Shown here: positions 1 through 38,679 of the stretch, in pieces
Position numbering within the stretch: position 1 is the stretch's first letter
How the letters are laid out: each line of letters opens with the position of its first letter
Assembly: GCA_016208485.1 (NCBI GenBank)
Contig: JACQXY010000066.1
Location: 1-38,679 of the forward strand
Reading direction: 5' to 3'
Length of the DNA stretch: 38,679 nt
Origin: Acidobacteriota bacterium
GTDB taxonomy: Bacteria; Actinomycetota; AC-67
Made by a program: the position numbers and the translations under genes
Notes under the pieces: model-generated
Databases searched by the model: none
Told to the model about the DNA's origin: nothing
What the model saw: the letters and a program-made list of their open reading frames with translations, nothing else

Positions 1-1014
1 GCCGACGTCTTTCCTGAGATCGTGCGCCGTGGGTTCGAGGCCGACGTGGTGACCGACCAGACGAGCGCGCACGACCCGCTGAACGGCTACATCCCGCGCG
101 GCTACACGGTCGAGGAGGCCGCCGGACTGCGCCGCGAGGACCCGGGACGCTACGCCGAGGAGGCGCGCGCCTCGATGGCCGTGCACTGCGAGGCGATGGT
201 CGCGATGATGCGCGCCGGCGCCGAGGTGTTCGACTACGGCAACAACCTCCGGGGGGAGGCGCTGCGCGGCGGGTTCGCCGGCGCGTTCGCCTATCCGGGG
301 TTCGTGCCCGCCTACATCCGGCCGCTCTTCTGCGAAGGGAAGGGCCCCTTCCGGTGGGCCGCGCTGTCGGGGGAGGCGGCCGACATCGCTGTGACCGATC
401 GCGCGGTGGCGGGGCTGTTCCCGGAGAACGAGGGGCTCCAGCGCTGGCTTCGCCTCGCGGCGGAGCGGGTCCGGTTCCAGGGGCTGCCGGCGCGAATCTG
501 CTGGCTCGGGCTCGGCGAGCGAGACCGCGCCGGGCTCGCGTTCAGCGACCTCGTCGCGCGGGGGGAGGTCGGCGCGCCGATCGTGATCGGGCGCGACCAC
601 CTGGACGCTGGGTCGGTCGCATCTCCCTACCGGGAGACCGAGGCGATGCGCGACGGGTCCGACGCGATCGCCGACTGGCCGGTCCTGAACGCCATGCTGA
701 GCGTCGCGAGCGGTGCGTCGTGGGTCTCGGTCCACCACGGCGGGGGAGTCGGCATCGGCAAGTCGATCCACGCGGGACTCGTGGTCGTCGCCGACGGGAC
801 CGAGGAGGGAGCGCGCCGGCTCCAGCTCTGTCTCACGAACGATCCCGCGACCGGCGTGATGCGCCACGCCGACGCCGGCTACGAGCGCGCGATCGAGGTT
901 GCGCGGGAGCGCCGCGTCCGAATCCCGATGCTCGCGGACGAGCCCCCGGGCGCCGAGCCGGCCGCGGGTCCGGAGGCGGCCTCCGCCGGCCGGTCGGGGC
1001 CCGAGGTTCCGTGA
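1..1014 (+). CDS. hutU: Urocanate hydratase (urocanase), C-terminal part; 5' end outside window
   Basis: Urocanase is a cytoplasmic NAD-dependent enzyme that converts urocanate to imidazolone propionate, the second step of histidine degradation. About 337 residues are visible; the family is usually near 550, so the N-terminal part including the start of the NAD-binding fold lies before base 1. The reading frame is open from base 1, and the GTG at 22 is an internal Val. Visible family signatures are [17 protein letters not shown] near the left edge, RICWLG (Cys codon at 499-501, matching the active-site Cys of the family), [28 protein letters not shown] and [16 protein letters not shown] Pro/Ala-rich tail of about 25 residues follows the conserved end. 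The stop TGA overlaps the GTG of hutI in a GTGA tetranucleotide, so the two are translationally coupled. Confidence 0.96.
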
Positions 1015-2222
1015 AAGCCGACTTCGTTCTCACCGGCGCCGGCCGGCTTGTCACGTGCGAGCCCGGGCTGGGGGAGGGGCCGCTCGGCGTGATCGAGCGG
1101 GGCGCGCTCGCCGCTTGGCGCGGGGAGGTTGTCTGGGTCGGCCGCGAGGCCGATCTGGCCGGCGAGGTGGAGGTCGCGCCGGACGCCGTCGAAGTGGATG
1201 CGCGCGGGAGCGCGGTCCTCCCGGGTCTCGTGGACTGCCACACCCATCTGGTGTTCGCCGGGGACCGGGCGCCGGAGTTCGCCGCGCGCCTGCGGGGGGA
1301 ACCTCGTGCGACCGGCGGAGTCCGTGAGACCGTGCGCGCGACCCGCGCGACGGGCGACGAGGACCTGGCGGCGCTCGCGCTCGAGCGTCTCGACCGGTTC
1401 CTGTCCTGGGGGGTCACCACGGTGGAGGCGAAGAGCGGCTATGGGCTCACCCTGGAACAGGAGCGCAGGCTCCTCTCGGTCGCCGCCGGGCTGAGGCACC
1501 CCGTCGACGTGGTGCGCACCTTCCTGGGCGCGCACGTGGTCCCGCCGGAATACGACGACGATCCGGAGGGCTACGTCACGCTGGTCTCCGAGGGGATGAT
1601 CCCCTCGATCGGCCAGCTCGCGGAGTTCTGCGACGTCTGGTGCGACGAAGGGGCCTTCTCGGTCGATCAGGCGCGACGGATCCTGCGTGCGGCGCGAGCG
1701 GAAGGTCTCGGGATCAAGGTCCACGCGGAGCAGACCGCCCGCACGGGCGCCGCGGCGCTCGCGGCGTCGTTCGGGGCCGTCTCCGTCGATCACCTCGAGC
1801 ACGCGACCGAGGAGGACGCCGAGGCTCTCGGGATTTCCCGGACGGTCGCCGTGTTGCTGCCGGGGGCGTCGCTCGGCGGCCCGTACGCGCCGGCGCGCAC
1901 GCTCATCGGGCGAGGCGTCCGCGTGGCGCTCTCGACCGACCTCAACCCCGGCACGTCCTACTCCGAGAACCTGCCGCTCTCCGCCGCGCTCGGGTGCGCG
2001 CTCCTGCGGCTCACGGCCGAGGAGGCGATCCTTGGGATCACGCGCCATGCGGCGGCGGCGATCGCGCGCGAGCGCGCGATCGGCCGGCTCGCCCGCGGCG
2101 CCGCCTGCGACCTCGTGGTTCTGGGGGCCGCGAGCGAGGTCGATCTCGTCTACCACTACGGTGCCAATCTCGCCGCGATCGTGGTCAAGGGCGGTCGCGT
2201 TGTCGGGGGGGCGGGGCCCTAG
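1011..2222 (+). CDS. hutI: Imidazolonepropionase
   Basis: This cytoplasmic metal-dependent amidohydrolase opens the ring of imidazolone-5-propionate to N-formimino-glutamate, the third step of histidine degradation. I start it at GTG 1011, which overlaps the hutU stop. That gives 403 residues, the usual family length; an upstream in-frame extension would run through hutU. Amidohydrolase metal ligands are visible: DCHTH (H77, H79), KVHAEQ (H238), VDHLEH (H261, H264) and STDLNPG (D310). The VEAKSGYGL and LGAH motifs are also typical. The Ala-rich C-terminal part ends in a standard beta strand. No dedicated promoter is visible, which fits an operon with hutU. Other hut genes are not in the window. 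Confidence 0.95.
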
Positions 2223-2268
2223 GAGGGCGCGCCGCGCTATTCTTTCGCCACTCTTTCGGGGGAGATGC

Positions 2269-3402
2269 ATGCGGAAGCTCTGGGTCCTTGCCACCGTGCT
2301 CGCGCTCGCGCTGTCGGGCTTCGTGGCCGGCCGGGCGGCCTCGAGACATCGCGAGAGCCTCGCGCGCGGCATCGTTCGCGGCGAGATCCCGCCGGCGGCG
2401 AGCGCCCTGCCGACGGACCCGGTCGAAGACGGACCTCTGGGCGAGGCCGGGGGGCTCGGCCTGCGGGTGCCGATCCTGATGTACCACCGGGTCGGCGAGG
2501 ATCCCGGGCGCTGGCCCGGGCTGACGGTGAGCCCGGCGGCGTTCGAGCGCCAGGTGGCCGGCCTCGTCTCGTCGGGCGCCCGCTCGCTGACGGTCGACCA
2601 GGTGGCCTCCGCCGTGCGCGAGCGGCGCTCCTTCCCGGAGGGCGTCTTCGCGATCACCTTCGACGACGGCACGGCCGACCAGTACCGGCTCGCGTTCCCG
2701 ATCCTGAGACGCTACGGCGCGCGCGCGACCCTCTACGTTCCGGTCGGCAGGGTCGGGCGCGCGGGGTACCTGACCTGGGAGCAGCTCGGCGAGATGAAGG
2801 CGAGCGGGCTCGTTGAGGTGGCCGCGCACTCGATCACCCATCGCGACCTGACGCGGATGCCGGTCGACGAGGCGTGGGAGGAGATTGTCGGGAGTCGCCT
2901 CGCGATCGAGCAGCACCTCGGCGGGCGGGCGCGCGACTTCGCCTATCCGTTCGGACGCCACGACCCCAGTGTGGATCTCCTCGTCTCGCGCGCGGGGTTC
3001 CGGTCGGCCGTCACGAATCGCTACGGCTTGGTGCACGCCCCGGAGCGCGCGCTCCGCTGGGGACGCATGGAGGTGCACGAGCGCTCGAGCGGCGCCTTCC
3101 TGGGTCGGCTCGCCCAGAGCGGCGGGGATTGGCGGAGGGCGCCGGCGTCTTCGAGCGGCGGCCGCGCGGTGCGCGCGGAATCCGAGCCTCCCTCGCCGAG
3201 CCCGACGCCGTCGCCCGCGTCCGCGGAGCCGACCGAGAGCTCGGCGCCCGATCCGACCGAGACCCCGAGTTCCTACCCCGTCCCGTCGATCATCCCCGGT
3301 CCGAGCCGCTCACGGGATCCTTCCCCGAGCCCGACGCCGGAGGCGAGCCCGACGCCGGATGCGAGCGCGGATCCGTCGGACGAGCCTACGCCCGGATCCT
3401 AG
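2269..3402 (+). CDS. Exported polysaccharide deacetylase (NodB-type) with Pro/Ser/Thr tail
   Basis: Predicted carbohydrate esterase family 4 enzyme that removes N- or O-acetyl groups from cell-wall or extracellular polysaccharide. I chose ATG 2269 because it follows a GGGGGAG ribosome site and begins a clear signal peptide or anchor (residues 5-22). The NodB fold shows MYHRVG (about 71-76), TFDDG (130-134, catalytic base and metal Asp), the metal pair H187 and H191 in HSITHRDL, and FAYPFG. Residues from about 290 to 377 are low-complexity Pro, Ser, Thr, Glu and Asp with SPSPTP-type repeats, as in wall-spanning linkers. A TATTCT at 2238-2243 could be its -10. The stop codon shares a CTAG with the stop of the convergent PFOR gene. 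The exact substrate cannot be read from sequence. Confidence 0.9.
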   Translation: MRKLWVLATVLALALSGFVAGRAASRHRESLARGIVRGEIPPAASALPTDPVEDGPLGEAGGLGLRVPILMYHRVGEDPGRWPGLTVSPAAFERQVAGLVSSGARSLTVDQVASAVRERRSFPEGVFAITFDDGTADQYRLAFPILRRYGARATLYVPVGRVGRAGYLTWEQLGEMKASGLVEVAAHSITHRDLTRMPVDEAWEEIVGSRLAIEQHLGGRARDFAYPFGRHDPSVDLLVSRAGFRSAVTNRYGLVHAPERALRWGRMEVHERSSGAFLGRLAQSGGDWRRAPASSSGGRAVRAESEPPSPSPTPSPASAEPTESSAPDPTETPSSYPVPSIIPGPSRSRDPSPSPTPEASPTPDASADPSDEPTPGS

Positions 3403-6400
3403 GCGCCGGCGGCGTCTTCCTGTCCCGGGGCGGCGCGCTCCATCGAGGCCATCTGCTCGTAGAGACGCCAGCGCTCGTCCACGTCCCGCTGGGCGAGCTC
3501 GAGCAGCCGGTCGGCCTCCTCGGGGTTCGTGCGCGAGAGGACCGTGAACCGGGTCTCCTTCTCGACGAACTCCTTGAGACCCAGGGTCGGCTTCTTGGAG
3601 TCCAGGCGCAGCGGGCGCTCCCCGCGCGCCGCGAGCCTCGGGTCGTAGCGGTAGAGCGGCCAGTAGCCGGCGTCGACGGCTTCCTTCTGGTGGCTCATGC
3701 CGGTGGACATCTCGATCCCGTGGGCGATGCAGGGGCTGTAGGCGATGATGATGGAGGGTCCCTTGTAGGACTCGGCTTCCGCGAATGCCTTGAGCGTCTG
3801 CGGGTTGTCGGCCCCAAGGGCGATCTGGGCGACGTAGATGGTGCCGTAGGACACCGCGATCATCCCCAGGTCCTTCTTGGCCATCGGCTTCCCGCCGGCC
3901 GCGAACTTCGCGACGGCGCCGCGCGGCGTCGACTTGGACGCCTGACCCCCCGTGTTGGAGTAGACCTCGGTGTCGAGCACCAGGACGTTCACGTCCTCGC
4001 CGCTCGCAAGCACGTGGTCGAGCCCGCCGTACCCGATGTCGTACGCCCAGCCGTCCCCGCCGACGATCCAGACGCTCTTGCGCGCGAGGTAGTCGGCGAG
4101 AGCGAGCAGGCTCCGGGCATCCGGTGAATCGAGAGCCGCCAGGCGGGGCTTCAGCTCTTCGATTCGCGCCCGCTGCGCGGCGATCGCGGCGTCGTCGTCC
4201 CGCGTCTCGGCGAGGATCGCCGCGGCGAGGTCCTCGCCGACCTCGGAGCCGAGCCGGGCGAGGAGGTCGCGCGCGTGCCGGGCGTGCTGATCGAGCGCCA
4301 GCCGCATCCCGAGCCCGAACTCCGCGTTGTCCTCGAACAGCGAGTTCGACCACGCCGGGCCGCGGCCGTCGCGCCCGGAGGTCCACGGCGTCGTCGGCAG
4401 GTTTCCCCCGTAGATGGAGGAGCAGCCGGTCGCGTTGGCGACGAGGAGCCGGTCCCCGTACATCTGGGTGAGGATCTTGAGATACGGGGTCTCGCCGCAA
4501 CCCTCGCAGGCGCCGGAGAACTCGAACATGGGCTCGATCATCTGCGAGCCCTTGACCGTCGTGAGCTTCACCTGGCTCCGGTCCATCTGCGGAAGGGCCG
4601 AGAAGAAGTCGAAGGCGCGCCGCTCGACCTCGAGGTGCGGATCCTTGGCCGTCATGTTGATGGACTTGTGATCCGGGTTCTCCTTGCTCGTCACGGGGCA
4701 GACGTCCACGCAGACCCCGCAGCCGGTGCAGTCGTCCGGGGCGACCTGGATCGTCATGACGTGGCCGGGGAAGTCCTTGGCCTTCCACGCCTTGGACCGG
4801 AATCCCTGCGGCGCTCCCTTCGCGGCAGCCGGCTCATAGACGCGCATCCGCAGCGCCGCGTGCGGGCACACGATGACGCACTTGGCGCAATCGATGCAGA
4901 TGCTCGGGTCCCAGATCGGGATGTCGAGCGCGATGCTCCGTTTCTCCCAGCGGGCGGTGCCGACCGGGAACGTCCCGTCGACCGGCAGGGCGCTCACCGG
5001 GAGCAGGTCGCCCTTGCCGGAGATGATTGACGCCGTGACCCGCTTCACGAAATCCGGGGCCTCCGCCGGCACGACGGCGGAGCGCCGGATCTCGCTCGTG
5101 GCGCGCTCGGGAACCTCGACCTCGTGCAGAGCCTCCAGGGCGAGGTCCACTGCCGCGAAGTTCTTCGCGAGGACCTCCTCGCCGCGCTTGGCGTAGGTGC
5201 GACGGATCGCCTTCTTGATCGCCTCGACGGCCTCCTCCCGGGGAAGGACGCCGGCGAGGGCGAAGAAGCAAGTCTGGAGCACGGTGTTCATGCGCCGAGC
5301 GAGGCCGGTCTCTCGCGCCACGCGGTAGGCGTCTACCACGAAGAACCGCAGGCGCTTGGAGAGGATCTGCTCCTGGACCTCGGCGGGGATCCGGTCCCAG
5401 ACCTCGTCGGGGCCGAACGGGCTGTTCAGCAGGAACGTGCCGCCGGGCTCGGCGACGGAGAGCACGTCCATGCGCTCGAGGAAGTTGAACTGATGGCAGC
5501 CCACGAAGTTCGCGCGGTCGATCAGGTAGGTGGAACGGATCGGGCGGGGCCCGAAGCGCAGGTGGGAAACGGTGATGGATCCCGCCTTCTTCGAGTCGAA
5601 CACGAAGTACCCCTGCGCGAACAGGGGCGTGTCCTCCCCGATGATCTTGACGGTGTTGCGGGTCGCTCCCACGGTGCCGTCGGCTCCGAGCCCCCAGAAG
5701 ACCGCGCGCACGACGTCCTCCGGCTCGGTGGAGAACGACCGGTCGTAGGGCAGGCGCGTGTGCGTGACGTCGTCGACGATGCCGACCGTGAAGTGGTTCT
5801 TCGGCTCGTCTCTCGTCAGCTCGGCGAATGCCGCCGCGGCCATCGCGGGGGTGAACTCCTTGGAGGACAGCCCGTAGCGCCCTCCGATCACGCGCGGCAT
5901 GCCTGGGAAGCGCGCGCGGCCGGCCGCCACCCGCTCGGCGAGCGCTGTGACGACGTCCTGGTAGAGCGGCTCGCCCACGGCGCCGGGCTCCTTGGTCCGG
6001 TCGAGCACGGCGATGGCGCCCGTGGTGGGGGGGAGCGCCGCGACGAAGGCCTCGGCGGAGAACGGGCGGAACAGCCGCACCTTGAGCACGCCGACCTTCT
6101 CCCCGCGGGCGGCGAGCGCTTCGACGGTCTCCTCGACGGCGCCGCATCCCGATCCCATCAGCACCGCCACGCGCTCCGCGTCGGGCGCGCCGGCGTAGTC
6201 GAACAGGCGGTAGCGGCGGCCGGTCCGGTCGGCGAAGCGGTCCATGGCGTGCTGGATGATGTCGGGCAGGGCGAAGGTGAAGGGGTTCGCGGCCTCGCGC
6301 GCCTGGAAGAACACGTCGGGGTTCTGGGCCGAGCCGCGCAGGACCGGTAGGTCGGGCGTGAGCGCCCGTTCGCGGTGCGCGAGGATCGCGTCGGCGCTCA

Positions 6401-6983
6401 GCATCGCCCGCACGTCGTCGTCGGAGATGCGCTCGATCTTGTTGACCTCGTGGGAGGTCCGGAAGCCGTCGAAGAAGTGGACGAAGGGCACGCGGGAGTC
6501 CAGGGTCGAGGCGTGGGCGATCAGAGCGAGGTCCTGCGCTTCCTGGACCGAAGAGGAGCAGAGAAACGCGAACCCGGTCGATCGCGCGGCCATGACGTCG
6601 CTCTGGTCGCCGAAGATCGACAGCGCGTGTGTGGCGAGCGTTCGCGCCGCGACGTGGAAGACGGTCGGGGTCAGCTCGCCGGCGATCTTGAACATGTTCG
6701 GGATCATCAGGAGCAGGCCCTGGGAGGCCGTGAAGGTCGTCGTGAGCGCCCCCGCCTGAATGGCGCCGTGAACCGCGCCGGCCGCGCCCCCCTCGCTCTG
6801 CATCTCGACCACCCGGGGGACCGCGCCCCAGATGTTCGGCCGCCCGGCCGCCGACCACGCGTCGGCGAGCTCGCCCATGGTCGAGGACGGGGTGATGGGG
6901 TAGATCGCGATGACCTCGCTGCACTTGTGGGCGACGTAGGCGGCCGCGTCGTTGCCGTCGACCGTGACCAGGGATCGTTCCAC
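3399..6983 (-). CDS. nifJ: Pyruvate:ferredoxin (flavodoxin) oxidoreductase, single-chain
   Basis: Cytoplasmic, oxygen-sensitive thiamine-diphosphate enzyme that oxidises pyruvate to acetyl-CoA and CO2 with ferredoxin or flavodoxin as acceptor. It has 1194 residues, the normal size of the fused homodimeric form. Domain order is standard: N-terminal domain with YPITPSSTMGE (about 29-39), the domain II/III region, a linker, two 4Fe-4S sites CIDCAKCVIVCP (near 693) and CTGCGVCVDVCP (near 750), then the TPP domain with CEGCGETP (near 823) and GDGWAYDIGYGGLDHV (near 975), followed by YSNTGGQASKSTP. The start is GTG with GAGGAG six bases upstream. It lies 78 bases downstream of the radical SAM gene on the same strand. 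Its 3' end abuts the deacetylase gene with no room for a separate terminator. Confidence 0.97.
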   Translation of the reverse strand: MERSLVTVDGNDAAAYVAHKCSEVIAIYPITPSSTMGELADAWSAAGRPNIWGAVPRVVEMQSEGGAAGAVHGAIQAGALTTTFTASQGLLLMIPNMFKIAGELTPTVFHVAARTLATHALSIFGDQSDVMAARSTGFAFLCSSSVQEAQDLALIAHASTLDSRVPFVHFFDGFRTSHEVNKIERISDDDVRAMLSADAILAHRERALTPDLPVLRGSAQNPDVFFQAREAANPFTFALPDIIQHAMDRFADRTGRRYRLFDYAGAPDAERVAVLMGSGCGAVEETVEALAARGEKVGVLKVRLFRPFSAEAFVAALPPTTGAIAVLDRTKEPGAVGEPLYQDVVTALAERVAAGRARFPGMPRVIGGRYGLSSKEFTPAMAAAAFAELTRDEPKNHFTVGIVDDVTHTRLPYDRSFSTEPEDVVRAVFWGLGADGTVGATRNTVKIIGEDTPLFAQGYFVFDSKKAGSITVSHLRFGPRPIRSTYLIDRANFVGCHQFNFLERMDVLSVAEPGGTFLLNSPFGPDEVWDRIPAEVQEQILSKRLRFFVVDAYRVARETGLARRMNTVLQTCFFALAGVLPREEAVEAIKKAIRRTYAKRGEEVLAKNFAAVDLALEALHEVEVPERATSEIRRSAVVPAEAPDFVKRVTASIISGKGDLLPVSALPVDGTFPVGTARWEKRSIALDIPIWDPSICIDCAKCVIVCPHAALRMRVYEPAAAKGAPQGFRSKAWKAKDFPGHVMTIQVAPDDCTGCGVCVDVCPVTSKENPDHKSINMTAKDPHLEVERRAFDFFSALPQMDRSQVKLTTVKGSQMIEPMFEFSGACEGCGETPYLKILTQMYGDRLLVANATGCSSIYGGNLPTTPWTSGRDGRGPAWSNSLFEDNAEFGLGMRLALDQHARHARDLLARLGSEVGEDLAAAILAETRDDDAAIAAQRARIEELKPRLAALDSPDARSLLALADYLARKSVWIVGGDGWAYDIGYGGLDHVLASGEDVNVLVLDTEVYSNTGGQASKSTPRGAVAKFAAGGKPMAKKDLGMIAVSYGTIYVAQIALGADNPQTLKAFAEAESYKGPSIIIAYSPCIAHGIEMSTGMSHQKEAVDAGYWPLYRYDPRLAARGERPLRLDSKKPTLGLKEFVEKETRFTVLSRTNPEEADRLLELAQRDVDERWRLYEQMASMERAAPGQEDAAGA

Positions 6984-7032
6984 CGGGCGCTCCTCGAGAC
7001 TCGGACGTCGTGAAGGGAATCCCCCGTCTCTG

Positions 7033-7038
7033 AGTGTA
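7033..7038 (-). promoter_or_regulatory. Possible -10 element for the PFOR gene
   Basis: On the minus strand TACACT fits the TANNNT form and lies about 50 bases before the GTG start. No good TTGACA-like -35 is seen at 16-18 bases, so this is only a candidate. The gene could instead be read through from the radical SAM gene upstream. Confidence 0.3.
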
Positions 7039-7061
7039 GCGAACCGGAGGACTCTTTCGCC

Positions 7062-8582
7062 TCAGCCGGTGAGGAGGTGCCCGACGTTCGAGCCGGACAT
7101 ATCTTCCGCGGCTCCGGTCCGGATCTCAGCGTTGAGCGAGGCGGCCCAGGCGATGAGCGCTTCCTTCGTGGGGAACTCCGGGGAGAGGCAGCAGAACTCG
7201 TCGGAATCCGCGTCGAACCGGGCAGCTTCGATCTCCTCGGGAGTCCGGCCTGCGGCGAACCGGTCGTAGAGGGGCGTCCCGCGGAAGACCACGAGCGGGA
7301 AGAAGGTCGCCTCGCGGAGCCCGTGCTCGCGCAGGATCCGGGTAGTGCGCAGGTGCGACTCCCGTGGCTCGCCGGGAAGCCCGGCGATGAAGGTGAGGAT
7401 CGGCTCGAGACCGAGGTGGCGGGTGAGCAGGGCCCCGTTGAGCACGTCCTTCGCGGTCTGGCGCTTCCTCACCACGTCGGTCAGGACCTCGTCGTTGAAC
7501 GACTCGCTCCCGAAGGCGAGGCTGCGGAAGTTCGCCGCCTTCATCCGAGTGAGCGTCTCCTCGTCGACCATGTCGGCGCGGGTCTGAACGTTGTAGTTCC
7601 ATCCGATGCCGGCGATCTTCTCGCAGATCTCGTGCAGCCGCGCGCGGCGAAGCGTGAAGGTGGCGTCGCCGAAGTAGAACTTCGGGTTCCCGGTCTCGTG
7701 GTAGTTGTCCCAGCAGAACTGGACCACGTCCCGGACGTAGCCGGGGGAGTGGAACCGGACACGGCGCTTCCAGATGGTCGGGTCCATGCAGAAGGTGCAG
7801 CGCTCGGGGCAGCCCCGGGAGGTGACGAACGAGGAGCCGACGAAGTAGTCACCCTCCGGCATGAGGGTCTTGAGGAAGCGATGGCGCATCCCGATCCGGA
7901 ACTCCTCTCCGGCGAAGTACATGTGGGGGAGCCGGTCGAGGTCGTCGATCCGCGGCATGTCGGGGTTGCGCCGCGGGTGCCCGCCGCCGTCGCGGTAGGT
8001 GACTCCGCGCGTCTGGAGCCCCCCGTTCCGCAGGCCGCCCGCCCCAAGCTCGTCCATGAGGTGCAGGACGGTCTCCTCGCCCTCGCCGCGCACCACGACG
8101 TCGGCCAACCCCTCGGTCACCAGCTCGGGCGCGTGCATGGTCGCGTAGTTCCCGCCGACGACCAGGATCCCCGAGGGGTTCGCGGCGCGGATGCCGGCGA
8201 GCAGGCGCTTCACGCCGCGCACCATGTAGTAGTAGCTGAGAGGCACCATGATCACGTCGGCGCCGGCGACCCGGGCGAGCAGGTCGGCCTTCATCCGCCG
8301 CATCAGGCCTTCCAGCTCGGCGCGCGCCGCCGGGTCGCGGACGTGGGCGTCGGAGACCTCGAACCAGCGGAGGTCGTCCCAGTGGTCGGCGACGACATTC
8401 ACCGGCTCGAAGGGGACCCCCCGGCTCTTCAGGACCGCGGCGACATAGAGGATGCCGTACTCGGGAGTGATCACCGCGCGGTCCCGGTACCCCTTCCAGA
8501 ACGGCTCCCAGGAGGGGGAGGGGCGCCGTTCGAGGAAGGCGAAGGCGAAAGTGTCGCTGACGAGCACGGTGCGAAGGCTCAT
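7062..8582 (-). CDS. B12-binding-type radical SAM protein, function unknown
   Basis: This 506-residue protein has the two-part layout of cobalamin-binding radical SAM proteins. The N-terminal half looks like a B12-binding Rossmann fold: YVAAVLKSRG, ADVIMVPLSYYYM, ILVVGGNYATMHAPELV and VVRGEGEETV. The radical SAM half has the cluster motif C258-X3-C262-X2-C265 (GCPERCTFC), then GDATFTLRR, NVQTRADMVDEETL, FGSESFND and TFIAGLPGE, the usual strand order of the SAM barrel. Such proteins use S-adenosylmethionine radicals, often for methyl transfer, ring closure or other difficult chemistry. The ATG start follows GGGGGA seven bases upstream. No recognisable biosynthetic partner is adjacent, so the substrate is unknown. 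The closest generic label is the BchE/P-methylase-like superfamily; I cannot place it in a characterised subfamily. Confidence 0.88.
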   Translation of the reverse strand: MSLRTVLVSDTFAFAFLERRPSPSWEPFWKGYRDRAVITPEYGILYVAAVLKSRGVPFEPVNVVADHWDDLRWFEVSDAHVRDPAARAELEGLMRRMKADLLARVAGADVIMVPLSYYYMVRGVKRLLAGIRAANPSGILVVGGNYATMHAPELVTEGLADVVVRGEGEETVLHLMDELGAGGLRNGGLQTRGVTYRDGGGHPRRNPDMPRIDDLDRLPHMYFAGEEFRIGMRHRFLKTLMPEGDYFVGSSFVTSRGCPERCTFCMDPTIWKRRVRFHSPGYVRDVVQFCWDNYHETGNPKFYFGDATFTLRRARLHEICEKIAGIGWNYNVQTRADMVDEETLTRMKAANFRSLAFGSESFNDEVLTDVVRKRQTAKDVLNGALLTRHLGLEPILTFIAGLPGEPRESHLRTTRILREHGLREATFFPLVVFRGTPLYDRFAAGRTPEEIEAARFDADSDEFCCLSPEFPTKEALIAWAASLNAEIRTGAAEDMSGSNVGHLLTG

Positions 8583-8768
8583 CGGTTCCCCCGTTGCAGG
8601 CCGGCGCCGCCGCGGCGCACGAGAATCCCGGCCGCTGATGCGCGCGTCAGTCTACCGGCGCACAGCGGCGCGCCGGAAACCCCGATCGACCGGGGGGCTC
8701 GACGGCCGAGCGGGTCGGGGGGCGACCCCCGAGGGGCCGTCTCCGCCCCCCGGAGCCCCCTCTGCGGG

Positions 8769-8774
8769 TAGTCT
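8769..8774 (+). promoter_or_regulatory. Candidate -10 of a near-leaderless promoter for glycerate kinase
   Basis: TAGTCT lies ten bases before the ATG at 8785, so a transcript would begin a few bases from the start codon. No Shine-Dalgarno sequence is present. The -35 region is not recognisable. The preceding 202-base gap (8583-8784) also holds a GC hairpin, GGGTCG/CGACCC at 8712-8728, of no evident role. Confidence 0.45.
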
Positions 8775-8784
8775 TTGGCTCCCG

Positions 8785-9885
8785 ATGCGCGTGCTCGTCG
8801 CTCCCGACAAGTTCAAGGACTGCCTCTCGGCCCCCGAGGCGGCCGAGGCGATCGCGCGCGGGCTGCGCGCCGCCGGCGCGGACGTGGACCTCGCGCCGGT
8901 TGCCGACGGAGGGGAGGGGACCCTCGACGCGCTCGTGGCCGCGGTCGGCGGCTCGGTCATGGGGGTGATCGCGCGCGGGCCGCTCGGGGTTCCGGTGCGC
9001 GCGCACGTCGGGATGCTCACAGGTGGCACCGCGGTCGTGGAGATGTCCCAGGCATCGGGGCTGCGGCTCGTCCCGGAGCGCGACCGGGATCCTATGAGGG
9101 CGACCTCGTTCGGGACGGGGGAGATGGTTCGCGCGGCTCTCGCTCGCCGCGCGCGCCGGATCCTCGTGGCGATCGGCGGGACGGCCACCGTGGACGGCGG
9201 CACGGGCCTCGCCGGAGCTCTCGGCCTGCGCTTCCTCGACGAGGCGGGGGTCGAGGTCCCAGAGGGAGGCGGCGGCCTGGAGCGGATCGCCTGGATCGAC
9301 GCCGCGCGGCTCGACCACCGCCTGGCAGGGGTCGCCCTGTCGGCGGCCTCCGATGTCCTGGCGCCTCTCCTCGGCCCGGAGGGCGCCGCGCGCGCATACG
9401 GCCCGCAGAAGGGCGCGCGGCCGCGCGACGTCGAGACGCTCGAGCGCGGCCTGAGGATCCTCGCCGGGCGGCTCCGGAATGATCTTGGGGCCGACGTCGC
9501 CGAGCGCCCAGGATCGGGCGCCGCCGGAGGCGCCGGCGCGATGCTGATGGCGCTCGGGGCGGAACTGCGCTCCGGTGCGGAGGTCGTCCTGGATGCCATC
9601 GGCTTCGCCGAGCGGCTGAAGGAAGCCGATCTGGTGGTGACCGGCGAGGGCCGGATGGACATGACGACCGCCGCCGGGAAGGGGCCGGCCGCGGTGGCGC
9701 GCGCGGCGCGCGCGGCGGGCGTCCCTTGCGTCGCCCTCGTCGGTCAAGCCTCAGAAGTGCCGGAGGGCTTCGAGCACGTGCGCTCTCTCCTGGAGCACTT
9801 CGGCGGAGACCGGGACGAGGCCTTCCGGCGGGCCGCGGCGGGGCTTCAGGCGCTCGGCGCGCGCGTCGCCTCGCGGCGCCGCTGA
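8785..9885 (+). CDS. glxK: Glycerate kinase (GlxK/GarK type)
   Basis: Cytoplasmic kinase that phosphorylates glycerate with ATP; the GlxK/GarK family usually makes 2-phosphoglycerate. I start at ATG 8785, giving 366 residues. The longer upstream frame is low-complexity and precedes the family's conserved first strand MRVLVAPDKFKDCLSA. Other signatures are PVADGGEGTLDAL, GGTATVDGGTGLAGALGL, GPQKGA, GSGAAGGAGAMLMALGA and the C-terminal VVTGEGRMDMTTAAGKGP. It is monocistronic, with a divergent radical SAM gene upstream and the convergent beta-helix gene 77 bases downstream. In the cell it would feed glycerate from serine, glycolate or sugar-acid breakdown into glycolysis. No glyoxylate or tartronate genes are nearby to say which. 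Confidence 0.94.
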   Translation: MRVLVAPDKFKDCLSAPEAAEAIARGLRAAGADVDLAPVADGGEGTLDALVAAVGGSVMGVIARGPLGVPVRAHVGMLTGGTAVVEMSQASGLRLVPERDRDPMRATSFGTGEMVRAALARRARRILVAIGGTATVDGGTGLAGALGLRFLDEAGVEVPEGGGGLERIAWIDAARLDHRLAGVALSAASDVLAPLLGPEGAARAYGPQKGARPRDVETLERGLRILAGRLRNDLGADVAERPGSGAAGGAGAMLMALGAELRSGAEVVLDAIGFAERLKEADLVVTGEGRMDMTTAAGKGPAAVARAARAAGVPCVALVGQASEVPEGFEHVRSLLEHFGGDRDEAFRRAAAGLQALGARVASRRR

Positions 9886-9962
9886 CCGGGCCCGGTGGCG
9901 CGCGGCCAGGTCGCGGCGACGCGTTCCACCGATGCGCCCGGCACTCGCGGCGCCCGGCGCCC

Positions 9963-12900
9963 CTACAGCCGCTGGCCGTCGAACAGCACGACGCGCGGGA
10001 TGATCCCCGGCGCGACGAGCACCCCGCGCGCGCGAGTGTTCCCGTGGTCCATCACGAGCACGAACTTCGTCCCGGCGGCCACCGTCGCGTAGTCGGTTCC
10101 GACGGGCAGGGTGAGGCCCGTGCCGGCGAACAGCTCGGCCACCCTGCCGTCGTTCCACCACCAGAACTCCAGCTTGCCGGTGGCGGGATTCACGAAGAAG
10201 ACGTTGTGCGTGCTCGCGTCCTGGTAGGCGGCCGGCCACGTCTTCGAGGTGATCAGGAACTCGGCCGAGACGTACCCCGGCGGGTGGGAGATGTTCGCGC
10301 CGCACCGGAGCCCCCAGATCGTGTTGTTGTCGCACTGGCCGTCCGAGCGATGCTTGTCGGCGAAGACGGTCACGACCCCGACCGCGTACTTGTCCTCGGG
10401 AGCCATCGGCCCGCCGAACGTGGGGAGGGGGAACGACAGGGTCGTGGAGCAGATCCCGGCGACACACTCGCTCGCCATCACGCGCCCCATCCAGATCCGG
10501 GTGTTGTCGGTCGGCCTGGCCACAACGAGGATGTAGGAGTCGACCGGCTCACCGCCGGTGGCTTCCTTCCAGGACACCGCGACCTCCGTAGCGCCGGTGA
10601 ACACCGAGAAGGGAGGCGGCAGCAGGTCCGTGGCGATCGGATGGATGCCCGTCGCCGTCGGGTCGATCTGGAAGTTGCGCGGGTCCGACGCCGGCCCGGT
10701 GCGGCCGGCGGTGTCGGTGGCGGTGGCGGTGATGGAGTGAGAGCCGATCGCGAACTCGATCGGGACCGTCCATTCTCCTGCCGCCGTGGCATCCGTCTCG
10801 CCGATCTGGACCATGTTCTCCCAGACGCGGATCGTGGCGTTCCCCTCGGTCCAGCCGGCGACCGTGACGGTCGTGGAGGTGAGCACGGCTCCTTCGACGG
10901 GCGAAGAGATGGACGGCGCGACCGGCCCGGTGGTGTCGACCGTGAAGCGCCGGGGAGCCGACGCGGGGCCCGAGTTCCCGGCGGCGTCGGTCGCCGTGGC
11001 GCGCACCGTGTGGGGGCCCTCCGCCAGGGTCGTCTCGACCTGCCAGCTTCCGTCCGAAAGCGACGCGGTCCTGTCGATCTCGTCCGTCCCCTCCTTGACG
11101 ACCACGGTGGCGAGCGGCTCGGCCGTGCCGGCGATCGCGACCGAAGTCGAGGGGACCACGGCGCCTTCGGTGGGTGAGGTGATGACGGGCGCCGCCGGCG
11201 CGACGGTGTCCACGGTGAAGCTCCGCGGCGCCGACGGCGCACTCACGTTGCCGGCCTCGTCGGTCGCGGTGGCCGTGATCACGTGCGGACCCTCGGAGAA
11301 CGATGCCCAGGTGGAGAAGGAGCCGGACGGCTCGGCCTGGACTTGGGCACGCTCGACCGTCTGCTCCCAGATGCGTACGGTGGCATTCGCCCGGGCGGTC
11401 CCCGCGATGTACACCCAACTCGCCGGGAGGGCGGCCCCCTCCGCCGGAGAGGTGATCACGGGCGCCGCCGGGGGCACCGTCGCCTTGGTGGCGCAGGCCT
11501 CGGCCGAGATCTTCTGGAGTCCGGAGCCGAGGTCGTCACGGGCGAGTGCCGTCGCGCACAGCGTGCCGTCCTGGAACACCGACAGGTCTTGGGCGGTGAA
11601 CACGGTGCTGAAGTCGGCGAGGTTGCCCGACGTGAAGGTCCGGATGAGCTCTGTGCCGCTCGGAGGCCCGGAGAGGCGCACCGTCACCGGACGGGCCGGC
11701 CAGGCGGTGCCTGAGATCGTGAGCGAGCCGCCCGCTCCGACCGCCGGGGGCGAAGCGCTCGCGCGCGGGGTGCACCCGGAGCCGCCGGCGTAGTTCCATC
11801 CGGCGGGGAAGGAGTTCCCGGCGCTCCCGATCCCCTGGTTGTAGTCACGCTCGTACGGGTCGTCCTCAGTGCCGTCCAGGAAGTTCTGGCAGGACACCGA
11901 GAGATACACCGCGCGCGCGAGCGTCCTCGTTCCGGGGTTGGACAAGCTCCCCGGGCCGGACACCTGGGTCCCGATGTTGAGCGCCGCGGCGGAGGAGAAC
12001 TTCACGTTGTTCCGGCCGAGGGTCACTCGCGAGGTGCCGTTCAGGAGCAGGCCGCGCTGAGATCCGATCCCCGGGGGGCCGGTGCCCGCCGGGCCGACGA
12101 CGTTGTCGGTGACGACGACCCCTTCCTCGGGGGGGCCGGCGTTCTCCGAGAAGAGGGTCAGCAGGTCGTCAACAAGCCCGATCGCGCCGAGGTCTCCCGA
12201 GAGGGTGGAGGCGTCCGCCGTGAGGACGATGACGCCGTTCGAGCTGATGGTGCCGTCCGCCGAGTCGGAGGCGACGATCCCCCCGCCCGGCATCGGCAGC
12301 ACGGTCGGGCTCAGCTTCGCGCGCACGCTGTTGCTGGAGACCTCGAAGGCACCGACCCCGAGCAGCACGACGGCGGCGCGCCCGGACGCGTGCGCGTCCG
12401 CCGGGTCCACGCCGTCGGGATCCAGGCCGTCCACTTCCTCGAGCCGGCCGAGGTTGTTGCGGGCGACGAGGACGTTGCGCACGTGCCGGCCGTCCGGGGT
12501 GGGCGCGTTGAGGTCGGTGGACAGCGCCTGCACGCGGATTCCGTTGGAGTCGAACGAAGGGAAGTCGGAGCTGAACAGCCCGACCGCGTTGGAGGTGATC
12601 TCGATGCCGTCGGCCACCCGTCCGTAGCGCTCGCGCACGTCGACCGCGACGACGCCGGTGTCGCCGTCGGGCACACCCGGCGGGGCGTAGGTGACGTAGT
12701 TCCCGGTCACCCGGAACCCGGTCAGTTTCTGGTCGGGCGGGATGGAGAACACGTCGCTGTGTACCCCGGCTGTGCCGAAGCGGATGGTGAGCGTGCCCGA
12801 CGAATCGCCGTACCCTCGGTCCACCGCGAGGCCGACGATCGCGCTGTCCATAGTCAGGCCCCCGGCGATCCGGTTGGCCTCGGGAGAAGGGAGCCCGCCC

Positions 12901-13358
12901 GGCGCGCCGATCGTGGTCGCCGCGGTGTTCACCGCGACGAGGGGGCGCCCGAAGCTCACGAGCTTCAAGCCGCGGATGACGACCGAGTCGGTGCCGGGGG
13001 CGACGAAGAACGCGGTTTGCGTCCCGGAGCCGACGACGATGGCCCGATCGGTGCCGGCCGACTCGACGGTCGTGTCGGAGGCCCGCACGATTACGGCGGC
13101 GGCCTCGATCGAGGTGAGATCCCCGCCGTGCGCGGCGGCGGCGGTGAAGTCGCAGGTTCCCGAGAGGCGCACGATCCGGCCGGTGGCGCTCGGGAAGTCG
13201 ACGGCCTGCTGGACCGCGGTGATGTCGTCGGCGTGCACGTCGCAATCCACTGCCAGCTCGGCGGGTGGAGCCGCGGCCGCGATCCCCGGCAAGACGAGCG
13301 AGAGAACGAGAGCGAGCAGCCCCGCGCGCCGGGCGCTGGGACGTCCGCTGGAGGTCAC
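9963..13358 (-). CDS. Exported parallel beta-helix protein with Ig-like repeats and a novel C-terminal module
   Basis: Extracellular protein of about 1131 residues, function unknown. I start at GTG 13358: it follows AAGGGGG by five bases and begins a clean signal peptide (RRAGLLALVLSLVLPGIAAAA). The longer frame to 13460 starts at a TTG that is itself part of the -35 box, so it cannot be used. After the signal comes a region with pectate-lyase-like right-handed beta-helix features (RGLKLVSF, GFRVTGNYVTY, GIEITSNAVGLF, NVLVARNNLG). Next are three bacterial Ig-like repeats of about 90 residues with ITSP-EGA starts and ITATATD ends. The last 230 or so residues form a module with C-X3-C and a FADKHRSDGQCD region. 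The protease gene just upstream has the same last Ig-like repeat and module. Beta-helix proteins often bind or cut polysaccharide, but no catalytic motif is seen here. Confidence 0.85.
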   Translation of the reverse strand: MTSSGRPSARRAGLLALVLSLVLPGIAAAAPPAELAVDCDVHADDITAVQQAVDFPSATGRIVRLSGTCDFTAAAAHGGDLTSIEAAAVIVRASDTTVESAGTDRAIVVGSGTQTAFFVAPGTDSVVIRGLKLVSFGRPLVAVNTAATTIGAPGGLPSPEANRIAGGLTMDSAIVGLAVDRGYGDSSGTLTIRFGTAGVHSDVFSIPPDQKLTGFRVTGNYVTYAPPGVPDGDTGVVAVDVRERYGRVADGIEITSNAVGLFSSDFPSFDSNGIRVQALSTDLNAPTPDGRHVRNVLVARNNLGRLEEVDGLDPDGVDPADAHASGRAAVVLLGVGAFEVSSNSVRAKLSPTVLPMPGGGIVASDSADGTISSNGVIVLTADASTLSGDLGAIGLVDDLLTLFSENAGPPEEGVVVTDNVVGPAGTGPPGIGSQRGLLLNGTSRVTLGRNNVKFSSAAALNIGTQVSGPGSLSNPGTRTLARAVYLSVSCQNFLDGTEDDPYERDYNQGIGSAGNSFPAGWNYAGGSGCTPRASASPPAVGAGGSLTISGTAWPARPVTVRLSGPPSGTELIRTFTSGNLADFSTVFTAQDLSVFQDGTLCATALARDDLGSGLQKISAEACATKATVPPAAPVITSPAEGAALPASWVYIAGTARANATVRIWEQTVERAQVQAEPSGSFSTWASFSEGPHVITATATDEAGNVSAPSAPRSFTVDTVAPAAPVITSPTEGAVVPSTSVAIAGTAEPLATVVVKEGTDEIDRTASLSDGSWQVETTLAEGPHTVRATATDAAGNSGPASAPRRFTVDTTGPVAPSISSPVEGAVLTSTTVTVAGWTEGNATIRVWENMVQIGETDATAAGEWTVPIEFAIGSHSITATATDTAGRTGPASDPRNFQIDPTATGIHPIATDLLPPPFSVFTGATEVAVSWKEATGGEPVDSYILVVARPTDNTRIWMGRVMASECVAGICSTTLSFPLPTFGGPMAPEDKYAVGVVTVFADKHRSDGQCDNNTIWGLRCGANISHPPGYVSAEFLITSKTWPAAYQDASTHNVFFVNPATGKLEFWWWNDGRVAELFAGTGLTLPVGTDYATVAAGTKFVLVMDHGNTRARGVLVAPGIIPRVVLFDGQRL
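10660..11480 (-). repeat. Three tandem Ig-like domain repeats within the beta-helix protein gene
   Basis: Three successive coding repeats of about 90 codons lie approximately at 11205-11480, 10920-11205 and 10660-10920. Each begins with a version of ITSPxEGAxxP or ISSPVEGAV. Each ends with ITATATDxAGN or the like and a FTVDT or FQID linker. They are adhesion-type beta-sandwich domains by family knowledge. A fourth copy occurs in the neighbouring protease gene at about 14225-14500. Confidence 0.8.
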
Positions 13359-13388
13359 GAGCACCCCCTTCAGGGCCGCCTTGCACTG

Positions 13389-13408
13389 GGCAGGCCTCAA
13401 GGCCCGCC
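13389..13408 (-). other. 5' UTR hairpin upstream of the beta-helix protein gene
   Basis: A 20-base inverted repeat forms an eight-pair GC-rich stem, including one G-U pair, around a TTGA tetraloop. It lies between the predicted transcription start (about 13425) and the start codon, about 30 bases before the GTG. No T-tract follows, so it is not a simple terminator. It may shape translation or mRNA stability. I could not match it to a known riboswitch class. Confidence 0.45.
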
Positions 13409-13431
13409 GTCGATAGGCAGAAAGCGGGGTA

Positions 13432-13460
13432 AGAGTACTACCGATTCGCTTATCTGTCAA
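13432..13460 (-). promoter_or_regulatory. Sigma-70-type promoter of the beta-helix protein gene
   Basis: On the minus strand TTGACA (13460-13455) and TACTCT (13437-13432) are separated by exactly 17 bases. Transcription would start near 13425, giving a leader of about 67 bases. It excludes any start codon upstream of it, which supports the GTG at 13358. Confidence 0.75.
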
Positions 13461-13525
13461 ACCCGGCAGGAATCCGCCCTTTAGTACGAATCCCTACCAG
13501 TTCCGGGCACCGCCGGCCGGCGTCT

Positions 13526-16500
13526 CTACCGTCGGATCCCCTCGAATCCGATCACCCCCGGGAAGGCGGATGTCGTGAGCAGGAACCCCTGCGCGGCGTC
13601 GCCGGAGAGCTGCGCCGCGAGAGCGAACCCGTTTCCGGCGAAGAGGAGCAGACTCCCGGCAGGTGTGTGGAGGATGCTGCCGGTGCCGGCGAAGATTCGA
13701 GCGATCCGGTCCTCGTTCCAGCGGACGAACTGGAACTCTCCGGTCGCGGAGTCGAGGAGCAGGGTGTCGCGGGTCCGCGAGCTCTGGTAGGCGCGCTCCC
13801 AGGGGTGGGCGCTCAGCAGGTACTCGGTGTGGGCATAGCCCGGGGCGTGGGAGACCTCGTTCGGGCACGGCTTGCCGAAGGCCGACTCGTCGTCGCAGGC
13901 GCCGTCGGAGCGGTGGCCGTCCGCGAAGACCGTGAAGATGCCGGTCGCGTACTTATCGCCGGCCTCGAGCTTGCCGCCCGGGATCGTGAGCGGGAAAGCG
14001 AGGGTCGCCCCGCACGCGCCTCCCGTGCAGGCCGTTGGGTCGACGCGCTCGAACCAGACGCGGCTGAACTCGCCCGGCCGGGCGACGACCAGAACGTAGG
14101 CGACGACCGGCTCGCCGCCGGTCGCGGCGGTCCAGGAGACCTGAACGGTGTCGGTGCCGGTGATCACCGAGCCCATCGCCGGCAAGAGCCCCGTTGCGAT
14201 GGGGTGGATGCCCGTGGACCCGGGCTCGATCCGGAAGGAGCGCGGCGGCGAGGCCGTCGAGGTGTAGCCGGCGGCGTCGGTGGCCGTGGCCGTGATCGTG
14301 TGCGGGCCGGGCGCGAAGTGGAGCGCGGCCGTCCAGCGGCCATCCTCGCCCGCCGTCCCGACGCCGATCCCCGATCCCGCCTCGATCACGCTCACTGTCG
14401 CGCTCTGTTCGGCGGTGCCGGCAACGGTCACGGAGCCGTTCGTGAGCACGGCCCCCTCGAGCGGCGCGGTGATGATCGGCGAGGAGGGCGCCGTCGCGCC
14501 GACGATGACCCGGACGAGGGGCTCGGAGGATCCCAAGCCCTGGGTGAAGGCCCGAGCGAGGAGCCGGTGGGCGCCCACGGAGATGCCGGCGGCGTCCCAC
14601 GTTGCGGTCCACGCGGTCCCGTCTCCGGGCGGCGCGACGAACTCCGCCACCCCTTGTCCGTACGGACGGTCGGCCACGACTCGCACCCGGCGGTCGTACG
14701 GGGTCACCATCCCGCTTGCAACCGCCGACAGCCCGCTCTTGTTTCCCAAGGAGCCAACGGCAGCGATCCGGTAGTAGGAGGTGTTGTAGTCGCCGACCGA
14801 GCCGCTCGGATCGGTGTAGCAGAGGCCGGACCGGCTCGCGCCCGGCCAGGTCGGGACATCGGGCGACATGCAACTCTCGCCCGGCACGGTCGTGACCCGC
14901 GTCCACTCCGGCCGGAAGTCCGGATGGAAGGTCTGGTGGATCTCGTAGGAGACGGCTCCGGGCACCGGATCCCAGGCCACGCGCAGGCCGTTGTGGACGT
15001 CGGTCACGCGGACCTCGGTCGGGGTTGCCGGTCCCGCCGGCGCCGGGCCGGAGTCGGTCACCGGCATCACCGCGGAGGAGTCACACGCCTCGGTGCCCTG
15101 CGCGCCTGGGCAGGGCTGCGAGGAGTCGTAGTAGATGCTGGTGTTCGCCTGCGCGTCGATGTATCCGGGGTCGACGTGCAGCACGTAGGCGCTCGCCGCC
15201 TGCACGAATGGAAGCGTCACTGTGGCGGTGAGCCTTTCGGGGACGCTCGGGAGCGCGGTCGTCGCCGTGACGTCCCGCTCGAACTTCTTCACCCCATCGG
15301 CCCAGAGCCGGATCGTCCAGAGCGCGTCCACGTTGCAGCCCGGGCAGCCGGCCCACCAGGAGACCGTCATCGGCCCCTGCAGCCTCGTCGTGGCCCCGAG
15401 CTGCCAGATCCAGTTCGGGTCGTACACGTTGTGCGCGCCGCTGCCGTCGAACGCGGGGTCGGCCACCTTCCACGAAGCGGCGGTCTCGGCGGAGAGCGTC
15501 CTCTCCGCGGCCGGGCGCAGGAACGGCCCGCCGCACCGAAGGACGTCCGTCGCGCCGTCGCCGGTGCAGCCGTCCTCGGTGTTCCCGTCGAAGTAGAGTG
15601 TCGTCGGAGTGGCGGACCCGCCTCCGCCTCCGCCGCCGGGCAGCGCGGTGCCGGCGACCTCCCAGTTGGTGACCCCGTCCCAGCTCGCGGGGTAGGATGC
15701 GGTCCCGTCGACCGCGATCGCTCCCGCGGCGTGCCGGCTGCCCTCGAGCGGTGAGATGATCGCCGCTGCGGGAGCTGCCGAAGCGACCGTGGTGGCCACG
15801 GCCACCAGGACGTAGTTGAACCCGGTCGACTGCTTGGGGTTCTCCTTGGAGTTCGGGTTGCACGGCCGGGCGCCGGCTTCGCCCGCCGTGTAGAAGCGCA
15901 GGGTCCAGGCGCCCGCGCGCGGCGCGCGCAGGTCCAGCTCGCCGCCCGACGCCGCGAACGTCCGGCTCGGCCCCGGCTCGCGCCCGGAGCCGTCCGGGTC
16001 GACCCCCGGCTCCCACATGCGCATGATCGCGCCGCTCACGGCGAGCGAGGTGTCATCGAGAGAGGGCCAGTCCCAGGTGACGTGCAGTCGCTCGACGCCC
16101 GAAGGGACATCGATCACGTGCTGCCCGAATCGGGGCTCGCCGGTGCTCGGGTCGCGCTCGACGACGGCGCTCGAGGGGCTGGTGCACCCGGGCTCGTTGA
16201 CGATGGTCTGCTCCTGGCCGGGCCGGGCCGAGTACGCAGGCGTCGGGTACCCGAGGCTCGCGAGATTCAGGGCGAAGGGGTTGCTCGCGTAGTCGCGCGC
16301 GAACCTCACGGCCGCCGCCACGTCGAGCCGCCCGACACCCTGCTCCTCCGCCTCGTAGGCGGGGAGCTTCGCGATGTTCGATGAACGCTCGAGGATGTCG
16401 ATGATCTCGCCCGCTGAGGGCGAGGCCCCGCCGGACGGCCCCATCCGGTAGGCCTGCACGACGAGCGCCACGGCGCCGACCACGTGGGGGGCCGCCATAG

Positions 16501-17839
16501 AGGTGCCGCTCATGAGCCAGTAGCAGTCGCCCGGGTCCGGGCCGTCTCCCTCCCGGCAGTCGGCCGAGTTGGCGTTGATGGACCGGATGTCGACGCCCGG
16601 CGCGGTGAGGGTCGGCCGGTAGACGCCGATCCCGAGCGCCTGACCGAGCGCGCGGTCCTGGTTGTGCGGGACCTCGTCCTGGGCGTCGGCGATATAGCCG
16701 TCCCGGTCGGTGTCGGCGGGTTCGGCCGGCAGGCCGCGCGAGGAGAAGTCGGCGATCTGGTCGGTCTTCGTCGAGGCCGCGACGCAGATCACCCAGGGGC
16801 TCACGCAGTTCGAGCTGAGCGAGTCGAACCCCGGGCCGGAGTTGCCGGCCGAGAACACGGTCACGATTCCCGCGTGGTAGGCCTCTTGCACGGCGACCTC
16901 GACCGAGGAGTTCGGGTCGTAGACGGTGTTCGCGTTCGCCGCGTCGTCGCCCCAAGAGTTGTTGACCGCGACGACGTTCCCGAGGCCGCGCTGCTTCTTG
17001 TAGATCATGTCGTCGTAGGCCGTCACGGCCCCGATCAGGCTCACCGAGAGGCCCGCGCCGCTCGAGTAGACGTGGAGCTTCGCCCGGGGCGCCATCCCGA
17101 TCGTGCTGTGGGGGGCGCCGATGCCGCCGCTCGCGTCGCCCGTTCCCGCGATCGTGCCCGACACGTGGCTGCCGTGGCCTCCGTCGTCCGCGGAGTCCGC
17201 GCGCGCGTCGTTGCTCGCTCCCGCCGGGCCGGCGTTGCCCGAGTCGGGATTGAAGGGCGAGCATGCGACGGCCAGCCGGTCGGCCGCGCCGGAGACCTCG
17301 CAGTACTCGATGAGGTTGTCGGTGTCCTGGTGCTTGCCGTTGATCCCCGTGTCGATGACCGCGACCTCGACGCCATCGCCGGTGATGCCGAGCCCGCCGA
17401 GATCCGGGGAACGCCATGTCTCGTGCGCGCCGGTGATCCAGGTGGTGTCGGCCATGTCGAGCTTGTAGGAGCGGTTCCCGAACACGCTTCGAACCGCGGG
17501 GGAGCGCCGGAGCGAGGCGAGCTGGGCGCCCGTGAGGCGGGGGGCGACGATCATCGGCAGCGCGCGCAGGCGCGTGCCGCGCACCCCGAGCGCCTCGACC
17601 CGGTCCAGCTCGGCGCGGGTCCAGGCGGTCACGACGGCGGGAGCGACGGCGGCGACCGAGAGGCGCGCCTCGAGCTGGGGGTCGATCGAGGCCGGGCCCC
17701 GGTGGATCGCCGGCATCGGCCTCGGAGCTTGAGTCGCGGGAGCCTGCGCCGCCGGCGCTACGGCCGGCGAGATGAGGCTGGCGAGGAGAAGAAAGCATGC
17801 GCCGACGAGACCGGCGCGGCGAGCGCCTGGCGTGATCAC
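13526..17839 (-). CDS. Exported S8 (subtilisin-family) serine protease with FN3/Ig-like and novel C-terminal modules
   Basis: Extracellular protease of 1437 residues. The GTG start follows a GGGGGG ribosome site by six bases and opens a signal peptide (residues 1-30). A propeptide-like region (about 50-125) precedes the catalytic domain. The full triad is present: D163 in VAVIDTG, H222 in GGHGSHVSGT and S447 in SGTSMAAPHV, plus the oxyanion Asn N333 in SAGNSGPG. An Asp-rich insert, DTDRDGYIADAQDE (about 376-389), resembles a calcium-binding loop. The catalytic domain is followed by jelly-roll-like regions, a poly-Gly linker, an FN3-like domain (RVTDVHNGLRVAWDPV), one Ig-like repeat and a 230-residue end module. 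The beta-helix protein encoded downstream has the same end module. The protease has its own promoter and leader. Substrate unknown; the downstream neighbour is a plausible partner or target by inference only. Confidence 0.93.
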   Translation of the reverse strand: MITPGARRAGLVGACFLLLASLISPAVAPAAQAPATQAPRPMPAIHRGPASIDPQLEARLSVAAVAPAVVTAWTRAELDRVEALGVRGTRLRALPMIVAPRLTGAQLASLRRSPAVRSVFGNRSYKLDMADTTWITGAHETWRSPDLGGLGITGDGVEVAVIDTGINGKHQDTDNLIEYCEVSGAADRLAVACSPFNPDSGNAGPAGASNDARADSADDGGHGSHVSGTIAGTGDASGGIGAPHSTIGMAPRAKLHVYSSGAGLSVSLIGAVTAYDDMIYKKQRGLGNVVAVNNSWGDDAANANTVYDPNSSVEVAVQEAYHAGIVTVFSAGNSGPGFDSLSSNCVSPWVICVAASTKTDQIADFSSRGLPAEPADTDRDGYIADAQDEVPHNQDRALGQALGIGVYRPTLTAPGVDIRSINANSADCREGDGPDPGDCYWLMSGTSMAAPHVVGAVALVVQAYRMGPSGGASPSAGEIIDILERSSNIAKLPAYEAEEQGVGRLDVAAAVRFARDYASNPFALNLASLGYPTPAYSARPGQEQTIVNEPGCTSPSSAVVERDPSTGEPRFGQHVIDVPSGVERLHVTWDWPSLDDTSLAVSGAIMRMWEPGVDPDGSGREPGPSRTFAASGGELDLRAPRAGAWTLRFYTAGEAGARPCNPNSKENPKQSTGFNYVLVAVATTVASAAPAAAIISPLEGSRHAAGAIAVDGTASYPASWDGVTNWEVAGTALPGGGGGGGSATPTTLYFDGNTEDGCTGDGATDVLRCGGPFLRPAAERTLSAETAASWKVADPAFDGSGAHNVYDPNWIWQLGATTRLQGPMTVSWWAGCPGCNVDALWTIRLWADGVKKFERDVTATTALPSVPERLTATVTLPFVQAASAYVLHVDPGYIDAQANTSIYYDSSQPCPGAQGTEACDSSAVMPVTDSGPAPAGPATPTEVRVTDVHNGLRVAWDPVPGAVSYEIHQTFHPDFRPEWTRVTTVPGESCMSPDVPTWPGASRSGLCYTDPSGSVGDYNTSYYRIAAVGSLGNKSGLSAVASGMVTPYDRRVRVVADRPYGQGVAEFVAPPGDGTAWTATWDAAGISVGAHRLLARAFTQGLGSSEPLVRVIVGATAPSSPIITAPLEGAVLTNGSVTVAGTAEQSATVSVIEAGSGIGVGTAGEDGRWTAALHFAPGPHTITATATDAAGYTSTASPPRSFRIEPGSTGIHPIATGLLPAMGSVITGTDTVQVSWTAATGGEPVVAYVLVVARPGEFSRVWFERVDPTACTGGACGATLAFPLTIPGGKLEAGDKYATGIFTVFADGHRSDGACDDESAFGKPCPNEVSHAPGYAHTEYLLSAHPWERAYQSSRTRDTLLLDSATGEFQFVRWNEDRIARIFAGTGSILHTPAGSLLLFAGNGFALAAQLSGDAAQGFLLTTSAFPGVIGFEGIRR

Positions 17840-17875
17840 GGAGTACCCCCCTACTCGACCAGGGCTCGGTTTCGT

Positions 17876-17903
17876 GGCCGTGCCTCAGGTGATGGATACG
17901 GCC
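17876..17903 (-). other. 5' UTR hairpin upstream of the S8 protease gene
   Basis: GGCCGT (17876-17881) and ACGGCC (17898-17903) form a perfect six-pair stem with a 16-base loop containing TGAGGC. It lies inside the roughly 100-base leader of the protease gene. On the minus strand, TGCCNNNCGACGGC just upstream (17914-17901) is shared with the leader of the beta-helix gene. No known RNA family was recognised. Confidence 0.4.
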
Positions 17904-17947
17904 GTCGGAGGGCATAAGCCGTCCCGCCGAACGGCAAAAGCGGCACA

Positions 17948-17977
17948 AGCGTACCAGCGGGGAGGTTGCGCCGTCAA
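17948..17977 (-). promoter_or_regulatory. Sigma-70-type promoter of the S8 protease gene
   Basis: On the minus strand TTGACG (17977-17972) and TACGCT (17953-17948) are separated by 18 bases, a good match to a housekeeping promoter. Predicted start is near 17941, leaving a leader of about 100 bases before the GTG at 17839. Confidence 0.65.
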
Positions 17978-18012
17978 GGCATAGATTACGACTTGTACCT
18001 CGAATTAGGATG

Positions 18013-18032
18013 CGGCCGAATGGGCGCGGCCG
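18013..18032 (-). terminator. Hairpin just after the nitrilase-like gene, possible terminator
   Basis: Two CGGCCG blocks separated by eight bases form a GC stem starting five bases after the stop codon of the minus-strand gene. The following sequence has only scattered T residues, so intrinsic termination would be weak. Confidence 0.35.
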
Positions 18033-18037
18033 AGGAC

Positions 18038-19606
18038 CTACGGGGTCGCGAGGTCGGCGAAGATCGCGGTCTCGAGGTAGCGATTCTGTTCCGCGGAGAG
18101 CGACCCCGCTTGCATCTCCTCGGCGCGCGCCTGCAGCCGCGCGCGGTTGGCCTCCGGGGTGAGAGCCGGATCATCGTCCAGCACCCACGGCGCGAGCGCA
18201 AGGAACTCCGGCTTGGGTCCAGAGTACGGCTCGGCCCACGCGCTGTCCGTCCCGGCGATGAAGTCCTTCGCGCCGACGTAGGCCCGCTCTGAACCTGTCC
18301 GGTCGCGCTCTACGATCGCCGTCTGCCCGTCGAAGGGAAGGTCCACGAGGTTGCCGACCATGTGCGGGCAGACGAGGTACTTGAAGTGGACCGCCGTGTC
18401 GGTCACCGCGCGCAGCGTGGATGCCCCCCACGTGAGCGCCTGCCAGTTGCCGCCGTCGGCGCCGTAGCGCGCCCAGGGCCCGGAGTTCGCCTCGGGCTGG
18501 ATCACCGTGTTCACGCCGCGCCGGTCGAGGCAGAGCATCCACCGATCGGGGGACGCGCACGCCCACGTCTCACCGGGCGGGGGAGTCGTGCCGAAGTCGT
18601 AGCCGAACCGGAATGCCGGCAGCGAGATCGCGAAGCCGAACTTGAACCCCGGCAGGTCTGAAAGAGTGACCGGACCTGTGTTGGCCGTGGACATGTCCCC
18701 GTCGTCGAGCGCGAGGAAGAGCTTCTCGATCTCGGTGAGCGGGGTCTTCTTGTTGGCGGCGACGAGGTTCGTCCTCGGGTCGTACTCGGGGGAAGCGACG
18801 TCCTCCGAGGCTCCAGACTCCGGGTCGTGGACGTGGTAAGGCGCGAAGAGGAACGCCTGGTTCCACGCCTTGTCCGACGAGGCCACCCAGACGCCCTTGA
18901 TCGCGCCCGCGGCGTACTCCGCGGCGAGGTCGGGGTCGGCGAAGGCCGCGACGTCGGCGGGGTCGGTCGAGTAGTGGAAGTCGGCCTGGTTGTTCGACGC
19001 GACGACGTAGACGCCCCACGTGCGTGCCAGGCGAGAGAACGTGCTCATGAACCCGCGCACGAACGTGTCGGTCGCCGCGGTGATGACCGCCTTGCGGGGG
19101 TCCTCGTCGGGGAAGCGCGCGCGGTAGGCCGCGAGCTGGCGCGAGTAGCCGGCGGCGACCAAGCCGAACGCGGCGGCGACCCCTCCGGGCGCGCCGGAGG
19201 CGTTGTAGAGCGCGGGGGTGTCGGCGGGGACCGGGTTCAGGGCCCAGGCGCGCGCCGCCGCCCCGCGCGAGCCGGTGGCAAGCGTCGCCAGCCCGATGTC
19301 CTCGTTGAAGACCACCATTGCGACTTTCGCCGGGTCGAGGTTCGGTTTCACGTAGGCCTGCATCAGGCATTCCATCTTGTCGGCGTAGGTCTGGTAGCTC
19401 TCGGCGTAGGCGACCTCCTGCCGGTACTGGATCGCGAACATCCGGAGCGGGCCCGCGCCCGACGCGGAGTCCGAGACGCCGGCGGTCCGATTCCCCTGGT
19501 TGTACCGGGCGCAATCCAGGCCGCCCGCGGAAGAGGCGGCCGGCAGGGCGATCGTCCCCGCCGCGAGCAGGGCGGCCGCGGCAAGGCGTCGCGAGAAGGC
19601 GCTCAC
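18038..19606 (-). CDS. Exported protein resembling a divergent nitrilase-superfamily hydrolase
   Basis: Predicted exported protein of 522 residues. The GTG start opens a signal peptide (RRLAAAALLAAGTIALPAAS); no strong Shine-Dalgarno is visible. I read a weak carbon-nitrogen hydrolase pattern. VAMVVFNEDIGL sits where the family has its catalytic Glu, and NKKTPLTEIEKLF resembles the Lys segment (KxxLxxxxE). WMLCLDRRGVNTVIQPEAN resembles the Cys-nucleophile strand followed by the usual G-V/A-x-x-V-I-x-P element. Nitrilases hydrolyse C-N bonds in nitriles, amides and N-acyl groups; lipoprotein N-acyltransferase is a membrane relative. Extra Trp/Tyr-rich loops and the signal peptide are unusual for the family. 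If the match is wrong, this is simply an exported protein of unknown function. It lies downstream on neither partner's transcript but between the protease and korA genes. Confidence 0.55.
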   Translation of the reverse strand: MSAFSRRLAAAALLAAGTIALPAASSAGGLDCARYNQGNRTAGVSDSASGAGPLRMFAIQYRQEVAYAESYQTYADKMECLMQAYVKPNLDPAKVAMVVFNEDIGLATLATGSRGAAARAWALNPVPADTPALYNASGAPGGVAAAFGLVAAGYSRQLAAYRARFPDEDPRKAVITAATDTFVRGFMSTFSRLARTWGVYVVASNNQADFHYSTDPADVAAFADPDLAAEYAAGAIKGVWVASSDKAWNQAFLFAPYHVHDPESGASEDVASPEYDPRTNLVAANKKTPLTEIEKLFLALDDGDMSTANTGPVTLSDLPGFKFGFAISLPAFRFGYDFGTTPPPGETWACASPDRWMLCLDRRGVNTVIQPEANSGPWARYGADGGNWQALTWGASTLRAVTDTAVHFKYLVCPHMVGNLVDLPFDGQTAIVERDRTGSERAYVGAKDFIAGTDSAWAEPYSGPKPEFLALAPWVLDDDPALTPEANRARLQARAEEMQAGSLSAEQNRYLETAIFADLATP

Positions 19607-19706
19607 GACCCGTTGATTCGCCGCGCGCGAGGCGATTCCTGCCGCCGCCGGGAGGATTCTCTCATCGGACGCGGGAGGCCGTCTGCGACCGCCGGGCGGT
19701 TGAGAC

Positions 19707-19712
19707 TAGAAT
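19707..19712 (+). promoter_or_regulatory. Possible -10 element upstream of korA
   Basis: TAGAAT lies about 92 bases before the korA ATG in the 198-base gap shared with the divergent exported-protein gene. A weak TGCGAC occurs 17 bases upstream. Nothing else is recognisable in the gap. Confidence 0.35.
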
Positions 19713-19804
19713 GAGGCGCATCGCCGCCGGCTCGAGGGAGTCTTGGCGGTTTTTGGCGCGCCGTGCGCACGCGGGGGCGCGCGGCATGAGGAATCAGGTG
19801 ACCG

Positions 19805-21646
19805 ATGACTCAAAAGACGGTTCAAGAGGTCCATCGGGTCGTGATCCGCTTCGCTGGGGACTCCGGAGACGGGATGCAGCTCACCGGCGACCGGTTCTCG
19901 ACCGCGACGGCCGTTTTCGGCAACGACCTTTCGACGCTCCCCGACTTCCCCGCCGAGATCCGCGCGCCTGCCGGGTCTCTGTTCGGGGTCTCGGGATTCC
20001 AGATCCACTTCTCCGACGAGGACATCCTCACTCCGGGGGACCGCGCGAACGTGCTGGTCGCGATGAACCCAGCCGCGCTGAAGACGAGCCTCGTCGACCT
20101 TGCCCCGGCCGGAGTGATCATCGCGAACTCCGACGCTTTCACCGAGAAGAACCTGGAGCGGGCCGGGTACTCGTCCAACCCGCTCAAGGACGACAGCCTC
20201 TCGGGCTATCAGGTCTACGAGATCCCGATGACGGCGATGACCCTCGAGGCGGCCGCGTCGGTCGAGGGCCTCACCAAGAAGGAGGCCGAGCGCGGAAAGA
20301 ACATGTTCGCGCTCGGGCTGGTCTCCTGGATGTACAGCCGGCCGACCGACGTCACGGAGCGGTGGATCCAGAAGAAGTTCGGAGGCAAGCCCGCGGTCAT
20401 GGCCGGCAACCTCGCGGCGTTCAGGGCGGGGCACGCGTTCGGCGAGACGGCGGGGCTATTCGCGGCTCAGTACGTGGTGAAGCCGGCGTCCAACGCCCCC
20501 GGGCGCTACCGGAACGTGACCGGGAACGCGGCCACGGCCTGGGGGCTGGTCGCGGCGTCCGGGCAAGCGGGGCTCCCTCTGTTTTTCGCGAGCTACCCGA
20601 TCACCCCGGCGTCCGACATCCTCCACGAGCTGTCGAGGCTCAAGAACTTCGGGGTCCGGACCTTCCAGGCCGAGGATGAGATCGCCGCGGCCGGGGCGGC
20701 CGTCGGGGGCGCGTTCGGCGGGCATCTCTCCGCGACCGCGACGAGCGGCCCCGGGATGGACCTCAAGGAGGAGGCGCTCGGCCTGGCGGCCATCCTCGAG
20801 CTGCCGCTGGTCGTCGTGGACGTCCAGCGCGCCGGACCGAGCACGGGTCTGCCGACCAAGACCGAGCAGGGCGACCTGATGATCGCGATGTACGGGCGGC
20901 ACGGCGAGGCTCCGGTCCCCGTGATCGCCCCCCGCTCCCCGGCGGACTGTTTCGGGGCGGCCATCGAGGCGTCGCGAATCGCGCTCAAGTACCGGACCCC
21001 GGTGATCGTGCTCTCCGACGGGTTCCTCGCGAACTCCGCCGAGCCGTGGCTGATCCCGGACCCCGCCTCCCTGCCGGACATCTCGATCGCGTTTGCGACC
21101 GAGCCGAACCATGACGGGGAGTTCTGGCCCTACCTTCGCGACGAGAACCTCGCCCGGCCGCTCGCGGTTCCCGGGACCCGGGGGCTTCAGCACCGGATCG
21201 GCGGGCTGGAGCGGGCCGACGGCCGCGGGAACGTCTCCCATGACCCGGCCAACCACGAGCGGATGATCCGCATGCGCGCCGCCAAGGTGGCGAAGATCGC
21301 CGATGACATCCCGCCGCTCGAGGTCGACGACCCCTCGCAAAGCGCCGAGATCCTCGTCATCGGCTGGGGGTCGAGCTGGGGCGCGATCCGCGAGGCTTGC
21401 CGGCGGGTGCGCGACGCGGGGAAGAAGGTCGCCCGGGCGCACCTGTTCTACCTCAACCCGTTCCCGAGGAACACCGGCGAGGTCCTGCGCCGGTACCAGC
21501 GGGTCCTGGTGCCGGAGATGAACAACGGCCAGCTCGTGAAGCTCATCCGCGCCGAGTTCCTCGTCGACGCGAAGAGCTTCGCGAAGGCTCAGGGGCTGCC
21601 GTTCCGCGCCGGCGACATCGAGACCGAGATCCTGAAGAGGGTGTGA
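19805..21646 (+). CDS. korA: 2-oxoglutarate-type 2-oxoacid:ferredoxin oxidoreductase, alpha (gamma-alpha fusion) subunit
   Basis: Cytoplasmic subunit of an enzyme that oxidatively decarboxylates a 2-oxoacid, most likely 2-oxoglutarate, to the acyl-CoA while reducing ferredoxin. It has 613 residues with the gamma domain fused in front of alpha, as in actinobacterial KorA. The gamma domain begins VIRFAGDSGDGMQLTGDRFS and includes EIRAPAGSLFGVSGFQI. The alpha domain has FASYPITPASDILHELS, FQAEDEIAAAGAAVGGAFGG, ATATSGPGMDLKEEALGLA and VQRAGPSTGLPTKTEQGDL, the conserved pyrimidine-binding and CoA-side motifs. The ATG follows AGGTGA. korB begins six bases after the stop, so they form an operon. Substrate choice between 2-oxoglutarate and other 2-oxoacids is inferred from overall resemblance. 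Confidence 0.95.
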   Translation: MTQKTVQEVHRVVIRFAGDSGDGMQLTGDRFSTATAVFGNDLSTLPDFPAEIRAPAGSLFGVSGFQIHFSDEDILTPGDRANVLVAMNPAALKTSLVDLAPAGVIIANSDAFTEKNLERAGYSSNPLKDDSLSGYQVYEIPMTAMTLEAAASVEGLTKKEAERGKNMFALGLVSWMYSRPTDVTERWIQKKFGGKPAVMAGNLAAFRAGHAFGETAGLFAAQYVVKPASNAPGRYRNVTGNAATAWGLVAASGQAGLPLFFASYPITPASDILHELSRLKNFGVRTFQAEDEIAAAGAAVGGAFGGHLSATATSGPGMDLKEEALGLAAILELPLVVVDVQRAGPSTGLPTKTEQGDLMIAMYGRHGEAPVPVIAPRSPADCFGAAIEASRIALKYRTPVIVLSDGFLANSAEPWLIPDPASLPDISIAFATEPNHDGEFWPYLRDENLARPLAVPGTRGLQHRIGGLERADGRGNVSHDPANHERMIRMRAAKVAKIADDIPPLEVDDPSQSAEILVIGWGSSWGAIREACRRVRDAGKKVARAHLFYLNPFPRNTGEVLRRYQRVLVPEMNNGQLVKLIRAEFLVDAKSFAKAQGLPFRAGDIETEILKRV

Positions 21647-21651
21647 GAGAT

Positions 21652-22689
21652 ATGGTGGAAGGCAACGGAGCGGTCGGCACGCAGGCGGCGCTCACCAAGA
21701 AGGACTTCGAGAGCGACCAGGAGGTTCGCTGGTGCCCCGGGTGCGGGGACTACGCGATCCTTTCGGCGGTCCAGAGCGTCATGCCGACGCTCGGGATCGA
21801 GCCGCACAAGGTCGTCGTCGTCTCGGGGATCGGCTGCTCGAGCCGGTTCCCGTACTACATGAACACCTACGGCATGCACTCGATCCACGGGCGCGCCGCG
21901 ACCATCGCCACGGGACTCGCGACCGCGCGGCCGGACCTCAGCGTGTGGGTGGTGACCGGGGACGGCGACGCGCTGGCCATCGGGGGCAACCACCTGATCC
22001 ACACGCTTCGCAGGAACGTGAACCTCACGATCCTGATGTTCAACAACCAGATCTACGGGCTCACGAAGGGACAGCTCTCGCCGACCTCCGAGCGCGGGAA
22101 GGTGACGAAGTCCACCCCCTTCGGGTCGGTGGACCAGCCCTTCAACCCGATCGCCCTCGCGCTCGGGGCCGAGGGGACGTTCGTGGCCCGGGCGCTCGCC
22201 GTCGACCGGCCGCACCTCACGGGAGTGCTCTCGCGCGCGGCGGCTCACCGCGGGACGTCCTTCATCGAGGTGTACCAGAACTGCAACATCTTCAACGACG
22301 GGGCCTTCGACATGCTCACCGACAAGGCCCACAAGGTGCAGAACCAGATCCGGCTGGAGCACGGCAAGCCCATCCGGTTCGGCGAGCGCGACGAGAGGGC
22401 GGTGGTGCAGCTCCGCGACGGCTCGCTCAAGATCGTGGAGGCCGGCAGCGTGGCGGAGGGCGAGATCCTCGTCCACGACGAGCACCGGGGGGAGCCGTCG
22501 CTCGCGTTCGCGCTCGCTCACCTGTCGACCGGACCGACGATGCCGACTCCGATCGGCATCTTCCGGGACGTGGAGCGGCCGGTCTACGGGGACGACGTCG
22601 AGCGTCAGCTCGTCGCGGCCCAGGCGAAGCTCGGCGCTGGAGATCTCGGCAAGCTTCTCATGAGCGGTGACACCTGGGAAGTGAAGTAG
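21652..22689 (+). CDS. korB: 2-oxoglutarate-type 2-oxoacid:ferredoxin oxidoreductase, beta subunit
   Basis: Thiamine-diphosphate and 4Fe-4S-containing partner of KorA. I start at ATG 21652, giving 345 residues; the longer open frame runs through the korA coding region. Cluster cysteines appear as RWCPGCGDY (C28, C31), GIGCSS (C62) and YQNCNIFNDG. The TPP/metal motif is GDGDALAIGGNHLIHTLRRN followed by FNNQIYGLTKGQ. SERGKVTKSTPFG is characteristic of KorB proteins. The six-base spacing from korA and the shared orientation show co-transcription. Convergent aquaporin follows after 52 bases, a GC-rich gap in which I see no convincing terminator. Confidence 0.95.
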   Translation: MVEGNGAVGTQAALTKKDFESDQEVRWCPGCGDYAILSAVQSVMPTLGIEPHKVVVVSGIGCSSRFPYYMNTYGMHSIHGRAATIATGLATARPDLSVWVVTGDGDALAIGGNHLIHTLRRNVNLTILMFNNQIYGLTKGQLSPTSERGKVTKSTPFGSVDQPFNPIALALGAEGTFVARALAVDRPHLTGVLSRAAAHRGTSFIEVYQNCNIFNDGAFDMLTDKAHKVQNQIRLEHGKPIRFGERDERAVVQLRDGSLKIVEAGSVAEGEILVHDEHRGEPSLAFALAHLSTGPTMPTPIGIFRDVERPVYGDDVERQLVAAQAKLGAGDLGKLLMSGDTWEVK

Positions 22690-22741
22690 CGGGAACGCGC
22701 GGCCGCGGCGGGTGGCCCACCTCTGCGCGCGCGGGGCCGGG

Positions 22742-23449
22742 TCAGCGCTCGGCTCGATCCGCCCGCGGCCTCAGGACGGCGGCGTCGTAAGTCGAGGCCG
22801 CGACGATGCCCCCGGCGACCGGTCCGACCCAGTAGACCCAGTGCCCGGCCCAGAAACCTCCGGCGAGAGCCGGTCCGAACGTTCGCGCGGGGTTCATCGA
22901 CGCGCCGGTGAACGGCCCGCCCATCATGACGCCCGCGAGGACGACGGCGCCGATGGCAAGCCCGGCGACGGCGCGCGGCGCTCCCTCCGGATCGATCATG
23001 GTCGCGAAGAAGACCCAGACCAGGAAGAACGTGAGCACGGCCTCGATCAGGACGGCCTGGCCGCCTGAGACGGCCGGGTTCACGAGCGTCGCCCCGAGCT
23101 TCACCCCGTCCTGGCGCCACACCGCGTCGGGCACCGAGGCGCGCAGCAGCCCCGCCCCGGCCGCTCCACCGGCGAGCTGGGCGACCACGTAGCAGAACGC
23201 GGTGCCCGCCCCGATCCTCTGGGTCACCCACGCCGCGATGGTCACGGCCGGGTTGAGGTGTCCTCCGGAGACGTGCCGGAGAGCGGCGACCATGGCCGCG
23301 ACCGTGAGACCGTAGGCGATCGCGATCGTGACGAGCCCGGTGCCGGGCGCGCCGCTCCCGGCCGCCAGCACCGAGCCGGAGGCGATGAAGACGAGCGCGA
23401 GAGCGCCGACGAACTCGGCGAGCAGCCGCGCCGGCAGCGGTCGGTCCAT
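22742..23449 (-). CDS. Aquaporin / MIP-family channel
   Basis: Inner-membrane channel for water and possibly small neutral solutes such as glycerol or ammonia. The 235 residues contain six hydrophobic segments and both half-helix motifs, HLNPAVT (N66-P67-A68) and SMNPARTFGP (N186-P187-A188 then R189). The AEFVGALALVFI start is typical of the family. The ATG follows a strong GGAGGGGGAA site. The short loops and overall size fit aquaporins better than the longer GlpF type, but selectivity cannot be settled by eye. It has its own TTGACA/TAGGCT promoter and no glycerol genes nearby. Confidence 0.95.
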   Translation of the reverse strand: MDRPLPARLLAEFVGALALVFIASGSVLAAGSGAPGTGLVTIAIAYGLTVAAMVAALRHVSGGHLNPAVTIAAWVTQRIGAGTAFCYVVAQLAGGAAGAGLLRASVPDAVWRQDGVKLGATLVNPAVSGGQAVLIEAVLTFFLVWVFFATMIDPEGAPRAVAGLAIGAVVLAGVMMGGPFTGASMNPARTFGPALAGGFWAGHWVYWVGPVAGGIVAASTYDAAVLRPRADRAER

Positions 23450-23484
23450 GTTGTTGTTCCCCCTCCTCCGTCCGGCCCAGCTTC

Positions 23485-23512
23485 AGCCTACGGGGGCTCG
23501 GGAGGCTGTCAA
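23485..23512 (-). promoter_or_regulatory. Sigma-70-type promoter of the aquaporin gene
   Basis: On the minus strand TTGACA (23512-23507) and TAGGCT (23490-23485) are separated by 16 bases. Predicted start is near 23478, leaving about 28 bases of leader with the GGAGGGGGAA ribosome site. Confidence 0.7.
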
Positions 23513-23627
23513 GGACGGCGGCGCGATGCCGGGCGTGTAGAGCTTCCGCCTGACGAACAGGGAGAGCCTCGCGAGGCCGAGTATCACGCGCACCTGGACG
23601 AGATGTGAGCCCCGCGCGCCGCTGCCG

Positions 23628-23633
23628 TACAAT
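23628..23633 (+). promoter_or_regulatory. -10 element of a near-leaderless promoter for the receiver-domain gene
   Basis: TACAAT lies nine bases before ATG 23643, which would put the transcript start almost at the start codon. No ribosome site is present between them. Confidence 0.5.
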
Positions 23634-23642
23634 CCGGTCGAG

Positions 23643-24095
23643 ATGAAGGTGCTCGTGCTCGTGGTCTCTGAGGATCCCGGCGCTGCCGAGCGGGTGCGGA
23701 TGGCGCTCGGCCCCGGCTGTGAGATCGAGAGCGCGCCGAGCGGGCGGGAGGCGGTGCGCCGGGCCGGCGCCGACGACTTCGATCTCGTGATCGCCGACGC
23801 GATCAGCGGGTCGTTCGGCGGATTCGGGCTCGCGCGCGAGCTGAAGTTCCTGCCCGACCCCCCGGCGGTGATCGTGCTGCTCGAGCGCGCGCAGGACGCC
23901 TGGCTCGCGCGCTGGTCGGGCGCCGACCGCTGGTTGGTCAGGCCTGCGGACCCGTTCGAGCTGTCGCGCGCCGCGGCCGAGCTGCTCGCCCGTGAGGAAG
24001 AGGGACCCGCGGCCGAGCTGCTCGGCGGTGAGGAGGGATCCGAAGCCGTCCCGCCGGGGGAGGCCGCTGAACCCGCCGCCGCGCCGAGCCGGTGA
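23643..24095 (+). CDS. Stand-alone response-regulator-like receiver domain with acidic tail
   Basis: A 150-residue CheY-like receiver domain. Strand one ends in VVSEDPG, giving the acidic pair; D52 in LVIADAISG is at the phospho-acceptor position. The segment VLLERAQDAW occupies the Thr/Ser strand, and WLVRPADPFEL the last strand. There the conserved Lys is replaced by Arg, and no clear Thr/Ser switch residue is seen, so signalling may not depend on normal phosphorylation. No output domain follows; residues from about 118 onward are Glu/Ala/Pro-rich and probably disordered. No histidine kinase is nearby. It ends 16 bases before the convergent DUF3501 gene. Confidence 0.75.
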   Translation: MKVLVLVVSEDPGAAERVRMALGPGCEIESAPSGREAVRRAGADDFDLVIADAISGSFGGFGLARELKFLPDPPAVIVLLERAQDAWLARWSGADRWLVRPADPFELSRAAAELLAREEEGPAAELLGGEEGSEAVPPGEAAEPAAAPSR

Positions 24096-24111
24096 CCCGG
24101 CCGCTCCCTGC

Positions 24112-24705
24112 CTAACCGTTTGTCGGCGCGAGGTCGCCGGCAAGCTCGACGCGAAGGCGCTCGCTCAGTTCCGCCTCGCTCCGGTAGTTCGGGTGGTCGA
24201 CGAGAAGCCGGGCCGGCCCCGCGCGCAGCGCCGCCGCTCCGTCGGGCGGGAAGGGGAACCTGAGGTAGTGGACGGTCGTGGTGGTCGACGCCTCGCGCGT
24301 CAGGAGATCCTCGCTCACCGGCACGCCGCGGACGAGCGCGCCGCCGGCGAGCCGGATGCCGACGTGGCGCTGGATCCCCGTGAGCTTCGGCAGCCACTCG
24401 CGAAGGAGGGCCTTCTCGTTGATCTCGATGAAGAGCGTGCCGGTCAGCTCGCCGTCGCCCGGGATCAGCTCGTTGTAGGTGTCGATCTCGCGGGCGATCT
24501 GCTGGTCGGCCGTCATGCGCTCCGCGCGCGCCATCTCCTGGACCTGGAAGCGCATCGTCTCGGTGTTCTCGAACGTGATCGTCATGAGGTCGCCGAGCGG
24601 CACGCGCCTTCCTCTCTTCAGCTCGATGATGCGGGCGCGGATCGTCGCTCGCTCGCGCTCGTAGGCGGCAAGATCCACGATGTCGGCCGGGGTGAGTTTG
24701 CGCAT
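24112..24705 (-). CDS. DUF3501 family protein
   Basis: A 197-residue cytoplasmic protein that I recognise as DUF3501 from its start ([19 protein letters not shown]) and the [19 protein letters not shown] core with [10 protein letters not shown]. The family has no established function. I chose ATG 24705, with GAGGAG five bases upstream, over an in-frame GTG six bases earlier that overlaps the ribosome site. It is the last gene of an operon after rubrerythrin and the Fe-S protein, 43 bases downstream of the latter. This three-gene arrangement is, to my knowledge, recurrent in other bacteria, which suggests a role tied to the Fe-S/rubrerythrin redox module. Confidence 0.85.
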
Positions 24706-24748
24706 GGTCACTCCTCGGGGACGCGGCGGGCGACGGGTGCGGGCACGG

Positions 24749-26080
24749 TCAGGCCTCCGGGATGCCGTAGGCGCGCGCGATGATCTGGACCGGGTGGAGC
24801 GGACGGCGCCCGGTCTCCTCCTCGATGGCGCCGTTGGCGAGGTGACAGTCCCCGGCTACGACCGCTCCCCCCGCCTTCTCGATGGCCTTGGCCAAGGGCG
24901 CGGCCACCGCGCGCGCCATCTCGACGTTCTCCACCCGGTACCCCCACATGCCGTCGATGCCGGAGCACCCGTCCACAACGCTGACCCGCGCGCCGGTGAG
25001 GGCCATGAGATCCCGGCCCTTATAGCCGGTGGCTTGCGCGCGGAGGTGGCAGGGCCGGTGCCAGGTGATCGTCTCGTGCTGTGCGCCGGGGAAGTCGACG
25101 GCGAGCCGCCCCTCGGCGTGCAGCCGCATCAGGTACTCGGATGCGTCCAGCGTCCGCGCCGCGACCGCGCGCGCGGCCTCCGTCCCGAGGTACTGCGGAT
25201 ACTCCTTCTTGAGGACGTAGCCGCATGTCGGCTGGAGGACGACGATGTCGCGGCCAGCCGCGACTTCACGCTCCAGGACGGCGACGTTTCGGCGCGCCGC
25301 CTCGAGGAACCGCTCCACGTCCCCGAGGTCGAGCCACGGCATGCCGCAGCAGACGGTCCCTTCCGGAAGCGCGACACCGACCCGGTTCCGCTCGCAGACC
25401 CGGACGAAGTCCTTGCCGATCGCCGGGGCCTGGTACTCCACGAGGCAGGTGGGGAAGAGGGATATCTCCTGCGGGGCCGGCGTCTTGTGGCGCCGGAACC
25501 AGGTGGAGAATCGAGTGCGCGCGTACGGCCGGAGCGCCCGGTGCCGGGCGACGCCGGCGGTCCGCTCCATGAGGGCGCGGGCGGCCCGGTTCCGAAGCAT
25601 CGCGTTGGCGAGCGGCGCGACGCGGGTCGCCATGCGTCCGAGCCGGTCCGTGGAAGCCATGAGCCGGCCGAAGCCGCGCGCCTTGCGGCCGCGCGCGGCC
25701 ACGGAGCGAAGCATCAGCCGCGGGAAATCGAGCTGCCACTCGTGGGGCGGGACGTACGGGCACTTCAGGAGGCAGAGCTTGCACTGGTAGCACTGGTCGA
25801 CGACGAGGTCGTGCTCGGCATCGGTCAGCGCTGCGACGTCCCCGTCGTGGTGCTCGTCGATCGCGCGCAGCAGAGTCCCGAACGAGGGGCAAAGGTTCCA
25901 GCAGAGACGGCAGCCGTGGCAGAGGTCGAAGACACGGTCGCGCTCGGCCCTTACGTCGGCGGAATCGCGATAGGCCGGATGTTCGGGGTCGTAGGTCGTC
26001 GTTATGAGGAGATCGCCTCCAGTCCCGAGGCGAAGCGTCCGGCGTGGCTCTTCTCCGCGCGCGCGAGGGTCTCGAACCAT
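24749..26080 (-). CDS. Fe-S oxidoreductase with two 4Fe-4S sites and CCG (HdrB/GlpC-like) domains
   Basis: Cytoplasmic or membrane-associated electron-transfer protein related to GlpC and HdrD. It has two ferredoxin-type motifs, [12 protein letters not shown] and [12 protein letters not shown]. Two cysteine-rich CCG-type regions follow: [11 protein letters not shown] with [13 protein letters not shown], then [22 protein letters not shown] and [10 protein letters not shown]. The length is 443 residues from ATG 26080. That start lies inside the rubrerythrin gene, and the first 25 or so residues look like read-through of another frame. Family similarity seems to begin near [11 protein letters not shown], where the only candidate codon is ATA overlapping the rubrerythrin TAA. 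So the true start is uncertain. It is operonic with rubrerythrin upstream and DUF3501 downstream. Its electron partner is unknown. Confidence 0.85.
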
Positions 26081-26424
26081 TCGGCGATCTCGTCGAATCC
26101 GTCCTCGCGAGCCGTCCGGGCGAAGCCCGGGTACATCTCCGTGTACTCGTACGTCTCGCCCTCGATCGCCGACTTGAAGTTATCGGTCGTCGAGCCGACG
26201 GGGACGTTCGTCACCGGGTCGCCGACCTCGGCAAGGAAGTCGAAGTGCCCGAACGCGTGCCCAGTCTCGCCCTCCGCCACCGAGCGGAACAACGCGGCGG
26301 CGTCAGGATACCCCTCGACGTCGGCCTTCTGAGCGAAGTAGAGGTAGCGGCGGTTCGCCTGGCTCTCGCCGGCGAACGCCTCCTTCAGGTTCGCGTGAGT
26401 CTTCGAGTCCTTCAGCTCGGGCAT
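26002..26424 (-). CDS. Rubrerythrin-like diiron protein without rubredoxin domain
   Basis: Cytoplasmic four-helix-bundle diiron protein, 140 residues. Rubrerythrins reduce hydrogen peroxide in anaerobes and microaerophiles. Ligand motifs are visible: E20 in [11 protein letters not shown]53 and H56 in [10 protein letters not shown], Glu residues in [14 protein letters not shown] (88-96), and E124 and H127 in [10 protein letters not shown]. The C-terminal CxxC rubredoxin domain of classical rubrerythrin is missing, so electrons must come from a separate carrier. The downstream Fe-S protein is a candidate by inference. The ATG has a strong AAGGAGG site. It is expressed from a TTGACA/TATACC promoter whose -35 is covered by a palindrome, and it is divergent from a PerR-like gene. 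Confidence 0.93.
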
Positions 26425-26517
26425 GGCTCCTCCTTGGTCCCCCGTTTTGCCCCGTCCCGTCGGCCGGCTGAGTGGTCCCGGACCCTACCGGGCGGCCGGC
26501 CGAACCCTCCGGCAGCA

Positions 26518-26546
26518 GGTATAGTTCCAACTCTAGAACTTGTCAA
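26518..26546 (-). promoter_or_regulatory. Promoter of the rubrerythrin operon
   Basis: On the minus strand TTGACA (26546-26541) and TATACC (26523-26518) are separated by exactly 17 bases. This is the best promoter in the window. Predicted start is near 26511, leaving about 87 bases of leader. The -35 lies inside the 17-bp palindrome at 26535-26551. Confidence 0.8.
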
Positions 26547-26551
26547 GTTCT
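26535..26551. promoter_or_regulatory. Candidate operator for the Fur-family (PerR-like) regulator
   Basis: AGAACTTG-T-CAAGTTCT is a perfect 8-1-8 inverted repeat centred at 26543. It matches the size and symmetry of Fur-superfamily boxes. It covers the -35 of the rubrerythrin promoter and is 23 bases upstream of the fur -10. A second pair, CTCTAG (26531-26536) and CTAGAG (26556-26561), brackets it. The AT content stands out against the surrounding GC-rich sequence. Confidence 0.65.
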
Positions 26552-26573
26552 GAGGCTAGAGCAATTCCGGTGC

Positions 26574-26579
26574 TAGGAT
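26574..26579 (+). promoter_or_regulatory. -10 element of a near-leaderless promoter for the Fur-family gene
   Basis: TAGGAT lies eight bases before ATG 26588 with no ribosome site between them. The palindrome upstream would put the gene under its own product's control. Confidence 0.5.
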
Positions 26580-26587
26580 CTCAAGCG

Positions 26588-27004
26588 ATGGATCTTCTGG
26601 AAAGGCTTCGCGATGCGGGCTGGCGGCTCACCCCCCAGCGCAGGGTCGTCGCCGAGGCGCTCCAAGAGGTCGGGGGACATCTCACGGCGGAGGAAGTGTA
26701 CCTCCGGGCGCGGGAGCGGCTCCCGGAGGTCAGCCTCGCCACCGTCTACAACGCGCTGAACGAGCTCGCGGCCATGGGACAGGTCCTGTGCCTCGCAACG
26801 GACGGCGCGAAGAAGTACGACGCGAATGCCCACGTGCCGCACCAGCATCTCGCGTGCGTGCGTTGCGGCCGGCTCGCCGACGTCCGCGCCCGAGGGGAGG
26901 ACCATCTCCGGCTCCCTGCGAAGGAGCGGCGTGGCTACGAGCTGCTCTCGGTCGAGATCGTGTTCAAGGGGATCTGCCCCGACTGCCGCGCGCGCGGGAA
27001 CTGA
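26588..27004 (+). CDS. Fur-family regulator, PerR-like
   Basis: DNA-binding metalloregulator of 138 residues. I start at ATG 26588 (MDLLERLRDAGWRLTPQRR), the conserved beginning of the winged helix; the open frame upstream crosses the operator and promoter. The recognition helix is VSLATVYNALNEL. The metal-binding region reads KYDANAHVPHQHLACVRCG, with D78, H85 and H87 as in regulatory Fe/Mn sites, and C90/C93 plus C130/C133 (CVRC, CPDC) as a structural zinc site. H31 is at the place of the first regulatory His. An Asp in the YD position and the rubrerythrin neighbour favour a peroxide sensor (PerR) over an iron-uptake Fur. That is inference; an iron or zinc regulator is not excluded. Confidence 0.92.
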   Translation: MDLLERLRDAGWRLTPQRRVVAEALQEVGGHLTAEEVYLRARERLPEVSLATVYNALNELAAMGQVLCLATDGAKKYDANAHVPHQHLACVRCGRLADVRARGEDHLRLPAKERRGYELLSVEIVFKGICPDCRARGN

Positions 27005-27035
27005 TCAACCCCCGGGCGGACTGGAGGGCGCGATC

Positions 27036-27929
27036 GTGGGAGAGATCCTGGTCGGCACCTCTTCCTGGACCGACCGCACCCTCCTCGATAGCGGCTGGTA
27101 CCCGAGGGGCGCGCGCACCGCAGAGGCCCGCCTGGCCCACTACGCGAGCATGTTCCCCGTCGTCGAGGTCGACTCCACCTACTACGCGCTGCCCTCGGAG
27201 CGGAACGCCGTCCTCTGGGCCGAGCGGACGCCGTCCCACTTCACCTTCGACGTCAAGGCCTACTCTCTCATGACCGGCCACCCCACCAGAGTCGAGTCGC
27301 TTCCGAGGGACCTGCGTCCCGCCGCGGGGGGACGCGCGCGTGTGTACGCGAAGGACCTGCCCGCCTCGGTCGTGGACGAGGTCTGGGAGATGTTTCGCTC
27401 CGCCCTCATGCCGCTGCACTCCGCCGGGAAGCTCGGCTACGTACTCCTCCAGTTCCCGGAGTGGTTCGTGCCCTCGCGGACCTCGCGCGACGAGGTGCTC
27501 CGGTGCGCGGAGCGCCTGCCCGACTACCGGGTGGCCGTCGAGTTCCGCCGTGCCTCCTGGATGGCGCCGGAGGAGAACGCCCGGCGCACGCTCGAATGGC
27601 TGTTGCAGCACCGCCTGCCGTACGTGTGCGTGGACATGCCGCAGGGGTTTCCCTCGAGCGTCCCGCCGGTCGTCGCGGCGACCGCGCCGGATCTCGCCGT
27701 CGTGCGGTTCCACGGCCGCAACGCGCGCGCGTGGAAGGAGAAGGGGCTCTCTGCCGCGGAGCGCTTCGACTACCTCTACTCGCAGCCGGAGCTGCTCGAG
27801 TGGGCGCCGCGCGTGCGCGCGCTCGCGTCCGAGGCCAAGCGTGTCCACGTGATGTTCAACAACTGCTACCGGGACAAGGGCGTGACGAACGCGAAGCAAA
27901 TGGCCGACCTGCTCTCCGGCGCGGAGTGA
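27036..27929 (+). CDS. DUF72 family protein
   Basis: TIM-barrel-like protein of 297 residues in the DUF72 (YecE) family, whose biochemical role is not established. The family start ILVGTSSWTDRTLLDSGWYP is present, as are ASMFPVVEVDSTYYALPS, FTFDVKAYSLMTGH, LLQFPEWFV, VAVEFRRASWM and RFHGRNARAW. HVMFNNCYRDKGVTNAKQM forms the usual C-terminal segment. I chose GTG 27036 because GGAGG lies nine bases upstream and the family's first strand follows directly. It is 31 bases after the Fur-family gene and probably co-transcribed with it. No catalytic mechanism can be proposed from sequence alone. Confidence 0.9.
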   Translation: MGEILVGTSSWTDRTLLDSGWYPRGARTAEARLAHYASMFPVVEVDSTYYALPSERNAVLWAERTPSHFTFDVKAYSLMTGHPTRVESLPRDLRPAAGGRARVYAKDLPASVVDEVWEMFRSALMPLHSAGKLGYVLLQFPEWFVPSRTSRDEVLRCAERLPDYRVAVEFRRASWMAPEENARRTLEWLLQHRLPYVCVDMPQGFPSSVPPVVAATAPDLAVVRFHGRNARAWKEKGLSAAERFDYLYSQPELLEWAPRVRALASEAKRVHVMFNNCYRDKGVTNAKQMADLLSGAE

Positions 27930-27951
27930 CCTCTGCTTCGGGCAGAAGAGG
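27930..27951. terminator. Inverted repeat between convergent genes, possible bidirectional terminator
   Basis: CCTCT...AGAGG with an inner TCTGC/GCAGA stem around TTCGG lies in the 48-base gap between the DUF72 and PIN gene stops. It has no clear T-tract on either strand, so intrinsic activity is uncertain. Confidence 0.4.
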
Positions 27952-27977
27952 GCGGCGGAAGCTCCCCCCGACCCGGC

Positions 27978-28391
27978 TCAGGGCAGCAGGTCGAGCGCCT
28001 CGACGTGCCGGGGCCGCAAGACCGAGAAGTGCCTGCGGTCGAGGGTCGCGAGCTTGGGCTCGCGCAGCCGCTCCACGACGGCCAGGATCGACGAATCGAC
28101 GAAGCCGACGTCCTGGTCCGAGTACCGGTCCATGACCTCCGCGGCGCGCCGGTAGTCCTCGGGCGAAAGGTCCTCGACGACGTAGGCCGATTCCTCGATG
28201 TCGCGCAGGAGCGCGACCATCGGTCCGGGACCCAGGTGCTTGCTCACCCAGTAGTCGACCTCGGGCAGGATGGGCGAGGGGAGGACGAGGGATTCCGTCG
28301 TCCGCTCCAGCAGAGAGCGACAGCGCTTGTGGGCGCGGTCGCCCCGGTCGAGCGCGGCGTAGACGACGCCGGTGTCGAGGATCAGCGCCAC
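27978..28391 (-). CDS. PIN-domain ribonuclease, VapC-type toxin
   Basis: A 137-residue PIN-fold endoribonuclease, the likely toxin of a type II toxin-antitoxin pair. The acidic active site is complete: D6 in LILDTGVVY, E44 in PEVDYWV, D99 in FVDSSILAV and D118 in LATLDRRHF. Spacing and length are normal for VapC. Its ATG lies inside the end of the antitoxin gene (ten-base overlap), which couples translation. VapC toxins cut tRNA or rRNA by family knowledge; the target here is unknown. Confidence 0.92.
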   Translation of the reverse strand: MALILDTGVVYAALDRGDRAHKRCRSLLERTTESLVLPSPILPEVDYWVSKHLGPGPMVALLRDIEESAYVVEDLSPEDYRRAAEVMDRYSDQDVGFVDSSILAVVERLREPKLATLDRRHFSVLRPRHVEALDLLP

Positions 28392-28606
28392 GTTCGCGGT
28401 TTGGTTCGGCCGACTCCGGCCCTCGACGAGACATCGGACCGGCCGGAATCCCCGATGCCGATGCTCCTGGGCTTGGGGCGGTACTCGGCGGTTTTCTGGT
28501 CGAGGGCCTCGCGCGCCACCTGCGCAAACGAGACGCCGCGGTCTTCGGCGAGGGCTCGCAACTTGCGCAAGGTCCGCTCGTCGCTCATGATCGTGGTGCG
28601 TATCAT
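28382..28606 (-). CDS. Ribbon-helix-helix antitoxin paired with the PIN toxin
   Basis: A 74-residue protein whose first 45 residues (IRTTIMSDERTLRKLRALAE then VSFAQVAREALDQK) fit a ribbon-helix-helix DNA-binding fold. The Pro/Arg/Ser-rich tail would wrap the toxin. The ATG is only six bases from a CATAAT -10 element, so the mRNA is probably leaderless. A start at Met7 is possible but would break the first beta strand. The gene overlaps the toxin by ten bases. Confidence 0.85.
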   Translation of the reverse strand: MIRTTIMSDERTLRKLRALAEDRGVSFAQVAREALDQKTAEYRPKPRSIGIGDSGRSDVSSRAGVGRTKPRTWR

Positions 28607-28640
28607 GACATCATTATGACAGAGGCAGCGTAATAGTCAA
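28605..28640 (-). promoter_or_regulatory. Promoter and candidate operator of the PIN/RHH pair
   Basis: On the minus strand TTGACT (28640-28635) and CATAAT (28618-28613) are separated by 16 bases. On the plus strand ATGACA occurs twice (28605-28610 and 28616-28621), 11 bases apart, overlapping the -10 and the start codon. This spacing suits cooperative RHH dimers, so autoregulation is likely by inference. The patch is AT-rich compared with its surroundings. Confidence 0.6.
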
Positions 28641-28688
28641 GTCCCCGCGGTCCGAGCGGACAGTGCGATGTCCCCACCCGCGGTCCCG

Positions 28689-29114
28689 TCATCGCTCAAG
28701 CTCGCGGACGACGAGGGTGCGAACAACGAGGTCACACAGACCCTCGATGATGGAGCGAAGAGGCGCACCCGGCAGGAAGACGGCGGCGACTCCCAGCGAT
28801 TCCAGCCTCGCGAGGTCCTCGGGCGGCACGATTCCCCCGACGACGACGGGCACCACGGGGCCGGATCGATCGAGAGCCGCCAAGAGGCGCTCCACCAGGA
28901 TCACGGGCGCGCCGCTCATGATGTGGTAGCCGATGAGGCCGACGTCCTCCTGCGCGGCGGTTGCCGCGGCCTGCGCGGGCGTGGCCGGCCCGCCGAGCAC
29001 GACTTCCATCCCGGCGCCGCGCAGGGCGCGCGCGACGACGAAGTAGCCGCGGGTGTGAACCTCGTCGTCGTGGATGAGCAGGACGCGCGTTCGGGCGTTC
29101 CTCGCCGCGCCCAT
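28689..29114 (-). CDS. B12-binding subunit of a divergent acyl-CoA mutase
   Basis: A 141-residue cobalamin-binding domain matching the C-terminal part or small subunit of methylmalonyl-CoA-type mutases. I start at ATG 29114, which overlaps the TGA of the large-subunit gene by one base (TGATG), indicating translational coupling. The fold runs RVLLIHDDEVHTRGYFVVARAL, then VGLIGYHIMSGAP and VPVVVGGIVPPEDLARL. The family motif DxHxxG reads ExHxxG here: the cobalt-ligand His is kept but the paired Asp is Glu. The Lys of the usual K-M-G-Q-D-G-H stretch appears to be Ile. The SxL segment is also altered (MSGAP). It should still bind B12, but the ligand triad is not standard. Confidence 0.85.
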   Translation of the reverse strand: MGAARNARTRVLLIHDDEVHTRGYFVVARALRGAGMEVVLGGPATPAQAAATAAQEDVGLIGYHIMSGAPVILVERLLAALDRSGPVVPVVVGGIVPPEDLARLESLGVAAVFLPGAPLRSIIEGLCDLVVRTLVVRELER

Positions 29115-30775
29115 CACGACAGCGGATAGGAGGCGTCCGCGCGCCCGCCGAATACGAAGTAGTCCCGCGTCTCGCCGAGCATCTCGCGGCACACGCGGGC
29201 CACCTCACCCGCGCTCATGTAGGCCGCCGCGGCCTCGATGTAGGCGGGAAGGACGTTCTCGCCCTCGGCGAACGCTCGGCGCAGCCGGAGCGTGGCGCGC
29301 TCCACCGCCACCGGGTCGCGCTGCGCCCGCGCGCGCGCCAGGCGCGCGATCTGCTTGTCGCGCACCGCCGGGTCGTACGTGGTCAGCAAGCTCTCGCCGT
29401 TCGAGGTGATGAGCTCGAGCTGACGGTCCGGCTTCTCGACGAAGGCGTTCACGCCCACGAGGGTCCTGCGCCCCTCGTCGAGGGCCCTTTGTTCTCGGAA
29501 CGCCGCCGCTCTCACCTGCTGCTCCATCCACTCGCCGGCGCGCAGCGCGCCGCCGCGGCGCTCGATCTCCGCGACGATCCCGCGCGCCTCCCGCTCGAGC
29601 CGGTCCGTCAGCGACTCAACGTAGAAGGAGCCGCCCAGCGGATCCACGACGTCGGCGACCCCGGTCTCCAGGTGGATGATCTGCTGCGTGCGGAGCGAGA
29701 GCGTCGCCGACATCTCGGTCGGGATCGCGAAGGCCTCGTCGAACGAGTTGACCGACATCGACTGGACCCCGCCGAGCACCGCCGCGAGCGCGTAGATCGT
29801 CGAGCGCACGAGGTTGTTGAGCGGCTGCTCGCGCGTGAGCGTCGGCGCGTAGGTCTGGCAGTGGGCGCGCAGGCGCCAGGACAGCGGGTCCCTGGCCCCG
29901 TAGCGCTCGCGCACCGTGCGCGCCCACAGGCGGCGCATCGCGCGGAACTTCGCGACCTCCTCGAAGAACGCCGGGCCGGCGTTGACGAACCAGTTCATCC
30001 TGGGCGCGAACTCGTCCACGCCGAGCCCCCGCTGGATGAGCGCCTCTGTCGCGGCCATACCGAGCGCCACGCCGAAGGCGATCTCCTGGGCCGCCGTGCA
30101 CCCCGCCTCGCGGATGTTGCGCACGTCGACGTACGTGGCGTTGAAACGCGGCATGGCTCGGGTGCAGAACTCGGCGATGTCGAAGCACTCGCGCTCGGCT
30201 CGGACGTGGTTGGACATCGAGCCCTTGATCTCCGCAAGGCTCTTCCCGCGGGTCAGGCACACGTTGATGTAGCAGGCAAGCGCGAACGCCGAGGGCGTGA
30301 TGAGGTGCAGCGAGACCCGGTCCAGGTCTATGCCGTCCAGCATGGTCTCGAAATCGGCGAGGGTGTCCACCTGCACGCCGTCCTTGCCGGCGAAGCCGAT
30401 CGTGCGCTCGTCGTCGGTGTCGTAGCCGTAGGCGCCCAGCGCGTTCTTCACCGCGCCGACGATCCCCACCGCGGTCATCCCCTGCGAGAGGAGGTATCGG
30501 ATGCGCTCGCCCGTCTCCTCTGACGTCCCGAGCCCGACGACTTGACGCAGGTTCCAGCCGCGCGAGGCGAACCCCAGGGGGAACAGGCCCCGGGTGAAGG
30601 GGAACTCGCCCGGGAAGCCGAGGTCGCGCGCGTAGTCGGCGGGCGCGTCGAGCGGCGTGTACAGGTGTTTGGCGTCCAGCGGGCGGCCGGGATGCTCGCC
30701 CACGATCCGGACGACCTCGGCCTCGTAGCGCCGGGTCGCCTCCTCGAGCTTCGCGAGCGTTTCTGGATCGTACAT
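29114..30775 (-). CDS. Divergent B12-dependent acyl-CoA mutase, large subunit
   Basis: A 553-residue protein of the methylmalonyl-CoA mutase family (TIM-barrel domain), which performs radical carbon-skeleton rearrangement of acyl-CoA. Clear family blocks are FPFTRGLFPLGFASRGWNLRQ, FAPRMNWFVNAGPAFFEEVAKFRAMRRLW, RAHCQTYAPTLTREQPLNNL, AAVLGGVQSMSVNSFDEA and VADVVDPLGGSFYVE. The substrate-side residues differ from methylmalonyl-CoA mutase. RQYAG reads RQVVG (V79). The FDLPT...GYDSD stretch reads GAVKNALGAYGYDTD. GYHxxEAG, with the conserved His, reads VRNIREAG (N220). So the substrate is probably not methylmalonyl-CoA. Isobutyryl- or hydroxyacyl-CoA mutases are possible relatives. It has its own promoter, a GGGGGCGG ribosome site, and no meaB-like chaperone gene nearby. 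Confidence 0.85.
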   Translation of the reverse strand: MYDPETLAKLEEATRRYEAEVVRIVGEHPGRPLDAKHLYTPLDAPADYARDLGFPGEFPFTRGLFPLGFASRGWNLRQVVGLGTSEETGERIRYLLSQGMTAVGIVGAVKNALGAYGYDTDDERTIGFAGKDGVQVDTLADFETMLDGIDLDRVSLHLITPSAFALACYINVCLTRGKSLAEIKGSMSNHVRAERECFDIAEFCTRAMPRFNATYVDVRNIREAGCTAAQEIAFGVALGMAATEALIQRGLGVDEFAPRMNWFVNAGPAFFEEVAKFRAMRRLWARTVRERYGARDPLSWRLRAHCQTYAPTLTREQPLNNLVRSTIYALAAVLGGVQSMSVNSFDEAFAIPTEMSATLSLRTQQIIHLETGVADVVDPLGGSFYVESLTDRLEREARGIVAEIERRGGALRAGEWMEQQVRAAAFREQRALDEGRRTLVGVNAFVEKPDRQLELITSNGESLLTTYDPAVRDKQIARLARARAQRDPVAVERATLRLRRAFAEGENVLPAYIEAAAAYMSAGEVARVCREMLGETRDYFVFGGRADASYPLS

Positions 30776-30805
30776 CCGCCCCCGGATCCTCTGGTGCGAG
30801 GCCCC

Positions 30806-30834
30806 ATTGTGCGCCTTCGCGGCGCCGCTGTCGA
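30806..30834 (-). promoter_or_regulatory. Promoter of the mutase-like operon
   Basis: On the minus strand TCGACA (30834-30829) and CACAAT (30811-30806) are separated by 17 bases. Predicted start is near 30799, about 24 bases before the ATG at 30775. Confidence 0.55.
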
Positions 30835-30882
30835 TGGGTCGCGCCGGCCGAGGAGTCTATGCGCGCCTGACGCGCCCGCTCC

Positions 30883-31326
30883 TCAGAGCGCGCCGTCGGC
30901 GCGCTTGACCTTCTCGATGTTCCCCGCCTCGGCCGGGTCGATGTCGGTCGCGGCGAGCCAGGCTTCGAGGATCTCGCGCGCGAGCGCCTCGGTCGTGAGC
31001 CTCAGGCTCAGCGCGAGCACGTTCGCGTCGTTCCACCTGCGCGCGCCGCGCGCTTGCTCGGCGTCGGTGCAGAGCGCCGCGCGCGCTCCGCGGACCTTGT
31101 TCGCCGCGATCGAGACGCCGGTGCCGGTCCAGCAGAACACGACTCCTTGGTCGGCCTCGCCACTCGCGACCGCCTCGGCGACGCCGTGCCCGACGTCGGC
31201 CCACTGCTCCGCGCCGCCTCCGGCGGGGCCGAGCGCCCGGACGATCTCGTGACCGCGCCGGCGCAGCTCGCCGAGCACGAAGTCGGTCGTCGCGTTCCGC
31301 TCGTCGCCGCCTACCGCGATGCGCAC
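30883..31326 (-). CDS. RpiB/LacAB-family sugar-phosphate isomerase-like protein with altered active site
   Basis: A 147-residue Rossmann-like protein of the RpiB/LacA/LacB family, whose classical members interconvert ribose-5-phosphate and ribulose-5-phosphate. The signature VSIAANKVRGARAA and the Cys of VVFCWTGTG are kept. Several usual catalytic or phosphate-site residues differ: the early D-H pair is D-E (GGDERN), CGTG is CWTG, and the ring-opening His of the HND motif is Trp (RRWNDANVL). It may act on a different sugar phosphate or not be an isomerase. The GTG start is six bases from a TATGCT -10, so the mRNA looks leaderless. It is divergent from trpD and followed on the same strand by the mutase-like pair. 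Confidence 0.78.
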   Translation of the reverse strand: MRIAVGGDERNATTDFVLGELRRRGHEIVRALGPAGGGAEQWADVGHGVAEAVASGEADQGVVFCWTGTGVSIAANKVRGARAALCTDAEQARGARRWNDANVLALSLRLTTEALAREILEAWLAATDIDPAEAGNIEKVKRADGAL

Positions 31327-31332
31327 GACCGG

Positions 31333-31338
31333 AGCATA
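31333..31338 (-). promoter_or_regulatory. -10 element of a leaderless promoter for the RpiB-like gene
   Basis: TATGCT on the minus strand lies exactly six bases before the GTG at 31326, so the transcript start would coincide with the start codon. Confidence 0.5.
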
Positions 31339-31366
31339 GCGCCGGCGCGCGGAAGCCGGCGCGCGG

Positions 31367-31372
31367 TATCCT
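31367..31372 (+). promoter_or_regulatory. -10 element of a near-leaderless promoter for trpD
   Basis: TATCCT lies ten bases before ATG 31383, with no ribosome site. The 56-base gap also carries the divergent RpiB-like promoter. Confidence 0.5.
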
Positions 31373-31382
31373 GGCGCCCGCG

Positions 31383-32453
31383 ATGGGCGACTTTTCTTGG
31401 GCCGAGTGCCTCGCGCGCCTGCTGCGAGGCGAGGATCTCGGCGAGCGCGACGCGGCCGCGGCGATGCGCGAGATCATGGGCGGCGAGGCGACGCCGGCGC
31501 AGATCGGCGCGTTCCTCGTCGCTTTGCGCGCGAAGGGGGAGACCGCCGACGAGATCGTCGGCCTCGCGCGCACGATGCGGGACTTCTCGCTCAAGGTCGA
31601 GGTGGAGGGGCCGCTGATCGACACGTGCGGCACCGGCGGGGACCGGGCGGGCACGGTGAACATCTCGACCATGGCCGCGCTCGTAGCGGCCGGCGCCGGG
31701 GCTCGCGTGGCCAAGCACGGGAACCGCGCGGCCTCCTCGCGCTGCGGCTCCGCCGACCTGCTCGAGGCGCTCGGAGTCGCGATCGACCTGGAGCCGGATG
31801 GGGTCGCCTCCTGCATCCGGGAGGCCGGCATCGGGTTCTGCTTCGCTCCGCTGTTCCACCCGGCCATGAAGCACGCCGGGCCGGTCCGCCGCGAGATCGG
31901 GATCCCGACGGTGTTCAACTTCCTCGGGCCCCTTACCAACCCGGCCGGCGCGACCCGCCAGACCGTCGGCGTCGCCGATCCCTTCATGGCGCCGAAGATG
32001 GCCGAGGCGCTGCTGCGGCTCGGGAGCGAGCGGGCCCTGGTCTTTCGGGGAGATGACGGCCTCGACGAGCTGACGACGACGACCACCTCGCGCATCTGGG
32101 AGGTGGGCCCGCAGGTCGTGGAGAACTCCCTCGATCCCCGGGATCTTGGCATCTCTCTCGTCCCGGCCGCGGCCCTTGCCGGTTCGGGGCCGCGGGAGAA
32201 CGCGAAGTCCTGCGAGTCGGTCCTCGCCGGGGACCCGGGCCCGGTTCGAGACGCAGTGGCGTTGAACGCCGCCGCGGCTCTCCTGGTCGGGGGGCTCGCC
32301 GGCGACTGGGCCGACGGGCTCGCCCGCGCGCGGGAGGCGATCGACTCCGGCGCCGCGCGCGGGGCGCTGGAGCGTCTGCGCGCGGCGTCCCAGTCGGCGC
32401 GCCGCCCGCGGTCGAGCGGCCGTGTACCAACGTCCATGGACGACCGTCCGTAG
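31383..32453 (+). CDS. trpD: Anthranilate phosphoribosyltransferase
   Basis: Cytoplasmic enzyme that joins anthranilate to PRPP, the second step of tryptophan synthesis. The 356 residues carry the family signatures: DTCGTGGD (C82-D87, PRPP loop), TVNIST, AKHGNRAASSRCGSADLLEALG (from residue 110), FNFLGPLTNPA and GDDGLDEL (metal site). The C-terminal 20 residues are basic and low-complexity, beyond the usual end. No other trp genes are in the window, which is common when the pathway is split. The start is ATG 31383 with a TATCCT -10 close by. Confidence 0.96.
   Translation: MGDFSWAECLARLLRGEDLGERDAAAAMREIMGGEATPAQIGAFLVALRAKGETADEIVGLARTMRDFSLKVEVEGPLIDTCGTGGDRAGTVNISTMAALVAAGAGARVAKHGNRAASSRCGSADLLEALGVAIDLEPDGVASCIREAGIGFCFAPLFHPAMKHAGPVRREIGIPTVFNFLGPLTNPAGATRQTVGVADPFMAPKMAEALLRLGSERALVFRGDDGLDELTTTTTSRIWEVGPQVVENSLDPRDLGISLVPAAALAGSGPRENAKSCESVLAGDPGPVRDAVALNAAAALLVGGLAGDWADGLARAREAIDSGAARGALERLRAASQSARRPRSSGRVPTSMDDRP
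32431..32442. other. 12-bp perfect palindrome in the 3' end of trpD
   Basis: CGTCCATGGACG is self-complementary and lies 55 bases before the start of the macroglobulin-like gene, whose promoter is not obvious. It could be an operator or chance in GC-rich coding sequence. Confidence 0.25.
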
Positions 32454-32497
32454 CGGTGGGATAGTTGCGGGAGCCGCCGTCCGATCGGAGGAGTCCC

Positions 32498-35400
32498 ATG
32501 GACCCGTCCCTCGCCGCCCGCGCCCGCGCCTGGCTCCGCTCGAGCCGCCGCCACCAGATCCTCGCCGCCACCGTCGTGCTCGGCATTCTGGCCTCGGCCG
32601 TCGCCGTTCCGGTGTCCCTCCTTCGGGGAGGCGGTGGGCAGGAGGTGGCCGAACCGCGGCCGAGCGGCTGCGACGAGCCCCCCGCGATCGAGCCCCTCGC
32701 GGCGGGTGCCGCCGGCGCGTGGCGCCGGCTCGCGCTGCCGCCGGTCCCCGATTGCTACCGCCTGACCGCGGCGAAGAGCGACGCGACCGGCGTGGCTCCG
32801 GACTCCGGGTTCGTCCTGGTCGCGCGCGGGGGCGCCGACCCCGCGTCGCTCGCGAAGCGGATCCGGGTTGAGCCGGCGCTGAAGCTCACGGTCAGGCCGG
32901 CCGCCGGAAGCGGGCAGGGCTTGCGTCCCGGCGAGACGGCCGCCGCGCCGACGCGCTTCCGCGTGACTGCTGCCTCCCCGATGCGTGCCGGCAACGTGTA
33001 TCGGTTCACGATGCTCGACGCTCCGGGCGGGAGCCCCGTGCGGACGTGGGCTTTCCAGGTCCAGAGCCCGCTTCGGGTCGTCGCGGTTCTTCCTGCGGAT
33101 CATGCGACCGACGTCCCCCTCGACATCGGGATCGAGCTGACCTTCAGCCACGACGGCGTCACCGGTGTTGAAGATCGCCTGCGAATTTCCCCGCCCACCC
33201 AGGGGCGCCTCGAAATCCACAAGCGCGTGGCGGTCTTCGTCCCGAAGAAGCTTGAGCCGCGGAGGCTCTACACCGTGACCCTTCGTCCGGGCGTCTCAGT
33301 CGAAGGCTCCGGCGAGACGATCGAGGAGCCCTTCACGTTCCGCTTCGAGACCGGCTCCGGCCCCCGAGGCGGCGGCGGGCCGGCCGAGCCGGCGCTCCAG
33401 TTCACCCGGAGCGTGTGGGAGTCGGCGATCTCCGGCGCGCCGGTGCTCGGGTTGTACGGGGGAGAGGACCAGCCGGGTCGTTCGCTCCCGGTCGCTGTGT
33501 ACCGGTTCCCGGGTGCCCAGGAGTTCCTCTCCTCGCTCGACGGCCTGGCGAAGGTGCCGTCCTGGGCGGGGCTCACGCGGGCGCGTTTCCGGACCTCGCT
33601 CGACGGTCTGGTGAAGGCCGCCTCCTTCACCGCCAAGATCCAGCGCGCCGGCCGGTACGGAGACCTGTACGTCGTGTTCCCCGAGCCGCTTCCGGCCGGC
33701 TTCTACATCGTCCAGGCCGGGGCCGCCGGGAGCGACCGGATCCAAGCATGGCTCCAGGTGACCGACCTCGCGACCTACGCCTCGGTGAGCGCCCCCCGGA
33801 CGCTCGTGTGGGTGAACGACGTCGCGGCGGGAGCCGCCGTCGCCGGCGCGACGATCCGGGTGGCCGGCGGCGACTTCTCCGCGACGACCGGCGCCGACGG
33901 CGTCGCGCTCTTCGAGACCCCGAAGTCGCTCGTGCGCCTGGAGCCGAGCGTGCTCGGAGAGACGGCGTCGAGCGTGCGCAACCTCACCGTGACCGCGCCG
34001 GGGGGCCGCACCGCGGTCGTTCCGCTGTCCGACATCCTCACCGGTTACGATTCCTACCAGTTCCGCGAGAACGTTTTCCCCGGCAACCCGAGCTTCTACT
34101 GGCGCTTCCTCTACACCGACCGGCACCTGTACCGGCCGACCGACACTGTCCACTTCTGGGGGCTCGTCCGCCGTCGCGCGGCACCCGCGCGGGGGCAGAA
34201 GATCTCGGTGGAGGTCGGTGGCTGGGACCAGGAGACCGGCGCGCGCGTGGTGCTCGGGCGAACGACCGTCACCGCGACGGCGATGGGGACCTTCATCGGG
34301 CGTCTCCCCATCGAGGCCGCTTCTCCCGGCTACTACGACCTGGAGGCGCGCGTGGGGGACCAGACCATCGCTTCCACCTACCTCGAGGTGGCCGACTTCG
34401 TGAAGCCGGCTTACAAGATCGACGTCACGTCCTCCAAGAAGGCGGTCTTCGAGGGAGATCCGGTGCGCTTCGACATCCGGGCGTCGTTCTTCGACGGCAC
34501 CCCCGTGCCGGGCACGAGGCTATCGGTGTCCGGGGCCGGGGGAGGGTCGGTCGTGACGGACGCGGACGGGCGGGCGACCGTGGACTGGGCGGCCGAGCCC
34601 GAGGGCGGATGGGAGTTCGCGAGCATCGGCGTGACCCCGGCGCTCGCCGAGGAGGGCGACATCACCGGAGGCACCACGGTCCGCGTGTTCCCCTCGGCCG
34701 TCACGATCGACGCCGACGCGGTGGTGGAAGGCGGAGCGGTCACGGTGACCGGAACCCTTTACCGGGTGGACATGGCGCGGCTGAACAGCGACGAGCCGGG
34801 CGACCCGTGGGACGTGCGCGCCGGCCCGGCGCCGGGCCGTCCGGTCCGGGCCACCGCCCGCGAGATCTCCTACCGGCGGGTCGAGGAGGGGGAGAGCTAC
34901 GACTTCGTGAACAAGCGGGTGGTGAAGACCTACCGGTACGAGCGGGAGGAGAGAACGATCCCCGGCGAGCGATCCGCGACCTCGGACTCGAAGGGCCGGT
35001 TCCGGATGTCGTTCCCGGCCGGCGAGAGCAGGTCGTACGAGATCGACGTCACGGCGATCGACGAGTCGGGGCGGAGCGCGAAGGCGAGCGTCTCGGCCCA
35101 CGAGAGGTTCAGGTGGGACGCGGCCTCGGACGCGGGCTCGGACGTTCTGCACTTGTCCTCGCTCAAGGACGGACCGTTCCGGCCGGGGGACGAGGTCCGC
35201 CTCACGATGCTCCTGGGGGCCGAAGAGTTGCCCTCCGGCGCCCCGAACCGCTACCTGTTCCTTCGTGCCCGGAACGGGATCCAGGGGTACGGCCTCGAGG
35301 GCGATCCGACGTACGCCTTCTCGTTCTCAGACGACGACGTGCCGAACGTGACGATCTCGGGGGTCCGCTTCACGGGCGGCACCTATCAAGAGGTCGCTTG

Positions 35401-37582
35401 GCCCTACGAGGCCGTCTTCGACCGCGCCACCCGGAAGCTCTCCGTCTCGGTGTCACCCGACCGCGCGCGCTACCGCCCCGGCGACACGAGCACCCTGAAC
35501 GTGCGGGTGACCGATGCGGCCGGCACGCCGGCGCGCGCCGAGGTGATGCTCGGAGCGGTGGATGAGGCGATCTACCGGCTGGAGGGTCAGAACTTCCTGT
35601 CGGATCTCGGCATCCTGGACTCGCTCTATGAGCTTGTGCCGGCGGGGGTCCTGCGGGCCTACGTCTCTCACCAGTCCCCACGCGCGGCGCCTGCCGCCGA
35701 GCAGGGTGGGGAAGGGGGCGCGCGAAGCGACTTCAAGGACGTCGCGCTGTTCGACCGGGTGCAGACCGGCGGCGACGGCCGCGCGTCCATCCGGTTCAAG
35801 GTTCCGGACAACCTCACCTCCTGGCGGGTGAGCGCGCTCGCGGTCACCCAGGATCTCCACGCCGGGTCGACGGTCGCACTCGTGCCGGTCGGGCTGCCGG
35901 TGTTCGCCGACCTGGCGATGAGCGACACCTACCTCACGAGCGACCGGCCGCTGGTCCGCCTGCGCGCGTTCGGGGACGCCCTTCGCGCCGGCGACCCGGT
36001 CTCCTTCGAGGTCTCCTCGGGGACCCTCATCGACTCCCCGCTCAAGGCGAGCGGGCGGGCCTTCGAGCCGGTGGACGTGGCCCTGCCGCCCTTGAGGGAG
36101 GGACGCCACGAGATCACGGTGAGGGTGAGCGCGGGGGGACGGTCGGACGCGCTCGTGCGCCCGGTCACCGTGCTCCCATCGCGGCTGGTGCGCGCGGTCT
36201 CCCGGTTCGCGGAGGTCGGCCCGGGGGAGAGGTTCTCGCCGGAGCGGACCCCGGACCGGGTGGTCACGGTCACGCTCTCCGACCACAACCGCGGGCGCTA
36301 CTACCCGGTGCTCCTCGAGCTCTCGTGGACGGGAGGCGATCGGGTGGATCAGAGGCTCGCGCGCGACCAGGCCCAGGAGATGCTCGCGAAGAACTTCCGC
36401 GAGGTCGCCGCGCTCCCGGAGGAGTTCGTCGCGTCGCGCTACCAGACCCCGGACGGCGGCGTGGCGATCTTCCCGTTCGCGGGTGACGATCTCGGGATCA
36501 GCGCGCGAGTCGCGGCGCTCGCGCCCGACCGGTTCGGCAGGCAGGGGCTCGCCCGCTACTTCCGCAAGGTCGTGCTCGACCCCGAGGAGACCAGGGAGCG
36601 GGCGATCCAGGCCCTGTACGGTCTTTCCGCGCTCGGCGAGCCGGTCCTCACCGACGTGCAGCGCGCGGCCGGCGAGGCCGACCTCTCCTCGCGCGAGCGG
36701 CTGTACGTGGGACTCGCCGCCGCGGTTCTCGGCGACCAGGACACCGCGACCCGGGTCTATCGCGGGCTCCTCGGCGAGCTCGGCGAGCAGCGCGGGGCGG
36801 CCGTGCGCCTGCGGGTCGGTCGCGACCAGGACGACGTGCTCGAGGCGACCTCCCTCGCGGCGATCCTCGGGGCGGCTCTTGCCGACGACGCCGCGCCGGC
36901 GCTCTTCCAGTACACGCTGGACAACTCCGCTCGGGAGAGGTTCCTCGCGCTCGAGCAGATCAGCTTCCTCGCTCTCGCCCTGCCCAGGCTCTCCGGCGAG
37001 CCGGTCGGCTTCGCCTACTCGGAGGACGGGTCTCGGGTCGAGAAGACCCTGGAGCGCGGAGAGTCGCTTTCGCTGCGGCTCACCCCGGCGAAGCTTCGGG
37101 CGCTCGACCTCCGGGTGGGGCGAGGCACCCTCGGCGTGGCGACGTCCCTGCTGGAGCCGTTCGATGCGGCCGGCGTGCGGCCCGACCGCGACGTGTCGAT
37201 CGCGCGGCGCTATAACGGGCGCACCGAGAGCCCCACCCGGCTGCGGGACGGCTCGCTCGTGCGGATCTCTCTGGAGTGGGACCTCGGGCCTCAAGCCTCC
37301 GACGGCTGCTACCAGGTGAGCGACCTGCTGCCCTCGGGGCTCCGCCCGGTCACTCGCCTGTGGGAGCGGGGGATCGAGGACGCGGGCGTCGCCTACCCCT
37401 ACTCGATCGAAGGCCAGCGGGTGAGCTTCTGCGTCTCCCGGAGCTGGCGTAGCAGGGTCGTGTCCTACTACGCGCGCGTGGTCGGCCTCGGCGACTACAC
37501 GGCCGAGCCGGTCGTGATGCAGTCGCAGAAGGTGCCTGAGAGCATGAACGCGACCGGCTCGGTCCGGGTGGAGATCCGGTGA
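32498..37582 (+). CDS. Membrane-anchored alpha-2-macroglobulin-like protein lacking the thioester
   Basis: Large exported protein of 1694 residues. The ATG follows GGAGGAG by four bases. One hydrophobic segment near the N-terminus (ILAATVVLGILASAVAVPVSLL) acts as anchor. An Ig-like or MG1-type region (VVAVLPADHATDVPLDIGIELTF) is followed by macroglobulin MG domains: RHLYRPTDTVHFWGLVRR, YLEVADFVKPAYKID and a VDEAIY segment near 1020. The core A2M segment is FKVPDNLTSWRVSALAVTQD. The alpha-helical thioester domain follows, including TPDGGVAIFPF. At the thioester position (about 1280) the family's GCxEQ reads GDRVDQ, so covalent trapping is unlikely. Bacterial macroglobulins are thought to trap foreign proteases at the cell surface. 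Many thioester-less forms exist. It overlaps the MEMO-like gene by four bases. Confidence 0.88.
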   Translation: MDPSLAARARAWLRSSRRHQILAATVVLGILASAVAVPVSLLRGGGGQEVAEPRPSGCDEPPAIEPLAAGAAGAWRRLALPPVPDCYRLTAAKSDATGVAPDSGFVLVARGGADPASLAKRIRVEPALKLTVRPAAGSGQGLRPGETAAAPTRFRVTAASPMRAGNVYRFTMLDAPGGSPVRTWAFQVQSPLRVVAVLPADHATDVPLDIGIELTFSHDGVTGVEDRLRISPPTQGRLEIHKRVAVFVPKKLEPRRLYTVTLRPGVSVEGSGETIEEPFTFRFETGSGPRGGGGPAEPALQFTRSVWESAISGAPVLGLYGGEDQPGRSLPVAVYRFPGAQEFLSSLDGLAKVPSWAGLTRARFRTSLDGLVKAASFTAKIQRAGRYGDLYVVFPEPLPAGFYIVQAGAAGSDRIQAWLQVTDLATYASVSAPRTLVWVNDVAAGAAVAGATIRVAGGDFSATTGADGVALFETPKSLVRLEPSVLGETASSVRNLTVTAPGGRTAVVPLSDILTGYDSYQFRENVFPGNPSFYWRFLYTDRHLYRPTDTVHFWGLVRRRAAPARGQKISVEVGGWDQETGARVVLGRTTVTATAMGTFIGRLPIEAASPGYYDLEARVGDQTIASTYLEVADFVKPAYKIDVTSSKKAVFEGDPVRFDIRASFFDGTPVPGTRLSVSGAGGGSVVTDADGRATVDWAAEPEGGWEFASIGVTPALAEEGDITGGTTVRVFPSAVTIDADAVVEGGAVTVTGTLYRVDMARLNSDEPGDPWDVRAGPAPGRPVRATAREISYRRVEEGESYDFVNKRVVKTYRYEREERTIPGERSATSDSKGRFRMSFPAGESRSYEIDVTAIDESGRSAKASVSAHERFRWDAASDAGSDVLHLSSLKDGPFRPGDEVRLTMLLGAEELPSGAPNRYLFLRARNGIQGYGLEGDPTYAFSFSDDDVPNVTISGVRFTGGTYQEVAWPYEAVFDRATRKLSVSVSPDRARYRPGDTSTLNVRVTDAAGTPARAEVMLGAVDEAIYRLEGQNFLSDLGILDSLYELVPAGVLRAYVSHQSPRAAPAAEQGGEGGARSDFKDVALFDRVQTGGDGRASIRFKVPDNLTSWRVSALAVTQDLHAGSTVALVPVGLPVFADLAMSDTYLTSDRPLVRLRAFGDALRAGDPVSFEVSSGTLIDSPLKASGRAFEPVDVALPPLREGRHEITVRVSAGGRSDALVRPVTVLPSRLVRAVSRFAEVGPGERFSPERTPDRVVTVTLSDHNRGRYYPVLLELSWTGGDRVDQRLARDQAQEMLAKNFREVAALPEEFVASRYQTPDGGVAIFPFAGDDLGISARVAALAPDRFGRQGLARYFRKVVLDPEETRERAIQALYGLSALGEPVLTDVQRAAGEADLSSRERLYVGLAAAVLGDQDTATRVYRGLLGELGEQRGAAVRLRVGRDQDDVLEATSLAAILGAALADDAAPALFQYTLDNSARERFLALEQISFLALALPRLSGEPVGFAYSEDGSRVEKTLERGESLSLRLTPAKLRALDLRVGRGTLGVATSLLEPFDAAGVRPDRDVSIARRYNGRTESPTRLRDGSLVRISLEWDLGPQASDGCYQVSDLLPSGLRPVTRLWERGIEDAGVAYPYSIEGQRVSFCVSRSWRSRVVSYYARVVGLGDYTAEPVVMQSQKVPESMNATGSVRVEIR

Positions 37583-38523
37583 GGCGCCGCAGCGCGCTCG
37601 GGCTCGCGCTCGCCGGAGCGCTGCTGTTCGCGCTTCCGTCGGCCGGAGGCCCCGCGCGGTCGCCTCGCGCCGCTGCGCGCGCCCCGGCGCAGGCGCGCGC
37701 CCCGGCGCAGGCGCGCGCCCCGGCTTCCGCGCGCGCGCACTGCGAGCGCTTCTTCAGTGGCCGGGCGTTCTCCGCGGCCCTCGACCGCCTCCGAGGGCGC
37801 CCTCCGGCGCCGATGCCCGGCGCGCGCGCGCTCGTCGTCCCGCACCACTGGCTCGCCGGGCACCTAATCGTCGGAGGCTTGCGCGACCTCGCGGCGAGTG
37901 GACGCCGGCGCCGCGTGATCCTGATCGGCCCCAATCACGTCGGGGCGGGGAGCGCCGCGGTGGCGACGAGCGACCTGCCCTGGGACTCCCGGTTCGGACG
38001 GGTCGAGCCGGACTCGGGCGCGATCTCGCGGCTCGTCTCGGCCGGCCTCGCGCGGAGCGAGCCGGACACCCTCTCGTGGGAGCACTCGGTCGCCGGGATC
38101 GTCCCCGTCGTCGCCTGGGCGATGCCCGGCGCGCGCCTGGTGCCGCTCGCCGTGCGGGCCGGCCGGTCCGCCGCGGAGGTGCGCGCGCTTGCCCGCGCGC
38201 TCGCGCCCCTCATGGATCCCGGGACCGTCCTCGTCGCCTCGGTGGACTTCTCGCACTACCTGTCGGCCGCGGAGGCTCGCGCGCGCGACTCCGAGACGAT
38301 CGCGGTGCTCCGGGGGCTCGACTCGCGGCGGATCCTGGCGTTCGGCAACGAGCACCTGGACTCCCCGCCGTCCATCGCGACCGTGATGGAGACCGCGCGC
38401 CTGCTCGGCGCCACGCGCTTCGAGCTGCGCGCGCGCGGCGACTCGAGCCAGCTCGGCGGCTCGGCGCTCTCAGGCGTCACGAGCTACGTAGAGGGCTTCT
38501 GGCGCGCGGGCGCGGGGCGGTAG
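37579..38523 (+). CDS. Exported MEMO1-family (AmmeMemoRadiSam system protein B-like) protein
   Basis: A 314-residue MEMO1-family protein whose chemistry is not established. GTG 37579 overlaps the macroglobulin TGA (GTGA). A signal peptide (RRSALGLALAGALLFALPSAGG) precedes an Ala/Pro/Arg linker with three copies of an 18-base repeat. The MEMO core then shows VVPHHWLAG (usual PHAGY), VILIGPNHVGAG, LPWDSRFGRVEPD (usual TPLG region), SWEHSVAGIVPVV and VASVDFSHYLSAAEARARD. These are the metal-site and EHS motifs of the family, but the Cys ligand seen in human MEMO1 is not evident. Export is atypical; most bacterial members are cytoplasmic. The coupling suggests a surface role with the macroglobulin. 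Confidence 0.82.
   Translation: MRRRSALGLALAGALLFALPSAGGPARSPRAAARAPAQARAPAQARAPASARAHCERFFSGRAFSAALDRLRGRPPAPMPGARALVVPHHWLAGHLIVGGLRDLAASGRRRRVILIGPNHVGAGSAAVATSDLPWDSRFGRVEPDSGAISRLVSAGLARSEPDTLSWEHSVAGIVPVVAWAMPGARLVPLAVRAGRSAAEVRALARALAPLMDPGTVLVASVDFSHYLSAAEARARDSETIAVLRGLDSRRILAFGNEHLDSPPSIATVMETARLLGATRFELRARGDSSQLGGSALSGVTSYVEGFWRAGAGR
37681..37734 (+). repeat. Three 18-base tandem repeats in the MEMO-like gene
   Basis: Two identical copies of GCCCCGGCGCAGGCGCGC are followed by a third with a changed centre. They encode APAQAR APAQAR APASAR, a linker between signal peptide and catalytic domain. Copy number may vary between strains. Confidence 0.85.
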
Positions 38524-38555
38524 CGCGCGCCCGGGGGAGGAGGGACCGGCTGTCC

Positions 38556-38573
38556 GATGAACCCCATTTCATC
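38556..38573. other. Small inverted repeat downstream of the MEMO-like gene
   Basis: GATGAA and TTCATC form a six-pair stem with a six-base loop, 33 bases after the stop. It is AT-rich compared with its surroundings and lies just upstream of a candidate promoter. It could be an operator or a weak terminator. Confidence 0.35.
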
Positions 38574-38583
38574 AATCTGACTC

Positions 38584-38612
38584 TTGACCGGTCCGCCGAT
38601 CAGTGCTACGAA
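38584..38612 (+). promoter_or_regulatory. Candidate promoter for the gene at the right edge
   Basis: TTGACC and TACGAA are separated by 17 bases. The -35 is good and the -10 is partial. Predicted start near 38619 would precede the ATG at 38642. Confidence 0.45.
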
Positions 38613-38641
38613 GTCTGGGCAAAGGGCAGCGGGAGCCTGTC

Positions 38642-38679
38642 ATGCGGAAGAACGGGGCGGACGTTGCACACACACACAC
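38642..38679 (+). CDS. Start of an unidentified gene, truncated by the window edge
   Basis: ATG 38642 has GGGAG six bases upstream and a promoter-like element further up. Only about 12 codons are visible (MRKNGADVAHTHT), too few to name a product. The last bases are a CA dinucleotide run that may be an artefact of a contig end. Confidence 0.3.
   Translation, partial: MRKNGADVAHTH
38667..38679 (+). repeat. CA dinucleotide run at the window end
   Basis: Thirteen bases of alternating C and A close the window. Such a run is out of character for this GC-rich sequence and typical of low-complexity ends in assemblies. Confidence 0.7.

Follow-up and report, generated by a model that had tools for sequence, protein, structure and literature searches.

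Two adjacent genes in the window (the whole stretch of DNA analysed, 38,679 nucleotides), one for a likely beta-helix protein (gene 1) and one for an S8 (subtilisin-type) protease (gene 2), carry the same C-terminal tail, which on sequence comparison is a duplicated module. It is a real, unnamed two-domain unit of a known kind, the bacterial C-terminal accessory modules, and is predicted from structural models to consist of an FN3-like domain followed by a small beta-barrel. The features of the two genes are as follows.

9963..13460, minus strand: gene 1, likely beta-helix protein, predicted secreted; open reading frame of 1165 aa (a later start at 13358 gives 1131 aa)
10929..11468, minus strand: Ig-like repeats of gene 1 before the last one (approximate; Pfam Big_13, Big_6 and Glucodextran_B, NCBIfam NF033510)
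10644..10928, minus strand: last Ig-like repeat and junction of gene 1 (residues 845-939), within the shared block (Pfam Big_6; identity to the gene 2 repeat)
10251..10643, minus strand: FN3-like domain of gene 1 (module residues 1-131)
10272..10358, minus strand: long conserved loop between the last two FN3 strands of gene 1 (residues 96-124), HRSDGQCD at 10329-10352
9966..10250, minus strand: C-terminal beta-barrel domain of gene 1 (residues 132-226), from the secondary structure of the predicted model
13526..17839, minus strand: gene 2, S8 (subtilisin-type) protease, 1437 aa, predicted secreted (Pfam Peptidase_S8)
16298..17380, minus strand: S8 catalytic domain, residues about 154-514 (approximate)
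14207..14491, minus strand: Ig-like repeat and junction of gene 2 (residues 1117-1211), within the shared block (Pfam Big_6)
13814..14206, minus strand: FN3-like domain of the gene 2 module (53.4% identity to the FN3 part of gene 1)
13835..13921, minus strand: conserved FN3 loop of gene 2, HRSDGACD at 13892-13915
13529..13813, minus strand: C-terminal beta-barrel domain of gene 2 (AlphaFold model of this part alone, pLDDT 91.4)

The shared block and its two carriers

The last 226 residues of the two proteins could be aligned without gaps, with 101 of 225 positions identical (BLASTP, E 1e-69). The match between the two C-termini extended over 354 alignment columns at 46% identity; it starts at the end of the preceding repeat, takes in the last Ig-like repeat, the FN3-like part and the barrel, and runs to the C-terminus. 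Since this alignment starts in the repeat before the last Ig-like one, the last Ig-like repeat (46 of 88 residues identical) and the module make up one shared unit. Tested separately against 500 shuffles each, the FN3-like part gave z 60 and the barrel part, at 32.6% identity, z 26. Ordinary FN3/Ig similarity was thus ruled out by the 226-residue ungapped match together with the shuffle control, and the common C-terminal architecture that a sequence-only reading had proposed for both proteins is borne out. The motifs listed in that reading are present in both modules, except that the spacing of the first cysteine pair (module residues 60 and 65) is C-X4-C in gene 1 as in gene 2, and not the C-X3-C given there.

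The two carriers differ outside this block. Gene 2 has a Peptidase_S8 domain (Pfam, 118.9 bits) with all the catalytic Asp, His and Ser motifs (VIDTGING at 161, GHGSHVSG at 221 and GTSMAAPH at 445). Pfam Big_13, Big_6 and Glucodextran_B each matched three stretches of the gene 1 protein, and its Ig repeats matched NCBIfam NF033510 (72.6 bits, cut-off 50), a repeat of Ca2+-stabilised adhesins and the single NCBIfam model over cut-off across both proteins. The N-terminal part of gene 1 matched no Pfam family at E 0.1, Beta_helix included, and the protein matched nothing among PDB sequences at E 0.01; a paralogue encoded on contig C69, 44.9% identical over 778 columns, matched Beta_helix weakly (E 0.017, below cut-off), which is the sole profile support for the beta-helix label given to gene 1.

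The module itself was placed in no named family, as the sequence-only reading had supposed. Searched alone, the 226-residue modules had no match in Pfam up to E 10, where most weak matches are removed by the HMMER filters, or in NCBIfam up to E 1. The predicted model of the FN3-like part shows the FN3 beta-sandwich fold, with the Pfam FN3 model unmatched, and the structural models are confident. The alignment, profile search and structure prediction proposed earlier yielded a significant match, no Pfam family and a model of an FN3-like domain plus a barrel. No paper describing the module was found among the matches listed in general literature searches, which does not imply its absence from print. 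Scans for promoters and terminators gave no excess over shuffles.

A phage or plasmid origin was rejected for want of matches: the loop motif was not found in viral contigs, and plasmid and phage searches with the P0002 module gave no match. Likewise, a viral structure library held no match to the barrel at E <= 0.001, and PHROGs gave only a partial match at E 0.04 for the P0001 module and none for that of P0002.

Copies in the own genome and in other genomes

In the own genome (86 contigs, 95% complete) the module was detected at five places: two in the window, one full copy on the C69 paralogue of gene 1, one piece at the edge of C69 and one at the edge of contig C32. The proteins carrying it are the S8 protease, two beta-helix-type proteins, a signal peptide followed by the module (cut at the end) and a fragment without its N-terminus. 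The C69 edge piece has a signal-peptide-like N-terminus with the module directly after it, the gene being cut by the contig end; on the same contig, the two module genes flank another gene bearing a signal-peptide-like segment. A module gene is cut by the end of contig C69 and another by that of C32 (position 1 of loci L021 and L022), where the assembly may have broken at related copies. As the edge pieces correspond to different stretches of the module, they could be opposite ends of a single gene; in the tree, however, they group with different full copies (100/98 for C69 and 86/93 for C32), an argument for two genes.

A single group is made up by the three full copies of the own genome (100/99), and likewise by all five copies once the fragments are included (100/99, midpoint root). 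This grouping suggests that the spread within the own genome was lineage-internal, and at 45% identity it looks old. The trees give no consistent support for a simple tandem duplication as the origin of the window tails: in the first tree, without fragments, the window copies were sisters (85/81), whereas in the second, with both edge fragments added, the gene 1 copy paired instead with the C32 fragment (86/93).

Outside the own genome the module is rare in the samples searched. With the P0001 query, 2 of 100 genomes matched, and at class level 2 of 5, the own genome being included in both counts. Among 396 genomes of the phylum, with at most six candidates scored per genome, six matched at E <= 0.001, and the whole module was present in the own genome and in G002 only. 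The other four gave weak matches to model positions 2-57 (FN3) only and were set aside as generic FN3 relatives; at their five loci no HRSDG was found in open frames of 200 or more residues, and the frames inspected were ordinary FN3 repeat proteins at three loci (L013, L014 and L017) and a frame other than the matched one at L012. A second, largely overlapping draw from the phylum gave one genome of 395 at E <= 1e-4, again G002. When the genome contigs of 84,980 species, from which own-genome records may be absent, were scanned for HRSDGxCD[DN], one of the 43 stretches obtained belonged to a relative, JAIVGO010000006.1 of Actinomycetota bacterium MAG113. In the relative G001, a match to the loop motif was rejected, since the 141-residue frame containing it does not resemble the module.

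Three protein searches returned 2, 8 and 2 proteins, those of the first and third being the window's own. The eight database proteins include P0007, an incomplete sequence 99% identical to the G002 protein; the seven complete ones consist of 283-342 unrelated residues followed by the module, which reaches the C-terminus or, in some, is trailed by a few dozen residues. No precomputed Pfam domain is recorded for any of the eight, and the five scanned against Pfam gave nothing above chance. The G002 protein (543 aa) is of the same type, with 52% identity to P0005 over its length, and its gene overlaps by four bases the preceding gene, which encodes 310 aa including a signal-peptide-like segment. 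Nothing in the own genome matched the N-terminal part of P0005.

In the genomes sampled the module is thus restricted to one lineage, in agreement with the earlier proposal of lineage specificity, and is joined, as far as the sequences tell, to unrelated N-terminal parts (S8 protease, beta-helix-type, or an unnamed part of about 280-340 residues) or to a signal peptide alone. The recurrent association with S8 proteases that was also suggested earlier was not supported, the present S8 fusion being the single one found among these N-termini.

Several other genes of the window were recorded. The module genes are flanked by two 2-oxoacid:ferredoxin oxidoreductase systems, at 3399-6983 (minus strand) and 19805-22689 (plus strand), one of the single-chain pyruvate type (TIGR02176, 1779 bits) and the other of the two-subunit type. 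A B12-binding radical SAM protein is encoded at 7062-8582 (minus strand; best NCBIfam model HpnJ, 110.7 bits, cut-off 577.6). Upstream of the S8 gene, at 18038-19606 (minus strand), lies the gene for a protein of 522 aa that begins with a signal-peptide-like segment and matches nothing in Pfam or NCBIfam; by eye, its E, K and C motifs recall nitrilase-type hydrolases. On the same contig as the S8 protease, 32465-37582 (plus strand) encodes a 1705-aa bacterial alpha-2-macroglobulin-type protein (Pfam MG2, A2M bait region and A2M), possibly a protease trap.

The conserved loop and the predicted role of the module

Conservation was examined in alignment A4 of 11 modules, from which the two contig-edge fragments were excluded; the C32 fragment was included in alignments A1, A2 and A5, and P0007 was left out as a partial sequence 99% identical to the G002 protein. 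Twenty positions are identical across all 11 modules, and 11 of these (D96, H98, R99, S100, D101, G102, C104, D105, G111, C114 and G123) lie in the loop between the last two FN3 strands, conventionally named the FG loop. This loop makes up 29 of the 226 positions, for which 2.6 invariant ones are expected (hypergeometric p 1.8e-6, with relatedness ignored and the motif partly used in detection). Three cysteine columns, C65, C104 and C114, are invariant, and a further Cys stands 3 to 14 residues before C65 in all 11 modules; the four probably form two disulfides.

Because the module stands at or near the C-terminus, behind unrelated N-terminal parts, and contains a conserved loop, it can be regarded as a portable accessory tail. 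We tentatively favour, with slightly less than even confidence, a binding tail by which various proteins with predicted secretion are kept at a shared target, the FN3 loop being the likely contact site. Binding is a common role of the C-terminal tails of secreted proteins, and the FG loop is a main contact site in fibronectin and monobodies. The adhesin-type Ig repeats of gene 1 (NF033510) and the chitin-binding role described for an FN3-like domain of SmChiA agree with this reading. Unrelated predicted-secreted proteins each end in the module, which would thereby hold them to the common target, and the conserved loop would probably be the contact site for it and not merely structural. The module proteins have signal-peptide-like N-termini with a visible hydrophobic segment and are probably secreted; the target would then be extracellular, either cell surface, matrix or substrate.

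A purely structural role is a strong rival, though we consider it less likely: the FN3 domain and the barrel would only extend and protect the C-terminus as a spacer and cap, and the loop would be conserved for disulfide folding and for fixing the barrel. Ig and FN3 repeats are common spacers, the conserved loop lies shortly before the barrel, and the three cysteine columns with the fourth Cys near them are kept in all 11 aligned modules. The invariant polar residues around the cysteines (D, H, R, S, D and D), however, exceed what a disulfide staple needs, and in the C69 edge piece, a gene cut by the contig end, the module directly follows a signal peptide.

The acidic loop positions (D96, D101, D105 and D/N106), being invariant or nearly so, could also bind Ca2+ and stabilise the module. 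We take such a metal site, which is compatible with the other readings, to be improbable, given that the P0001 and P0002 modules match no Pfam family.

The module might otherwise be a tag for surface attachment or sorting, docking different exported proteins on one cell-surface receptor. Its position at or near the C-terminus, the unrelated passengers and the lineage restriction in the samples agree with this possibility, which nevertheless seems rather unlikely to us. The module is present at only five places in the genome, and in all 11 cases it is acidic (pI 4.6-6.3), which is unfavourable for binding to anionic wall polymers. A sortase sorting signal, moreover, was not found in the proteins tested: LPxT[GNSA] was absent from four own-genome module proteins (one cut before its C-terminus; the C32 fragment not included), and the three with a complete C-terminus have neither an LPXTG-like motif nor a strongly hydrophobic tail, the highest 19-residue hydropathy near the C-terminus being 1.28. 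This was found despite two sortase hits over cut-off in the own genome, on contig C73 around 87492 and 93860, one of them in a 1327-residue open frame. The attachment or sorting function suggested by the sequence-only reading may still apply but gained no positive support.

Returning to the binding tail, if the loop binds a fixed target, it would represent a natural FN3 binder with a Cys-closed loop, and a little-known actinobacterial lineage would give unrelated exported proteins a shared address. A long shot, in our estimate, is a previously undescribed actinobacterial docking system, in which the Cys-closed FN3 loop would serve as an unvarying code recognised by a single receptor on the surface or in the matrix, and through which one lineage would display the protease, the beta-helix proteins and others side by side. 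In any case, the module is a domain pair absent from the Pfam and NCBIfam listings, with one clear testable hot spot.

Comparison with known domains

The predicted FN3 part matches the fibronectin type III domain in fold (PDB 8peq, 4lxo and 1fnf), but differs from it in the loop of about 30 residues that joins the last two strands and contains HRSDG-x-CD and two Cys, and in the lack of a Pfam match. An FN3-like domain of chitinase SmChiA is described as a chitin-binding module (PMC5132251). The nearest comparisons for the predicted barrel are the eight-stranded DUF1842 barrel (PDB 8t1m/8t0b, UniProt Q63NT7), at 12% identity, and the avidin-type, fHbp C-terminal and NHBA C-terminal barrels, at 6-17%; the latter tie with other barrels, so that they support no kinship. 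The DUF1842 barrel is described as partnered with a small helical DUF1843 domain and as being of unknown function (PMC10994174).

The closest parallel in arrangement is with the C-terminal domains of S8 proteases (PKD, PPC and beta-jelly-roll), which are likewise accessory parts attached C-terminally to a secreted S8 protease. Collagen is bound by the PKD domain of MCP-01, an S8 protease, but not by other C-terminal domains covered in that review (PMC11294657). Unlike these domains, to which it has no Pfam match, the module is also carried by proteins other than proteases.
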